64,000 bases of DNA from Jonesia denitrificans DSM 20603 (lineage in GTDB: Bacteria > Actinomycetota > Actinomycetes > Actinomycetales > Cellulomonadaceae), in contig NC_013174.1 of NCBI RefSeq assembly GCF_000024065.1, forward strand, positions 1,240,001 to 1,304,000. The letters are read 5' to 3'. The notes beneath the pieces were generated by a model. That model saw only the letters and a program-made list of their open reading frames with translations. It was not told the origin of the DNA and ran no database searches. Shown here piece after piece: positions 1-64,000 of the stretch; position 1 is the stretch's first letter, and every line of letters starts with the position of its first letter. A program made the translations under genes and the position numbers.

Positions 1-213
1 GGAGTCGGAGATCGCGTCGCTAGGGGAGGGAACCACTTCACTCAAAGCAACCGGATCAGCTGAGTAGTTCACCGCAATTGTGTCAATGCGTGCGTCCTTA
101 TTGACATGACGACTCCACTGCCAGCGTCCCAACGAAAGACACAAAATCACCACGACAGCGACAGCCAAAGCAATCCCCAACCACTGGAGAAAAGAACGCG
201 GTTGGGACCTCAC
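1..213 (-). CDS. SURF1 family cytochrome oxidase biogenesis protein (3' end outside window)
   Basis: The first 71 codons of a minus-strand gene are present; the rest lies beyond the window start. The N-terminus has a hydrophobic helix (about residues 9-29) followed at once by LGRWQWSRH, the typical start of SURF1 proteins, inner-membrane factors for assembly of haem-copper cytochrome c oxidase. The GTG start overlaps the stop of the upstream 83-residue gene (GTGA), so the two are translationally coupled. The neighbouring DUF3099 and fabG/fabI genes fit a common actinobacterial order. The C-terminal half and second membrane helix cannot be checked. Confidence 0.85.
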   Translation of the reverse strand, partial: MRSQPRSFLQWLGIALAVAVVVILCLSLGRWQWSRHVNKDARIDTIAVNYSADPVALSEVVPSPSDAISDS

Positions 214-461
214 GCAGGATCCCCTGGGATCACACGGTCAAGCTCAGAAACCGGAACTGTGTCACGCAAGAAATTGCGGGCCCCCAAAAAGCGCTCCAAA
301 TGGTCGCGGTGGTCTTGGCACGACAACCACACCTTGCGGCGTTCGGGGGTGTGAATTTTGGGGTTATTCCACAACAGTCCCCACACGGCAACTGCCCGAC
401 ACCCTTTCCCAGAGCAGATCAACTCGTCGACAGGATCTGCGATTCCTAGCACGTCAGTCAT
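210..461 (-). CDS. Small conserved actinobacterial protein with cysteine/histidine pairs, unknown function
   Basis: Encodes 83 residues. ATG 461 is preferred over the longer ORF because AAGGAGA precedes it at good spacing and it overlaps the DUF3099 stop by eight bases. The sequence holds cysteines in ICSGKGC and LSCQDHRDH, a spacing that suggests a small metal-binding fold; this is inference. I recognise it as a short protein often found between DUF3099 and SURF1 in actinobacteria and know of no assigned function. It is coupled to both neighbours, so the three genes very probably form one transcript. Confidence 0.7.
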   Translation of the reverse strand: MTDVLGIADPVDELICSGKGCRAVAVWGLLWNNPKIHTPERRKVWLSCQDHRDHLERFLGARNFLRDTVPVSELDRVIPGDPA

Positions 462-789
462 GACTCTCCTTGGAAGGTGGAGTGTTCTCGTCCTCATCAC
501 CTGACTGGACAACAGGCGCATCAAGCTGGTGCCACTGCATCGGATTGTCCATAGTATGAGTTGTCAAACGCCCCATGTTTGATCCCACCACGGCGATATA
601 TGGAAGGAAAATTGCCGCACCAATAAGTACCCACTGAAGTGCACCCGAGGCAAAATACGCGCCGATGAAACAGGCAAACCGAATGCCCATCTGAATGGAG
701 TACACACGAATGCGACGCCCCTGGTCCTGGGCAAGGGACGTGGGGGCGCTGGTAATCGAGGGAGCAGCAGAACGCCTGTGCACCCACAC
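454..789 (-). CDS. DUF3099 family membrane protein
   Basis: A 111-residue protein starting at GTG 789 (GTG 783 is possible), with AGGGAG about nine bases upstream. The N-terminus is polar (HRRSAAPSITSAPTSL), followed by a motif ending in RRIRVYSIQMGIRFACF and two hydrophobic helices at about residues 33-50 and 54-70, then an acidic C-terminal tail. This is the layout of DUF3099 proteins, small actinobacterial membrane proteins of unknown role. It is divergent from fabG and leads the transcript that continues into the small Cys protein and SURF1. Confidence 0.75.
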   Translation of the reverse strand: MWVHRRSAAPSITSAPTSLAQDQGRRIRVYSIQMGIRFACFIGAYFASGALQWVLIGAAIFLPYIAVVGSNMGRLTTHTMDNPMQWHQLDAPVVQSGDEDENTPPSKESHD

Positions 790-856
790 TATTCTACGCT
801 CCCTGACAATTTTGTAGGATCCCTACGAACTTCACCAGGACATGGCGGGCGTTTCG

Positions 857-887
857 TTGGCACTGCGGGCAGGCCCTCTTCTATAGA
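857..887 (+). promoter_or_regulatory. Possible fabG promoter
   Basis: TTGGCA (857-862) and TATAGA (882-887) resemble -35 and -10 elements, 19 bases apart, which is longer than ideal. They lie 37 bases before the fabG GTG in the divergent region between DUF3099 and fabG. Judged by eye only. Confidence 0.3.
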
Positions 888-923
888 TTACCTACAGACC
901 ACAGCAACGACGAAGGAGCGCAC

Positions 924-1640
924 GTGAGCGAGACCACCACACGAGTTGTCCTAGTGACTGGGGCGAACCGCGGAATCGGGCGAGCCATCGCCGAAGCATT
1001 TGTGGCCCAAGGAGACACCGTGGCCACAATCTACCGCAGCGGAGACCTGCCACATGGAGTCCACGGATATGTGGGAGACGTCACCTCCACTACCGACATT
1101 GACGCCGCGTTTACCCGCATCGAAGCAGACTTAGGGCCAGTCACAGTTTTGGTCGCCAACGCGGGGATCACCCGTGACCAGCTACTCATGCGCATGAGTG
1201 ATGAAGAGTTCGACCAGGTTGTGGACGTCAACCTCACTGGTGCGTTCCGGTGTGCACGTCGCGCATCAAAAGGCATGATCAAAGCGCGCAATGGCCGCAT
1301 CATCTTCATCTCATCCGTCGTTGGCCTATACGGCGGACCTGGCCAAGTAAACTATTCGGCGTCCAAAGCAGGGCTGGTGGGTATGGCACGGTCCATTACC
1401 CGCGAACTAGGCTCACGCTCAATCACTGCCAACGTTGTCGCACCAGGGTTCATTAACACGGACATGACCCAAGCTCTGCCTGAAGCAACTCAAAAGACCT
1501 ACAAGTCCTCCATTCCTGCCGGTCGGTTCGCAGAGCCCCATGAGGTTGCAGCTGCCGTCCAATTCCTCGCTTCCGAGCAGGCCGGATACATTTCTGGTGC
1601 CGTCATCCCCGTGGATGGCGGACTGGGAATGGGTCACTAA
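924..1640 (+). CDS. fabG: 3-oxoacyl-ACP reductase FabG
   Basis: A 238-residue short-chain dehydrogenase that would reduce 3-oxoacyl-ACP with NADPH in the type II fatty acid synthesis cycle. The cofactor motif TGANRGIG is at residues 12-19, NAG at about 85, the catalytic serine in FISSVVG (about residue 130) and the YxxxK pair in NYSASK (about Y144/K148). The C-terminus ends in the usual IPVDGGLGMGH. The GTG start follows GAAGGAG at good spacing. FabI follows 46 bases later; this fabG-fabI pair matches the mycobacterial mabA-inhA arrangement. Confidence 0.93.
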   Translation: MSETTTRVVLVTGANRGIGRAIAEAFVAQGDTVATIYRSGDLPHGVHGYVGDVTSTTDIDAAFTRIEADLGPVTVLVANAGITRDQLLMRMSDEEFDQVVDVNLTGAFRCARRASKGMIKARNGRIIFISSVVGLYGGPGQVNYSASKAGLVGMARSITRELGSRSITANVVAPGFINTDMTQALPEATQKTYKSSIPAGRFAEPHEVAAAVQFLASEQAGYISGAVIPVDGGLGMGH

Positions 1641-1686
1641 AAACCTGACGTTCCTGCAGCGTACCCCACCCACTGAAAGGCTCACT

Positions 1687-2454
1687 ATGTCACTTCTGGC
1701 CGGTAAAAAAATCCTCATCACCGGGGTGTTAACACAGCACTCGATCGCGTTTCACGTTGCCCGTCTTGCGCAAGAGCAAGGCGCAACCGTCATCCTCACG
1801 TCCTTTGGACGACAGATGAAGCTCACGCAAGCTATCGCGAAGCGTCTGCCTGAACCTGCCCCAGTCCTCACCCTGGATGTGACGAATCGCGAGGACCTCG
1901 ACACGCTGAAAGACCGTGTTCTTGAACACGTTGATGGGCTTGATGGTGTTGTCCATTCCATTGGGTTTGCCCCCCAGTCCGTCATGGGTGGCAACTTCCT
2001 CTCGGGGGAATGGGCAGACGTTGCGACGGCTCTGGAAATCTCAGCTTTTTCGTTGAAATCCCTGGCCGTTGCCACTCAACCCCTCATGTCCACTGGTGGT
2101 TCTGTGGTGGGATTGACGTTCGACGCGAAGTTCGCGTGGCCGGTGTATGACTGGATGGGGGTGGCGAAAGCAGCCTTCGAATCGACCGCTCGGTATCTTG
2201 CGCGTGACCTTGGTCCGCAGGGGATTCGGGTTAACCTCGTATCAGCAGGACCGATCCGCACCACTGCTGCAAAGTCCATTCCGGGCTTTGAACAGATGGA
2301 AGGGAACTGGCCCAACCGAGCGCCGCTTGGGTGGGACCAGTCGAACCCGGAACCAACCGCACGCGCGGTGGCAGCATTGCTGTCAGACTGGTTCCCGGCA
2401 ACAACTGGCGAGATCGTTCATGTAGACGGTGGAGTCCACGCGATGGGACAGTAG
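1687..2454 (+). CDS. fabI: Enoyl-ACP reductase FabI (InhA type)
   Basis: A 255-residue NADH-dependent enoyl-ACP reductase catalysing the last step of fatty acid elongation. It begins LLAGKKILITGVLTQHSIAF, the cofactor motif of the FabI/InhA group, and carries YDWMGVAK, the Tyr-x6-Lys catalytic pair. The DVTN segment and the closing EIVHVDGGVHAMGQ also match. ATG 1687 was chosen over longer in-frame extensions into fabG because the family starts here and GAAAGG precedes it. It lies in one operon with fabG and is followed directly by a SixA-like gene. Confidence 0.92.
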   Translation: MSLLAGKKILITGVLTQHSIAFHVARLAQEQGATVILTSFGRQMKLTQAIAKRLPEPAPVLTLDVTNREDLDTLKDRVLEHVDGLDGVVHSIGFAPQSVMGGNFLSGEWADVATALEISAFSLKSLAVATQPLMSTGGSVVGLTFDAKFAWPVYDWMGVAKAAFESTARYLARDLGPQGIRVNLVSAGPIRTTAAKSIPGFEQMEGNWPNRAPLGWDQSNPEPTARAVAALLSDWFPATTGEIVHVDGGVHAMGQ

Positions 2455-2461
2455 GTTGACT

Positions 2462-2977
2462 TTGACGCACAGCACTCAGCGACTTCTTTTGCTGCGGCAC
2501 GCGAAAGCAGAACCAGCAGGTGCAGTAACAGACCACATGCGCCCGCTGGCGCTTCGTGGACGCAAACAGGCGCGAGCGGTCGCTGAGGTGCTGGTCACCC
2601 ACAACCTCATCCCTGATGCAGTGTTGGTGTCCTCAGCTGTGCGCACGAAACAAACGTGGGAGATTCTTGCCGGTGGGTTCGACCATGCACCCGCGAAGGT
2701 GAGCTTCCACGATGACCTGTATGTTGCTGGGGTGGACGATGTTCTCAAGCTTGTCGCCACAACCCACGGCAGCACGGTGCTGGTTGTGGGTCATGAGCCG
2801 ACGATGTCTGCGGTTGCTGAACAACTTGCTGGTGACGGATCGAGCCAGGATGCCTATGCCCAGGTTCGTTTGGGTATCCCGACCGCAACGTTATGTGTCT
2901 TGGAATCAGACCAGCCTTTTGGTCAGTGGGAAGCACGTGGAGTGACCCTTACCCAGGTGATCCGGCCCGAGCACTAA
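2462..2977 (+). CDS. SixA-like histidine phosphatase
   Basis: A histidine phosphatase superfamily protein of about 171 residues. LLLLRHAKAEP is the RHG-type motif whose histidine becomes phosphorylated, and VVGHEPTMS holds the second catalytic histidine. The size and single domain are those of the SixA branch; the substrate is unknown. No ATG fits before the RHA motif. TTG 2462 is preferred because GTAGG, which includes the fabI stop, sits six bases upstream; TTG 2456 is an alternative. This gene commonly follows fabI in actinobacteria. Confidence 0.8.
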   Translation: MTHSTQRLLLLRHAKAEPAGAVTDHMRPLALRGRKQARAVAEVLVTHNLIPDAVLVSSAVRTKQTWEILAGGFDHAPAKVSFHDDLYVAGVDDVLKLVATTHGSTVLVVGHEPTMSAVAEQLAGDGSSQDAYAQVRLGIPTATLCVLESDQPFGQWEARGVTLTQVIRPEH

Positions 2978-2981
2978 GATC

Positions 2982-3443
2982 ATGCGTATCAACCCGTTTC
3001 TTGTTCTTGCAGTGGGCATTGCGATGACTGCGTGGGTCGCCGGAGCTCGGGCTTTGTGGGGGCTTCCTGGAAGTCACGCTGTCACCTATCTGGGCGCGGT
3101 TGGCCTCCCCATCCTTGTAGGGCATCTCCTGCTCGCCCGTGCGCAAGCACGTGCAAGACGACAGCACACACCTCTTCGTTCTGGTGTGTGGGGTACGCTC
3201 GTCGGATCGTGGGTGTGCCTGTTCTTACTTGGTTTGTTCCTGCCTGAACGCGTAGATGGTCACCTCACCCACATCATCGTTGGCACACAAGAACCAGCAC
3301 GTGGACTGCTCATCGGGTTCGCTAATCCGCTCGGTATTATCGGTGTCGCCTTGCTTATCGCGGCTGTCATCATGGCGAGCCTTGACGCCCGACCACCCCG
3401 CCCAAGCGAGGACGACTTACTCGACGCTGCATTCGGAGAATGA
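2982..3443 (+). CDS. Integral membrane protein, unknown function
   Basis: A 153-residue protein with four predicted helices (about residues 5-25, 35-52, 67-87 and 110-130) and an acidic C-terminal tail (PSEDDLLDAAFGE). It starts four bases after the SixA-like stop and ends just before serB, so it belongs to this transcript. I do not recognise a family. The conserved-looking GFANPLGIIG loop before the last helix is its most distinctive part. Confidence 0.6.
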   Translation: MRINPFLVLAVGIAMTAWVAGARALWGLPGSHAVTYLGAVGLPILVGHLLLARAQARARRQHTPLRSGVWGTLVGSWVCLFLLGLFLPERVDGHLTHIIVGTQEPARGLLIGFANPLGIIGVALLIAAVIMASLDARPPRPSEDDLLDAAFGE

Positions 3444-3444
3444 C

Positions 3445-4086
3445 ATGACCACCACCCGCCTTGTCGTCATGGATGTCGACTCCACACTCATTGAACAAGA
3501 AGTCATCGAGCTGATCGCTCAGCACGCAGGGACCTATGAGCTGGTAGCCAACATCACAGAACGCGCGATGCGCGGCGAACTGGATTTTGCGGCATCACTG
3601 GCTGCACGGGTAGACACGCTTGCTGGGGTGCACGTGGACGATCTTGCCAAGGTGCGTGATGCGGTCACGTTTAGTCCAGGTGCCCGCGAGTTCATCGCTG
3701 AATGCCAGCGCCGTGGGTGGGAAGTCGCACTTGTGTCAGGAGGGTTCACGGAAATCGTGCGCCACCTTGCCCACGAGGTAGGCATTACCAGGTTCCGGGC
3801 TAACCATCTGGACGTGGTGGCAAATCGGTTGACGGGACGCACCACTGGCACCATTGTGGACCGCGCCTACAAAGAAACATCTCTGCGCGAGTTTGCGGCC
3901 GAGCTGGGTATCCCCATGGATGACACGGTAGCTATTGGTGATGGGGCCAACGACCTTGACATGATCCATGCCGCTGGAATTGGCATCGCCTACAACGCGA
4001 AACCTATTGTTGTTGAACAAGCGCCCTACGCGATCTCGGGTTCCCTGATCTCGGCACTTGATGTGATCGACAACCACCCCAAGTAG
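3445..4086 (+). CDS. serB: Phosphoserine phosphatase SerB
   Basis: A 213-residue HAD-family enzyme that removes phosphate from O-phosphoserine in serine biosynthesis. HAD motif I is VMDVDSTLIE with two catalytic aspartates, motif II is VSGGFTEIV, a conserved lysine lies in YKETSL, and motif III is IGDGANDLDM. It lacks the N-terminal ACT domain of many actinobacterial SerB proteins and so is a minimal single-domain form. ATG 3445 is preferred because GGAG lies at the right distance and the motif I region then begins at residue 6; upstream in-frame sequence overlaps the membrane gene. Confidence 0.9.
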   Translation: MTTTRLVVMDVDSTLIEQEVIELIAQHAGTYELVANITERAMRGELDFAASLAARVDTLAGVHVDDLAKVRDAVTFSPGAREFIAECQRRGWEVALVSGGFTEIVRHLAHEVGITRFRANHLDVVANRLTGRTTGTIVDRAYKETSLREFAAELGIPMDDTVAIGDGANDLDMIHAAGIGIAYNAKPIVVEQAPYAISGSLISALDVIDNHPK

Positions 4087-4122
4087 GTCGAAAGACCCAA
4101 GTAATCGTGCCATGATGGTGCC

Positions 4123-4818
4123 GTGACCACCCATCAGAGCAACGCCAATGGCACGCTACGCATCGGCGTGACAAGTGCTTTGCTTGTGGCGTTGGCTGCA
4201 GGGGCGCACGTCTTGGGTGGGGGAGCACTCCATGTGAGTGCCGCCGTGATCGTCGCAGTCATCGTTGCTTTTCTCATCACCATCGTGACACGGGTGTCAC
4301 CGTTTGTTTCCACTGCCTGGGTGGCACAGTGCGTCACCGCGCTCGCGGCAGTGATGACCCAGTGGGCAGCCCACGCAGTGTTCTCCCTGATGCCACCTGC
4401 ACCGGTTCACACCAGTGAACTGGGCGGACACCTCGGCCAGGTGGTTCCTGTGGGAATGAGTTATGGCCATCATGCCCATGATGGGGCCATCACCGTGCCG
4501 CTTCCACCCCTGCAGGACATCCACAGTGGTGACCATAGTTCCCCATTCATGGTCGTGACACACAGCGCGGCAGCAATGATCACGGTATGGGTCCTGGCTG
4601 ACATTAATCGGGCGCTGACCCCATTGGGCGCGCTCCTCGCATCCCTATTGACTGCGCTCGTGTGGATCATACGGTTAGCGCCATTGCCGCACGCTGCCAC
4701 CGTGAAAATCACGACAAGCGCTCACACAGGAAACGCTGGTAGGCGTCACTCGCGCCACCATCACCGACGCGGTCCACCACAACTGACACACCTGGTCATT
4801 GCCATCGCACGCACCTAA
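4123..4818 (+). CDS. Membrane protein with histidine-rich loop and tail, unknown function
   Basis: Encodes 231 residues from a GTG start. Helices are visible at about residues 12-30, 35-55, 62-85 and 148-185. The long extramembrane segment between helices 3 and 4 contains SYGHHAHDG and HSGDHSS, and the C-terminus contains RRHSRHHHRRG, both plausible metal-binding stretches. It directly precedes a PCuAC copper chaperone and a DyP peroxidase, so a role in envelope copper handling is a reasonable inference, but no known family was recognised. Confidence 0.6.
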   Translation: MTTHQSNANGTLRIGVTSALLVALAAGAHVLGGGALHVSAAVIVAVIVAFLITIVTRVSPFVSTAWVAQCVTALAAVMTQWAAHAVFSLMPPAPVHTSELGGHLGQVVPVGMSYGHHAHDGAITVPLPPLQDIHSGDHSSPFMVVTHSAAAMITVWVLADINRALTPLGALLASLLTALVWIIRLAPLPHAATVKITTSAHTGNAGRRHSRHHHRRGPPQLTHLVIAIART

Positions 4819-4859
4819 CGCGGTGATGGTGTCAATCTCCCAGTTGTCAAGGAAGTGTC

Positions 4860-5441
4860 ATGCCGTTTCCCCTCTTTTCCCATGCCCACACACCAGTTCG
4901 CCCCACACTCACCATCGCTGCCCTTGGTGCAGCCCTGCTTTTGGGTGGGTGTACCGCATCAGAAACCGCGCCACCCACAACCTCACTCACACAGGAAACA
5001 AGCACTCACAGTGCATCAGATCTCCTCACCATTGAGTCCGCCTGGGTGAAAGCCGGAACCCAAGGAACAATGACCGGTCTGTTTTTGTCCCTCACCAATA
5101 CCGGCGACACCGCGTTGACCCTGACCAGTGCACACAGCGACAGTGCCACCATGATGGAGTTACACGACACCGTCGCGGCAGACGACGGATCAACCACCAT
5201 GGTCGAAGTAGATGGTGGGTTCACCATCGCACCAGGTGACACGATGATCCTTGAACCAGGTGGGCGCCACCTCATGCTCATGGGGCTAACCAACGACCTC
5301 ATCGCTGGAGACACCCTTGATGTCACCCTCACGTTCAACGACGGTTCCTCCACCACCATCAACGCCCCGATCCGCGAGGTTGATGGCGCCCAAGAAACGT
5401 ACGAACACCAAGAAACCGACATGAGTGGCCATGACAAGTGA
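4860..5441 (+). CDS. PCuAC-family periplasmic copper(I) chaperone lipoprotein
   Basis: A 193-residue protein with a lipoprotein signal (LGAALLLGGC, lipidated Cys at about residue 30) and a PCuAC (formerly DUF461) domain. The domain starts at IESAWVKAG, carries MMELHDT, and ends in APGDTMILEPGGRHLMLMGL, which supplies the His/Met copper ligands. Such proteins carry Cu(I) outside the membrane, often to cytochrome oxidase. ATG 4860 follows AAGGAAG at good spacing. The C-terminus is extended by a His-containing tail (YEHQETDMSGHDK) and overlaps the DyP start. Confidence 0.85.
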   Translation: MPFPLFSHAHTPVRPTLTIAALGAALLLGGCTASETAPPTTSLTQETSTHSASDLLTIESAWVKAGTQGTMTGLFLSLTNTGDTALTLTSAHSDSATMMELHDTVAADDGSTTMVEVDGGFTIAPGDTMILEPGGRHLMLMGLTNDLIAGDTLDVTLTFNDGSSTTINAPIREVDGAQETYEHQETDMSGHDK

Positions 5442-6672
5442 CCGCGAACCACACCTGACTCGCAGACAATGGCTCACTTCAGCCGCGGTCATTGGTGGAA
5501 CAGCGGTCGCTGGTGGCTCCCTGGGCGGAATTCTTCACCATTCCCAGGGGGCCACCACCGCCAGCTCTACCTCCGATGAACCCACCGATGATGTGTTTTT
5601 TGGTCACGTAAGAGAACCCTTTTACGGACCACACCAAGCTGGGATCACCAGCGCAATCCAGGCGCATGCCAGCTATCTTGGGTTCACGTTCCACCCACAT
5701 GCCACCGCAACTGATGTGGTGCGCACGCTACGGATCCTCACCCACGATGCAGCACTTCTCACCCAAGGGAAGGGGGCACTTGCTGACACAGAACCTGAAC
5801 TCGCACACACCCCCGCCCGCCTCACCGTCACTGTGGGGTTCGGTCCAGAATTCTTCGACAGAGCCGGTATCCCGCATCTGCGTCCACCCCACCTGGCGCA
5901 GTTGCCGTCGTATCGCATCGACAGGCTCGATCCCGCATACGGACAAACTGACTTGCTTCTGCTTATCCAAGGTGATGACCCCACCAGCGTCGCCCACGCA
6001 GCCAGGGTGCACACCCGGCAAATCCGGTCTTTTGCCCAGCGAGCCTGGACACAACATGGGTTCAGCTATGCACGGGGAACCCATCCGCAGGGAACCACGA
6101 TGCGTAACCTCATGGGACAGGTCGATGGCACACACACCGCACACACCCAAGCAAGCGACGAACACGTGTGGCTCCGCGATAGTGATGGGGACCGTCATGT
6201 CGGGGCAACCACCTTCGTGCTACGCCGAATCGCGATGACACTGGACACCTGGGATGAAGTGGACCGACCTGGCCGAGAAGACGCGTTAGGGCGCCGAATG
6301 AGTGATGGCGCCCCACTCACCGGAACCGCCGAACACGACCCCCCGGATTTTGAGGCGCGAAATGACCTCGGCTTTCCGGTGATCGCCCCCTACGCGCACA
6401 TCCGCAGAGCCCATCATCCTGATCCCACAGTGCGCATCTACCGGCGTGCCTACAACTTCAATGATCCACCCACCCCAGACAACCCCCACACGACAGGGTT
6501 ACTTTTTGGATCCTTTCAACGCTCCATCCCCAACCAATACCTTCCCATCCAAAACCGGCTCGCAGAACTCGATGCCCTCAACGAATGGACCATACCGGTG
6601 GGTTCAGCCGTGTACTACATCCCCCCAGGAGTCCGTGAAGGACAATTCCTGGGCGAACAACTGTTGACATAA
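5431..6672 (+). CDS. Tat-exported DyP-type haem peroxidase (EfeB-like)
   Basis: A 413-residue dye-decolourising peroxidase. A twin-arginine signal (LTRRQWLTSAAVIGG) indicates folded export. The GxxDG signature is GQVDGT, and the proximal haem histidine is probably in the IAPYAHIRRAH segment. The start is ATG 5431 or GTG 5425; both overlap the PCuAC stop, so the two are coupled. In Efe systems this protein accompanies EfeU and EfeO, but neither is adjacent here; the partner is a copper chaperone. A DyP-PCuAC pair suggests cell-envelope metal or haem handling, which is inference. Confidence 0.88.
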   Translation: MTSDREPHLTRRQWLTSAAVIGGTAVAGGSLGGILHHSQGATTASSTSDEPTDDVFFGHVREPFYGPHQAGITSAIQAHASYLGFTFHPHATATDVVRTLRILTHDAALLTQGKGALADTEPELAHTPARLTVTVGFGPEFFDRAGIPHLRPPHLAQLPSYRIDRLDPAYGQTDLLLLIQGDDPTSVAHAARVHTRQIRSFAQRAWTQHGFSYARGTHPQGTTMRNLMGQVDGTHTAHTQASDEHVWLRDSDGDRHVGATTFVLRRIAMTLDTWDEVDRPGREDALGRRMSDGAPLTGTAEHDPPDFEARNDLGFPVIAPYAHIRRAHHPDPTVRIYRRAYNFNDPPTPDNPHTTGLLFGSFQRSIPNQYLPIQNRLAELDALNEWTIPVGSAVYYIPPGVREGQFLGEQLLT

Positions 6673-6676
6673 AAAA

Positions 6677-6712
6677 GTGTGCCCACGCGACGGCGATGTC
6701 ACGTGGGCACAC
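6677..6712 (-). terminator. Terminator between converging DyP and glgC genes
   Basis: Arms GTGTGCCCACG (6677-6687) and CGTGGGCACAC (6702-6712) form a strong hairpin. A run of six A at 6671-6676 gives a U-tract for minus-strand transcripts, so it best terminates glgC; it may also stop the DyP transcript. Confidence 0.75.
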
Positions 6713-6738
6713 AACGCACAGAGAGCCAGGATCACTAT

Positions 6739-7977
6739 CTAGTCCACGGTAGTTCCTTTGGGAACAACAGTGATACCCGACTCGGTCACAGTAAACCCAC
6801 GGCGGCGGTCCTCCTCGGCATCAAGACCAATACGAGCCCGTTCGTTCACCGTCACGTTCTTATCCAAAATTGCTCGATGAACCTGAGCATGCCGGTGCAC
6901 AATGACGTCGTCCATGAGCACCGAATCCGACACCGACGACCACGAGTGCAAGCGCACACCAGGTGAGAGCACAGAACCCACCACCGTGGCCCCAGAAATA
7001 ACAACACCCGGGGACACAATCGAATCAGCGGCGTGCCCCAAACGGCCAGGGCCCGCATGGACAAACTTTGCCGGGGGAAGCCCGGTGTACCCGGTAAACA
7101 GCGGCCACTCAGAGTTATACAAGTTGAACACCGGGTTCACCGAAATGAGGTCCATGTTCGCATCAAAAAACGAATCAATCGTCCCCACATCCCGCCAATA
7201 ATCGCGGTCACGGTCCGTGGAACCTGGAACATCGTTGTGGATGAAATCGTAAAACCCGGCCGTACCACGCTTCACAAAATACGGCACAATGTCCCCACCC
7301 ATGTCATGTTTGGAGTCCTCGTTGTCCGCATCGAACGCCACAGCATCAGCAAGAGCGTCAGCGTTAATGACGTAGTTGCCCATGGATGCAAGAATCTCAC
7401 CCGGAGAGTCAGGCAACCCCACCGGGTCGGACGGTTTCTCCAAGAAATCCCGGATCCGGTCAGGGTGCTCAGGGTCAATGTCAATCACCCCAAACTCTGA
7501 TGCCATCGCAATAGGCTGCCGGATACCCGCCACAGTCATCTCAGCTCCGGACGCAACATGCGCGTCAACCATCTGAGAAAAATCCATGCGGTACACGTGG
7601 TCAGCACCAACCACCACAACAATGTCAGGGCGTTCATCTTCAATGATGTTCAAACACTGGTAGATCGCGTCTGCAGACCCCAAATACCAGCGTTTACCCA
7701 CCCGCTGCTGGGCTGGAACAGGGGCAACAAAGTTCCCCAGCAAAGGAGACATGCGCCATGTCTTAGAAATATGACGGTCAAGTGAATGGGACTTGTACTG
7801 AGTGAGCACAACGATGTGCAAATAGTGAGAGTTCGCGAGGTTCGATAACGCGAAGTCAACGAGGCGGTAAATGCCACCAAACGGCACGGCCGGCTTTGCC
7901 CGGTGCTTGGTCAGTGGCATGAGTCGTTTCCCCTCGCCACCGGCAAGGACGATCGCAAGAACTTTGGGAGATGCCAT
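6739..7977 (-). CDS. glgC: Glucose-1-phosphate adenylyltransferase GlgC
   Basis: A 412-residue ADP-glucose pyrophosphorylase that makes the glucosyl donor for glycogen and maltose-1-phosphate synthesis. The nucleotide-binding motif [13 protein letters not shown] lies at residues 11-23, followed by [17 protein letters not shown] marks the substrate region, and the C-terminal third is a left-handed beta-helix (for example [20 protein letters not shown]). It is divergent from the glycogen synthase gene with a 56-base gap that must hold both promoters, as in the mycobacterial glgC-glgM pair. Confidence 0.93.
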
Positions 7978-8033
7978 ACTCGAACCTTATGTTGTTGTGA
8001 CCAATTCTGCAGGAAAAGCGGTAGCGTGTTGGT

Positions 8034-9248
8034 GTGCGAATCGACTTGTTGACCAGAGAATTTCCGCCCCACATCTACGGAGGGGCTGGTGTCCACGTTG
8101 CGGAACTGTCCCGCGTCCTGAGACAACACGCTGATGTGCGTGTTCACTGCTTTGATGGCCCCAGAACAGGAGACGAGTTCGACGGTGTCACCGGCTATCA
8201 CACCCCCGAACACCTGCGAGCAGCCAACCCGGCCCTAGCCACCATGGGGGTGGATCTTGCCATCGCCGCAGGGACAGCTGGCGCCGACCTCGTCCACTCC
8301 CACACCTGGTACACCAATTTTGCCGGGCACATCGCGTCCCTACTCCACGGGATCCCACATATTGTTTCCGCCCACTCCCTCGAACCGCTGCGCCCCTGGA
8401 AAGCAGAACAACTCGGTGGAGGGTACGCCCTGTCAAGCTGGATTGAAAAAACCGCTTACGAAGCAGCAGACGCCATCATCGCGGTGTCAGCAGGGATGCG
8501 CAACGACATCCTGCGTTCTTACCCTGACGTGGACCCTGACAAAGTCCATGTCATCCACAACGGCATTGACGTGAACTCCTGGGCCCCACCCACCCCAGAA
8601 CAACAATCAGAAACCGATGTTCTCGAACGGTACAAGATCAACCCCACACAACCTGGTGTCGTTTTTGTGGGACGCATCACCCGCCAAAAAGGTCTGCCCT
8701 ACCTCCTCCAAGCAGTCAGACACCTGCCAGACGACGTGCAAATCATCCTCTGCGCAGGGGCACCCGATACCCCGGACATTGCAGCTGAGGTCTCCAGCGC
8801 AGTCGCCGAACTCTCCCGCACGAGAAACGGTGTCATCTGGATCGAAGACATGCTGCCCCGCCACGAACTCATCACCGTCCTCAACGCCGCCAGCGTCTTT
8901 GTGTGCCCCAGCATTTACGAACCTTTAGGCATCGTTAACCTCGAAGCCATGGCTGTTGGACTACCCGTTGTGGGGTCCGCAACCGGTGGAATCCCCGAGG
9001 TGATCGTCGATGGAGAAACCGGATACCTCGTTCCCCTCGAACAACTCCATGACGGCACTGGGACCCCCTTGGACCCCGAGACCTTTGTTCGCGACTTGGC
9101 CCAGGCCCTAACCACAGTGCTTGACGACCCAGCCGCAGCAACACGTATGGGAAGCGCCGCGCGCACCCGAGTTGAGCAACACTTCTCCTGGGAAGCGATC
9201 GCCGAACGCACCATGGACCTGTACACACAGGTCATCGGTGCACACTAG
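8034..9248 (+). CDS. glgM: Glycogen synthase / maltose-1-phosphate synthase (GlgA/GlgM type, GT4)
   Basis: A 404-residue GT4 glycosyltransferase with MRIDLLTREFPPHIYGGAG at the N-terminus, a conserved SAHSLEPLRPWK segment and the C-terminal donor-binding region ending in SIYEPLGIVNLEAMA, where the EPLG glutamate binds nucleotide sugar. Actinobacterial proteins of this length divergent from glgC were first called GlgA; the mycobacterial relative makes alpha-maltose-1-phosphate from ADP-glucose and glucose-1-phosphate. I cannot separate the two activities from sequence alone. The GTG start opens directly on the family N-terminus. Confidence 0.85.
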   Translation: MRIDLLTREFPPHIYGGAGVHVAELSRVLRQHADVRVHCFDGPRTGDEFDGVTGYHTPEHLRAANPALATMGVDLAIAAGTAGADLVHSHTWYTNFAGHIASLLHGIPHIVSAHSLEPLRPWKAEQLGGGYALSSWIEKTAYEAADAIIAVSAGMRNDILRSYPDVDPDKVHVIHNGIDVNSWAPPTPEQQSETDVLERYKINPTQPGVVFVGRITRQKGLPYLLQAVRHLPDDVQIILCAGAPDTPDIAAEVSSAVAELSRTRNGVIWIEDMLPRHELITVLNAASVFVCPSIYEPLGIVNLEAMAVGLPVVGSATGGIPEVIVDGETGYLVPLEQLHDGTGTPLDPETFVRDLAQALTTVLDDPAAATRMGSAARTRVEQHFSWEAIAERTMDLYTQVIGAH

Positions 9249-9269
9249 GCACACCCGCCCAACCATGTT

Positions 9270-9299
9270 CCGCCCCACCGTGACACCACGGTGGGGCGG
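9270..9299 (+). terminator. Strong hairpin after glgM
   Basis: A perfect 13-base inverted repeat, CCGCCCCACCGTG (9270-9282) and CACGGTGGGGCGG (9287-9299), with a four-base loop, 20 bases after the glgM stop. No U-tract follows, so termination may be partial. Confidence 0.6.
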
Positions 9300-9365
9300 T
9301 GAACAACCTCACCACCCCACGACCGGTGAGATTTGCTAACCTCAACCCCAGGAACACACCACGTT

Positions 9366-9412
9366 CCCCGGACGAGGGGAGCCAGTACCCGGCGACGCGC
9401 AAAGACTGGCTC
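9366..9412 (+). promoter_or_regulatory. Guanidine-III riboswitch (mini-ykkC class)
   Basis: The leader contains CCGGACGAGG (9368-9377), then GAGCCAGTACCCGG (9380-9393), a short linker, and AAAGACTGGCTC (9401-9412). GAGCCAG pairs with CTGGCTC, and GTACCCGG and AGAC sit where the guanidine-III aptamer has its conserved elements; I recognise the pattern from the Thermobifida example. AGGA (9415-9418), the ribosome binding site of the first SMR gene, starts three bases after the aptamer, so control is probably at translation initiation. The downstream genes are SMR guanidinium exporters, the expected partners of this RNA class. Confidence 0.85.
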
Positions 9413-9425
9413 ACAGGACACCACC

Positions 9426-9743
9426 ATGCACTGGATCATTCTTGTCATCTCCGGGACACTCGAAGCGCTCTGGGCGACAGCGCTCGCAGATAGCGACGGT
9501 CTACGCCACCGCCGCGCCACGCTCGTCTTCATTGTCTCTGTCCTTGCCTCCACCGCAGGACTTGCCTACGCCATGACTGCCATCCCCACCGGAACCGCCT
9601 ACGCGATCTGGGTGGGTATTGGTACAGTCCTCACGGTTGTTGTCGCCGTGATACGACGCAGCGAAACCCTGACCTGGGTCAGAGCCCTACTCCTCCTGGG
9701 AATCGTCGCCGGTGTGGTGGGGTTAAAGGTGGCCTCATCATGA
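9426..9743 (+). CDS. SMR-family guanidinium exporter subunit 1 (Gdx/SugE-like)
   Basis: A 105-residue four-helix small multidrug resistance protein. The essential glutamate is in SGTLEALWATAL (about residue 13), and PTGTAYAIWVGIGT in helix 3 is characteristic of the Gdx/SugE branch rather than EmrE. ATG 9426 follows AGGA placed just outside the riboswitch. The stop overlaps the start of a second SMR gene, so the products probably form an antiparallel heterodimer. Export of guanidinium in exchange for protons is inferred from the upstream riboswitch and the Gdx signature. Confidence 0.88.
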   Translation: MHWIILVISGTLEALWATALADSDGLRHRRATLVFIVSVLASTAGLAYAMTAIPTGTAYAIWVGIGTVLTVVVAVIRRSETLTWVRALLLLGIVAGVVGLKVASS

Positions 9744-10162
9744 CCACTACCCCTACCCCACGCCGTGTCATCACCCACGTTCGTGAACACCTCACCGACA
9801 ACGCAGCCTGGGCGGTTCTCCTGCTTTCTGCAGCCCTCGAAGCGACCTGGGCTACTGCACTGGGCGCATCACAAGGATTCACCCACCTGGGACCAACCCT
9901 TCTCTTTGCCCTGACTGCACCTGCGTCAATGATCGGTCTGTCATTGGGTATGCTGCGCATCCCTGTGGGAACTGCCTACGCCGTGTGGACAGGACTTGGC
10001 GCAGTCCTCACCGTCGGTTACGCCGTAACAACCGGCACCGAACTACTGACCACGGCAAAAATCCTCGCGCTAGCCCTCATTGTGGGGTGCACCATCGGAC
10101 TAAAAGCCACCCACCCACACCCACCAGAACCACAACTCACAAGCACACCACCTACCCCATAG
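9740..10162 (+). CDS. SMR-family guanidinium exporter subunit 2 (Gdx/SugE-like)
   Basis: A 140-residue partner of the preceding SMR subunit. It has a polar N-terminal extension of about 22 residues before LLSAALEATWATALGAS, which carries the conserved glutamate, then PVGTAYAVWTGLGAV in helix 3, and a proline-rich C-terminal tail (HPHPPEPQLTSTPPTP). ATGA overlap with subunit 1 gives tight coupling. The length asymmetry is typical of heterodimeric SMR pairs, where extensions set opposite topologies. Its 3' end overlaps the end of the converging gene by 11 bases. Confidence 0.88.
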   Translation: MTTTPTPRRVITHVREHLTDNAAWAVLLLSAALEATWATALGASQGFTHLGPTLLFALTAPASMIGLSLGMLRIPVGTAYAVWTGLGAVLTVGYAVTTGTELLTTAKILALALIVGCTIGLKATHPHPPEPQLTSTPPTP

Positions 10163-10958
10163 CAAGCGGCGATAACAACGTCGCCGCTTCCATTGCCCTT
10201 CGAGCCCGCTCATCCAACGTCCGTAACACCGCTCGCCGAGACGCCGCCGCAGACGCAGACACCGCGCCCCCCTCATCGCGCGTGGCCACATCGACCACTG
10301 TCCGCAACCGGGCGGCACGCTCCAACACGCTGACCACCCTGGCAGATATATCCGGCGGCACCACCAATGACAGGTCAACTGGGTCACGCAACGTGTCCAC
10401 CACATCGGCAAACCACGGGGCACTGCGCGCCACATCAAGAGTCAGCAACGCCTCAGTCACCTCGTGCATCCCCGCCCGCAACTGACGGTCCGCATCAGCA
10501 ATAGACCCGCACGCACCCATCACCTGCAGTTCCCACCCCTCCGGCACGTCAACCGCATCCCACACCACCGACCACCCTGGTTCAATAGCCGAGCCAAACT
10601 GTTCCACCTGCGGAATCAAGGCAACGTTGGCAGGGGAGGGGCCAGCAAGCCGAACCAGCACAGCCTCCCCAGCCTCCGTGGCATGAGGAGCAATCGACGC
10701 CGGCACGCTCGATACATCCCCCGGAACCGGGCACACCGCCACACATGCAGCAACCCGATGCGCCCACCCTGTCAGAACCTGCGCTAACGACCCTGAAACC
10801 AACCCACGTACTTGATGCGGCTCATCGTCACCCACCACACCGCGCAACGCATCACCCATCCGTGCGGGGGCCGCACACACCCGCGGCAACCATAAAGCCA
10901 ACGACACCGACCGGGGAACTACCACTGCACCCTCAGAACCAAAGATCACATCACACAC
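10152..10958 (-). CDS. Conserved hypothetical protein, unknown function
   Basis: Encodes up to 268 residues from GTG 10958; GTG 10949 is also possible. I recognise no domain. It starts with VIFGSEGAVVVPRSVSLALWLPR, is alanine- and valine-rich with no clear membrane helix, and has an arginine/alanine-rich helical C-terminus (RRAVLRTLDERARRAMEAA). It is divergent from a lone ABC ATPase and converges on the SMR pair. Reading-frame integrity over 800 bases and normal codon use support a real gene. Confidence 0.6.
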   Translation of the reverse strand: MCDVIFGSEGAVVVPRSVSLALWLPRVCAAPARMGDALRGVVGDDEPHQVRGLVSGSLAQVLTGWAHRVAACVAVCPVPGDVSSVPASIAPHATEAGEAVLVRLAGPSPANVALIPQVEQFGSAIEPGWSVVWDAVDVPEGWELQVMGACGSIADADRQLRAGMHEVTEALLTLDVARSAPWFADVVDTLRDPVDLSLVVPPDISARVVSVLERAARLRTVVDVATRDEGGAVSASAAASRRAVLRTLDERARRAMEAATLLSPLAMG

Positions 10959-11015
10959 CGTAACCGCCGCTCACAATCACACCAAAACACCACGTCGGCC
11001 GATAGAGTGAGAACC

Positions 11016-11828
11016 ATGACCACGGTTCTTGAACTGCACAACGTCACTGTCCGCCGCGCAGAGAAAAACATCATTGACGATGTCACCTGGCAGGTCAAAG
11101 ACAACGAACGCTGGATTGTCCTTGGCCACAACGGGGCAGGGAAAACAACACTCATCCAACTCGCATCCGCCCGCATGCATCCCACCCAAGGAACAACCAC
11201 CATCCTTGGCGAACAACTCGGGTCAGTGGATGTGTTCGAACTGCGCCCCCGCATTGGCCTGGCCACCGCAGCACTTGCTGAACACATTCCTACCGAGGAA
11301 ACAGTCATCGATGCGGTCCTCACCGCAGCCTACGGAGTCACCGGACGTTGGCGTGAAGAATACGATGACCTAGACACCGAACGTGCACATGACCTCATGG
11401 CAGCGTTCCACGTTGACCACCTGGCGCAACGCACCTTTGGGACATTGTCAGAAGGTGAACGTAAACGTACGTTGATTGCCCGTTCCCTCATGGCGGACCC
11501 CGAACTCCTCCTCCTTGACGAACCTGCCGCAGGACTCGACGTTGCAGGACGTGAAGAACTCATTGCCGCGCTCAGCGAGCTTGCCGCCCACGAACTCTCA
11601 CCAGTGCTGATCCTGGTCACTCACCACGTTGAAGAAATCCCTCCTGGGTTCACCCATTTGCTGCTGCTCAAAGACGGACACATTCACGCAGCAGGCCCCC
11701 TGGAAGACACCTTGACCAGCGAGAACCTCACACAGGCTTTCGGTACTCCGCTCACCGTCACCAGGACCGGTAACCGGTACACCGCCGTGGCGACACCTGG
11801 ACAACGCAAGAACGGTCACCACGCCTGA
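11016..11828 (+). CDS. ABC transporter-type ATPase without adjacent permease
   Basis: A 270-residue single nucleotide-binding domain: Walker A GHNGAGKTT (about residues 36-44), signature LSEGERKR in place of LSGGQ, Walker B LLLLDEPAAGLD and an H-loop in LVTHHVEE. LSEGE signatures and this N-terminus resemble the ModF/YlmA-like group of stand-alone ATPases rather than importer ATPases. No permease lies next to it, so the role is unknown. ATG 11016 is preferred to GTG 11007 because the purine-rich GAGTGAGA then lies upstream. Confidence 0.8.
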   Translation: MTTVLELHNVTVRRAEKNIIDDVTWQVKDNERWIVLGHNGAGKTTLIQLASARMHPTQGTTTILGEQLGSVDVFELRPRIGLATAALAEHIPTEETVIDAVLTAAYGVTGRWREEYDDLDTERAHDLMAAFHVDHLAQRTFGTLSEGERKRTLIARSLMADPELLLLDEPAAGLDVAGREELIAALSELAAHELSPVLILVTHHVEEIPPGFTHLLLLKDGHIHAAGPLEDTLTSENLTQAFGTPLTVTRTGNRYTAVATPGQRKNGHHA

Positions 11829-11899
11829 TCAACACAGTGGGAGCAGTCCCCACCTCCATGCCTGTGGATAACCAAAAAGATGATGTACCCCCTGGGTAA

Positions 11900-11919
11900 A
11901 GTGACGTAGATTAGTCACT
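11900..11919. promoter_or_regulatory. Inverted repeat upstream of nfeD-like gene
   Basis: AGTGAC (11900-11905) and GTCACT (11914-11919) form a perfect dyad around an eight-base centre that contains TAGATT, a possible -10 element. The 192-base gap between the ABC ATPase and the NfeD gene otherwise shows only a small hairpin near 11837-11852. A repressor operator overlapping a promoter is possible; no regulator is assigned. Confidence 0.35.
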
Positions 11920-12020
11920 CAAGAAACATTCAAAAACGCAGGGAACACAACGGTTGTGACCTCACGCCACAGCTGGCGGCCCACAACCACCACATCCTGC
12001 ACAGACATATGGAGGCGAAC

Positions 12021-12449
12021 ATGGACTGGTGGATTTGGCTCATTGTGGCCATCGTGCTCGTCGTTGTCGAAATGCTCACCCTCGACCTGGTGTTGCTCAT
12101 GATCGCAGGCGGTGCATTGGCTGCCGCCCTCGCCTCTGGGTTAGGTGTGGACAACCTCCTTGTTCAAGGGCTCATATGGGCAGTTGTGTCACTACTGCTC
12201 TTAGGAACAGCGCGCAGATGGATGCTCGAACGGTTCCGGGGGCGCGACACACTCAGCGAAACAAACGTGCACTCCTACGTGGGGAAGGCAGCACAAACCC
12301 TCACCGACGTCACTATGACCAGCGGACGCGTCAAGTTCCACGGCGAGGTCTGGAGCGCACGCACCGCAACTGGGCAAGTACCCCCACACACCACAGTCAC
12401 GGTTGTTGCCATTGATGGGGCAACAGCGATCGTTGAGCCACTGGCTTAA
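12021..12449 (+). CDS. NfeD-like membrane protein
   Basis: A 142-residue protein with two or three N-terminal helices (about residues 3-25, 28-47 and 52-68) and a soluble C-terminal domain of the NfeD OB-fold type (YVGKAAQTLTDVTMTSGRVKFHGEVWSARTATGQVPPHTTVTVVAIDG). ATG 12021 is chosen over ATG 12009 because GGAGG lies six bases before it. It is followed by an SPFH protein; NfeD-stomatin pairs are a conserved operon in which NfeD helps organise or anchor the SPFH oligomer in the membrane. Confidence 0.85.
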   Translation: MDWWIWLIVAIVLVVVEMLTLDLVLLMIAGGALAAALASGLGVDNLLVQGLIWAVVSLLLLGTARRWMLERFRGRDTLSETNVHSYVGKAAQTLTDVTMTSGRVKFHGEVWSARTATGQVPPHTTVTVVAIDGATAIVEPLA

Positions 12450-12491
12450 CCCCTTCTTTCCCCACCCCCACCACGATAGAAAGCAGAGCAC

Positions 12492-13703
12492 ATGGAACTG
12501 GCAATTATTGGTCTCATCGCGCTCGCGATCCTCGTTATCACGGTGCTGTTCAAGGCCGTGCGGATCGTCCCTCAAACCGTTGCACTCATTGTGGAACGCC
12601 TGGGACGCTACCACCGGACGATGGACGCGGGTCTTCACTTCTTGGTCCCCTTTGTGGACCGTGTCCGCGCTGGCGTGGACTTGCGTGAACAGGTTGTGTC
12701 CTTTCCGCCACAGCCGGTTATTACCTCTGACAACCTTGTTGTCTCCATCGACTCGGTGATCTACTTCCAGGTCACTGACCCCAAGTCCGCCGTCTACGAG
12801 ATCGCGAACTACATCACTGCGATTGAACAGCTCACGGTGACCACCCTTCGTAACGTCATTGGTTCCATGGACCTGGAACAAACTCTGACTTCCCGTGACC
12901 AGATCAACGGACAACTTCGTGGCGTCCTTGACGAGGCAACCGGACGCTGGGGTATTCGCGTGAACCGCGTGGAACTCAAAGCAATTGACCCACCGGCATC
13001 TGTTCAAGGTTCCATGGAACAACAGATGCGCGCTGAGCGTGACCGCCGCGCGGCGATCCTCACCGCTGAAGGTGTGAAACAGTCACAAATCCTCACCGCT
13101 GAAGGTGAAAAACAGGCTGCGATTTTGCGTGCTGAAGGTGAAGCACAGTCCGCGATTTTGCGTGCTGAAGGTGAAGCACGTGCCATCCTTCAGGTGTTTG
13201 ACGCGATCCACGAAGGTGACGCTGACCCCAAGCTTCTGGCCTACCAATACCTGCAGAAACTGCCAGAAATCGCCAACGGTTCCTCGTCGAAGATGTGGAT
13301 TGTGCCAGCCGAGTTCACCACAGCTCTCAACGGGATCGCCTCCGGGTTTGGTGGAACCGCCCCAGAACCGGTGGACCCGCAAGCATTTGCCGGCACGAAA
13401 GATGCTGAAGGGCGCCGAGCACGCCGCGAACGCCTCGAAAAGGGGTTCGGGCTTACCGACCCAACTGAAGCGTTGGAAGAAGCTCGCCGTCAAGCAGAAG
13501 CTGCCCGCGCAGATGCCACCACGGCAGGCACCCGCTCTGGGCGTCCCGCTAACCCGCGCAGCACGGTGGGGCAAAACCCTGACGAGGCACCGAACAATGG
13601 CACCGGTCAAAACTTTGCGCCACCAGCACCACGGCCAGTCACACCCCCGCAAAGTCCAGATCAAGGCCAGCAACCACCGGCGCCTCCCGCACCTCAGCAG
13701 TAA
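12492..13703 (+). CDS. SPFH/band 7 (stomatin-like) membrane protein
   Basis: A 403-residue protein with an N-terminal membrane anchor (about residues 2-22), an SPFH domain (VPQTVALIVERLGRYHRTMD to about residue 180) and a helical region with repeated (I/A)L(R/T)AEGE units at about residues 190-235, typical of the oligomerising coiled coil of QmcA/stomatin proteins. The last 100 residues are low-complexity and rich in Pro, Gln and Ala. With the upstream NfeD it probably forms a membrane microdomain scaffold. The repeated AEGE codons also make short direct DNA repeats at 13066-13180. Confidence 0.87.
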   Translation: MELAIIGLIALAILVITVLFKAVRIVPQTVALIVERLGRYHRTMDAGLHFLVPFVDRVRAGVDLREQVVSFPPQPVITSDNLVVSIDSVIYFQVTDPKSAVYEIANYITAIEQLTVTTLRNVIGSMDLEQTLTSRDQINGQLRGVLDEATGRWGIRVNRVELKAIDPPASVQGSMEQQMRAERDRRAAILTAEGVKQSQILTAEGEKQAAILRAEGEAQSAILRAEGEARAILQVFDAIHEGDADPKLLAYQYLQKLPEIANGSSSKMWIVPAEFTTALNGIASGFGGTAPEPVDPQAFAGTKDAEGRRARRERLEKGFGLTDPTEALEEARRQAEAARADATTAGTRSGRPANPRSTVGQNPDEAPNNGTGQNFAPPAPRPVTPPQSPDQGQQPPAPPAPQQ

Positions 13704-13746
13704 TACACTGTCGAGCACGCATCGAGGCTGACAGGTCAGCACACCA

Positions 13747-13778
13747 CGAACGGGTGACCAGCATTGGTCACCCGTTCG
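13747..13778 (+). terminator. Rho-independent terminator after SPFH gene
   Basis: CGAACGGGTGACC (13747-13759) pairs with GGTCACCCGTTCG (13766-13778) around a six-base loop, followed by CTTGTTCT. It separates the nfeD-SPFH transcript from the methyltransferase gene. Confidence 0.8.
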
Positions 13779-13812
13779 CTTGTTCTCCCGTCAATAAGGA
13801 ACAATAGGCTGC

Positions 13813-14661
13813 GTGCTTGAACCCATCACGTCCACCACTGACCCCCGCCTCGAGGAATACACCAACCTCACTGACATGAGGTTACGATCCCGCTTTGAAC
13901 CAGAACGAGGTGTGTATATCGCAGAATCAGCGACTGTGATCTCTCGGGCTATCACAGCTGGGCACGCTCCTCGGTCCTTCCTCATGTCACCCAAGTGGGT
14001 GGAGCAGATGACACCACTGATGGATCAGTTCCCGAACATTCCCGCCTATGTGGGAGCCCCCGGGTTGTTAGAAGAACTCACTGGTTTCAATGTTCACCGT
14101 GGCGCGCTGGCTTCCATGCACCGCCCGGCTCTTCCTTCACTTGACGACTTCATGACAAGGATTACGAGGACCCACCAACCCAATGCGTTGGGAATCGACG
14201 GTCAATCAGCACGTTCTCGTATTGCTGTGCTGGATGGCATCATTGACCACACAAACCTTGGGGCAATCATCCGGTCCTGTGCGGCGCTTGGCGTGGACGG
14301 GATAATCGTCAACCACACCAGCGCTGACCCGCTGTACCGGCGTGCGATTCGAGTGTCCATGGGCACTGTATTCCAAGTGCCCTGGACCAGGGCGAACAAC
14401 CTTATCGAGGTACTTGATCTGCTCCATGAAGCGCACTACACCACCGCTGCACTCGCTTTGAGCGACAATGCGATCACGTTGGACCAATTCAACGCAGAAA
14501 ACCACGACAAGGTTGCGTTCTTATTTGGAAATGAAGGACACGGCCTGAGCGACCGCACGCTCGCGACCGTGTCCCGGGTTGTCACTATTCCGATGGCGGG
14601 CGACGTGGATTCCCTCAACGTTGCCGCAACAAGCGCTCTGGTCTTTTACGCAACCCGGTAA
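13813..14661 (+). CDS. TrmH/SpoU-family RNA 2'-O-methyltransferase
   Basis: A 282-residue SPOUT methyltransferase, about residues 135-282 being the catalytic domain. Motif 1 is DHTNLGAIIRSCAALGVDG, motif 2 is FLFGNEGHGLS and motif 3 is VTIPMAGDVDSLNVAATSALV, which contains the asparagine and serine of the knotted AdoMet pocket. The N-terminal 110 residues match the substrate-binding domain of TsnR/RlmB-like enzymes. Whether rRNA or tRNA is the target is not clear. The GTG start has TAGG six bases upstream. Confidence 0.85.
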   Translation: MLEPITSTTDPRLEEYTNLTDMRLRSRFEPERGVYIAESATVISRAITAGHAPRSFLMSPKWVEQMTPLMDQFPNIPAYVGAPGLLEELTGFNVHRGALASMHRPALPSLDDFMTRITRTHQPNALGIDGQSARSRIAVLDGIIDHTNLGAIIRSCAALGVDGIIVNHTSADPLYRRAIRVSMGTVFQVPWTRANNLIEVLDLLHEAHYTTAALALSDNAITLDQFNAENHDKVAFLFGNEGHGLSDRTLATVSRVVTIPMAGDVDSLNVAATSALVFYATR

Positions 14662-14696
14662 CGCTCCAGCTTCCATCCCAAGAAGTGAACGTGCAG

Positions 14697-14726
14697 TTCA
14701 CCAGGGGTGAGAAAAGGGAGTACAGT
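14697..14726 (+). promoter_or_regulatory. Possible promoter of the thi operon
   Basis: TTCACC (14697-14702) and TACAGT (14721-14726) are spaced by 18 bases and lie just before the TPP aptamer, placing a start site near 14733. The -35 match is partial. Confidence 0.4.
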
Positions 14727-14733
14727 AAACAGC

Positions 14734-14812
14734 ACGGACACGGGGTGCCCCCATTGGGGCTGAGATCACACCCGTTGAACCTGATCTAGTTCGTACTAGC
14801 GAAGGGAATGTC
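14734..14812 (+). promoter_or_regulatory. TPP riboswitch (THI box)
   Basis: All conserved THI-box blocks are present: CGGGGTGCC, GGGGCTGAGA, ACCCGTTGAACCTGATCT and TAGCGAAGGGAA. GACA (14737-14740) can pair with TGTC (14809-14812) to form P1. The GAAGGGA at 14801-14807 is both part of the aptamer and the only good ribosome binding site for thiM, so TPP binding would hide it. The genes that follow (thiM, thiE, thiD-tenA) are a thiamine salvage and assembly operon, the expected target. Confidence 0.96.
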
Positions 14813-14816
14813 GCGG

Positions 14817-15647
14817 ATGTTTGACGCGCTTTCACACACTCTTTATCATCCCTCAACAATCGCGCACACAGCGGTGGAGCTCCTGGATAGGGTGCGAGCC
14901 ACCACGCCACTTGTGCACTGTCTGACCAACTCGGTCGTCACTGGATTTACTGCCAACGCTCTGCTGGCGGTGGGAGCAACACCTGCCATGGTGGATTTAC
15001 CCGGTGAAGCAGGCCCGTTTGCTTCGGTGGCCGATGCGATCCTCATCAACCTGGGTACCCCGCACGCCGCACACCGTGACGCGATGCTCGAGGCCGTCCA
15101 GGTGGCCCGCACTCACGGTACGCCGTGGGTTCTTGACCCGGTGGCAGTGGGCATACTTCCGATCCGCACGGCCCTTGCCGACCAACTACGAGGCGAACAT
15201 CCCACAGCGATCCGGGGGAACGCATCGGAAATTATGGCGCTAGCGGGCGCGGGAAGCGGGGGGCGAGGCACCGACGCCACGCATAGTGTGGCGGACGCAC
15301 AACACGCGGCCCGCACTCTTGCCCACAGTACTGGTGGTGTTGTCGCCGTGTCTGGTCCCACTGATTTCATTACAGACGGTGACCGCGATATTTATTTAGG
15401 TAATGGTCACCGGTTTTTGACTACCATCACCGGGGGTGGGTGTGCTTTAGGTGCAGTGACTGCCGCGTTCTTGGCTGTGCACGACACCCCGCTTCTTGCG
15501 GTCACCGGGGCGCACATGGTGTACACGATTGCCGCACAACGAGCTGCCGACAAAGCACACGGACCAGGGTCCTTTCAGGTGGCGTTCCTTGATGAGCTTG
15601 CCACCGTGACGGGGGATGCCATTGTGGCGGAGGCGATCATCTCATGA
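14817..15647 (+). CDS. thiM: Hydroxyethylthiazole kinase ThiM
   Basis: A 276-residue ribokinase-fold enzyme that phosphorylates hydroxyethylthiazole for thiamine salvage. It has PLVHCLTNSVVTGFTANALLAVGATPAM near the N-terminus, PWVLDPVAVG, and the phosphate-binding TITGGGCALGAVTAAFLAV, whose GGGC cysteine is typical. ATG 14808 is in frame but lies within P1 of the riboswitch with no space after GAAGGGA; ATG 14817 has that sequence about ten bases upstream and is preferred. The stop overlaps thiE. Confidence 0.93.
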   Translation: MFDALSHTLYHPSTIAHTAVELLDRVRATTPLVHCLTNSVVTGFTANALLAVGATPAMVDLPGEAGPFASVADAILINLGTPHAAHRDAMLEAVQVARTHGTPWVLDPVAVGILPIRTALADQLRGEHPTAIRGNASEIMALAGAGSGGRGTDATHSVADAQHAARTLAHSTGGVVAVSGPTDFITDGDRDIYLGNGHRFLTTITGGGCALGAVTAAFLAVHDTPLLAVTGAHMVYTIAAQRAADKAHGPGSFQVAFLDELATVTGDAIVAEAIIS

Positions 15648-16390
15648 CGACCCAACCACGAACAGTACCCCCGACAACCTGGGCCTTGAATGAGGTATTA
15701 CGGGTGTGTGTGGTGCTGGATGAGAGTCATTGCGCAGCTGCGGGTAGGAGCGTGACCCAGACGGTTGCGGACGCGGTTGCGGGTGGCGCCACCATGATTC
15801 AAGTGCGGGCCAAAAACGCTGATGACCGAGAGTTTTACTCACTGATTGCGCACGTGTGCGCAGTTGTCGATGGGCAAGTCCCCGTCCTGGTCAACGACCG
15901 GGTGGATCTGTTCCTTGCGGCACGGATGGACACGATGGCGGTTGCTGGGGTTCATGTGGGCCAGCGTGACCTGCCGGTGAGCGTGGTGCGCCGGTTGGTG
16001 GGGCAGCACGCACTGATTGGAGTGAGCGCATCACGGAAAGAGGAAATCAGGAGCGCTAGCCACGATTGGGCAGCAGTGTCTTACATCGGGTTGGGTGCGT
16101 TGCATGCAACCGGAACAAAAGCTGATGCTCCTGCCCCGTTAGGGCTTGAAGCGGTGGCCCAGCGCATTGAATTAGCGACCGTCCCGACTGTGGTGATCGG
16201 TGGGATTACGGTGGCTGATGTGCCAGCTGTTCGGGCGGTAGGTGCTGCAGGTGTGGCGGTGTCGTCTGCGGTGTGTGGTGCCCGTGACGCGGTCGCAGCT
16301 GCGGCACAGTTTCGGAGCGCCTGGGATGGGACGCCCGTCGGGGTTGGCAAACAAGAAGGACACACAACAACAGCAGGGGGCTCACAATGA
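15644..16390 (+). CDS. thiE: Thiamine-phosphate synthase ThiE
   Basis: A 248-residue TIM-barrel enzyme that joins HMP-pyrophosphate and thiazole phosphate. MIQVRAKNADDREF, LVNDRVDLFLAARMDTMAVAGVHVGQRDLPV, IGVSASRKEE, YIGLGALHATGTKADA and VVIGGITVADVPAVRAVGAAGVAVSSAV cover the phosphate- and pyrimidine-binding loops. The C-terminus has a polar extension of about 25 residues. ATGA overlaps join it to thiM upstream and to the thiD-tenA fusion downstream, so the operon is fully coupled under the TPP riboswitch. Confidence 0.93.
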   Translation: MTTQPRTVPPTTWALNEVLRVCVVLDESHCAAAGRSVTQTVADAVAGGATMIQVRAKNADDREFYSLIAHVCAVVDGQVPVLVNDRVDLFLAARMDTMAVAGVHVGQRDLPVSVVRRLVGQHALIGVSASRKEEIRSASHDWAAVSYIGLGALHATGTKADAPAPLGLEAVAQRIELATVPTVVIGGITVADVPAVRAVGAAGVAVSSAVCGARDAVAAAAQFRSAWDGTPVGVGKQEGHTTTAGGSQ

Positions 16391-17943
16391 CAGCATCATG
16401 GTCACCTATTCGGGTACTGACTATTGCAGGGACTGACCCAACAGGTGGGGCAGGGGTACAAGCAGACATCAAAACGATCACAGCGTGTGGGGGGTATGCC
16501 CTGAGTGTTGTCACCGCGGTGGTTGCCCAAAACACAGTGGGTGTTCGTTGCTTTGAGTCGGTGTCTTCCTCTCTGGTTGCCGACCAGTTGGCGGCAGTGG
16601 CCAGTGACACGGCACCGGCTGCGGTGAAAGTGGGGATGTTGGGGGACCCTGCTGTGAGCCGGGAAGTGTGCGAGTTCGCGCGGCACCTCACCGTTCCTTT
16701 GGTGGTGGATCCTGTCATGGTGGCCACCTCAGGGGATGAGCTTGTGACTGGGGTAGCACGCGAAGCGCTATGGGAGCTGTTGCCGTTAGCGACACTGATC
16801 ACCCCGAACATTCCTGAGTTAGCGGTGTTGTCAGGGATGGCGCATGCGGTTAGTGATGAGGAGTTAGAACATCAGGCGCGGCTGGTGGCGCACAAGTTCG
16901 GGGTCGCTGTGCTTGCGAAAGGGGGGCATCGTGTGGGTGACACCGCCAGTGATGTGTTGATCGGTGCCCCAGGCCCTGGTGGGCAGTGTGAGGCAGTGTG
17001 GGTGCATGCGCAACGGGTGAACACGACGTCCACGCATGGCACAGGGTGTTCGTTGTCGTCGGCGATTGCCACATTGTTAGGGCGTGGATATGACCTGCCG
17101 GAGGCGGTGCGCCGGGCGAAGGTGTGGCTTACCCAGGCGATTCGGGCGGGGGATCGGATGGCAGTGGGGACCGGTCATGGTCCTCTTGATCACATGTGGG
17201 CTGCCCATGATGTGTTTGCTCGGGCGGGGGATCACGGTGATGCCCAGGATGTGGCTTCCCAGTGGTGGGCAGACATCATGGGGATTCGTCATGCCATTGA
17301 TGAACTGGAATTTGTTCAGCGCCTAGGAAATGGAACACTGCCGCCTGAGGTTTTTGGGTGGTATGTGCACCAAGATTCCGCGTATTTGCGGGAGTATTCG
17401 CGGGCGCTTGCGATGGCGTCGACTCTTGCTCCCACCCGTGAGGAGCAGGAGTTGTGGGCGCGCGGGGCGCATAGCGCCATTCATGTGGAAGCGGGAATGC
17501 ATCACACGTGGCTTGCGCATGCGCAGATGGAGCAACCAGTCGTCACCTCGCAGGTGACGCATGGATATGTGAACCATTTTCTGTCGTATGCGGCACGCGG
17601 CGACTATGAAGGGCTTATTGCTGCGTTACTGCCGTGCTATTGGCTGTACCAGGACATTGGTATGCGTTTATATCAGCGGTATTGGACGAGCGAGCACCCG
17701 TACGCGACCTGGCTGGCCACCTACCATGATGAGGACTTTGCGGCTGCCACGGCCGCTGTGATCGATGTGGTGACGACGGCCGCTGCGCGCGCTGATGCGG
17801 GCACCACCCAGCGGATGCGTGATGCGTTTATTGCTTCTGCGTGGTGGGAGCATGACTTTTTTGCGGCCCCGTATCGGCGTGCAGTCCCACGCGGTGACGA
17901 TGATGAGGGCACAGGGGCGCTGTCCTCGGTGGTGTCTTTTTAG
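16387..17943 (+). CDS. thiD: ThiD-TenA fusion: HMP-P kinase plus aminopyrimidine aminohydrolase
   Basis: A 518-residue two-domain protein. Residues 8-270 are ThiD (HMP/HMP-P kinase): IAGTDPTGGAGVQADIKT, VDPVMVATSGDELV and NTTSTHGTGCSLSSAIATLLGRG with the catalytic GTGC cysteine. Residues about 298-500 are TenA (thiaminase II): SAYLREYSRALAMAS, GMHHTWL, and ALLPCYWLYQDIG with the nucleophilic cysteine. TenA salvages hydrolysed base-degraded thiamine to HMP, which ThiD then phosphorylates, so the fusion links consecutive steps. ATGA overlap with thiE. It ends four bases into the converging GNAT gene. Confidence 0.93.
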   Translation: MTASWSPIRVLTIAGTDPTGGAGVQADIKTITACGGYALSVVTAVVAQNTVGVRCFESVSSSLVADQLAAVASDTAPAAVKVGMLGDPAVSREVCEFARHLTVPLVVDPVMVATSGDELVTGVAREALWELLPLATLITPNIPELAVLSGMAHAVSDEELEHQARLVAHKFGVAVLAKGGHRVGDTASDVLIGAPGPGGQCEAVWVHAQRVNTTSTHGTGCSLSSAIATLLGRGYDLPEAVRRAKVWLTQAIRAGDRMAVGTGHGPLDHMWAAHDVFARAGDHGDAQDVASQWWADIMGIRHAIDELEFVQRLGNGTLPPEVFGWYVHQDSAYLREYSRALAMASTLAPTREEQELWARGAHSAIHVEAGMHHTWLAHAQMEQPVVTSQVTHGYVNHFLSYAARGDYEGLIAALLPCYWLYQDIGMRLYQRYWTSEHPYATWLATYHDEDFAAATAAVIDVVTTAAARADAGTTQRMRDAFIASAWWEHDFFAAPYRRAVPRGDDDEGTGALSSVVSF

Positions 17944-18482
17944 AGACCGGGTTCGGTGGTGGGGTGGTATTGCATCACGTGGTCGCAGTGAAGTCCGTGC
18001 CCGACCTGCATTGTTTTGGTGCCTACCGGTGTGAAGCCGCACCGCAGATAAAACTGATGTGCCCGCACGTTGTGTTGATTGACCGCGAGCCACAGACTGT
18101 CAGCGCCGTGACCGCGTGCATTGCTCACGGTAGCGGCCATAAGGCGCTTCGCAGTTCCGGTCCCATGCAGTGATGGTGAAAGGTAGAACTTACTCACATA
18201 CCCTGTTTGGTGCCCTTGAACCCCAAAACTGGGGTCAGGGGCACCGGCGTGTTTCGTCAGGACAAGGGAGTACCCGACAACGCGAATGCCGGCAGCGCAC
18301 ACCACAATGTGGGCGTCGTCCCTGGTCAGATAGTCAGTGAAAGAGGGAGTCCCTAATTGGTCAGCAATGAACGCGTCAATATCTGCCCGTGGGGTTCCTG
18401 GTGGACACGCTAACGGGAACGTGGCGGCAGCAACCTCGACAAGACGTGCGCAGTCGCTGAGGTGGGCACGACGAATGATCAC
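17940..18482 (-). CDS. GNAT-family N-acetyltransferase
   Basis: A 180-residue acetyltransferase with the acetyl-CoA loop (GYVSKFYLSPSLHGTGTAKRLMAATVSNARGHG; Q/RxxGxG/A is read as LHGTGTA) and the C-terminal LWLAVNQHNVRAHQFYLRCGFTPVGTKTMQVG typical of RimI/PhiNT-like GNATs. The substrate is not predictable. GTG 18482 is preferred over GTG 18488 because AGGG lies seven bases before it. It converges on and slightly overlaps the thi operon and is divergent from the mutasome, with the LexA box between them. Confidence 0.82.
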   Translation of the reverse strand: MIIRRAHLSDCARLVEVAAATFPLACPPGTPRADIDAFIADQLGTPSFTDYLTRDDAHIVVCAAGIRVVGYSLVLTKHAGAPDPSFGVQGHQTGYVSKFYLSPSLHGTGTAKRLMAATVSNARGHGADSLWLAVNQHNVRAHQFYLRCGFTPVGTKTMQVGHGLHCDHVMQYHPTTEPGL

Positions 18483-18593
18483 GACCACACCCTACACCCC
18501 GATACTTGTGCGTCACGGACAGTCCGCTGCACATCAGGCCTGTGAACAGCATGTGTGCATTGCTGGTCTGACGGCGGTATCCTCAAACCATAT

Positions 18594-18609
18594 TCGAACA
18601 CACGTTCGA
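18594..18609. promoter_or_regulatory. LexA (SOS) box controlling the mutasome
   Basis: TCGAACACACGTTCGA matches the actinobacterial SOS consensus TCGAAC-N4-GTTCGA with no mismatch. The dyad extends outward to 12-base arms (18588-18599 and 18604-18615), so the site is an unusually long perfect palindrome. It lies 60 bases before the imuA' start, the expected place for repression until DNA damage. Confidence 0.92.
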
Positions 18610-18669
18610 ATATGGTGGTAGGTTCTTAACCCTCACCACCCCCACAGCGACACCGGTGAGGAGGACCCC

Positions 18670-19398
18670 ATGAGCGCGACAGCCCGGCTTGCCCTTGCCC
18701 GCACGATCTTACGCACCGCCGAAACCCGCCATGGGATCACCACACACACCCCCCAACCTCTTGCCCCCGACCCGCACTACGCCCTCATCGATGCCTTCCA
18801 CCCGCTCGTGGGCACCCACCTTCACCCAGGCGCAATCCACCGCGTCACAGGAGCCGCGAGCATCACCCTGGCGCTCCTGATTGCGGCGAGCCACAACAAC
18901 GCGCGCATCGCCATCATTGGAGCCTCCCACCTCAGCATGGTGGCCGCCCACGACCTGGGGGTTGCCACCCACAATCTCATCATTGTGACTCAACCAGCCC
19001 GGCACACTCCCACCATTGCAGCAGCCTGCATTGACAGTGCCCACATCACAATCCTTGGCCCTCAGGCGGTTCTTTCCCCATCAGAGCACCGCGCACTCAC
19101 CGCCCGACTACGCGAACGCGGTCATGTCCTTGTGACCACCAACCCCCACGCTCACGCCCCCATCATCATGAAGGCGCGCGCACCCACATGGCGCGGCCCA
19201 GAACAAGGGCGCTACCACCTCACCGACGCGAGCTGGTACGTCCATGCCGCCACCAGAACAACAGAACACACAGCCGTCCTTCACCTCGCTCACGGACGCT
19301 TCACCACCACCCCCACCCCAGCTGCACGAAACACCCCACCCCATGTCATCAACCACCCCCACCTCACCCTCGCGCACTCTGGCACTATGGGTGCCTGA
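18670..19398 (+). CDS. ImuA'-like mutasome accessory protein
   Basis: A 242-residue divergent RecA-like protein at the head of a three-gene SOS mutagenesis cassette. Its RecA-fold core is visible in HPGAIHRVTGAASITLALLIAAS and ARIAIIGASHLSMVAAHDLG, but the P-loop lysine seems absent, as expected for ImuA' proteins, which work as scaffolds for ImuB and DnaE2 rather than ATP-driven recombinases. ATG 18670 has a strong GAGGAGGA upstream. The LexA box controls it. Identification rests mainly on context, size and weak fold resemblance. Confidence 0.8.
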   Translation: MSATARLALARTILRTAETRHGITTHTPQPLAPDPHYALIDAFHPLVGTHLHPGAIHRVTGAASITLALLIAASHNNARIAIIGASHLSMVAAHDLGVATHNLIIVTQPARHTPTIAAACIDSAHITILGPQAVLSPSEHRALTARLRERGHVLVTTNPHAHAPIIMKARAPTWRGPEQGRYHLTDASWYVHAATRTTEHTAVLHLAHGRFTTTPTPAARNTPPHVINHPHLTLAHSGTMGA

Positions 19399-21040
19399 CT
19401 GGCCTGTCATCGTTGCGCTCGCCCTTGCCCACCTGCCACCCCACACACCAGCGATCACCGTGTCCGGCACTCGTATCACTGCCGCCTCTGCCTTCGCCCG
19501 CGCAGCGGGTGTGCGCACCACCATGGCTCTGCGTCACGCCCAAGAAACTCTGCCCACCCTCACCTGCCTCCCCACACCACCCACCGACATCCTTGCCCGC
19601 GAACACGAACGCATCGCCCAGGTCCTTGACTCTTTCCTTGCCCACCTGACCGTGCTGCGCCCCGGCCTCACTCTTGCCCCCATTGACGGTGCGCTACGCC
19701 ACTACCCTGACCCGCCAACCTTCCTCGCTGCCGTCACTGATGCGATCACTGACACCACCGGGATAGACCCCTGGGCGGGCATCGCTAACGGCACCCTGCC
19801 CGCTATCCTCGCCGCTCGGCGCGGGCGCATCCTCACCCCCGATGAATCTTTGCCCTTTATCCAGACCCACCCCTTACACACCCTGCGTTACACCACCACT
19901 GCCCCCACCCCCGACCCTGAACTCACTGACCTGCTCGCGTTGTGGGCAAAACTTGGTCTGCACACCTACGCAGACCTCGCCTCGTTGCCACCCACCGATA
20001 TAGCCACCCGATTTGGTGCACGCGGCATGTGGGCATACCACATCGCCATCGGACGGGAAGAACCACTGGTCAGCCAGGACCGTAACGAACCAGATATCAC
20101 GGTCTCCTCCACATTTGACGAACCCCTCCACCGGGCAGATACCGCCGCGTTCTACGCCAAACAGTTGGCCAGCCAGTTACGGGAACAACTCGTGAAACAA
20201 GGATTGAGCGCCTACGAACTCCGGGTATCTGCCCGCACAAATGAACGGATACTGACCCGCACCTGGCGTGCAGACCCCACCATGGTGGGAGCACTGAGCG
20301 AACACGCCATCACACAACGGGTGCGCTGGCAGTGCGATGGGTGGCTCAGCGCATCGGCGATCTGCCCGCATACCCCAAAGGTGGGACCGCTTGACATGGT
20401 GGAACTCACCGCAGTTCGAGTGATCCCCGCCGGACACCACCACCCCACACTCTGGGGGGCAGACAACACAGACAACGACCACACCCGGCGCCTCGTGGAA
20501 CGCCTCAGTTCCCTGGTTGGACCTGATGGTGTTGTTGTCCCTCGCATCACAGGAGGACGAACCCCCGCCGACCGAGTGACCTACGTTCCCTGGGATCAGG
20601 AGGTCACAACAACCCATGGCGGTGCGCCACACACCCACGTGAGCGCGCTCGCAGGTGTTGAGGAGTTGCCGTGGCCAGGGCGTCTTCCTGCTCCTGCCCC
20701 GTCAGTGACGGGGGAGCCGGTGAAGGTGTGGGTGCGTGACCCGGCAGGACGTGAGGTGAGAGTAGATGATCTCGGGGCATTGGTGTCTCCGCCCTACCGG
20801 TGGTGCACTGCAGGTGTTCCTCTTCCAGGCACTGAACACGTCAGTGGGGGAGTGGGGGATCATACGGTCACTCAGTGGTCAGGTCCATGGGTGCTTTCTC
20901 CTGCCTGGTGGGCCATGTCATCGTCCTTTGATTCGCCAGGGGAGTCGCAGGCTTACCTGCAGTTAATGAGTGATTCTCATCCGCCCATTATGGTGGTTCT
21001 CCGCGGGCGCACCTGGTGGTGGGAGGGGACTTATGAGTAG
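19343..21040 (+). CDS. imuB: ImuB, Y-family polymerase-like mutasome protein
   Basis: A 565-residue DinB/UmuC-fold protein. It starts TLALWVPDWPVIVALALAHL where active Y-family polymerases have a DxDxFFAxxE motif, so the first catalytic acidic residue is lacking; ImuB proteins are catalytically inactive hubs binding the beta clamp, ImuA' and DnaE2. Little-finger and C-terminal regions follow (VRWQCDGWLS, LDMVELTAVRVIPAGHH). ATG 19343 lies inside imuA' and overlaps it by 56 bases; no better start exists because the family motif begins within the overlap. Codon use changes abruptly at 20645. Confidence 0.9.
   Translation: MSSTTPTSPSRTLALWVPDWPVIVALALAHLPPHTPAITVSGTRITAASAFARAAGVRTTMALRHAQETLPTLTCLPTPPTDILAREHERIAQVLDSFLAHLTVLRPGLTLAPIDGALRHYPDPPTFLAAVTDAITDTTGIDPWAGIANGTLPAILAARRGRILTPDESLPFIQTHPLHTLRYTTTAPTPDPELTDLLALWAKLGLHTYADLASLPPTDIATRFGARGMWAYHIAIGREEPLVSQDRNEPDITVSSTFDEPLHRADTAAFYAKQLASQLREQLVKQGLSAYELRVSARTNERILTRTWRADPTMVGALSEHAITQRVRWQCDGWLSASAICPHTPKVGPLDMVELTAVRVIPAGHHHPTLWGADNTDNDHTRRLVERLSSLVGPDGVVVPRITGGRTPADRVTYVPWDQEVTTTHGGAPHTHVSALAGVEELPWPGRLPAPAPSVTGEPVKVWVRDPAGREVRVDDLGALVSPPYRWCTAGVPLPGTEHVSGGVGDHTVTQWSGPWVLSPAWWAMSSSFDSPGESQAYLQLMSDSHPPIMVVLRGRTWWWEGTYE
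20645..20655 (+). other. GCGCTCGCRGG motif at a composition break (imuB)
   Basis: GCGCTCGCAGG lies in codons 435-438 of imuB (read A-L-A-G). Upstream to about 18.65 kb the plus strand uses mostly C or A at third positions; just downstream G and T dominate (for example GGTGTTGAGGAGTTGCCGTG). The function is unknown; see findings. Confidence 0.5.
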
Positions 21041-24000
21041 TCCTCGGTACGCGGAGTTACATGCTCATTCCACCTACAGTTTCCTTGATGGGGCCTCAAG
21101 CCCGGCCGAGTTTGTTGCTGAAGCTGAACGGTTAGGGTTATCGGCGTTGGCGTTGACGGAACACAACGGGTTGTACAGTGCGGTGCAGGTAGCAACTGCA
21201 GCGAAAGACACGGGTGTGCGCACTGTTTTTGGCGCGGAGGTGAGTGTCACGCCAGCTGATGCGCCTGAACCCGTTGCTGGGCATCGTGACCCGCAAGCGG
21301 ACCATCTGGTGGTGTTGGCTCGCGACCCGCGCGGGTATCGGGCGTTATCGCATGCATTGTCTTTGGCGCACTTGGCAGGTGGCGCCAAAGGGCGCACCCA
21401 CCACACATACACGTCATTGGCTGATCAGGGTGATGACCAGTGGGTGATTCTCGCAGGGTGTCGAAAGAGCCCGATTCTTCGCGCGCTACAGCGTCAGGGA
21501 CATGACGCAGCGTTAGAGGTGGCCCATGACCTCGCGCAGAGGTTTGGGCGACAAAACCTGGTCATTGATTGGGTGCGGCGGGGGACCGCCTACGACGATG
21601 CGTTAGGCGATGCGGTAGAGCGTGTAGCCCAAGAGGCGAAGATCGCGCTGATTGCCTCCACCAACGCCCACTATGCGCACCCTCGTGACCACCGGCGTGC
21701 TGAGGTGCTGTCAGCATTGGGTGCAGGAAGAACCCTGGCAGACAACGACCCATGGCGGTTAGCTTCACCCACCGCACACCTACGGTCAGCACGTGACATG
21801 GTGCGCCTGCACGCTAGGCGCCCCCACAGTGTTGATGCCGCTGCCCGTCTTGCTGATGAGCTCGCGTTTGACTTCGATGTGGTTGCCCCACGGTTACCGC
21901 CCTACCCGGTTCCCGCCGGACACGACGAATCCACGTGGTTGCGTCACCTGACTGATAACAAAGCCCGCCGTGTGTATGGCACCAGGGACACCAACCATGC
22001 TGCGTGGCAGCACATTGACCATGAACTTTCCATCATCACGAGTTTAGGATTCGCCGGGTACTTCCTCATCGTTCACGACATCATGGAGTTTTGTTCCACC
22101 CACAACATTCTTGCCCAAGGGCGAGGATCAGCGGCGAACTCCGCTGTCTGCTACGCACTGGGCATCACCGCTGTGGACGCTGTCCGCCACGGGTTACTGT
22201 TTGAACGGTTCCTTGCCCCAGAACGTGATGGACCACCAGACATCGACATTGACATCGAATCGGGTCGCCGCGAAGAAGTCATCCAACACGTGTACACCCG
22301 GTACGGTCGCCATCATGCGGCCCAGGTCGCCACAGTCATCACCTACCGTCCCCGTCTCGCTGTGCGTGACGCAGCCCGAGTGTTGGGGTACCCCATCGGG
22401 CAAGTCAACGCATGGAGCAAAACCATTGATCGTTCCTTTCGCCCCGACACACCCCCAGGAACCCCAACCACACCAGATCACACCTCAGACCTGCCCGCCC
22501 CCACCACACAGCCACCCACCCCTCATGATGGACGCGCCGACCTCCCACCTGCCGTGCGTGACACCGCATCGCTTCTTCACAACCTTCCCAGACATTTAGG
22601 TATCCATTCCGGAGGAATGGTCCTGTGTGATCGCCCCGTCACCCACGTGTGTCCCGTGGAATGGGGGACAACCCCCGGTCGAACCGTCCTGCAATGGGAC
22701 AAAGAAGACTGCGCGGATGCAGGACTCGTCAAATTCGACCTCCTCGGCTTGGGGATGCTCACCGCACTGCGCATCGCTTTTGACCATGTTGCAGCCACCA
22801 CCAACACCGCACTGGGCCTATACACCCTGCCCCCAGAAGATCCCGGCGTATACGAACTCCTCCAAGCAGCCGACACTGTCGGTGTATTCCAAGTCGAATC
22901 CCGCGCCCAAATCTCCACCCTGCCCCGACTCAAACCCACCTGCTTCTACGACATCGTCATTGAAGTCGCCCTCATCCGCCCCGGCCCCATCCAAGGCGGC
23001 TCCGTCCACCCCTACCTCCGTCGCCGCCAAGGACGCGAACCAGTGACCTACCCCCACCCCCTGCTCAAACCCGCCCTGGAAAAAACCCTCGGCATCCCCT
23101 TATTCCAAGAACAACTCATGCAGATCGCCATTGACGCCGCCGGGTTCACCCCCGCAGAATCTGACCAACTACGACGCGCCATGGGATCCAAACGCTCCAC
23201 CGCCCGCATGGAAGCGCTGCGTACCCGCCTCCTTGACGGCATGGCCCAACGCGGGATCCCCCCACACGCCAGCACAGAAATCTACGAACGCCTCAAAGCC
23301 TTCGCCGACTTCGGATTCCCCGAATCCCACGCCTTCTCCTTCGCACACATCGTCTACGCCAGCGCTTACCTCAAACGCCACCACCCCGCAGCCTTCTACA
23401 GTGCACTCCTTGCCGCACAACCCATGGGTTTCTACAGCCCACAATCCCTCATGAACGACGCCCGGCGCCACGGCCTGACCATCCACCGCCCCTGCATCGC
23501 CACATCCACCATCACCGCCCATCCCACCCCCAACACCCCCCAACCACACCCACCACAACACAACCCCCACACATTCCACACACCCGCCTCAGCACGCTAC
23601 GTGCCCCTGCCCACCACCCACGCCATCCAACTCGGACTGACCGACATCCACACCATCACACCCACCATCGCACAACGCATCATCACCGCCCGCACCACCA
23701 CCGCTTTCACCGACATCAACGACCTTGCCTACCGTGCCGAACTCACCACCACTCAACTCGAAGCCCTCGCCGCCGCGGGAGCCCTACGCACCCTGGGAAT
23801 CACACCCAGACAAGGCATCTGGGCTGCCGCAACTGCCAGCAAAAATACCCCCCACACCCTGCCCGGCCTCACCCCCCACCACATACCAGCCCTGCCCCCC
23901 ATGACCGCCCACGACACCGCCCACGCCGACTACTGGTCCACCCGCATCACCCCCAACACCTACCCCACCCAACTCATCCGCCCCCACCTCACCGCACAAG

Positions 24001-24314
24001 GCATCCTCACCGCCCATCAAGTCAACACCCACGAACCCAACAGACGCGTCACCACCGCTGGCATCGTCACTCACCGCCAACGCCCCCCAACAGCCCACGG
24101 CATCACCTTCCTCTCCCTTGAAGACGAAACCGGCATCATCAACGTCATCTGCCCCATCACCATCTGGAACAGACACCGCACCACCGTACGCACTGCCCAA
24201 GCCCTCATTGTTCGCGGTAGAGTAGAGCACGCAGATGGGGCAACCAATCTCCTCGCAGAACACATCTCACCCCTCAACCTAGGAGTGGCCAGCACCTCAC
24301 GAGACTTCCGCTGA
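21033..24314 (+). CDS. dnaE2: Error-prone DNA polymerase DnaE2 (ImuC)
   Basis: A 1093-residue C-family polymerase performing translesion synthesis with ImuA'/ImuB. A PHP domain opens the protein (YAELHAHSTYSFLDGASSP, LALTEHNGLY); the polymerase core has FLIVHDIMEFC, QGRGSAANSAVCYALGIT and PDIDIDIESGRREEVIQ with the catalytic aspartates, then LFQEQLMQIAIDAAGF and an HhH/OB region (LEDETGIINVI). ATG 21033 overlaps the imuB stop and follows GGGAGGGG; upstream in-frame sequence is imuB. The short C-terminus lacking tau-binding segments separates it from replicative DnaE1. Codon use grades from mixed at the 5' end to extreme C/A at the 3' end. Confidence 0.95.
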   Translation: MSSPRYAELHAHSTYSFLDGASSPAEFVAEAERLGLSALALTEHNGLYSAVQVATAAKDTGVRTVFGAEVSVTPADAPEPVAGHRDPQADHLVVLARDPRGYRALSHALSLAHLAGGAKGRTHHTYTSLADQGDDQWVILAGCRKSPILRALQRQGHDAALEVAHDLAQRFGRQNLVIDWVRRGTAYDDALGDAVERVAQEAKIALIASTNAHYAHPRDHRRAEVLSALGAGRTLADNDPWRLASPTAHLRSARDMVRLHARRPHSVDAAARLADELAFDFDVVAPRLPPYPVPAGHDESTWLRHLTDNKARRVYGTRDTNHAAWQHIDHELSIITSLGFAGYFLIVHDIMEFCSTHNILAQGRGSAANSAVCYALGITAVDAVRHGLLFERFLAPERDGPPDIDIDIESGRREEVIQHVYTRYGRHHAAQVATVITYRPRLAVRDAARVLGYPIGQVNAWSKTIDRSFRPDTPPGTPTTPDHTSDLPAPTTQPPTPHDGRADLPPAVRDTASLLHNLPRHLGIHSGGMVLCDRPVTHVCPVEWGTTPGRTVLQWDKEDCADAGLVKFDLLGLGMLTALRIAFDHVAATTNTALGLYTLPPEDPGVYELLQAADTVGVFQVESRAQISTLPRLKPTCFYDIVIEVALIRPGPIQGGSVHPYLRRRQGREPVTYPHPLLKPALEKTLGIPLFQEQLMQIAIDAAGFTPAESDQLRRAMGSKRSTARMEALRTRLLDGMAQRGIPPHASTEIYERLKAFADFGFPESHAFSFAHIVYASAYLKRHHPAAFYSALLAAQPMGFYSPQSLMNDARRHGLTIHRPCIATSTITAHPTPNTPQPHPPQHNPHTFHTPASARYVPLPTTHAIQLGLTDIHTITPTIAQRIITARTTTAFTDINDLAYRAELTTTQLEALAAAGALRTLGITPRQGIWAAATASKNTPHTLPGLTPHHIPALPPMTAHDTAHADYWSTRITPNTYPTQLIRPHLTAQGILTAHQVNTHEPNRRVTTAGIVTHRQRPPTAHGITFLSLEDETGIINVICPITIWNRHRTTVRTAQALIVRGRVEHADGATNLLAEHISPLNLGVASTSRDFR

Positions 24315-24344
24315 CCCCCACCCGCCCACCAACAGTCTGGACAG

Positions 24345-25403
24345 ATGCCCGTGCTCGGACCCGTAGCGGCCTACCTGCCCACGCCGCGCAACCCCCAAGG
24401 ACGACTCAACGTTGACGTCCTCCAACGCCTCACCACCCGCGCCACCCGCCACGGCGCCCACTCCATCGCGGTCCTCGGCTCCGTGGGAGGCGCCCCCTAC
24501 ATGCCCCGAGCCATGCGCAAAAAAACCATCCAAGCCGCAGCTGAGGTCACCACAGACACCAACACCCCACTCATCGCAGGCATCGGCGCACTGAACACCG
24601 CCGAAGTCCTCGCCAACCTCGAAGACGCCTACCACGCAGGAGCCACCGCAGCCCTCCTGCAACCCATGGCCTACCACCCACTCCTCGACACCGAAATCCA
24701 CACCCTGTACGCCACCATCACCGACATCACCCCCATCCCCATCTGGATTTACAACAACCCACGCACCACCCAACACCACTTCAGCGCCCTGCAACTGGCC
24801 GACCTCGCTCACCTTCCCAACATCGGCGGATTCAAAGACCGCGCAGCCAACCCCAGCGACATCACCCACCGCATCAACCTCATCACCCGCCACACCACCC
24901 ACACCACCCTCGACTTTGGTTTCTCCGGTGAAGACAAAGGCGCCGACATCCTCCTCAACAACGCCCACACCTGGCATTCCGCGCTCGCGGGGATCATGCC
25001 TGAGCTCACTCATGAGATTGCGGGCGCAGCGATGGCAGGCCGGGACGATGAGAGCGCTGCAGAGTATGCCCGGTCGTTGCAGAAGGCGTTAACCCCACTG
25101 ACCGTCATTTTTGGTCAGTATGGTGGGATCCGTACTGTGCATGCGATCGCGGAACACCGGGGCATGGATTTGGGGGAGTTACCCTCACCGCTTGGGCCCA
25201 TGCCAAGTGCAGCCCAAGGGCTGTTGTCGGTGGCGCTGCGGTCCTTAGAAAGAGCCCACGAGTCGTTGACGTTACGCGCGCAAACAGCAGAGACCAACGC
25301 TGTTCCGCGTGAAGGGGGACGACGCGCGGGACGAAACGTGAACACGGCCAAGGAGCCTACGCGCGCTTCGACAAGCGAATATGTTCCGCGCCGGGCCCGG
25401 TAA
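24345..25403 (+). CDS. DapA-superfamily (dihydrodipicolinate synthase-like) aldolase, substrate unknown
   Basis: A 352-residue TIM-barrel protein of the DHDPS/NAL family. The Schiff-base lysine is in IGGFKDRA and the conserved tyrosine in PIWIYNNPRTT. The substrate-binding GTTGE of true DapA is replaced by LGSVGGAPY, so dihydrodipicolinate synthesis is unlikely. The last 50 residues are a basic, low-complexity tail (EGGRRAGRNVNTAKEPTRAS) unusual for the family. It follows dnaE2 by 30 bases but its role is probably unrelated. Codon use breaks sharply at codon 213. Confidence 0.82.
   Translation: MPVLGPVAAYLPTPRNPQGRLNVDVLQRLTTRATRHGAHSIAVLGSVGGAPYMPRAMRKKTIQAAAEVTTDTNTPLIAGIGALNTAEVLANLEDAYHAGATAALLQPMAYHPLLDTEIHTLYATITDITPIPIWIYNNPRTTQHHFSALQLADLAHLPNIGGFKDRAANPSDITHRINLITRHTTHTTLDFGFSGEDKGADILLNNAHTWHSALAGIMPELTHEIAGAAMAGRDDESAAEYARSLQKALTPLTVIFGQYGGIRTVHAIAEHRGMDLGELPSPLGPMPSAAQGLLSVALRSLERAHESLTLRAQTAETNAVPREGGRRAGRNVNTAKEPTRASTSEYVPRRAR
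24981..24991 (+). other. GCGCTCGCRGG motif at a composition break (dapA-like gene)
   Basis: GCGCTCGCGGG covers codons 213-216 (A-L-A-G). The preceding kilobases are almost free of third-position G and T, while the next 30 codons are full of them (CCTGAGCTCACTCATGAGAT). It is the sharpest of the five breaks. Confidence 0.5.
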
Positions 25404-25468
25404 CTCCACCACGAAGACGTGCTTGCCCTGGTGGTAGATGTGTCAATAGACGAGGGAAGGACAGTGTC

Positions 25469-26308
25469 GTGTCAGCTGTGCAACAGATAACAGGGTGGCC
25501 GGTGCCACATGCAGCGGCAGCTGTGATCACTCCTGATGGCGTGGTGGACACCTGGGGGCCGCAAGAGATGGTCTTTGAGTTGGCGTCGGTCACTAAGCTG
25601 TTGACGAGTGTGGCAGTGCTTGTGGCGTTGCAAGACGGTGCGCTCACTTTAACGACTGTGGCAGGCCCCCCAGGAAGTACAGTGCGGCATGTGCTTGCGC
25701 ACACCGCTGGGTATGAGTTTGATACTGATGCCACCCGTGGGGCGCCGGGGGAGCGGCGCATGTATTCCAATACGGGTTTTGAGGTGCTTGCTGATGTGGT
25801 GGCTCAGCATGTGGGCCAAGATTTTCCCAGCTATGTGCGCGATGTTGTGCTCCAGCCATTGGGAATGACCCACACCGATGTGAGTGGGTCGCCGGCGGCA
25901 GGTGCACAGTCCACGGTCGCGGATTTAGCCCGGTTTGCTCACGAACTTCTTGTGCCCACGGTGTTACGGCCCGCTACTCTTGCTGCAGCCCGTACCACTC
26001 AGTTCCCTGATGTCGCTGGCCTTCTGCCTGGTTTTGGGCGGCAAACCCCCAACCCTTGGGGCTTGGGGTTTGAGGTCAAGGGGTCGAAGTCCCCGCATTG
26101 GACTGGTTCGTTGAACTCCGCACGAACGTTTGGTCATTTTGGGCAGTCAGGAACCTTCTTGTGGGTGGACCCGGACCGCCAATTGGCGTGTGTGGCGTTG
26201 ACTGACCGCGCCTTTGGGCAGTGGGCGATCCACGAGTGGCCGCCGTTTTCTGATGCGGTGGTGACTGAGTTTAGTGGTGGGAACGAGCATCAAGATACGC
26301 GGGTGTAA
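25469..26308 (+). CDS. Serine hydrolase of the beta-lactamase (class C/EstB) family
   Basis: A 279-residue protein with the three motifs of the penicillin-binding-protein fold: SVTK (about residues 40-43, nucleophilic serine), YSN in RRMYSNTGFE, and HFGQSG near the C-terminus in place of KTG. There is no signal peptide, which points to a cytoplasmic esterase or peptidase rather than a secreted beta-lactamase. The GTG start follows GGGAAGG. Its 3' end overlaps the converging ROK gene by 38 bases. The substrate is unknown. Confidence 0.85.
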   Translation: MSAVQQITGWPVPHAAAAVITPDGVVDTWGPQEMVFELASVTKLLTSVAVLVALQDGALTLTTVAGPPGSTVRHVLAHTAGYEFDTDATRGAPGERRMYSNTGFEVLADVVAQHVGQDFPSYVRDVVLQPLGMTHTDVSGSPAAGAQSTVADLARFAHELLVPTVLRPATLAAARTTQFPDVAGLLPGFGRQTPNPWGLGFEVKGSKSPHWTGSLNSARTFGHFGQSGTFLWVDPDRQLACVALTDRAFGQWAIHEWPPFSDAVVTEFSGGNEHQDTRV

Positions 26309-27527
26309 TCACGGTGTCCAACGCGAGAATAGCCCCACCTCGAAGGTAACCTTCTGAACCAAACACAGCGGAAGCGATCGCTGGGGCTCTCGTGCGGCGG
26401 ACATCCATCAGCGCGTTGTCGAACGCCTGAGTAAATGCGCGTGACGCGAGCCGGCGCACGGTCAGTGCATGTCCGCTCATCACAATGACGTCTGGTGCCA
26501 GTGCGTTGGTCAGTCCTGCAAGGCCTCGTCCAAGCCCTTGGGCGATCGTGGCGAGTCCTTGACCGAGGTTGGTGCGCGCTGAGGTGAGGGTGCGGGTTTG
26601 CAAGGGACCGTGTGCGGTGATGTCCCTGACTGTTGCGTACACCCCTTCGGGATCAAGTAAACATTCATCAGAGATGGTGTGCACGTATTCTTCTGGGTCC
26701 ACCGGTGGCGGGTCGCCCAGAGAGCGAGCAAGAGCGTACCCGTCGGTGACAGTTGACCAGCACCCGTAGGCGCCGCAACGACATTGGATGGTGGGGTCTC
26801 CCATGGGCAGGTGACCGTATTCGCCACCTGACCCGGTGGCCCCAGACACGACTGAACCGTGAGAGATGAAAGCGCCACCGATGGACGAGGTGATGTCGAT
26901 GAGAAGGACCCCGCGATATCCGTGTGCGGCTCCTCGCCGGTGGTGGTATTCGGCCAGTGCGGACAAGGTGGCGTTATTTTCGATCATCACTGGCAGGGGA
27001 GCGAGCTGGGTGACAAGGTCAGTGAAGTCGAGGTGATCCCAGCCCAGGAATACTGGTTGTGTGTGTGTGTTTTCGGTGATTGTAGAACGCATGGAGACAA
27101 CAACACACACGAGCCGGGAGCCCAGTTCATTGTGTGCGTTAGTGAGCACGTCGGTCAGTGAACGAAGGAAAATCGTGCGTGACGGGGGGATCGATTCGAC
27201 CCGGTGAATGTGAGGGATCCCGTCAATGTGGGCGAACGCGAGCCGCCAATGGGTGTGGCTGACATCAATGAGTGCTACAACTGGCCCCCTGGGGTGGGGG
27301 CGCACCATCAACGAGGGGCGTCCGCGTCGTTGCGAGTGAACGGACTGCTCAAAAATCAGATTGAGGTCACGGAGTTTCGCGCACGTGTCTGTCATGGTGG
27401 ACGATGACAAGGCCAGGTGATTCATGATGTCACTTCGTGTTCCCCCTGTGTCATGCGTGCGCAGGTAGCGAAGGACGCTTGTTGCGGTATCCCAACGGGT
27501 GTGCCTGGTGAAACCAGTGTCGTTCAT
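26271..27527 (-). CDS. ROK-family transcriptional regulator (NagC/XylR type)
   Basis: A 418-residue protein: an N-terminal winged helix (TATSVLRYLRTHDTGGTRSDIMNHLALSSSTMTDTCAKL) and a C-terminal ROK sugar-kinase fold with MIENNATLSALAEY, a GGAFISHG segment, and a zinc motif read as CRCGAYGCW. ROK proteins usually have Glu after the last Cys; here it is Trp. It probably senses a sugar or sugar phosphate. No sugar operon is adjacent, so the targets lie elsewhere or include its own gene. The ATG start is followed by the family's helical N-terminus. Confidence 0.87.
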   Translation of the reverse strand: MNDTGFTRHTRWDTATSVLRYLRTHDTGGTRSDIMNHLALSSSTMTDTCAKLRDLNLIFEQSVHSQRRGRPSLMVRPHPRGPVVALIDVSHTHWRLAFAHIDGIPHIHRVESIPPSRTIFLRSLTDVLTNAHNELGSRLVCVVVSMRSTITENTHTQPVFLGWDHLDFTDLVTQLAPLPVMIENNATLSALAEYHHRRGAAHGYRGVLLIDITSSIGGAFISHGSVVSGATGSGGEYGHLPMGDPTIQCRCGAYGCWSTVTDGYALARSLGDPPPVDPEEYVHTISDECLLDPEGVYATVRDITAHGPLQTRTLTSARTNLGQGLATIAQGLGRGLAGLTNALAPDVIVMSGHALTVRRLASRAFTQAFDNALMDVRRTRAPAIASAVFGSEGYLRGGAILALDTVITPAYLDARSHH

Positions 27528-27658
27528 CAGCGGCGGACCATTCCTTTGTCGGACACATGTGTGCGCTGTGAACAGCCTAAGTCACGAACACGCCATTGTG
27601 TTGTGTCAGTCACATGTTGAGGTGAAAACGTGACCAACGTTGAGGGTGAACAGCATAA

Positions 27659-27683
27659 AGGCCGGTTCACTGAGAACCGGCCT
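27659..27683 (-). terminator. Terminator of the tRNA-Leu transcript
   Basis: AGGCCGGTTC (27659-27668) and GAACCGGCCT (27674-27683) form a ten-base stem with a five-base loop. On the minus strand it is followed by TTT, just after the tRNA 3' end. The 130 bases from here to the ROK gene show nothing else I recognise. Confidence 0.8.
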
Positions 27684-27691
27684 GAACAATA

Positions 27692-27779
27692 TGGTGTCCG
27701 GAGGGGGACTTGAACCCCCACGCCCTAATACGGGCACTAGCACCTCAAGCTAGCGCGTCTGCCATTCCGCCACCCGGAC
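27692..27779 (-). tRNA. tRNA-Leu (anticodon GAG), copy 1
   Basis: Minus-strand cloverleaf of 88 bases including an encoded CCA: acceptor GTCCGG paired with CCGGAC, D-arm GGCGGAATGGCAGACGC, anticodon stem CTAGC/GCTAG with loop TTGAGGT (anticodon GAG), a long class II variable arm TGCCCG/CGGGCG and T-arm GGGGGTTCAAGTCCCCC. The long variable arm and anticodon together give leucine. Confidence 0.95.
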
Positions 27780-27824
27780 AGGTGACTTACACTTCACAAG
27801 GATTAACGATGCTTGTGACCATCG

Positions 27825-27912
27825 TGGTGTCCGGAGGGGGACTTGAACCCCCACGCCCTAATACGGGCACTAGCACCTCAAGCTAGCGCGTCTGCCATTC
27901 CGCCACCCGGAC
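27825..27912 (-). tRNA. tRNA-Leu (anticodon GAG), copy 2
   Basis: Identical to the copy 45 bases downstream on the same strand over the full 88 bases, including the class II variable arm and encoded CCA. The two copies are probably cotranscribed from a promoter within 27913-27990; TAGATT near 27950 read on the minus strand is a candidate -10. Confidence 0.95.
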
Positions 27913-28024
27913 AGGTGACCTGCGATCATTGGGATCGCGGCGCGGTTAACAATCTAGCACGACCAGTAGGGTTCCTGTCGAATCTGAACAGTGTGCTGTA
28001 GGTTACGTCCAGGTGTGGGTAACA

Positions 28025-30142
28025 ATGGGGGACATGAGCGCACACATCAACGACCTTGATTCGCCATTCGCCACCGATTCCTCCCTCCCTTTTGCGTTAC
28101 CCAACTTCGCTGCGTTGACCACCGCTGACTACGAACCAGCGATCAGAGCGGGCATCGCTGCAGAACTCGCAGAAATTGACGCCATCGTTGCGCAGAATGA
28201 CCCACCAACCGTGTCCAATACCCTCGACGCGTTTGAAACCAGCGGGCAACTCCTTTCCCGTGTGATGAGCGTGTTCGACAACGAACTGTCATCCAACACC
28301 AACGAAGAACTCGATGACCTCGACGAACGCCTCGCCCCAGTGCTGTCAGCACACCACGACGACATCTACCTCAATGACGCTCTGTACTCCCGGTTACGGT
28401 CATTGGAAGAAATTTTGCGTCACAACGATGCTACGCACGGAACTGAACACCACACCAGCGCCGATACCGAAGCACGCTACCTGCTGTCCACAACCCTCAG
28501 AGACTTTGTGCGAGCCGGCGTGGAACTCAGTGACGACAAGAAACAACAACTGCGCACCCTCAACGAGCAAGCAAGCACCCTAGAATCAGCTTTTGGGCGC
28601 ACACTGCTCGCAGGAACCAACGCCGCAGCGATCCTGGTGACCAACGAAACAGAACTTCAAGGAGTGCCCGACGACGTGCGTGCAAGTGCGGCCGCTGCTG
28701 CACGCGAACGTGGACACGACCAAGGGTGGCTCCTGGAACTACAACTACCAACCGTGCAGCCCATCCTCGCCCACGTGGCCTCCCGCACGTTACGGGAAAA
28801 AATCCACCGCGCATCGGTCAACAGGGGACTAGGCGGGGAACACGACACCCGCCAGATCTTGCTTGACCTGGTGCGAGTACGCGCCGAGATCGCCCAACTC
28901 TTAGGCTACGAGCACTGGGCAGCGTACGTGGCAGAAGACTCAACTGCCGGCACAACACCAGCGATCAACGACATGCTGACAAGTCTCGTTGCCCCCGCTG
29001 TGCGCAACGCCCGCCGCGAAGCTGAGGTGCTCACGCAGGCGTTACGCGACGAACTCCACGACGACACCGCACACCTCCAACCCTGGGACTGGACCTACCT
29101 CAGCGAAAAAGTCAGAGCACGCGACTACCAACTTGACGACGCAGCACTACGCCCCTACCTCGAACTTCACCGGGTGGTCCACCACGGTGTATTCGCTGCT
29201 GCCACACGGCTTTACGGCATCACCTTCCACCAACGCGACGACCTTAAGGGCTACCACAACGATGTCGTGGTCTACGAAGTACACAACGCCGATGGGTCAC
29301 CCCTAGGACTGTTCCTCGCCGACTGGTACACCCGCGACACCAAACGCGGCGGGGCCTGGATGAACAACCTTGTTGAACAATCCTTCCTCCTGAACCACCA
29401 CCCCGTTGTCGTCAACAACCTCAACATCACACCGCCACCGGCCGGGCAACCCACCTTGCTCACCTGGGATGAAGTCATCACCCTCTTCCACGAATTTGGG
29501 CACGCACTGCACGGCCTATTCGCCCAATCACACTACCCCTCCCACTCAGGTACCCAAGTGCCCCGCGACTTCGTCGAATTCCCCTCACAAGTCAACGAAA
29601 TGTGGGCCTGGGACCCCGAACTCCTCCACAACTACGCCGTGCACTACCACACCGGCGAACCACTACCCCAACAATGGATCGACACCCTCATCGCCACCCG
29701 ACAATTCAACGAAGGATTCGCCACCACCGAATACCTCGCCGCCGCCATCCTTGACCAAGCCTGGCACCAACGACAACCCCACGAACTGCCCACCAACCCA
29801 GCCGACGTTGAAGCATTTGAACACGCGGCCCTCACCGCCGCTGGAATACAACTAGACCTGGTGCCACCACGCTACCGTTCCACATACTTCAACCACATTT
29901 TCGCCGGCGGATACTCCGCCGGATACTACTCCTACATTTGGTCAGAAGTCCTCGACGCTGACACCGTCCAATGGTTCCACGACAACGGTGGAGCAACACG
30001 CGCCAATGGCGACCACTTCCGCACCACACTGCTCGCACCAGGCGGAAGCGCCAACTGCCTGAGCACATACCGCACCTTCCGCGGGCGTGACGCACACCGC
30101 GAACCCCTCCTGACCAGACGCGGACTACTCGACAACAACTAA
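28025..30142 (+). CDS. M3-family zinc metallopeptidase (peptidyl-dipeptidase Dcp-like)
   Basis: A protein of about 705 residues. The zinc motif is LFHEFGHALHGLF with the third ligand in the following EFPSQVNEMW helix, and the C-terminal RYRSTYFNHIFAGGYSAGYYSYIWSEVLDAD is the substrate-binding segment of the Dcp/oligopeptidase A group. There is no signal peptide, so it is cytosolic and likely degrades short peptides, possibly proteasome products. ATG 28025 (AGGTG about nine bases upstream) and ATG 28034 are both possible. Codon use shifts to extreme third-position C/A through the gene. Confidence 0.92.
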   Translation: MGDMSAHINDLDSPFATDSSLPFALPNFAALTTADYEPAIRAGIAAELAEIDAIVAQNDPPTVSNTLDAFETSGQLLSRVMSVFDNELSSNTNEELDDLDERLAPVLSAHHDDIYLNDALYSRLRSLEEILRHNDATHGTEHHTSADTEARYLLSTTLRDFVRAGVELSDDKKQQLRTLNEQASTLESAFGRTLLAGTNAAAILVTNETELQGVPDDVRASAAAAARERGHDQGWLLELQLPTVQPILAHVASRTLREKIHRASVNRGLGGEHDTRQILLDLVRVRAEIAQLLGYEHWAAYVAEDSTAGTTPAINDMLTSLVAPAVRNARREAEVLTQALRDELHDDTAHLQPWDWTYLSEKVRARDYQLDDAALRPYLELHRVVHHGVFAAATRLYGITFHQRDDLKGYHNDVVVYEVHNADGSPLGLFLADWYTRDTKRGGAWMNNLVEQSFLLNHHPVVVNNLNITPPPAGQPTLLTWDEVITLFHEFGHALHGLFAQSHYPSHSGTQVPRDFVEFPSQVNEMWAWDPELLHNYAVHYHTGEPLPQQWIDTLIATRQFNEGFATTEYLAAAILDQAWHQRQPHELPTNPADVEAFEHAALTAAGIQLDLVPPRYRSTYFNHIFAGGYSAGYYSYIWSEVLDADTVQWFHDNGGATRANGDHFRTTLLAPGGSANCLSTYRTFRGRDAHREPLLTRRGLLDNN

Positions 30143-30160
30143 CCCCCAACCACCAACCCC

Positions 30161-30191
30161 GCGCAGGGCACCACAACACGGTGCCCTGCGC
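30161..30191 (+). terminator. Hairpin between M3 and M20 peptidase genes
   Basis: GCGCAGGGCACC (30161-30172) pairs with GGTGCCCTGCGC (30180-30191). Only CTTCG follows rather than a U-tract, so efficiency is uncertain. Confidence 0.6.
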
Positions 30192-30224
30192 TTCGCCGTC
30201 ACAACAACCACCCATCATGAGACA

Positions 30225-31553
30225 ATGACCCACATGATGGAAGCCAGCCCCCAAGCCCTCACCGAAGTCGTCACAATCTGCCAAAACCTCCTGCGCATCG
30301 ACACCTCAAACTTCGGTCACAACCAAGCACGGGGCGAACGACAAGCCGGCGAATACGTCATGGAACTCCTCACAGAAGTCGGACTCGACGCCGAACTCTA
30401 CGAATCGTCACCAGGACGCACCAACGTCGTCACACGCATCCCAGGAGCCGACCCCACCCGCCCAGCTCTCGTCGTCCACGGACACCTTGACGTCGTCCCC
30501 GCCCAAGCAGACGAATGGACCGTCCCCCCATTCGCCGGAGAAATCATCGACGACATGCTCTGGGGACGCGGCGCAGTAGACATGAAAGACATGGTCGCCA
30601 TGATCCTCGCCGTCACCCGCGACCTCACCCGCCACAACATCACACCACCACGCGACCTCATCATCGCAATGTTTGCCGACGAAGAAGCAGGCGGAGAATA
30701 CGGAGCCCACTGGTCCGTCACCCACCGCCCCGACCTCTTCGAAGGCGCCACCGAAGCACTATCAGAAGTCGGCGGCTACTCCACCACAATCAACGGACAC
30801 CGCGCCTACCTCCTCCAAACGGCAGAAAAATCCCTCGGCTGGCTCCAACTCATCGCCCACGGAACAGCCGGCCACGGATCCCAAACCATCACCGACAACG
30901 CCGTCACCCACCTCGCCAACGCCCTCACGCGCATCGCCAATCACAACTGGCAGTACCACATCACCCCCACCCTCAACGCCCTCCTCGCCGGAGTCGCCGA
31001 CCTCACCGGACTGCCTTACGACCCCAACGACCCCCACACCATCGACACCCTGATCACCGCACTAGGCCCCACCGCCAAATTCGTGGCCCCCACCATCCGC
31101 AACACCGCCAACCCCACCCAACTCACCGCCGGATACAAAGCCAACGTCATCCCACGAACCGCCACCGCCGTCATCGACGCCCGATTCCTCCCCGGCCACG
31201 AAAAAGCCGGACTCGACACCCTCAAAGAACTCGCCGGACCCCACATCACCATCGACCCCATACTCATTGCCCGAGCCGTCGAATCACCCCACAACTCCAG
31301 CCTCGTTGACCACATGTCCAACGCCCTCACCCACTACGACCCCAACGCCACCGTCCTGCCCTACATGCTCTCCGGCGGAACCGACAATAAATCCCTGGCC
31401 GAACTCGGAATCACCGGCTACGGATTCGCCCCCCTCCAACTCCCCGACACCCTCGACTTTCCCGCCATGTTCCACGGAGTCGACGAACGCGTCCCCATCT
31501 CCGCCCTCCACTTCGGAGTCAACGTCCTCACCCGCCTCCTCCAACAGTGCTAA
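30225..31553 (+). CDS. M20-family zinc peptidase
   Basis: A 442-residue M20/M25/M40 exopeptidase. Metal ligands are seen in ALVVHGHLDVVPA, GRGAVDMKDMVAM and FADEEAGGEYGAHW (the catalytic EE), and a dimerisation domain runs from about residue 200. The last metal histidine is in MFHGVDERVPISALHFGV. The closest groups are carboxypeptidase G2-like and DapE-like dipeptidases; the substrate is not certain. The ribosome binding site is weak. The gene is among the most C/A-polarised in the window. Confidence 0.9.
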   Translation: MTHMMEASPQALTEVVTICQNLLRIDTSNFGHNQARGERQAGEYVMELLTEVGLDAELYESSPGRTNVVTRIPGADPTRPALVVHGHLDVVPAQADEWTVPPFAGEIIDDMLWGRGAVDMKDMVAMILAVTRDLTRHNITPPRDLIIAMFADEEAGGEYGAHWSVTHRPDLFEGATEALSEVGGYSTTINGHRAYLLQTAEKSLGWLQLIAHGTAGHGSQTITDNAVTHLANALTRIANHNWQYHITPTLNALLAGVADLTGLPYDPNDPHTIDTLITALGPTAKFVAPTIRNTANPTQLTAGYKANVIPRTATAVIDARFLPGHEKAGLDTLKELAGPHITIDPILIARAVESPHNSSLVDHMSNALTHYDPNATVLPYMLSGGTDNKSLAELGITGYGFAPLQLPDTLDFPAMFHGVDERVPISALHFGVNVLTRLLQQC

Positions 31554-31628
31554 CACCAACCGACAACCTCACAACCCAAAACTTCCAAACCTCGTGCAAT
31601 TCCACGCCAACGGCGATAACGTTAGGTC

Positions 31629-31925
31629 ATGACCGTTCATCCGCGTGCCGCCCTCGACCGCTTCATCGCTGCACTCGAAGCACACTATGACGCCGTCTCC
31701 CAACGGCGCGGACCCAACGACCAACTCGTCGACGACGCCTACGACGTCCTCGAAGACGCCTTCGACATCTACGACGAGTCCCTCGCCATCACATACGGTG
31801 AACTCCTTCCCTTCTCCACCATCGACGAAGACGACGACCTCGACGACGACGACGATGAGGATGACGACGACCTCGACGACGACGATGAGGATGACGACGA
31901 CCTCGACGACGAGAACGACGACTAA
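31629..31925 (+). CDS. Small acidic protein with Asp/Glu repeat tail
   Basis: A 98-residue protein. The first 65 residues look like a helical bundle (AALDRFIAALEAHYDAVSQRR, LVDDAYDVLEDAFDIYDESL) and the last third is nearly pure Asp/Glu/Leu. It lies between the M20 peptidase and uppP, where many actinobacteria carry a similar short acidic gene. I know of no function. The tail is encoded by an in-frame tandem repeat, so its length may vary between strains. Confidence 0.65.
   Translation: MTVHPRAALDRFIAALEAHYDAVSQRRGPNDQLVDDAYDVLEDAFDIYDESLAITYGELLPFSTIDEDDDLDDDDDEDDDDLDDDDEDDDDLDDENDD
31831..31920 (+). repeat. In-frame 30-base tandem repeat coding Asp/Glu tail
   Basis: About three copies of a 30-base unit made of GAC, GAT, GAG and one CTC codon; the first copy has one extra GAC and the last is partial. 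The unit is a multiple of three, so copy-number change keeps the frame. Confidence 0.8.
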
Positions 31926-31944
31926 CACCACCCCCACACACAGT

Positions 31945-31972
31945 CCTCACCCCACCACGGCGAGGGCTTTTT
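31945..31972 (+). terminator. Rho-independent terminator before uppP
   Basis: CCTCACC (31945-31951) pairs with GGCGAGG (31959-31965) with one mismatch, and TTTTT follows at 31968-31972. Confidence 0.7.
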
Positions 31973-32006
31973 CCATGCCCCAACACTTCGAGGTAATGTA
32001 ACGAGC

Positions 32007-32876
32007 GTGAATTTCTTCGAAGCAGTCGTGATGGGCCTGATCCAAGCCCTCACAGAATTCCTCCCCGTCTCCTCATCAGCACACCTGAGAATCTTCGGAG
32101 AACTCATCGGCTCCAACGACCCAGGAGCCGCCTTCACCGCCATCACCCAAATCGGAACCGAAGCAGCAGTCCTGCTCTACTTCCGCCGCGACATCAAACG
32201 CATCTGCATCCAATGGTGGCTCTCCATACGAGGAGACCACGGAACAGACTGGCGCTCGCGGATGGGCGCTCACGATCATGATGCGGCAATGGGGTGGTAC
32301 ATCGGGTTGGGGTCTATCCCCATTGTGGTGTTGGGGTTGCTACTTGAAGACTGGATTGATACCTCATTTCGCAACCTGTACATCACCGCACTCATGCTCG
32401 CTGTCTTCGGTATTTTTCTGGGTCTCGCCGACAAGTACGGTCAGCATGAGCGCACCCTGAACGAACTCACTCCCAAGCATGCAGTGTTGTTTGGTTTTGC
32501 GCAGGCCATGGCCCTCATCCCTGGTGTATCACGGTCGGGGGGCACAATCACAGCTGGGCTGCTGATGGGGTACACGCGTGAGGCCGCGGCCCGCTACTCT
32601 TTTCTTCTCGCTATTCCCGCTGTCCTGGGGTCAGGTTTTTACAAACTGGCCAAAGCAGCGGCAGCTGATCCTGTCCCAGGAGCGCCTGGGGCGTTTGCCA
32701 CACTTGTTGCAACCCTTGTGTCGTTCTTCGTGGGATACCTTGTCATCATTGCGTTCTTGAGGATCGTGTCCACGTTCTCCTATAAACCATTTGTTCTTTA
32801 CCGTCTCGTCCTTGCCGCCGCCGTTGTGGTGTTCTTGTTGGCGGGAATTCTTCAGCCGATGGGAGTCGTCGCGTGA
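32007..32876 (+). CDS. uppP: Undecaprenyl-diphosphatase UppP (BacA)
   Basis: A 289-residue polytopic membrane enzyme that recycles undecaprenyl diphosphate for cell-wall synthesis. The catalytic region [13 protein letters not shown] and the second motif [17 protein letters not shown] are intact, and eight or so helices are visible. The GTG start directly precedes the family N-terminus [21 protein letters not shown]. It is coupled to mshC by a GTGA overlap. A sharp codon-use break lies at codons 82-85, inside the cytoplasmic loop. Confidence 0.94.
32252..32262 (+). other. GCGCTCGC motif at a composition break (uppP)
   Basis: GCGCTCGCGGA lies in codons 82-85 of uppP, read as (W)R-S-R, a different frame from the imuB and dapA-like sites. 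Plus-strand third positions change from C/A before it to a G/T-rich mixture straight after (for example ATGCGGCAATGGGGTGG). Confidence 0.5.
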
Positions 32877-34144
32877 TCACTTGGCCAGCCCCTCAAGTCC
32901 CCTCCATCCCTGGTGCACTGACTTCAGTGCGTGTGATGGATACCAGCAGTGGGCAGTTGGTTGAGACAGTTCGCCCCGGGGTGGGGGAGAGTTCCATGTA
33001 TGTGTGTGGAATTACGCCCTACGACGCCACACACATCGGACACGCTGCCACTTACATCGCGTTTGACCTGTTGTATCGCGCCTGGCTCGACGCTGGTCAA
33101 CGTGTGGTGTATACCTCCAACGTGACGGATGTTGATGACCCGCTACTTGAGCGGGCCACCGCCACGGGTGTGGACTGGACAGAATTAGCAACCTCTCAAA
33201 TCACCTTGTTCTTTGATGACATGAGCGCTCTGGGTGTCCTGCCACCTCACACCTACCTCAGTGCGGTGGAATCCGTGCCCATGGTGATCTCCGCAACCCG
33301 CCACCTGCTCGAATCTGGGCGCGCTTATCGAGTACCCGTTCCCGCTCAGGAGCGCCCCGTCCACTCACCCGCGTACGACATTTATGCCGATGTGACCAGC
33401 GACCCTGATTTTGGCAGCATCAGTGGCTACACCTCTGAGGAACGTGTGCGTCTCTTCACTGACCGTGGTGGCGACCCCGCCACACCAGGGAAGAAAAATC
33501 CGATTGACCCCATCATGTGGAAAGCGCAACGTGAGGGGGAACCTGGGTGGGACGGCGATGATCTTGGGTGGGGCAGGCCCGGCTGGCACATTGAATGTAC
33601 GACCATCGCTCACTGTGGCATTGGACGATCATGCACTGTCCAAGGTGGCGGGTCCGACCTCATCTTCCCCCACCATGAAATGTCCTCCGCGCACGCTCGA
33701 GCGCTTTTTGGGCAAGATGCGGGAGCCAGCGTCCACGCACACGCCGGGCTGATCGCCTATCAGGGTGAAAAGATGAGCAAATCCAAAGGGAATCTTGTGT
33801 TTGTGTCCCGCCTTCGCCAGGAAGGAGTCGACCCCATGGCTATCCGCCTTGCGATCCTGGCAAACCACTACCGCGACGAGTGGGAATGGACCTCCGATGT
33901 GCTCGACGCAGGGATCAAACGGCACCAGTTGTGGCTCCAGGCTATGTCCACCAACGGCGGGCCTCACCCTGGCGCGACGCTAGCAGCGATGCGTGAAGCG
34001 CTCAGTAACGACCTCGACGCGCCGCGCGCACTGGACGCCGTTGACGCTTGGGCGTACGCCACCCTTGCCGGGAACGACGAAGACCCAGGCGCCCCTGGCG
34101 TCGTGTCACGCGCTGTCAACGCGTTGCTTGGGATTCGTCTATAG
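32873..34144 (+). CDS. mshC: Mycothiol ligase MshC (cysteine:GlcN-inositol ligase)
   Basis: A 423-residue class I cysteinyl-tRNA-synthetase relative that joins cysteine to glucosaminyl-inositol in mycothiol synthesis. Zinc and HIGH motifs are [19 protein letters not shown], the WHIECT and IFPHHEMS segments complete the zinc/cysteine site, and KMSKS is [10 protein letters not shown]. The length and the lack of a CysRS anticodon-binding domain, together with [10 protein letters not shown], separate MshC from CysS. Its presence shows that mycothiol is the organism's thiol, as in actinobacteria. uppP-mshC is a common pair. Confidence 0.95.
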
Positions 34145-34175
34145 CAGGCAACGCATGGCGTGAACACCCACGAGT

Positions 34176-35066
34176 TTAATCTGCGGGGGACTGCCCTCGC
34201 CGCCGCAAATACTGCTCAAATTCTCGTGCGATTGCCTCCCCAGAGGCGTTGGGTAATTGCGTAGCATCTCGCACTTCTTCCAACTCACGCACATACTGAG
34301 CGATCTGTGGGTCAGATTCAGCAAGCTCACTAACGCCGTCTTCCCACGCTTTGGCCTCATCATCGAGGTCGTAGCGGGTGATGGGTTCACCAAGGAGTTC
34401 TTCAATCTTTGACACCAACGCAGCCGTTGCTTTGGGTGAGGGAGAGGACGGCACATAGTGTGGGACCGCCCCCCACACACTGAGCACGGTAAACCCCGCA
34501 TCGGGAGCGATCTGCGAGATGACTCCCACAATCCCCGTTGGCCCTTCATACTCTGAATCCCCGGTTCCCAAAAATTCTTGCACCCCAGCATCACTAGTAC
34601 TGACCTGCACCGGAATCGGACGGGAATGAGGCGTGTCCCCCAACAGTGCACCGACCACAATAATGGTTTTAACACCGAAAGATTCTGCCACCGTCAACAA
34701 CTCTGCGGTAAACGAACGCCACCGAAATGACGGCTCGACACCGTGAGCGACAACAATACGCCGCTGACTATTCCACGAATAAGCCATGGAAATTTGGGTC
34801 CCAGGCCACACCAGCCGCCGGTCGACACCAACACCATCTACCACCGGCCGGTTGACTTGAAAATCGACAAACTCATCAGGGTCAATGTCAGCAACAACAT
34901 CACACCCAAACACCTCGGCAATGTGTTCAGTGGCACCGGTTGCAGCGCCTCCGGCATCATTCCACCCAGAAAACGCGGCAATGAGCACCGTGTCATGGCT
35001 CAGCGCCCACACTGCGTCCTCCTCGTCACCACGTGACGCATCCAGGTGACCTTCATCGCGTTCCAT
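34176..35066 (-). CDS. PAC2-family (proteasome assembly chaperone 2-like) protein
   Basis: A 296-residue protein of the PAC2 superfamily, with VLIAAFSGWNDAGGAATGATEHIAEVFGCDVVADIDPDEFVDFQVNRP near the N-terminus and TIIVVGALLGDTPHSRPIPV in the centre. Actinobacterial members are conserved next to mshC or proteasome loci, and their role in proteasome assembly is suggested by homology only. The C-terminal 80 residues are helical and charged. It is divergent from the HAD gene with a 60-base gap. The proteasome operon starts under 3 kb away. Confidence 0.88.
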   Translation of the reverse strand: MERDEGHLDASRGDEEDAVWALSHDTVLIAAFSGWNDAGGAATGATEHIAEVFGCDVVADIDPDEFVDFQVNRPVVDGVGVDRRLVWPGTQISMAYSWNSQRRIVVAHGVEPSFRWRSFTAELLTVAESFGVKTIIVVGALLGDTPHSRPIPVQVSTSDAGVQEFLGTGDSEYEGPTGIVGVISQIAPDAGFTVLSVWGAVPHYVPSSPSPKATAALVSKIEELLGEPITRYDLDDEAKAWEDGVSELAESDPQIAQYVRELEEVRDATQLPNASGEAIAREFEQYLRRRGQSPAD

Positions 35067-35126
35067 GTCTCTACCCTAGTGCGCGATAATCTGGGTTGGC
35101 ATCCGCGACAACTAAGGAGAGCTCAC

Positions 35127-35804
35127 GTGCGCACACCTCAAGCTATTTTGTGGGACATGGACGGTACCCTCATCGACTCTGAACCCTACTGGCAACAAGC
35201 AGAGTTCGACCTCGTTGCACAACACGGGGGAGTGTGGACGATGGATGACGCCCTCAACCTCGTGGGCTACGACCTCCACGACGCGGCGAAAGTCCTTCAG
35301 CATCATGGGGTGGACCTTGAGGTCGACAAGATCGTCAACTTCCTCATCACCACCGTGTCCACTCGCATCTCCCGGCATGTCCCCTGGCGCGACCACGCGG
35401 CCGAGACTCTCGCCTGGGTTCGTCACCAGCGCATCCCGTGCGCACTGGTCACCATGTCCCACACACCAATTGCCCAAACCTTTGTTGACTCCGCGCCACA
35501 CGGAACATTTGACGCCGTGATCACGGGGGACATGGTTCCTCAAGGCAAACCGCACCCAGACCCCTACGTCATGGCAGCTCGCACCCTGGGAGTCGACGTC
35601 ACTGAGTGCATCGCGATTGAAGATTCCCCGACGGGAATCACCTCAGCAATGGCCGCTGGAGCACGCACCATCGCCATTCAAGCGATCATCCCCGTCCAAC
35701 CGCGCCCCCACCTGTCGCGCATCCAAGAACTTGACCAACTCACACCATCAGTTCTCGACGTTGTCATGCACGGCGCAACCATCGACTTCTTCACTCCTGG
35801 ATAA
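35127..35804 (+). CDS. HAD-superfamily hydrolase (beta-phosphoglucomutase/phosphatase type)
   Basis: A 225-residue HAD subfamily IA enzyme: motif I LWDMDGTLIDSE, a helical cap, motif II VTMSHT, the lysine in QGKPHPDPY and motif III AIEDSPTGITSAMAAG. Substrates could be sugar phosphates or other small phosphoesters. GTG 35127 follows AAGGAGAG at good spacing. The 3' end overlaps the opposing RecB-like gene by 57 bases, so the C-terminus of each is constrained by the other. Confidence 0.87.
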   Translation: MRTPQAILWDMDGTLIDSEPYWQQAEFDLVAQHGGVWTMDDALNLVGYDLHDAAKVLQHHGVDLEVDKIVNFLITTVSTRISRHVPWRDHAAETLAWVRHQRIPCALVTMSHTPIAQTFVDSAPHGTFDAVITGDMVPQGKPHPDPYVMAARTLGVDVTECIAIEDSPTGITSAMAAGARTIAIQAIIPVQPRPHLSRIQELDQLTPSVLDVVMHGATIDFFTPG

Positions 35805-36644
35805 TTCACCAGGCACCCCCAACCACACCTGGCTGGCGCGCTCGCGATCCACGGGGCCGACCGAGCCGCCAAATGCTGGACACACCTGCTGAAATGAACA
35901 CCACCCGCACAATTTTGAGCGGCGGGGGACAAACCCATCTGTGTCAATTGCGCGTTCAATACCATCCCATACCCGCGCGATGGAGGCCTCGACCCATGAC
36001 ACATCACCATTGGTTGGCGCCGACTCCATGATTTTGCCGTCCCCGAGATACACCAACCGCAACATCGCCGGTAGGCGCCCTTTCACGCGCGCCACCAACA
36101 ACGCATAAAACCGCATCTGAAATGCGGCGTTTCCACTGTACTGCGGTGCTGGGGCTCGACCAGATTTATAGTCAACCAACCGGATCGCCCCATCAGGGGC
36201 CACATCGACACGGTCCACGACGCCAGTGACTGAACGCCTACCCACGTACGATGACAACGTCACCTCTCGGGCAGCAGGATGGAGCATTTGAGGGTTTTCT
36301 AACTCGAAATACCGGGCGACCAATGCTCGCGCATCTGTCACAACCCCTTCTATGGTGGCTACATCGAACTCTGCTTTCACCGCTGGACGTGACTCCACTA
36401 ACTCCTGGACAACCCCATCAACAAGTGACGTGGCAAACCCCACGTCCCGTTCGTCCGGGGCCACATCAAACAACCGTTCCAACACCGAGTGCACCACCGT
36501 GCCCCGCACCGCAGCAACACTCTCGCGTTCCGGCAACCGATCAATTGTGCGCAACCGAAACAACAATGGACACTGCCGAAAATCCAACGCACGGGACGGT
36601 GACAACGCCCGCCCACCACTCAACACGCCACTGACATCTAACAT
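35748..36644 (-). CDS. RecB/Cas4-like PD-(D/E)xK exonuclease with Fe-S cysteines
   Basis: A 298-residue single-domain nuclease. The catalytic core reads GVVDRVDVA ... IRLVDYKSGR (the D-xK motif), with RGTVVHSVLERLF at the start of the nuclease fold. One cysteine in DFRQCPLLFRLR and three near the C-terminus in CGWCSFQQVCPAFGG are arranged like the 4Fe-4S ligands of AddB and Cas4. A stand-alone gene of this type is common in actinobacteria; its partner is unknown. It is divergent from the M50 gene by 31 bases and overlaps the HAD gene end. Confidence 0.87.
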   Translation of the reverse strand: MLDVSGVLSGGRALSPSRALDFRQCPLLFRLRTIDRLPERESVAAVRGTVVHSVLERLFDVAPDERDVGFATSLVDGVVQELVESRPAVKAEFDVATIEGVVTDARALVARYFELENPQMLHPAAREVTLSSYVGRRSVTGVVDRVDVAPDGAIRLVDYKSGRAPAPQYSGNAAFQMRFYALLVARVKGRLPAMLRLVYLGDGKIMESAPTNGDVSWVEASIARVWDGIERAIDTDGFVPRRSKLCGWCSFQQVCPAFGGSVGPVDRERASQVWLGVPGELSRSEEVDGCAVHDNVEN

Positions 36645-36675
36645 GCCCCCAGCCTAACGGCCTACCCTAAACACT

Positions 36676-38858
<2,183 letters not shown>

Positions 38859-38921
38859 GTTAGAAGACACAATGTTCCTCCAGGTGAGGTGAGTGGCAAC
38901 CAACAGGGGAGTGAGAGAACC

Positions 38922-40574
38922 ATGACCGAAACCCACAATGACCCTGAAGAACTCGCGCGGCGAGTCGCCTCGTTGTCAGCGCAAAATGAGCGACTCGCGC
39001 AAATCCTTGTCGAAGCGCGCAGTAAAATCGTGGGGCTCCAGCAACAAATCGATGATCTCGCTCAACCCCCCAGCACCTACGCCACGTTTATTCGCTCATA
39101 CTCCGACGGCACCGCTGACGTGATGGTGCAAGGACGGAAAATGCGGCTCACCTCACTGCCCGCCGCCATGGTGTCCACAGCCCGCCCAGGGCAACAAGTA
39201 CGCCTCAACGAAGCAATGGCAATCGTTGAAACAATGACCTATGACCACACAGGGGAGTTAGTCACCGTCAAAGAACTGATCGGAACACACCGCGCCATGG
39301 TTGTCGGACGCGGTGACGATGAACGTGTCGTCAACTTGGCGGGGTCTCTGATCGGACGTGACGGTCCCACGATCCGAACCGGAGATAGCGTCCTGGTCGA
39401 CCTGAAGGCCGGTTACGCTCTCGAAAAGATCGACAAGTCCGAAGTGGAAGAACTCGTCCTTGAAGAAGTCCCACGTGTGGCCTACGAAGATATCGGAGGT
39501 CTTTCCCGGCAAATCGACACGATTAAAGACGCCGTTGAACTTCCCTTCCTCCACCCAGACCTTTACCGTGAACACGGCCTGAAAGCCCCCAAAGGAATCC
39601 TCCTCTACGGGCCACCAGGATGCGGAAAAACACTCATCGCCAAAGCCGTCGCCCACTCACTAGCCCAAACAGTTGGACAAGGAAACAACACCCCTACTGA
39701 CGACACACGCGGCTACTTCCTCAACATCAAAGGTCCAGAACTCCTCAACAAATACGTCGGAGAAACCGAACGCCAAATCCGGCTGATCTTCACCCGCGCC
39801 CGCGACAAAGCAGCCCAAGGACACCCCGTTGTTGTGTTCTTCGACGAAATGGAATCACTGTTCCGCACGCGCGGAACCGGCCTATCCTCTGACGTAGAAA
39901 CAACGATCGTCCCTCAACTCTTGGCAGAAATCGATGGTGTCGAACGACTCGACAACGTCATCGTCATCGGTGCATCAAACCGTGAAGACATGATTGACCC
40001 CGCGATCCTGCGCCCTGGCCGACTCGACGTAAAAATAAAAATTGAAAGACCAGACGCGGAAGCTGCTCTCGACATCTTCTCCAAATACCTCACCCCCGAC
40101 CTCCCCATCCACCCCGTGGATCTGGCAGAACACGGTGGGAACGCACAAGACGCTGTCACCGCCATGGGGCAACGCGTCGTCGAACACATGTACGCGACCA
40201 CACCGGACAACCAATTTCTCGAAGTCACCTACGCATCAGGCGACAAAGAAACCCTGTACTTCAAAGACTTCAGCTCCGGTGCAATGATCCAAAACATCGT
40301 TGACCGCGCCAAAAAAGCCGCAATCAAAGGGTACCTGTCACACGGAACACGAGGACTACAGGTCGAACACCTCCTCGCCGCCTGCGACGACGAATTCCAA
40401 GAAAACGAAGACCTCCCCAACACCACCAACCCAGACGACTGGGCGCGGATCTCCGGGAAAAAAGGAGAACGCATCGTCTTTATCCGCACCATTGTGCAAC
40501 GCAAAGGCGAAGGGAAAAACCCCACCCCAGCAAAAGCAATCGAGACCCCACACAACACAGGCCCCTACTTGTAA
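38922..40574 (+). CDS. arc: Proteasome-activating AAA+ ATPase ARC/Mpa
   Basis: A 550-residue hexameric unfoldase that recognises Pup and feeds substrates to the 20S core. A coiled coil (about residues 8-45) binds Pup, followed by two OB domains and the AAA module with Walker A GPPGCGKT, Walker B VVFFDEME and RPGRLDVKI. The C-terminus is GPYL, whose penultimate tyrosine matches the gate-opening tail of Mpa (QYL). ATG 38922 is chosen because GGGGAGTGAGAG lies upstream; the longer frame begins in poorly conserved sequence. Confidence 0.96.
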
Positions 40575-40613
40575 ACACCAACGACCCACCCACACCACAA
40601 CGAGGCGACACAC

Positions 40614-42245
40614 GTGACAGTACGCAGAATCATGGGCATCGAAACCGAATACGGAATCACCCAACAAGGCAACCCGCGAGCCAACCCCATGCTCATGTCC
40701 TCACAAATCGTCACAGCCTACCGCGCCGTATCAACCCAAGCACGCCAGCACGCCCGCTGGGACTACATCGATGAAGACCCCCTCGCCGACGCACGCGGAT
40801 TCCGCCTCCAACGCGCCTCAGCACACCCCTCACTCCTCACCGACGACCCCACAACCCCCGCCCCCTCCGGCGACGACCACGGGGTCCACGCCCAACCCTT
40901 AGCCCGCCCCACCACCGAAACCTACGACGACCCCTCCGCCGCAAACGCCATCCTCACCAACGGGGCACGACTCTACGTCGACCACGCACACCCCGAATAC
41001 TCCTCACCAGAAGTCAGCAACCCACGCGACGCTGTTATCTGGGACGCCGCCGGAGAACACATCATGAGGTCCGCCGCACACCACCTCCACCAATCCATGG
41101 GAATCGACCTCCAACTGTACAAAAACAACACAGACGGCAAAGGCGCAAGCTACGGCACCCACGAAAACTACCTCGTCAAACGAGAAGTACCATTTACCGA
41201 CCTCGCAACCTTCCTCACCTCACACTTCGTCACCCGACAGATCTACACCGGCCAAGGACGAGTCGGACTGGGAACCACAGGACAACAACCAGGATTCCAA
41301 ATCTCCCAACGAGCCGACTTCATAGAAGCAGAAATCGGCCTGGAAACAACACTGCGCCGCCCCATCATCAACACCCGAGACGAACCACACGCAGACCGCT
41401 CACGGTGGCGCCGCCTCCACGTCATCATCGGAGACGCCAACGTCATGCACCACCCCACCTGGCTCAAACTCGGAACAACATCACTCATCCTGTGGGTCCT
41501 CGAACACCTCGACAACCACCAAGACCTCCACAACGAACTCGCAGCCCTCACCCTGGCCAACCCCGTCGACACCGTCCACCAAGTATCACGAGACCTCACC
41601 TGCACAACCCCACTCACCCTCACCAACGGCAACCAACTCACCGCAATCGAGATACAACGCCGCTACCTCAACATCGTCACCACTGCCCTCACCCGCCACA
41701 CCAATGACATCGACACCGACACAGCAGAAATCCTCACCGCCTGGGACCACACACTCACCCAACTAACACACGACCCACTCACCTGCCAACGAACCATCGA
41801 ATGGGTCGCCAAATACCGCCTCCTCAACGCCATGCGCGAACGACACAACCTCACCTGGGACCACCCCAAACTCGCCATGATGGACATCCAATGGTCAGAC
41901 GTCCGACCCGAACGCGGACTGTGCCGAACCCTCCAACGCAAAGGACACATCGACACACTCGTCACCGACGACGACATCACCCACGCAATCGGACACCCAC
42001 CCACCGACACCAGAGCCTACTTCCGCGGCGAAGTCATGGACCGCTACCCCCACGTCGTTACCGGAGCAAGCTGGGACTCAGTCATCTTCGACCTCCCCTC
42101 CTCACCCACCCTGCACCGCATCCCCATGACCGACCCATGGCGCGGAACACAAACACACGTCGGAACACTATTCACCCAACACCCCGACCCCACAGAATTC
42201 GTCCACGCACTCATGGGAACACCACCCCCCAACACAACCGGGTGA
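40614..42245 (+). CDS. dop: Depupylase/deamidase Dop
   Basis: A 543-residue carboxylate-amine ligase-fold enzyme. It deamidates the C-terminal Gln of Pup and removes Pup from substrates. The ATP/Mg site begins MGIETEYGI and the catalytic aspartate lies in ARLYVDHAHPEYSSPE. A long insertion at about residues 45-100 (DEDPLADARGF to HAQPLARP) is the Dop loop, absent from PafA and identifying this paralogue. The GTG start follows GAGGCGA. It sits between arc and pup, the usual order, and is extremely C/A-polarised at third positions. Confidence 0.96.
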   Translation: MTVRRIMGIETEYGITQQGNPRANPMLMSSQIVTAYRAVSTQARQHARWDYIDEDPLADARGFRLQRASAHPSLLTDDPTTPAPSGDDHGVHAQPLARPTTETYDDPSAANAILTNGARLYVDHAHPEYSSPEVSNPRDAVIWDAAGEHIMRSAAHHLHQSMGIDLQLYKNNTDGKGASYGTHENYLVKREVPFTDLATFLTSHFVTRQIYTGQGRVGLGTTGQQPGFQISQRADFIEAEIGLETTLRRPIINTRDEPHADRSRWRRLHVIIGDANVMHHPTWLKLGTTSLILWVLEHLDNHQDLHNELAALTLANPVDTVHQVSRDLTCTTPLTLTNGNQLTAIEIQRRYLNIVTTALTRHTNDIDTDTAEILTAWDHTLTQLTHDPLTCQRTIEWVAKYRLLNAMRERHNLTWDHPKLAMMDIQWSDVRPERGLCRTLQRKGHIDTLVTDDDITHAIGHPPTDTRAYFRGEVMDRYPHVVTGASWDSVIFDLPSSPTLHRIPMTDPWRGTQTHVGTLFTQHPDPTEFVHALMGTPPPNTTG

Positions 42246-42333
42246 AACACCAAGAACCACCCCACGCGACCAGACGAAACACCCCAACATACGATTAGAT
42301 TGACTGCACGAACCACTCGCCCAAGGAGGCATC

Positions 42334-42531
42334 ATGGCCGCTCGTGAATACCACCACTCCCACCACAACACCCCCGACGACGACGCGTCCGACACCCCCA
42401 CACCCCCAACAACCAACACCACAGCACCATCCACCCAAGACGTCGACGACCTCCTCGACGACATCGACGACGTCCTCGAAATCAACGCAGAATCCTTCGT
42501 CCGCGGATTCGTGCAAAAGGGCGGACAATGA
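42334..42531 (+). CDS. pup: Prokaryotic ubiquitin-like protein Pup
   Basis: A 65-residue protein, mostly disordered and acidic, ending in SFVRGFVQKGGQ. The GGQ end means Dop must deamidate it to GGE before PafA ligation. The central DVDDLLDDIDDVLEINAE helix is the Mpa-binding segment. ATG 42334 follows AGGAGG at good spacing. The stop overlaps prcB (ATGA), coupling Pup production to the protease. Confidence 0.97.
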   Translation: MAAREYHHSHHNTPDDDASDTPTPPTTNTTAPSTQDVDDLLDDIDDVLEINAESFVRGFVQKGGQ

Positions 42532-43436
42532 CGATCACAGGAAGCCGAGGATTCCCCGACGGATACCTCGCACCAGGATCATCCTTCCTCGACTTCGCCG
42601 CACAACACGCACCAACAATCATGCCCGGCACACAACCGACCTTCGACACCATCCCACAAGACATCGCACCCCACGGAACAACAATCGTCGCCCTCGAATA
42701 CCACAACGGAATCATCATCGCCGGCGACCGACGCGCCACCATGGGAACAACAATCGCCCACCGCGAAATCGAAAAAGTCTTCGCCGCCGACGAACACTCC
42801 GCAATCGCCATAGCAGGAACAGCCGGACTCGCCATCGAACTCGTCCGCCTCTTCCAACTAGAACTCGAACACTACGAAAAAATCGAAGGCACCCCACTCT
42901 CACTCGACGGCAAAGCCAACCGCCTCTCCACCATGCTCAGATCCCACCTCCACCTCGCCCTACAAGGGCTACCCATCGTCCCCATCTTCGCCGGATGGGA
43001 CAGCACACGCCACCAAGGCAGACTCTTCGCCTACGACGTCACCGGCGGACGCTACGAAGAACCAAACTTCACCTGCGCAGGATCAGGCTCCGTCTTCGCA
43101 CGCAGCGCACTGAAAAAACTCTGGAAACCACAACTCGACGCAACACGCGCCATCACCATCGCACTCGAAGCGCTCTGGGACGCAGCCGACGACGACACCG
43201 CCACCGCAGGCCCCGACATCATCAGACGCATCTGGCCAATCATCGCAGTCATCGACCACAAAGGATTCCGATACGTCTCCGAAGCAGACCTCGCCCACGC
43301 AAACGACACCATCGCACACCAGCGCTCGCAGGATCACCAACATGTGCGGGTCCTTGAACCTGGTCGTGATGGGCCAGGAAACCGCCTTCCTTCGCAAGGT
43401 TCCGCGACTATCATCCCTGAGAGTGACCAGTCATGA
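42528..43436 (+). CDS. prcB: 20S proteasome beta subunit PrcB
   Basis: A 302-residue precursor. About 49 propeptide residues are removed before TTIVALEYHNGIIIAGDRRAT, whose Thr is the catalytic nucleophile; the Asp and Lys partners are in AGDRRAT and the IEKVF region. It forms the inner heptameric rings of the 20S core. A C-terminal tail of about 35 residues beyond ANDTIAHQ is not part of the core fold. The nucleotide composition changes abruptly at the beginning of that tail. Coupled to pup and prcA by four-base overlaps. Confidence 0.96.
   Translation: MTITGSRGFPDGYLAPGSSFLDFAAQHAPTIMPGTQPTFDTIPQDIAPHGTTIVALEYHNGIIIAGDRRATMGTTIAHREIEKVFAADEHSAIAIAGTAGLAIELVRLFQLELEHYEKIEGTPLSLDGKANRLSTMLRSHLHLALQGLPIVPIFAGWDSTRHQGRLFAYDVTGGRYEEPNFTCAGSGSVFARSALKKLWKPQLDATRAITIALEALWDAADDDTATAGPDIIRRIWPIIAVIDHKGFRYVSEADLAHANDTIAHQRSQDHQHVRVLEPGRDGPGNRLPSQGSATIIPESDQS
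43322..43332 (+). other. GCGCTCGCRGG motif at a composition break (prcB)
   Basis: GCGCTCGCAGG lies in codons 265-268 of prcB, read as Q-R-S-Q. The preceding 4 kb (arc 3' part, dop, pup, prcB) is dominated by third-position C and A. The sequence just after (CATGTGCGGGTCCTTGAACC) and the whole of prcA have the mixed, G/T-richer background. Confidence 0.5.
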
Positions 43437-44143
43437 GCATGCCGTTTTATATTTCGCCTGAACAATTGATGGCTGATCGTGCCGACTATGCACGTAAAGG
43501 TATTGCCCGGGGTCGTGCTGTTATCGTGGCTACGTGCACTGAGGGAATCGTTTTTGCCACCGAAAATCACTCGCAGGCGTTGCACAAGATCTCAGAGATC
43601 TATGACCGCATCGGTTTTGCAGCGGTGGGGAAATACAACGAGTTCGAGGCGTTGCGTGTCGCGGGGATCAGGTACGCCGACTTGCGTGGTTATTCTTATG
43701 ACCGCAGTGATGTCACAGCGCGTGCACTCGCCCACGCTTACGCGCAAACGTTAGGGACCGCGTTTACGACCGAATCAAAACCTATGGAGGTTGAGGTTGT
43801 GGTTGCTGAACTGGGGCATGACGCTTCGAGGGACGAGATTTACCATCTCAGCTATGACGGGTCGGTGGCGCAAGAGCATGGTTGCGTGGTCATTGGTGGA
43901 GATCAAGACACCATTGATGCTGTTTTTCGCTCCTCTTGGGAACCGACGATGTCGCTTGCTGACACACTGACAGCGATCACTCAAGCGCTGAGTCAGCCGC
44001 CCCAAAAAGACGCAGAACACACAATGGTGACACCGGCCCCCACGTATGAGGCTGCTCTGCTGGACCGTTCCCGCCCCCGGCGAACGTTTCGCCGGTTGAC
44101 TGTCACCGATTTCGTCCCATCAACTCAAGGAACGCGCTCGTGA
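43433..44143 (+). CDS. prcA: 20S proteasome alpha subunit PrcA
   Basis: A 236-residue alpha subunit of the outer gated ring. The N-terminal [24 protein letters not shown] is the alpha-type helix with gating segment, and [27 protein letters not shown] is typical of actinobacterial PrcA. There is no catalytic threonine, as expected. A C-terminal tail of about 35 residues ([23 protein letters not shown]) lies outside the fold. ATGA overlaps join it to prcB and pafA. Confidence 0.96.
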
Positions 44144-45519
44144 CCCGCCGCATTTTTGGACTCGAAACTGAGTACGGTATCACTTACGCGCACCCGACAG
44201 ACGATGTGACATTGTCTGCTGACGAGGTGGCCCGTCAACTCTTTAAAAAGGTTGTGGCGTGGGGACGGTCCTCGAATGTTTTTCTTCGTAATGGTTCTCG
44301 ACTTTACTTGGATGTTGGTTCACATCCCGAGTACGCAACTGCTGAATGTGACTCAGTTGAGCAACTGATTGCCCATGATCGCGGCGGAGAACTGATTCTG
44401 GTTGATCTTATTGACGATGCGCAACGCCGCCTGGCTCAAGAGGGGTACACCGGGACTATTCACCTGCTGAAAAATAATACTGATTCTGCCGGGAATTCCT
44501 ATGGGTGCCACGAGAACTATTTGGTGCGTAGGCAGGGTGACTTTACCCGGCTCGCTGATATTCTCATTCCATTTCTGATCACCCGGCAGGTTGTTGTGGG
44601 CGCTGGCAAAATCATGTCCACCCCCCAAGGCCCTCGGTACTGTTTTTCCCAGCGTGCGGACCATATGTGGGAAGCGGTGTCCAGCGCAACAACACGCTCA
44701 CGCCCCATCATTAATACCCGTGATGAACCCCATGCGGATGCCGAGTTTTACCGGCGGCTCCACGTCATTGTGGGAGACTCCAATATTGCGGAGCCCACAA
44801 CCTTCCTGAAGGTGGGTGCAACGGACATGGTGTTGCGACTCATTGAGGCCGGCGTTCCGATGCGGGATCTTGCGTTGGATAACGCTATGCGTGCGATCCG
44901 TGAAATCTCCCACGACATCACGGGGCGTGCCACGGTGACGCTGAGCTCAGGAAAGACTGTGACGGCATGGCAACTTCAAGAAATGTATGTGGAGAAAGTC
45001 CGCACCTATGTGGAATCGCTGGGGCCGTTGAGCCCCACTGACGAAGCGGTGTTTGAGTTGTGGGAACGAGCGTTACGTGCGGTAGAGACGCAGGACCACA
45101 GTTTGATCGACCGAGATATTGATTGGGCGATCAAGAAACGGCTCCTTGACCGGACGCAGGACCGACTGGGCTGTGCTCTTGATGACCCGAGGCTGGCGCG
45201 CCTTGATCTTGCTTACCACGATATTTCTCCAGCTACTGGTCTTGGACATCGTCTGGTGTCGCGTTCCATGATGAATCGGGTGGTGAGTGATGCGGAGGTG
45301 GAGCGCGCATCACAGGTTGCTCCGGAGACGACTCGAGCGCACTTGCGTGGGCGGTTTGTCACGGCAGCCCAGGAACAGAAGAAGGACTACACGGTGGATT
45401 GGGTCCACTTAAAGCTCAATGATCAGGCGCAGCGCACGGTGTTGTGTAAGGACCCGTTTGCCCACGTGGATGACCGTGTTGATCAACTCATTGATTCCAT
45501 GAGGACACAAGCGACGTGA
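44140..45519 (+). CDS. pafA: Pup-protein ligase PafA
   Basis: A 459-residue glutamine-synthetase-like ligase that attaches deamidated Pup to substrate lysines. The ATP/Mg region begins [15 protein letters not shown], and the catalytic aspartate is in [18 protein letters not shown]. It lacks the insertion that marks Dop. The GTG start overlaps the prcA stop. It closes the pup-prcB-prcA-pafA run, so tagging and proteolysis genes are cotranscribed. Confidence 0.96.
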
Positions 45520-45572
45520 CAACGGTGACACACTCACCTTCCCACCAGGGTTGATGGTTACGATAGTGAGTC

Positions 45573-46481
45573 ATGCGCGAGAATCAATGGGCCACTGGTG
45601 TGTTGGCGATGGTGGTGGCGGGAGTCGTTCTGCTTGTGGGCACTGGGTGCGGCGCTGACACAGAGGCAGAACCCACGGAAACTGTGACTGTTGACGACAC
45701 CATAACGGTGAGTGGGACAGCGGATGAGACTCCGTCGTTGACGTACGAAAAACCCTATCCGTACAGTGAGCCGACCACCACTGTGGTGTGGGAAGGCGAA
45801 GGTGAACCGGTCGACGCGGGTGAACCCATTTTGTTGCGGATGTATGCGGAGGATGCCAGTAATGGTGAGGTTGTGCGTGACGACCATGTCTCAGTTCCAG
45901 CCGCCTATCTTGTCACGGAGGAGGCTATTGGTGGGCAACTTGTGGAAGCTATTGTGGGCAAACCGACCGGATCCCGTGTGCAACTTGTTTCTCAGTCTCA
46001 GGATCGCACGTTGATCACTGTGGTGGATATTGTCTCGGCGACAGCTACAGGGGAACAACGGGAGCCTGAAGATGGTTTACCTCATGTCACTTATGCCGAC
46101 AATGGTGCTCCACAAGTGGAGATCCCGAAGAAGGTGAAAGCACCGCAGGAATTGAATGTGCAGCAACTACGCACTGGACGCCGCAAGCAGGTTCAGGCGA
46201 ATGCGCAGGTAGTTCTCCAAGTGCATGGTGTTGCGTGGTCTACCGGTGATGTGTTTGATTCGACGTGGGGAGATGGGAAGACTCCTGTCACCGTGACTGT
46301 GGGTGCAGATGAAGTCATTGAAGGGCTCGATGACACACTCGTGGGTGTGCCGGTGGGGTCACAGTTGTTGGTTGTTGTGCCGCCGACGTTAGGTTTTGGT
46401 GCGGTGGAGGGCCACGCGTTGGCTAAGGAAACGCTCGTGTACGTCATTGATGTGCTCGCAGCATCAGATATTCGTGAATAA
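45573..46481 (+). CDS. FKBP-type peptidyl-prolyl isomerase lipoprotein
   Basis: A 302-residue exported protein. A lipobox (LLVGTGC, lipidated Cys at about residue 26) is followed by two FKBP-like regions. The first (about residues 80-155) is degenerate; the second (about 205-298) has the classical GDVFDSTWGDGKTPVTVTVGADEVIEGLDDTLVGVPVGSQLLVVVPPTLGFG with the active-site tyrosine replaced. It probably acts as a chaperone of exported proteins. It follows pafA in many actinobacterial genomes. Confidence 0.88.
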   Translation: MRENQWATGVLAMVVAGVVLLVGTGCGADTEAEPTETVTVDDTITVSGTADETPSLTYEKPYPYSEPTTTVVWEGEGEPVDAGEPILLRMYAEDASNGEVVRDDHVSVPAAYLVTEEAIGGQLVEAIVGKPTGSRVQLVSQSQDRTLITVVDIVSATATGEQREPEDGLPHVTYADNGAPQVEIPKKVKAPQELNVQQLRTGRRKQVQANAQVVLQVHGVAWSTGDVFDSTWGDGKTPVTVTVGADEVIEGLDDTLVGVPVGSQLLVVVPPTLGFGAVEGHALAKETLVYVIDVLAASDIRE

Positions 46482-46493
46482 CCAAGGAGCAGC

Positions 46494-47267
46494 ATGTCTC
46501 TGGCTGTGCGTGTCATTCCCTGCCTTGACGTTGATGCAGGTCGCGTCGTTAAAGGGGTCAATTTTGAGAATCTTCGTGATGCGGGGGATCCGGTAGAGCT
46601 GGCTTGTCGATATGGCCAGCAGGGCGCCGACGAGTTGACGTTCCTTGATGTCACCGCGTCCTCAGGGAACCGGGAAACCACGTACGATGTGGTCCGCCGA
46701 ACAGCGGAGGAGGTGTTTATTCCGCTGACGGTTGGTGGGGGAGTGCGCACTCCTGATGATGTCGATAAGTTGTTGCGTGCTGGAGCGGACAAGGTTGCTG
46801 TCAATACTGCGGCGATTGCTGATCCAACGTTGATCACGGCTATTGCTGATCGTTTTGGTAGTCAGGTGCTCGTGCTGTCAGTTGATGCGCGCAGAGTTCA
46901 GGGGGATACACGAACTGAATCAGGGTATGAGGTGACGACCCATGGCGGGCGTCGGGGGACGGGGATTGATGCTGTTCAGTGGGCCATTGAGGGTGCGGAG
47001 CGTGGCGCTGGTGAGATTTTGTTGAATTCGATGGATGCTGATGGCACGTACCAGGGCTTTGACGTAGAGATGTTCACCGCGGTGCGTCGTGAGGTGGGGA
47101 TCCCGTTGATTGCGTCGGGCGGTGCTCACGAGCCGGGTGATTTCACTGAGATCGCGCAGCATGGTGCGGATGCTGTTCTGGCCGCGAGTGTGTTTCACTT
47201 TGGCAAGCTCACTGTCAACGATGTGAAGGATCACATGGCAGACCATGGAATTGAGGTGCGGCGCTGA
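46494..47267 (+). CDS. hisF: Imidazole glycerol phosphate synthase subunit HisF
   Basis: A 257-residue TIM barrel making IGP and AICAR from PRFAR with ammonia from HisH. The catalytic aspartates lie in [15 protein letters not shown] and [10 protein letters not shown]; phosphate-binding loops are [11 protein letters not shown] and [16 protein letters not shown] 46494 follows AAGGAGC. HisH is not in the window. An ABC exporter and hisI follow in the same direction with tiny gaps, giving a mixed his/trp operon. Confidence 0.95.
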
Positions 47268-47278
47268 AGCGCTGGTCA

Positions 47279-49093
47279 ATGATGACGTCAACACGATATT
47301 CTTTGCCGCAGCGGCCAGGTAGGACAGGCCTTGCCCTCATGGTTCGCGGAATTAGCGCAGAACCGCGCATTTATGCTCGTGCGATTACTGCGTCAGCGCT
47401 GTTCGGCTTACTTACTGTGGCAATTTCCCGGGTCATCGGGTGGATCACCAACACCTATGTCATGCCGATCATTGAGTCAGACACCCCGGTCGTCCAGGTG
47501 TGGCAAGGAGCCGCGGTTCTCACCGTAGTCATTGTTGCCTTAACCTTGTCCATTGCCGCGCGACGTATATTTGCGGCTCAGGGAACCTACGCCCTCCAGG
47601 CGCGTCACCGTGTTCACCTTGCTGATCGTCTTGTTGATCTTCCTCCGGCGTGGCACCGCGCGACGTCACCGGGGAAGATCTTGTCTCATGCGTCCTCTGA
47701 CGCTGAGGCGGCAACAAGCGTGTTCAACCCATTACCGTTCGCCTTAGGTGTTGTGGTCATGTTGCTGACCTCCACGGTCATGCTGGTGCTCATTGACCCC
47801 GCTATAGCCTTGGCTGCGTTGGCGATCATCCCGGTCATGATGATTGCGAACATCCTGTTTCAACGCAAAATGTCACCGGCCGTCACCACCGCGCAACAAT
47901 TGCGCGCTGATGTGTCAGAAACGGCGCACGAGAGTTTTGAGGCAGCAACACTGGTCAAGGCGATGGGGACTGCTCAGGTTGAGTCGGCGCGTTTCCGTGA
48001 AGACACAACGCGACTGTTGACGGCGAACACCCGGGTCGGGGCGTTGCGTGCAGTATTTGATCCGATTATCGATGCGCTGCCACATCTTGGTTCATTGCTC
48101 GTGCTTCTTGTTGGTGTCCAGCGTCTTGCCACTCAGGACATCACGGCAGGTGATGTGGTCACCGCGACGTATCTCATGTCGTTGCTGTCGGTACCTGTGC
48201 GATCGTTTGGCTGGGTGCTCGCGGAGTTACCCCGCTCGGTAGTGGGATATCAGCGTGTAGCTGAGGTAGTTGACACTCCCAATCCCATGCCCCCAGGTCA
48301 CGTTAGCCCTGACTGGGATGCGCACGAGCCACTGGAGGTATCGGTTCGTGACGTGTCTGTTGTATACCGGGAGGAACAAGGCGAGCAGAGGGTGTTGGAT
48401 GAGGTGAGTCTGACGATTCCAGCCGGCTCGCTGACAGTTCTTATGGGGCGCACCGGAGCTGGCAAGACCACACTGGTGTCACTGTGCGCGCGGCTTGCAG
48501 ACCCCAGTGAGGGTGAGGTCCGGTTGGGGGGCTTTCCGGTGGCAGAACTAACCCATGATGCCATCACGCGACATGTCGCGTTCGTCTCTCAATCACCGTT
48601 TATTTTTGATGACACAGTCCGTCACAACGTGACGTTGAATAACGAGATGTACTCCGATGATCAGGTGTGGCAGGCGCTCGAAGATGCGCACATTGCAGAT
48701 CATGTTCGGTCAATGCCTCGACAGTTGGACACTCATCTTGGTGAACGCGGTTCATCTCTATCTGGCGGGCAGCGCCAACGGATCGCGCTTGCCCGAGCCC
48801 TGATTACTCAGCCCAGCGTGCTCATTCTTGATGACGCGACCTCTGCGCTTGACCCCCAGGTTGAGCAGGCAATCCTCCGCACAGTCAAAGCGAAATCCCG
48901 CGCAACTGTGGTGATGGTGGCCTACCGGTCTGCGTCTGCTCAACTTGCCGACCATCTCGCGGTCTTGTCCCAGGGGCGGATAGTGGCTCAAGGGGACCAC
49001 AAGCACCTGATGGAATCCTCCGAGGACTACCGGGATCTTGTCATGGCGTATGACAATGACGCAGAGCGCAGACAACAGGAGGGGACAGAATGA
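47279..49093 (+). CDS. ABC exporter half-transporter with degenerate catalytic site (subunit 1)
   Basis: A 604-residue fusion of a six-helix membrane domain (about residues 35-310) and a nucleotide-binding domain. Walker A MGRTGAGKTT and signature SLSGGQRQR are intact, but Walker B ends VLILDDATSALD (Asp where the catalytic Glu belongs) and the H-loop reads VMVAYRSA (Tyr for His). This is the degenerate partner of a heterodimeric type IV ABC exporter, as in TM287/288. It overlaps the next gene by four bases. The substrate is unknown. Confidence 0.92.
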   Translation: MMTSTRYSLPQRPGRTGLALMVRGISAEPRIYARAITASALFGLLTVAISRVIGWITNTYVMPIIESDTPVVQVWQGAAVLTVVIVALTLSIAARRIFAAQGTYALQARHRVHLADRLVDLPPAWHRATSPGKILSHASSDAEAATSVFNPLPFALGVVVMLLTSTVMLVLIDPAIALAALAIIPVMMIANILFQRKMSPAVTTAQQLRADVSETAHESFEAATLVKAMGTAQVESARFREDTTRLLTANTRVGALRAVFDPIIDALPHLGSLLVLLVGVQRLATQDITAGDVVTATYLMSLLSVPVRSFGWVLAELPRSVVGYQRVAEVVDTPNPMPPGHVSPDWDAHEPLEVSVRDVSVVYREEQGEQRVLDEVSLTIPAGSLTVLMGRTGAGKTTLVSLCARLADPSEGEVRLGGFPVAELTHDAITRHVAFVSQSPFIFDDTVRHNVTLNNEMYSDDQVWQALEDAHIADHVRSMPRQLDTHLGERGSSLSGGQRQRIALARALITQPSVLILDDATSALDPQVEQAILRTVKAKSRATVVMVAYRSASAQLADHLAVLSQGRIVAQGDHKHLMESSEDYRDLVMAYDNDAERRQQEGTE

Positions 49094-50937
49094 AGACGAC
49101 CTCCAGTAATATCGCACAAACATCCCAATTAGGGGTGTGGGCGACTGTACGACGGGGCGTGGCAACAACCCCGGAACTCGTTGATGGATTATGGTGGACC
49201 CTCCTGCTCGCTCTTGCGGCAGCCGGTGGGAAAGTTGCGGTACCGATCGCGATTCAGCAAGCAGTCGACGCAACAACTGAATCAACTGCGGTGGTGTCGC
49301 AGCTCACCGGTATCCTCACGATCGCGGTGATCGCCATCATTGTGGCTGCTGGTGCCACCATGATCGTGAACATGAAACTCGTGTCGAACGCTGAACGAGC
49401 GCTGGCCCGCCTGAGGCGTGAAGCTTTTGATCACATCCACCAACTGTCCATCCTCACCCAAAACACCGAGCGCCGCGGCGCACTGGTGTCTCGGGTGACC
49501 TCAGACGTTGATACGATCTCGATGTTTGTGCAGTGGGGTGGGCTTATGCTCTTGACCTCGTTGTTGCAAATCGCTGCCGCCACGACCGTGATGCTTGTCT
49601 ACTCCTGGCAGCTCACCCTGCTGGTGTGGATCACCTTCATTCCGTTCATGCTCATCCTGCGACCAGCGCAACAACGAGTGAACAGGAGTTTTACCGCGGT
49701 ACGGCAGCGCATGGGAGAACTTCTCGGGACTGTGTCTGAAACCGTTGTCGGGTCAGCAACTATCTATTCCAACGGGGTAGGGGCAACGTTCCGTGACCGT
49801 CTCATGGACCGTATTGAAGCGCATCGACAATCAGGTGTGCAAGCCATGACACGTGTGGCACTAGCCTTCTCCGCTGGAGTGTTTGCGGCGAACATCGTCC
49901 TTGTTGTTGTGATCGTTGCCGGCGCCTATCTGGGTGTGGCGGGGAACATCAGCTCCGGCCAATTGGTGGCTTTCTTGTTCCTCACGCAATTGTTCACTGG
50001 ACCCGTTCAACTAGCCACCGAAGTTCTCAATGAATTACAAAACGCTGTGGCAGGATGGCGCCGTGTCCTGGCAGTTCTCGATACAGACGCCGACGTGACG
50101 AGCCCAGTGAGTACACGAGGTCAACGCTCCTACCAAGGAGGAGCAACACTCGCACTTCATGCAGTGGGATACCACTATCCTGGCGGCCCTCAAGTCCTCC
50201 ATGATGTGTCACTGACCATCCCAGCGGGGACACGCTACGCCATCGTGGGGGAAACTGGGTCAGGAAAGACGACCCTAGCTAAACTCATCACACGATTTTC
50301 TGACCCCACTCATGGGCACATCACCTTCGATGGTATCGACTTACGCGACTACTCAAATGAGGACTTGCGTGCTGCGATTTTGCTGATTCCCCAAGAAGGT
50401 TTCCTCTTTCACGCAACACTCGCACAGAACATTGGGTATGGATTAACTGTGCGCTACCCGACGATCACCCCAGCAGAGCAAGAAGCGCACATTGCTCGCG
50501 CCGTGAGCGAGTTAGGACTACAGACCTGGGTTGACACGCTACCGCAGGGCCTGAATACGTCCGTTGGGCAACGCGGGGAACGCCTGTCAGCGGGGGAGCG
50601 GCAACTCGTTGCACTCGCTCGTGCTTACTTGTCTCGAGCAGAGCTAATTGTCATGGATGAAGTGACCTCGGCCGTTGATCCAGCCACGGAGGTCATGATT
50701 GCGCGCGCTCTGGAAAAACTCATGCAAGAGAAAACAACCATCACCATTGCACACCGTCTCTCCACTGCAGCAGTCAGTGACGCCATCATCGTGATGGACC
50801 ATGGAAAAGTGGTTGAGCAAGGAACACACACAGAGCTTTTCCAGGCCGGAGGCCGGTACACAGACATGTACAACGCCTGGATCAGCCAAACTACAACTGC
50901 AACCGCACGACCAACGTCACCAAGGACATCATCATGA
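49090..50937 (+). CDS. ABC exporter half-transporter with consensus catalytic residues (subunit 2)
   Basis: A 615-residue partner of the preceding gene. It has six membrane helices (about residues 35-330), Walker [10 protein letters not shown], Walker [13 protein letters not shown] with the catalytic Glu, and an intact H-loop ITIAHRLS. Its own signature is altered to RLSAGERQL. Combined with subunit 1 this gives one consensus ATP site (Walker A/B here plus LSGGQ from the partner) and one degenerate site. ATGA overlaps link it to subunit 1 and hisI, so it is fixed in the his/trp operon. Confidence 0.93.
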
Positions 50938-51314
50938 CTTCTCCACCAACCACACTTGACCCCACCATTGCTGCACGACTGAAACGTGATTCCGCTGGGC
51001 TTGTCGCAGCGATCATCCAACAAGTCGACACCCGCGAGGTCCTCATGCTGGGGTGGATGGATGACGAAGCTTTGCGGCGCACCCTCACTGAGGGGAGGGT
51101 GACGTTCTTTTCACGCTCTCGGCAGGAGTACTGGCGTAAGGGGGATACTTCGGGTCATATCCAGGTGGTCAAGTCAGTGGCGATTGACTGTGATGGTGAT
51201 GCCCTCCTTGTCGAAGTTGATCAGGTGGGAAGTGCCTGCCACACCGGGGAAAGGACCTGTTTCCTCACAGGAGGAGACTTGGGTGCTGTGGTGGGGGAGA
51301 ACCAGGTATCTTGA
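50934..51314 (+). CDS. hisI: Phosphoribosyl-AMP cyclohydrolase HisI
   Basis: A 126-residue enzyme for the third step of histidine synthesis. [55 protein letters not shown] and [11 protein letters not shown] give the magnesium- and zinc-binding Asp, Cys and His residues. It is the single-function form without the HisE domain. It starts within the end of the ABC gene (ATGA) and is 36 bases before trpE. Confidence 0.94.
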
Positions 51315-51350
51315 GCATTGACATCAACCGCCAAGCATGAGGACTAACTG

Positions 51351-52928
51351 ATGCCGTCAACGACCGAGACTGAATCCTTGGACAAACTGACATGGGGAAC
51401 AACGTGGCCGTCCGCGGAGACGTTCGAGGACCTTGCTCTTGACCGGCGCGTCATCCCTGTTGTGCGTCGCGTGCTGGCGGATGATCTGACGCCGGTTGCG
51501 TTGTACCGCGTTCTTGCGCAGGGTCGGCGCGGAACGTTTCTCATGGAGTCAGCTGAGATTGATGGGACATGGTCTCGGTACTCGTTTGTGGGCGTGCGTT
51601 CGCGGGCCACATTGACGATGCGCGACGATGAGACCCATTGGGTGGGTGACGTTCCCGCAGGTGTGCCGACGTCGGGCCGGCCACTTGACACGTTGCGCAC
51701 TGCGTTAGCAGAACTGCACAGTCCACACATCGCTGGATTGCCCCCGTTTACTGGGGGTTTTGTGGGGGCAATGGGCTGGGACATTATCCGCCAATGGGAA
51801 CCAACCATTGAACGGGCGCAGGTCAGGGAACTGCACGTGCCTGACATGACTCTTCTCCTCACGTCAGATTTGGCGGCGATTGATCACACTGACGGGTCGT
51901 TGTGGTTGATCGCGAATGCGATTAATTACAACAACACTCCTGATCGCGTCCAGGATGCCTACCGTGATGCGGTGTCTCGTCTTAATGCGATGGAGCGGGA
52001 TCTTGTTGCGGGCCTCAGCGCCGGGGCGCAGGATGTTCCGCGTGTGCATGACGGGTCGTTGGATGTCCCGGACATTAACTTCCGGACGAGTCGGTCGGAC
52101 TATTCCACGATGATCGCTCGTGGTAAAGAAGCGATCCGAGACGGTGACGTGTTCCAGATTGTGTTGTCGCAGCGTTTTGACCTCGAGTGCACGGCGAGTC
52201 CGTTGGATGTGTATCGGGTGTTACGAACGGTGAATCCGAGCCCGTACATGTATGTGTTTGAACTGGAAGACGATCATGGGCAGCCGTTCGCGATTGTTGG
52301 GTCTAGCCCGGAAACTCTGGTGCGTCTCCACGATGGTTCCGTGACGACGTACCCTATTGCTGGGTCCCGTCCTCGAGGGGCGACGCGCGAAGAGGATCAG
52401 CTTAACGCTAAGAACGTGCAGGAAGACCCCAAAGAAGTCGCCGAACACATCATGTTGGTTGATTTGTCACGCAATGATTTAGTGAAGGTGTGCGAACCGG
52501 GAACCATCGAGGTTGCAGAGTTCATGCATATCAAACGGTTCAGTCACATTATGCATATGTGTTCCACTGTTGTCGGCAAGCTCAAAGAGGGGAGGGGGGC
52601 GTTAGATGTGTTCACCGCGACCTTCCCAGCGGGAACTTTGTCGGGTGCCCCAAAAAACCGAGCGATTGAGTTGATCCATGAGTTCGAAGCTGTTTCTCGA
52701 GGGATTTACGGGGGAACAGTGGGGTATTTTTCGTTCGATGGAAACATGGATATGGCGATTGCTATTCGCACTGCGTACTTAGCGCAAAACCGCGCATATG
52801 TGCAGGCGGGCGGCGGGATTGTTGCAGACTCCGAAGAGGAGTTGGAATTTTGGGAAACGCGAAACAAAGCTCAAGCAGTGATCACAGCCATTCAACGTGC
52901 CTCACAACTCGTCCCATTAAGCTCATGA
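51351..52928 (+). CDS. trpE: Anthranilate synthase component I TrpE
   Basis: A 525-residue chorismate-using enzyme, first of the tryptophan pathway. The N-terminal feedback site region includes TFLMESAEIDGTWSRYSFVG (LLES-type motif), and the C-terminal chorismate-binding domain has PSPYMYVFE, SSPETLVRL, GSRPRGATREED and AGTLSGAPKNRAIELI. ATG 51351 follows GAGGACT. The 36-base gap after hisI holds no leader peptide or attenuator, so control must come from an upstream promoter or feedback inhibition. Confidence 0.95.
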   Translation: MPSTTETESLDKLTWGTTWPSAETFEDLALDRRVIPVVRRVLADDLTPVALYRVLAQGRRGTFLMESAEIDGTWSRYSFVGVRSRATLTMRDDETHWVGDVPAGVPTSGRPLDTLRTALAELHSPHIAGLPPFTGGFVGAMGWDIIRQWEPTIERAQVRELHVPDMTLLLTSDLAAIDHTDGSLWLIANAINYNNTPDRVQDAYRDAVSRLNAMERDLVAGLSAGAQDVPRVHDGSLDVPDINFRTSRSDYSTMIARGKEAIRDGDVFQIVLSQRFDLECTASPLDVYRVLRTVNPSPYMYVFELEDDHGQPFAIVGSSPETLVRLHDGSVTTYPIAGSRPRGATREEDQLNAKNVQEDPKEVAEHIMLVDLSRNDLVKVCEPGTIEVAEFMHIKRFSHIMHMCSTVVGKLKEGRGALDVFTATFPAGTLSGAPKNRAIELIHEFEAVSRGIYGGTVGYFSFDGNMDMAIAIRTAYLAQNRAYVQAGGGIVADSEEELEFWETRNKAQAVITAIQRASQLVPLSS

Positions 52929-53530
52929 GTAGGAACAAGAAACCGGCCAAGACGCGCATACGTCGCGGTGTCGCCGTGGCTCTCACGGCACTGACTGCAT
53001 CAACACTTCTTATCGTGTCGAACCTGGAGTGGTATGCAACTCCGATACGGACGTCGCTCGGCAGCAATATGACCATCTCTGTCACCGGACAGGACATCTA
53101 CCCATGGCTCTCAGCAGTGGCGCTTGCTTCCATTGCCGCGGGTTTGTATCTCAGTGTGGCAACGGTTCTCACGGCCCGCATGGTAGCGAGTGTCCTTGGG
53201 GTAGCTGCGACAGTAACAGCAACAGCACTACTCATGACGCCTCAGGCCCTCGGTGAAGCAATGACTCGAGCTTATTCAGCGACATCCGGAGTTCACAACG
53301 CCGTTGAAGCGCCACACAGTACAGCCTTCCACATCGTGAGTGTTGGGCTGCTCTTTGTTCTGGCTGCCACAGCAGTCACCGTGTGTGCGTCGGCATCACA
53401 GTGGGGGAGCGGGGGGAAGCGATATGTTACCCCGAAGGCAACACCAGAACGTGAATCGTCAGAACAATACGACCACACGGATGCCTGGGATGAACAAACG
53501 CGTCACAATTCACCGCGTAAGGAAACATAA
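52925..53530 (+). CDS. Trp-biosynthesis-associated membrane protein
   Basis: A 201-residue membrane protein with four helices: about residues 12-30, 55-75, 80-100 and 130-152. It contains SNLEWYATPIR after helix 1, the mark of the actinobacterial family found between trpE and trpC (tryptophan operon-associated membrane protein). A function has not been shown. ATG 52925 overlaps the trpE stop (ATGA). The basic N-terminus and acidic, polar C-terminal tail are both short. Confidence 0.85.
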   Translation: MSRNKKPAKTRIRRGVAVALTALTASTLLIVSNLEWYATPIRTSLGSNMTISVTGQDIYPWLSAVALASIAAGLYLSVATVLTARMVASVLGVAATVTATALLMTPQALGEAMTRAYSATSGVHNAVEAPHSTAFHIVSVGLLFVLAATAVTVCASASQWGSGGKRYVTPKATPERESSEQYDHTDAWDEQTRHNSPRKET

Positions 53531-53603
53531 ACTAGCGTGACCACGGCCCTAAGTCCTACAGTTAAGCGAGACCTCCCCACTTTCACGGATCGAAAGGCCC
53601 GCT

Positions 53604-53885
53604 ATGGCTGTTAAAGACATCGAATACACCAGTTCCATCCTTCACCCAGACGGAATGGAATTGCCCAGCAACACTCCCCCCAAGAACCACGGACACACAC
53701 CCGCCGCATGGTTCCTCACCATCCTCGGAATCCTCGGGGCGTTGATCTCTGGTGTTTCTCTGACGATGAACTCCATGGTTGGAATCGTGATCGGAGTCAT
53801 CGTGATGGTAGTAGGTGTGGTCGGTGGCGTAGTGCTTGCTCTGTCGGGCAAAGGTCAGCCACACTCAGCTCGTCGTCAGCAGTAG
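53604..53885 (+). CDS. HGxxPAAW-motif small membrane protein
   Basis: A 93-residue protein with the diagnostic NHGHTPAAWFL (HGxxPAAW) followed by two hydrophobic helices (about residues 34-53 and 58-80) and a short basic tail. Members lie between the trp-associated membrane protein and trpC in actinobacteria; no biochemical role is known. ATG 53604 follows GAAAGG. A strong terminator follows it. Confidence 0.88.
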   Translation: MAVKDIEYTSSILHPDGMELPSNTPPKNHGHTPAAWFLTILGILGALISGVSLTMNSMVGIVIGVIVMVVGVVGGVVLALSGKGQPHSARRQQ

Positions 53886-53903
53886 CTGACCGACGATCAC
53901 ACA

Positions 53904-53935
53904 AGACGCCGCTTTCCCCGAGGAAGGCGGCGTCT
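53904..53935 (+). terminator. Terminator between HGxxPAAW gene and trpC
   Basis: AGACGCCGCTTTCC (53904-53917) pairs with GGAAGGCGGCGTCT (53922-53935), with one G-U pair and a CCGA loop. No U-tract follows. It divides the his/trpE transcript from trpCBA-lgt, or lowers readthrough. Confidence 0.75.
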
Positions 53936-53970
53936 CACGTTCAGGCCGTGGTCAAAACCACAGGAGGTTT

Positions 53971-54063
53971 ATGCCTACCATGGACCATACAAGCCACGAA
54001 CACACCAACTTCATGACACGTGTGTTCACGAAAGGCGCGTTCGCGGAAGGAAAGTGCACATGA
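53971..54063 (+). CDS. Possible 30-residue small protein coupled to trpC
   Basis: A 30-codon ORF with an optimal AGGAGG three bases before its ATG (53962-53967). Its TGA overlaps the trpC ATG (ATGA). The peptide starts [14 protein letters not shown] and ends [14 protein letters not shown]; it has no tryptophan, so it is not a classical trp attenuator leader. It could be a translated microprotein or a short leader that delivers ribosomes to trpC, which also has its own GGAAGGA. I do not recognise the sequence. Confidence 0.5.
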
Positions 54064-54875
54064 CCGTACTTGACGACATCATCGCCGGGGTGCGTGAGGA
54101 CCTCGCAGTGCGCCAAGCACGCACGTCACTGGACGACCTCAAAGACAAGGCCTTGCGCCAGCCCTCCGCGCGCGAGTGTCTTGGCAGGCTCAGCAACCCT
54201 GAAGCAGTTGCTGTCATAGCTGAGGTGAAAAGGTCAAGTCCTTCTAAGGGTGCCCTCGCCCCCATCACCGATCCAGCGGCGTTAGCAGTTGAGTATGAGC
54301 GAGGGGGCGCATCGGTGATCTCGGTCCTGACCGAAGAGCGCCGATTCCACGGAAGTCTCGAGGACCTCAAGGCGGTCCGGGCAGCTGTTGATGTCCCAGT
54401 GCTCCGAAAGGACTTTATTGTTACTCCCTACCAGGTGTGGGAAGCACGGGCCTGGGGTGCTGACCTTGTCCTGTTGATCGTGGCCGCTCTGGAACAAACG
54501 GTTCTTGAGTCGCTCATCGAACGTGTTCATTCTTTGGGGATGACCGCGCTTGTAGAGGTGCACACCATTGAAGAAGTGCGCCGCGCCGCCGACGCTGGTG
54601 CGCAACTGATTGGTGTTAATTCGCGTGATCTGAAAACACTTGAGGTGGACCGCGGTACTTTTGCCGCTGTCGCGCCATCGATCCCTTCGTCGATTGTGAC
54701 TGTTGCAGAGTCTGGAGTGCGCGGACCACACGATGTGGTCGAATACGTAAGATCAGGCGCGGATGCAGTGCTCGTCGGTGAAGCACTGGTCACTGGTGGC
54801 GACCCAAAAACCTCTGTCGCTGACCTTGTCGCTGCTGGTTCCCACCCCTCGCTAAGGGCATTACGTCACCCTTAG
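54060..54875 (+). CDS. trpC: Indole-3-glycerol phosphate synthase TrpC
   Basis: A 271-residue TIM-barrel enzyme converting CdRP to indole glycerol phosphate. [14 protein letters not shown] is the phosphate and catalytic lysine loop, VLRKDFIV carries the second catalytic lysine, and [15 protein letters not shown] and VAESGVRG follow. ATG 54060 has GGAAGGA upstream and overlaps the stop of a 30-codon ORF; the ORF extends two codons further but [15 protein letters not shown] is the family start. Confidence 0.95.
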
Positions 54876-54917
54876 CCTATGTTTTTCCCGTCCTTCCTTG
54901 GTGAGATAGGAGAGTCA

Positions 54918-56162
54918 GTGGCCACGTCACTGCAAAATATGCCCGGCCCGTTCTTCGGGGAGTTTGGTGGGCGATTTATGCCTGAAGCTCTCATCGCAGC
55001 TCTCGATGAGCTCGACGAGGTGTACAGCAAGGCGAAGCGTGACCCAGAGTTTGAGCGGGAACTCAGCTCTCTTCACCGAACATACTCAGGCCGCCCGTCG
55101 ATTATCACTGAGGTTCCCCGGTTCGCGCAGCACGCTGGGGGTGTGCGGGTGTTCCTCAAACGTGAGGATCTCAACCACACTGGCTCCCACAAAATCAACA
55201 ATGTGCTCGGTCAAGCTCTTCTCACCAAGCGGGTGGGTAAGAAACGAGTCATTGCTGAAACTGGTGCTGGGCAACACGGCGTGGCAACCGCTACCGCGGC
55301 GGCACTGTTCGATTTGGACTGTGTCATCTACATGGGTGAAGAAGACACCCAGCGTCAAGCTCTGAACGTCGCTCGGATGAGACTGCTCGGTGCGGAAGTG
55401 ATCCCCGTAACCACGGGGTCGCGCACCCTGAAGGATGCGATTAACGAAGCTCTGCGTGACTGGGTGACCAACGTGGACACCACCAACTATGTCTTTGGAA
55501 CTGCAGCAGGGCCACATCCCTTCCCCGCAATGGTGCGTGACTTCCAACGGATCATCGGTGTCGAAGCGCGCGCGCAAATGCTGGAAGAGACTGGGCGGCT
55601 CCCTGACGTCGTTGCTGCATGCGTGGGCGGTGGGTCCAACGCTATCGGAATATTCGATGCATTTGTGGACGACGAATCCGTTCGTCTTGTTGGCCTTGAA
55701 GCAGGCGGGGAAGGGATAGATACTGGACGGCACGCCTCGACGATCTCGGGAGGTGCACCCGGAGTGCTTCATGGGGCGAAATCTTATCTTCTTCAAGACG
55801 ACGATGGGCAGACTCAAGAGTCACACTCAATTTCTGCAGGTCTCGACTACCCGGGTGTGGGACCACAGCACGCCTACCTTCACTCCATCGGGCGAGCCGA
55901 GTACCGGTCAATCACTGACGCTCAAGCGATGGACGCACTTCGGCTGTTGTCAAGAACTGAGGGGATCATCCCTGCAATTGAGTCAGCGCATGCTCTAGCT
56001 GGAGCTCTTGAGCTTGGACAACAGGCGGCCCGTGACGGGCGCAACGACGAGGTCATCTTGGTGAATCTGTCAGGCCGTGGGGACAAAGACGTGGCAACAG
56101 CAGCCCGGTGGTTTCAACTCGTTGATGACAACGCTGACCTCACTGAAGGAGGCGCACAGTGA
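54918..56162 (+). CDS. trpB: Tryptophan synthase beta subunit TrpB
   Basis: A 414-residue PLP enzyme condensing indole and serine. The PLP lysine is in [15 protein letters not shown], the glutamate in [15 protein letters not shown], and the phosphate-binding loop in [13 protein letters not shown] 54918 is preferred to ATG 54879 because GGAGA lies six bases upstream and the family begins just before [16 protein letters not shown]. Its stop overlaps trpA. Confidence 0.95.
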
Positions 56163-56983
56163 ACAGCATTGTGGAGCAAAGGCTGCAACAGTGCCGTAGT
56201 GAGGGACGTGCTGCGCTCATTGGTTACTTCCCCGTAGGGTATCCCTCTGTTGAGGAAAGCATCCAAGCTGTCACGACCCTCATTGACAACGGATGCGACA
56301 TTATCGAGTTAGGTGTCCCTTACTCAGATCCGGTCATGGATGGTCCAGTCATCGCTGCGGCCGTTCAGCATGCGCTTGACAATGGTGCGCGGTTATCTCA
56401 TGTGTTTGATGTTGTGCGGGCTGTCTCGGGACGCGGTGTACCCATCGTTGTAATGACATATTTCAACCCGATTTTCCATTACGGTGTCGAACGTTTTGCT
56501 CAAGATCTTGCGGCAGCAGGTGGGGCAGGAGTGGTGACCCCAGATCTCACTCCGGACTATGCGCATGACTGGATCGCTGCAGCAGACGCGCACCATCTCG
56601 ACAAGATTTTCCTTGTTGCACCTAGTTCCACTGATGAACGTCTTCACCTCACCGCACAAGCGTCACGTGGTTTTGTGTATGCGGCCTCGACCATGGGGGT
56701 CACAGGGGAGCGCACCACTATCAGTGACGCAGCTGAGGAACTGGTTCACCGCACCCAGCAGCAGGGCGCATCGTACGTGTGTGTTGGCCTAGGCGTCTCG
56801 ACCCCTGAGCAAGCAGCACGAGTAGGTGCTTACGCTGACGGGGTCATCGTCGGGTCAGCATTCGTGAAAGCGTTAACAGGCGAGAGCGGTCAATCACTGG
56901 AAGAACGACGCGAAACCATGGGGCGTATCGCTTCTGCGATGGCCACAGCGATTGCTGGCGTACGGGCGCAGGAGACATCATGA
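56159..56983 (+). CDS. trpA: Tryptophan synthase alpha subunit TrpA
   Basis: A 274-residue TIM barrel cleaving indole glycerol phosphate. The catalytic glutamate and aspartate lie in [18 protein letters not shown], with [12 protein letters not shown] and [10 protein letters not shown] as barrel loops; [12 protein letters not shown] completes the phosphate site. The GTG start and the ATGA into lgt show coupling in both directions. Confidence 0.95.
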
Positions 56984-57837
56984 CCGGACTTGTTGCCTCA
57001 ATTCCTAGCCCGCCGCAAGCTGTCTGGCACCTCGGTCCGTTACCGCTTCGCGCCTACGCGCTAGCTATTCTGCTGGGAATCGTGGTAGCTGTGTGGTTGA
57101 CAGTCCGACGGATTGTCCCCCGTGGTGGAAACGCTGATCAAGTGTATGACGTTGCGATGTGGGCCGTTCCGTTTGGGATCGTGGGAGGGCGCATCTATCA
57201 TGTTATTTCCACACCACGGCCCTATTTTGGTGAAAACGGTAATCCCATCAAAGCCCTCTACATTTGGGAGGGCGGTCTGGGAATCTGGGGAGCCGTCGCG
57301 CTTGGTGCAGTAGGAGCATGGATTGGATGCCGACGCACCGGACTTTCCTTCGCCTCATTCGCTGACGCTCTTGCACCAGGGCTTTTGCTGGCACAGGCAA
57401 TTGGTCGGTTGGGTAACTGGTTTAATCAGGAACTCTTTGGTGCACCCACAACAATGCCGTGGGGTCTTGAAATCGATGCGGCCCACATTCCTGCAGGATA
57501 TGATCCTGGCACATTGTTCCACCCCACGTTCTTGTATGAGCTGTTGTGGTGCACTCTCGGGGCGATCATTATCCTTCTGCTCGACCGACGTGTGAGATTT
57601 GCGCCGTTCCAAGTCTTCTGGCTTTATGTCGTGTGGTACACCGCAGGTCGCCTGTGGATCGAGCTCCTTCGGATTGACACCGCCGAGATCATATTTGGAA
57701 TGCGTGTGAACGTCTGGGTGTCCATCCTTGTCATGGTGGGCGGAACCATTGGATTCTTCCTTGCTGGCCGAGGTAACAAGTACGTTAACGATTCGATGGG
57801 AAACCAACCTCAGGTCGACGCAGAGATAACAGAATAA
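56980..57837 (+). CDS. lgt: Prolipoprotein diacylglyceryl transferase Lgt
   Basis: A 285-residue membrane enzyme that adds diacylglycerol to lipobox cysteines. Seven helices can be traced; the signature RLGNWFNQELFG includes the essential Arg and Asn, and GGRIYHVI and EGGLGIWGAV are the other conserved loops. Its substrates in this window include the PCuAC and FKBP lipoproteins. trpA-lgt coupling is usual in actinobacteria. A strong terminator follows. Confidence 0.95.
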   Translation: MTGLVASIPSPPQAVWHLGPLPLRAYALAILLGIVVAVWLTVRRIVPRGGNADQVYDVAMWAVPFGIVGGRIYHVISTPRPYFGENGNPIKALYIWEGGLGIWGAVALGAVGAWIGCRRTGLSFASFADALAPGLLLAQAIGRLGNWFNQELFGAPTTMPWGLEIDAAHIPAGYDPGTLFHPTFLYELLWCTLGAIIILLLDRRVRFAPFQVFWLYVVWYTAGRLWIELLRIDTAEIIFGMRVNVWVSILVMVGGTIGFFLAGRGNKYVNDSMGNQPQVDAEITE

Positions 57838-57850
57838 AAAGTGCCGCGAT

Positions 57851-57895
57851 GGCGCCGGGAACCCGCAGCAATGCAGAGGTTCCCGGCGCTTTTTT
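57851..57895 (+). terminator. Rho-independent terminator after lgt
   Basis: GCGCCGGGAACC (57852-57863) pairs with GGTTCCCGGCGC (57878-57889), followed by six T (57890-57895). Confidence 0.92.
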
Positions 57896-57915
57896 GGTGC
57901 AACAGAAGCTATGAC

Positions 57916-58005
57916 GTAACACGTTTGACACACGGAGAAAACACCTGGAAACACGCCGACAACACGGAAGAAACGATGCCTCGACAGGTGTAACACAAGT
58001 GAAAC
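57916..58005 (+). promoter_or_regulatory. Possible GlnR binding region before gltBD
   Basis: GTAACACAAGTGAAAC (57990-58005) fits the GlnR half-box pattern gTnAC-N6-GaAAC exactly, and GTAACACGTTTGACAC (57916-57931) fits with one change. GAAAC also occurs at 57948 and 57970, 22 bases apart. The region lies upstream of glutamate synthase, a plausible nitrogen-regulated target. Spacing between the half-boxes is not canonical, so this is tentative. The rest of the 246-base gap holds the lgt terminator and GAGGACA before gltB. Confidence 0.4.
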
Positions 58006-58083
58006 TCCACCTCAGTAAGGTCAACGCAAATGACTAAATGAGGCACTCACACTGCCTCAACCACGGCCCCTGAGGACACCACC

Positions 58084-61000
58084 ATGATGAGGAACGAGCA
58101 CCAGGTACGCAGTGACGCCACGACGCTGTGGGGCACACGAACTCAACCTATTGGTTTGTACAACCCTGAAGACGAGCATGACGCATGTGGTGTTGCTTTT
58201 GTTGCTTCTCTTACAGGTGGGCCGAGCCACGACATTGTCGAACAAGGTCTTACTGCACTCATCAATCTAGACCATCGAGGTGCAGTGGGCGCTGAAGTGA
58301 ATACTGGCGATGGCGCCGGGATCCTCACACAGATCCCGCATCAGTTCTACCAGAGTGTCATCAACGACCTTCCCCAACCAGGTGCTTACGCAACTGGGCT
58401 TGGTTTCTTTGCCACCGACGACGTTCTGCGGTCACAGGAACAAGACACGGTGGCACGCATCGCCACTGAAGAGGGCCTTTGTGTCCACTCGTGGCGTGAT
58501 GTTCCCACTGATGCTTCCTCAGTGGGATCGATGGCGCTATCCACGATGCCTCACTTCGCCCAGGTGGTCGTGACAGCACTGGATTCCACTGTCACGGGGG
58601 CTGCACTGGAACGCCTGGCTTACCGCCTGCGGAAGCGGACAGAACATGAAGCAGGAGTGTTTTTTGCTTCGTTGTCGTCGCGCACTGTCACCTACAAAGG
58701 AATGCTCACTGTTGAACAGTTGCGCCCATTCTTTCCTGACCTTCATTCTCCGCTCTACACTTCGCAGCTCGCCCTCGTTCATTCCCGTTTCTCTACCAAC
58801 ACATTCCCTTCCTGGCCATTGGCCCAGCCTATGCGCATGATCGCGCACAACGGTGAAATCAACACTGTCCGAGGGAACAGAAACTGGATGGCCGCGCGTC
58901 AAGGGACCCTCGCGTCCCCCGTTCTTGGCGATGTGGCCCCATTGCTGCCGATCTGCACGCCAGGGGCATCAGATTCGGCGTCCTTTGATGAAGTCCTGGA
59001 ACTGCTTCACCTGGGCGGGCGGCCGTTGCCGCATGCGGTGATGATGATGATTCCCGAGCCCTGGGAAAACCACCAACACATGAGTGCGGAACGCCGGGCG
59101 TTCTACGAATATCATTCACATCTTATTGAGCCGTGGGATGGGCCAGCATGTTTAACTTTCACTGACGGCACACTTATTGGCGCTGTGCTCGACCGCAACG
59201 GTCTACGCCCGGGTCGATTCTGGGTCACCCACGACGGGCTGGTTGTCCTTGCTTCGGAGGCTGGTGTCCTCGACATTGCACCAGAGCGCATTGCGCAACG
59301 TGGACGCCTCGAACCAGGAAAAATGTTCCTCGTGGACACCGCTGCAGGTCGCATCATTCCTGACGAAGAGATCAAAACTGAAGTTGCTTCAGAAAACCCT
59401 TATGCGCAGTGGGTCAAGGATCACGCGATTCGACTCGATGAATTGCCTGACCGTGAACATGTCACCCATTCCTCTGCGTCGGTGGAACGCCGGCAACGCG
59501 CATTTGGGTACACCCATGAAGAGCTCAAAATCCTGTTGACTCCTATGGCAGAAACAGGCGCTGAACCGCTGGGGGCGATGGGCTCTGATACCCCCATCGC
59601 GGTGCTGTCAACTCGCCCGCGTTTGCTTTTCGATTACTTCACTCAAATGTTTGCACAAGTCACCAACCCGCCACTGGACTCCATCCGCGAACAACTAGTG
59701 ACGTCAATTGGTGGGGCAATCGGGCCCGAGCCGAACCTGTTGGAGTCCACCCCCCTTCACGCGCGCAAGCTCATTTTGTCATTTCCCGTGATCTCCAACG
59801 ATGACTTGGCGAAAATCATCCACATCAATCGCGCGTCACACCCAGGTGCTCAGTTCACCTCAATGACTGTACGGGGTCTATACCGCGTCCATGATGGTGC
59901 TCAAGGGCTTGAGTCTCGACTGGCAGAGATCTTCCGTGAGGTTGATGAAGCTGTTGCAGGCGGAGTCAGTTTCATCGTGTTGTCAGACCGTAACAGTTAC
60001 TCTGAGTACGCACCTATCCCGTCACTTTTGTTGCTGTCTGCTGTGCATCACCATCTTGTCCGACGGCAAACGCGCACTCAAGTGTCGTTGATCGTTGAGG
60101 CGGGGGACGTTCGTGAGGTGCATCATGTTGCGTTGCTCATTGGCTATGGGGCAGCTGCAGTTAACCCTTATCTTGCTATGGAGAGTGTCGAAGAACTAGC
60201 ACGGACCAACCAGCTCTCTGTCGCCCCAGACGTTGCCGTAGCGAACCTCATTACGGCACTGGGCAAAGGGGTTCTCAAAGTGATGTCTAAGATGGGAATC
60301 TCGACAATTTCGTCCTACCGTGGTGCACAAGTATTTGAAGCAGTGGGATTGTCCCAACAGCTCATTGACGATTACTTCACGGGAACCACCTCGCGTCTGG
60401 GCGGAATCTCACTTGCCGATGTTGCCCGCGAATCCGAAGCACGCCACCGCGATGCATACCCACTGTCGGGAAGCCCACAACCACATCGCACCTTGCGTGT
60501 CGGCGGTGAATACCAGTGGCGGCGCGAAGGTGAAGAGCACCTCTTTGATCCAGAGACCGTGTTTGCGTTGCAGCACGCGACTCGAACAAAACGTTTCGAC
60601 ATCTTTCGCAAGTACACAGGGCGCGTCAATGAGCAAACCCAGCGTCTGATGACAATTCGTGGACTGCTTGAGTTTGCTCCCACACGGCCAGCCGTTCCTC
60701 TCGACGAGGTGGAGCCGATCAGCTCTATTGTCACCCGCTTCAATACCGGTGCGATGTCCTACGGATCTATCTCTCAAGAAACCCACGAAACGCTTGCTAT
60801 CGCGATGAACCAACTGGGAGGACGTTCCAATACGGGCGAGGGCGGCGAGCATCCTGAACGCCTTTATGACCCTCAACGCCGTTCACGAGTCAAGCAGATT
60901 GCTTCAGGACGCTTTGGTGTGACCTCTGAGTACTTGGTGAACGCGGATGATATCCAAATCAAGCTGGCACAAGGTGCGAAGCCAGGAGAAGGAGGACAAC

Positions 61001-62664
61001 TCCCAGGGAATAAGGTGTACCCCTGGGTTGCTGAAACCCGTCACTCAACCCCCGGGGTGGGGCTCATTTCACCGCCACCCCACCACGATATCTACTCCAT
61101 TGAAGATCTTGCTCAACTTATTCATGACGCGAAGAGCGCTAACCCGCGAGCGCGTATTCATGTGAAGTTGGTGTCGGAGCATGGGGTGGGCACTGTTGCT
61201 GCTGGTGTGTCGAAGGCACATGCGGATGTGGTGTTGATTTCTGGTCATGATGGGGGGACTGGTGCGAGTCCGTTGACGTCGTTGAAGCATGCGGGTACTC
61301 CGTGGGAGTTGGGGCTTGCGGAGACGCATCAGACTCTTGTGCTCAATGATTTGCGTGATCGGATTACGGTGCAGGTTGATGGTCAGTTGAAGACTGGTCG
61401 TGATGTGGTGATTGCTGCGCTTCTTGGTGCGGAGGAGTTTGGTTTTGCGACGGCTCCGATGGTGGTGTCTGGGTGCATCATGATGCGGGTGTGTCATTTG
61501 GATACGTGTCCTGTTGGGGTGGCGACGCAGAATCCGGAGTTGCGTGAGCGGTTTACTGGCAAGCCTGAGTTTGTGGTGAATTTTTTTGAGTTCATTGCGC
61601 AGGAGGTTCGTGAGCTGTTGGCGGAGTTGGGGTTCCGGAGTATTGATGAGGCTATTGGTCATGTTGAGGCGTTGCGGGTGAATGGTGAGGCTGGGCATGT
61701 GAAGACGTTGGGGCTTGATTTTTCTCCGATTCTTGCTCCTTCTGTGCCGCTTCCTGGTAGTGATGTGAAGAAGCGTGTTGAGCAGGATCATGGTCTTGCT
61801 GATGCGTTGGATGTGGAGTTGATTGCGGGGGCGGAGCCTGCTCTTGAGCGTGGTGAGCCGGTTGTGTTGTCTGCTCGGGTGCGTAATGTGCATCGGACTG
61901 TGGGGACGATTCTGGGTTATGAGGTGACGCGTCGGTATCGGGGTGAGGGTTTGCCTGAGGGGACGATTGTGGTGAATCTTGTGGGTACTGCGGGGCAGTC
62001 GTTGGGTGCTTTTTTGCCGCGTGGTGTGGATCTTCGTGTGGTGGGGGAGGCCAATGATTATGTGGCGAAGGGGTTGTCTGGTGGGACTGTTGTCGTGAGT
62101 TGTCCTGCTGATGCTGGTCATGGGGCTGAGGGCAATGTGATTGCGGGGAACGTGGTTGGGTATGGTGCGACGTCGGGGAAGGTGTTTATTAACGGGCGTA
62201 GTGGTGAGCGGTTTGCGGTGCGTAATTCGGGTGCGTCTCTTGTTGTGGAGGGTATTGGGGACCACGGGTTGGAGTACATGACTGGTGGTGAGGTGTTGAT
62301 TGTGGGGCCGACTGGGCGCAATTTGGGTGCAGGGATGTCGGGTGGTGTGGCGTGGGTGTTGGATCTTGATTCGTCGTGTGTGAATCCTGCTGCGGTGGAC
62401 AGTGGTGAGTTGTTGTTGGAGGGGCTTGATGAGGGGGATGCTGCTCGGGTGGTTGCTTTGCTTGAGGAGCATGTTCGGTTGACGGGTTCTGTGATGGCGT
62501 CAACTTTGCTTGCGGATGTGCCTGCGTCGTTGGGTCGGTTCACGAAGGTTGTTCCGCGGGACTTTGTTCGGATGCGGGCGGCGTTGGATCAGGCTCGTGT
62601 TGCTGGTCTTGATTTTTCTGCTCCTGGTGTGTGGGACGAATTGTTGGAGGTGGCTCGTGGCTGA
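58084..62664 (+). CDS. gltB: Glutamate synthase large subunit GltB
   Basis: A 1526-residue NADPH-GOGAT alpha subunit. A short propeptide precedes the N-terminal nucleophile in [11 protein letters not shown] (Cys about residue 35) of the glutaminase domain; the central and FMN-binding domains follow ([31 protein letters not shown]). The 3Fe-4S cysteines are in [15 protein letters not shown], and the C-terminal beta-helix ([31 protein letters not shown]) is intact. ATG 58084 or 58087 starts it. From codon 1020 codon use switches suddenly to T/G third positions with no loss of protein conservation. Confidence 0.96.
61143..61153 (-). other. Inverted GCGCTCGCRGG motif at a composition break (gltB)
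   Basis: The minus strand reads GCGCTCGCGGG here (plus strand CCCGCGAGCGC, codons 1020-1024, P-R-A-R). Right of it the plus strand uses mostly T and G at third positions, so the minus strand is C/A-rich on the 5' side of the motif, the same polarity as the four plus-strand sites. Confidence 0.5.
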
Positions 62665-64000
62665 TCCACGTGGGTTTTTGAAGGTTCGTGAGCGGGAGCT
62701 TCCTGGATATCGTCCGGTGAGTGTGCGGTTGATGGATTATGCGGATGTGATGGTGAAGCGTGATCCGACGTCGCCTTATTTGGCGCGGCAGGCGTCTCGT
62801 TGTATGGATTGTGGGATCCCGTTTTGTCATCAGGGGTGTCCGTTGGGAAATCTCATTCCTGATTGGAATGATTTGGTGCGGCGTGGCTTGTGGCGTGAGG
62901 CGAGTGATCGGTTGCATGCGACGAATAATTTCCCGGAGTTTACTGGGCGTGTGTGTCCTGCTCCGTGTGAGGACAGTTGTGTGTTGGGGATTAGTCAGCC
63001 TGCGGTGACGATCAAGAATATTGAAGTGTCGATTGTTGATGAGGCTTTTCGGCAGGGTTTTTTGCCTCCTGTTGTTCCTGAGCGGTTGTCGGGGAAGACG
63101 GTGGCTGTTATTGGGTCTGGGCCGGCTGGGTTGGCTGCGGCGCAGCAGTTGACTCGTTCTGGTCATACGGTGGTGGTGTTTGAGCGGGATGAGGCTGTGG
63201 GTGGGCTTCTTCGGTTTGGGATTCCTGATTTCAAGTTGGAAAAGCACCATATTGATCGCCGTATTGAGCAGATGGTTGCTGAGGGGACACGTTTTCGGGT
63301 GTCGACCCAGGTGGGTGTGGATGTGTCGTGGGCTGAGGTCTATGAGACGTTTGATGCGGTGGTGGTGGCGACGGGGGCTCCGGTTCCTCGTGATTTGCCG
63401 TTGCCGGGTCGTGATTTGGGTGGGATTCATTTCGCGATGGATTATCTTGTGCGTTCGAATAGGCAGTGTCGTGGCTCTGAGGTGAGTGACCCTATTGATG
63501 CGCGTGGTAAGCATGTCATTGTTATTGGGGGTGGGGACACGGGGTCTGACTGTATTGGGACGGCGTTACGTCAGGGTGCTGCGAGTGTGACGAACCTGGC
63601 AATTGGTGTGGAGCCTCCCAAGGTGCGTCCGGAGAGTGAACCGTGGCCGGTGACGCCACGCCTGTTTGAGGTCTCGAGTTCTCATGAAGAGGGTGGGTCT
63701 CGGGAGTTTTTGGCGTCGACTGTGGAGTTTGTGGGTTCACATGGGCAGGTTGAAGCGTTGCGGGTTGCGACGACTGAGTATTTGTCTGATGGTCGACGTG
63801 TGCCCACCGCTGGGACGGAACGGGATCTTCCTGCCGATCTTGTGTTGATTGCGTTGGGGTTCACGGGCGCTGAGACAGACACGTTCGTGGACAGTGCTGC
63901 GCTTTCTTGTGATAAGCGGGGTAGAATCGCACGGACGGACGAATATGAGTCCTCAATGCCGGGTGTCTTTGTCGCTGGCGACGCAGGTCGCGGACAATCT
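62657..64000 (+). CDS. gltD: Glutamate synthase small subunit GltD (3' end outside window)
   Basis: 448 codons are present without a stop. The GTG start at 62657 overlaps the gltB stop and has GGAGG five bases before it. N-terminal cysteines in [19 protein letters not shown] bind Fe-S clusters, [16 protein letters not shown] binds [20 protein letters not shown] binds NADPH and [14 protein letters not shown] begins the C-terminal FAD motif just before the window end. It delivers electrons from NADPH to GltB. The coding strand is strongly T/G-biased at third positions, fading toward the window end. Confidence 0.95.

Follow-up and report, generated by a model that had tools for sequence, protein, structure and literature searches.

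The window analysed here, a 64,000-nucleotide stretch, comprises bases 1240001-1304000 of a single 2,749,646-bp contig, the length of the published Jonesia denitrificans type-strain genome (PMC3035236). It contains dnaE2, encoding an error-prone DNA polymerase, followed by a dapA-like gene. Together with an imuA'-like gene and a DNA-polymerase-IV-like gene, dnaE2 forms a mutagenesis cassette. Profiles along the window show saw-teeth of A+C excess with abrupt ends near 20.6, 25.0, 32.2, 36.8 and 43.3 kb, and one of opposite sign starting at 61.1 kb. Five of these ends coincide with a short directional word. The features are collected in Table 1.

Table 1. Features of the window (window coordinates). 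Left and right levels are A+C minus G+T on the motif strand, 5' and 3' of the word. Left edges of the plus-strand islands are approximate.
Position	Strand	Feature	Left	Right	Remarks
4339..4348	+	word GCGCTCGCGG	-0.02	0.12	no island
9480..9489	+	word GCGCTCGCAG	0.17	0.17	no step
18400..20644	+	A/C-rich island 5' of the word at 20645
18670-24314		mutagenesis cassette: imuA'-like gene, DNA-polymerase-IV-like gene, dnaE2			imuA'-like: NF058630 above its cut-off; polymerase-IV-like: below cut-offs; lies inside two islands
20645..20654	+	word GCGCTCGCAG	0.17	-0.15	word 121 bp further on in J. quinghaiensis
20970..24314	+	dnaE2, error-prone DNA polymerase			NF004225 above its cut-off; crossed by the gradient
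22000..24980	+	A/C-rich island rising towards the word at 24981
24345..25403	+	dapA-like gene			TIGR00674 below its cut-off; broken in composition at the word
24981..24990	+	Chi-like word GCGCTCGCGG at the break, inside the dapA-like gene	0.39 (1 kb)	-0.10 (1 kb)	word and step shared with J. quinghaiensis
28000..32251	+	A/C-rich island 5' of the word at 32252
32252..32261	+	word GCGCTCGCGG	0.28	-0.10	absent with its island in J. quinghaiensis
35748-36644	-	298-aa PDDEXK_1 (RecB-nuclease-like) protein
36676-36850		step of 0.39 at about 36.8 kb			no consensus; best match within 80 bp is 8 of 10
38800..43321	+	A/C-rich island 5' of the word at 43322
43322..43331	+	word GCGCTCGCAG	0.36	-0.05	word and break 2.2 kb further on in J. 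quinghaiensis
58084..62664	+	1526-aa gene crossing the break at 61144			antisense to the word
61144..61153	-	word GCGCTCGCGG, inside a plus-strand gene	0.41	-0.06	absent with its island in J. quinghaiensis
61154..64000	-	island on the minus strand (plus strand G/T-rich)			runs on beyond the window

The break in the dapA-like gene and the word at its edge

The sequence-only reading claimed a sharp one-sided break at GCGCTCGCGGG in the dapA-like gene, with a gradient of about 3 kb behind it. This claim is confirmed. Third positions of dnaE2 and the dapA-like gene, from 22000 on, were fitted with a logistic gradient on the left and a constant on the right, scanning 24400-25300. The best change point is 24973 (support interval 24967-24973), within about 10 bp of the motif, with A/C at third positions of about 0.93 just before it and 0.41 after it. 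The largest 600-bp step in this part of the window is at 24986, and the motif is 24981-24991. The rise over about 3 kb from the dnaE2 start is also visible. Misassembly, which that reading named as a possible refutation, is unlikely, since in Jonesia quinghaiensis, the nearest named relative found, the gene is continuous, with the word at the same codons and a step there (left 0.35, right 0.11). The other refutation it named, a sister with the motif but no break, was not met either. Of 7 relatives whose orthologue could be aligned at this place, only J. quinghaiensis has the word, and at least 5 of the others have no step. The sequence-only reading gave no mechanism, and its word had to be trimmed.

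The association of steps with the word is more than chance. Of the 7 window steps of at least 0.28, 5 have the exact consensus GCGCTCGCRG within about 25 bp, against 1.7% of 600 random places within 80 bp. Over all Jonesia stretches examined, many of them chosen because they contain the motif, 12 of 44 steps have it within 80 bp. The other 32 steps have no exact word within that distance, though several have it within 400 bp. The strong step at 36.8 kb in the window belongs to those lacking the word, and there may be a second, weaker word. The largest step found (0.82), around base 700 of one J. quinghaiensis stretch (L112, on contig C4), also lies without the exact word.

We also searched for the word without presupposing it. 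In an unbiased 8-mer scan, GCGCTCGC is the top 8-mer for step size in the pooled set and in five stretches chosen without regard to the motif (z 4.2, n=6), and in the window alone it is second to a palindrome with 4 hits. In the 33% of the genome examined, which is enriched for stretches containing the motif, it is first of 14,369 strand-collapsed 8-mers (z 12.3, n=201). The flank matters. In both species together, the mean step is 0.173 (n=41) and 0.135 (n=19) when the next base is G or A, but 0.015 and 0.020 (n=6 each) for C and T, and the base after that is mostly G, with step 0.166 (n=53). Hence the consensus GCGCTCGCRG. In J. quinghaiensis a G/T-rich 10-mer family (TGGTGGTCGT and neighbours, 4 to 5 copies) leads the 9- and 10-mer step scan over a set of stretches, but this is probably a repeat. 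One further stretch that looked like an outlier holds 858 N.

The word across the genome and between two Jonesia species

The consensus occurs 151 times in this genome (73 plus 78 copies of its two forms). Two copies (2329572 and 2463014) were left out as likely 16S rRNA copies; their flanks are nearly identical, and they show no island, as expected under strong constraint. One of the remaining 149 (2632883) was not included, so 148 were measured. At these the motif strand averages 0.146 (se 0.014) in the 1 kb to the left, i.e. 5' of the word, and -0.023 (se 0.011) in the 1 kb to the right, with left above right at 124 of 148. In 500-bp bins leftward the values are 0.161, 0.130, 0.089, 0.046 and 0.004, and rightward they are about 0. 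The mean edge is sharper than 100 bp: the last 100 bp on the left is 0.171 and the first 100 bp on the right is -0.021. The break is therefore general, although 24 of 148 sites do not have left above right, and some copies have no island or step.

The skew follows the motif strand and not the coding or replication strand. The 17 exact 11-mers in the genome averaged 0.18, 0.19, 0.14 and 0.05 in successive 500-bp bins to the left and about 0 to the right. At these unselected sites (a set of 22 'active' sites was chosen by left skew, so that its amplitudes are inflated), fourfold A+C is 0.721 in the nearest 500 bp left and 0.441 right, G+C is 0.645 and 0.602, and A+G is 0.381 and 0.522. A+C within 500 bp is 0.692 in sense and 0.765 in antisense genes. 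Our gene caller missed the dapA-like gene because of the skew, and it was added by hand. Leading and lagging copies are alike, at 0.146 each. Over the 2 kb following the minus-strand word at 61144, third positions read on the motif strand are 0.93 A/C against 0.48 in J. quinghaiensis.

The two Jonesia species provide a natural experiment. We aligned 224 kb of J. denitrificans and 260 kb of J. quinghaiensis gene by gene (136 of 180 genes with a hit; later counts use hits of at least 45% identity). Words at window 32252 and 61144, and at 69783 and 92406 counted from the window start and lying beyond it, exist only in J. denitrificans. Their left levels are 0.25, 0.40, 0.13 and 0.59, against -0.04, 0.01, 0.01 and -0.03 at the mapped places in the sister. 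One sister-only word has 0.20 against -0.07. Nevertheless, several J. denitrificans and J. quinghaiensis words, such as window 4339 and 9480, show no clear step or no clear contrast between the species. With words classed by distance alone, A+C at fourfold sites is 0.70 in J. denitrificans against 0.51 in the sister at J. denitrificans-only words and 0.72 against 0.46 at sister-only words, and it is about 0.50 in both where neither has a word. Codon positions 1 and 2 shift too: 639 against 384, 287 against 174, and 2275 against 2322 where neither has a word. Four 'strong' J. denitrificans-only sites, also used in these comparisons and in the pair tables below, were picked for visible islands.

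Nearly constant G+C with falling A+G, and the pair tables of substitutions, call for transversions as well as transitions. A conversion model over both fits best in 3 of 3 pair tables. Transition-only conversion is worse by 10.9, 11.6 and 12.3 log units, transition-only mutation pressure by 15.0, 20.2 and 12.7, and mutation pressure on all four changes by 5.0, 4.1 and 4.3 with one more parameter. With 1.72 substitutions per fourfold site between the species, sites are near saturation, and we regard this as supportive, not final.

Polarity, machinery and the reach of the scar

The word is over-represented and leading-strand oriented, as Chi is. Its two forms have 73 and 78 copies against 24 and 10 of the reversed words; the reversed form of the first contains GCGCTCGCG and is a hard control. 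Markov order 3 and 5 expectations, scaled from a third of the genome, give about 3- to 6-fold excess, while order 8 gives little excess because it already conditions on the core. On the leading strand lie 127 of 151 copies, with the best switch at 1.465 Mb and dnaA at 1.3 kb; the switch points were chosen from the data and judged against shuffles, and the best of 2000 shuffles was 100. Leading-strand polarity and over-representation have been used as Chi criteria, with a warning of false positives in GC-rich genomes (PMC8022716).

Two adjacent ORFs of 1059 and 1103 aa (contig positions 767420-770599 and 770596-773907) carry UvrD helicase and PDDEXK_1 domains. They match solved helicase chains 7sjr_A (E 1.6e-105) and 6ppu_B (E 2.9e-183), apparently M. 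smegmatis AdnA and AdnB, and we take them as an AdnA/AdnB-like pair. PDDEXK_1 has three hits in the genome, these two and the 298-aa protein in the window. NucS (1935086-1935847) has both NucS domains and matches EndoMS structures. A profile search gave no MutS_V hit, although 11 of 14 control genomes gave one, and no RecC hit (among the 14 controls only E. coli gave one), RecB, RecD and AddA not having been searched by their own models. A ComEC-type competence protein is present.

The polar word is wider than the scar. In another genus of the family (G016) 73 of 80 copies are polar with one switch at 2.96-3.13 Mb, where its dnaA lies (3.09 Mb). In a genome from another family of the order (G026) it is 85 of 100 copies examined (of 119), with dnaA 0.2-0.3 Mb from a switch. 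In a further genome (G027) 39 of 54 is not significant, shuffles reaching 43. However, we found the scar only in Jonesia. Around G016's own copies (44-45 of them) the step gave p 0.12 (500 bp) and 0.29 (1 kb). DnaE2-neighbourhood loci of family-level relatives gave a small step (0.028, p 1e-6, n=178), but these are repeated orthologous places, and 17 family stretches taken without regard to gene content gave 0.012 (p 0.15, n=40). By group, the DnaE2 loci gave 0.050 in the Promicromonospora/Isoptericola set (p 6e-5, n=52; the word ranks 6 of 17,481 8-mers), 0.051 in the Sanguibacter/Timonella set (p 8e-4, n=26) and 0.010 in Cellulomonas (p 0.11, n=103; rank 1102 of 18,470); the word ranks 73 of 27,771 in G016 and 13,838 of 19,237 in Acidimicrobiia. 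Because the independent stretches did not repeat it, we do not claim a scar beyond the genus. NucS is in 39 of 39 relatives searched, so what sets Jonesia apart lies elsewhere, perhaps in how often divergent DNA is taken up.

What may have written the skew

We suggest that GCGCTCGCRG is a Chi-like recombination site, most likely read by the AdnAB helicase-nuclease. In this reading the enzyme enters at a double-strand end on the 3' side of the word, unwinds towards it and changes state there, leaving the motif strand as a 3' single-stranded tail that begins at the word and runs 5' for 2-3 kb. RecA would pair this tail with homologous but not identical DNA, and NucS would judge the mismatches. 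NucS cuts G-G, G-T and T-T in vitro, and in M. smegmatis it rejects oligo-borne G-T and G-G but not C-C, A-A, G-A, C-A, A-C and A-G (PMC11551744). Incoming G or T would thus be rejected when the resident base is A or C, while incoming A or C would be tolerated when the resident base is G or T. Put on an invading strand, this rule predicts loss of G and T and retention of A and C, for transitions and for G-C and A-T transversions, which are the sign and classes seen. Repeated over evolution, such strand-biased gene conversion would fill the motif strand 5' of the word with A and C and stop at the word. NucS is also reported to reduce recombination of 90%-identical DNA tenfold (PMC5290159, PMC8228993).

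Chi-like behaviour is well supported, and Chi-like function is likely (about 0.8, in our judgement). AdnAB as the reader, strand exchange as the cause, NucS as the judge and divergent kin as the donors are inferred, and we give the whole chain a probability of about 0.5. Not all of the evidence favours NucS: with separate forces, a transversion-only model fits slightly better than equal forces in two of three pair tables, whereas NucS is described as weaker on transversions (PMC8228993). If the enzyme comes from the 3' side, a word on that side should intercept it, but such shadowing is weak. The left level against distance to the next same-strand word on the 3' side gives rho 0.24, p 0.003 (5' side rho -0.05, p 0.55), but the step itself gives only rho 0.15, p 0.07, and after dropping sites with neighbours within 3.5 kb p is 0.04 for the left level and 0.40 for the step. 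This is suggestive only.

The main rival, which we consider less likely, accepts the word as Chi-like but derives the skew from new mutations, by damage of exposed single strand or by error-prone fill-in of the complementary strand (DnaE2/ImuB). It shares the geometry and the turnover with the word, the genome has the mutagenesis genes listed in Table 1, and G-T wobble errors in a strand copied from the motif strand would give G to A and T to C on it. Mutation pressure, however, fits the pair tables worse than conversion, although with sites near saturation this is not final, and deamination of the 3' tail itself would lower C on the motif strand, the opposite of what is seen. It is unlikely that the word is instead a nick or double-strand-cut site of an unknown nuclease with repair on one side leaving the skew. 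The position of the edge would suit such a site, but a cut would expose both ends while the right side is flat on average, and polarity and over-representation fit Chi better.

An FtsK-orienting (KOPS) or other architecture-imparting role, with islands of another cause, would agree with the strong polarity and with the absence of a detected scar outside Jonesia where the polar word is present. This too is doubtful, since islands end at the word, change with it between species and ignore replication strand, which DNA pumping does not predict. Codon selection, a transferred patch or a chimeric assembly joint might be the first impression from a single gene pair, but we judge them refuted: antisense genes show the skew equally, codon positions 1 and 2 shift too, orthologues run across the break in the sister, and 148 sites show it on average.

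Like the Chi sites of E. coli (GCTGGTGG, with RecBCD) and those of AddAB, the word is short, over-represented, on the leading strand and one-sided in its effect; it differs in being another word, in a genome with AdnAB and no RecC hit, and in leaving a base-composition scar, the only measure of its activity here. The bias resembles GC-biased gene conversion in pulling synonymous and amino-acid-changing sites alike, but it is strand-asymmetric, leaves G+C content almost unchanged and is tied to a directional word. In a literature search that covered few subscription journals and no bioRxiv preprints, we found no title or abstract describing this word, a Chi for AdnAB, or strand-biased conversion or a lasting strand-specific composition effect by NucS.

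If the NucS step holds, it would be a strand-specific conversion bias that keeps G+C almost constant and pulls amino acids along. The further suggestion, which remains tentative, is that AdnAB has a Chi sequence, GCGCTCGCRG in Jonesia, and that in a NucS cell every Chi-started strand invasion is filtered base by base, so that recombination hot spots write strand-asymmetric A/C gradients into the genome, strong enough to change proteins. Base skew would then become a direct read-out of Chi identity, direction and strength in Actinobacteria, and would offer a way to find Chi words from sequence alone.
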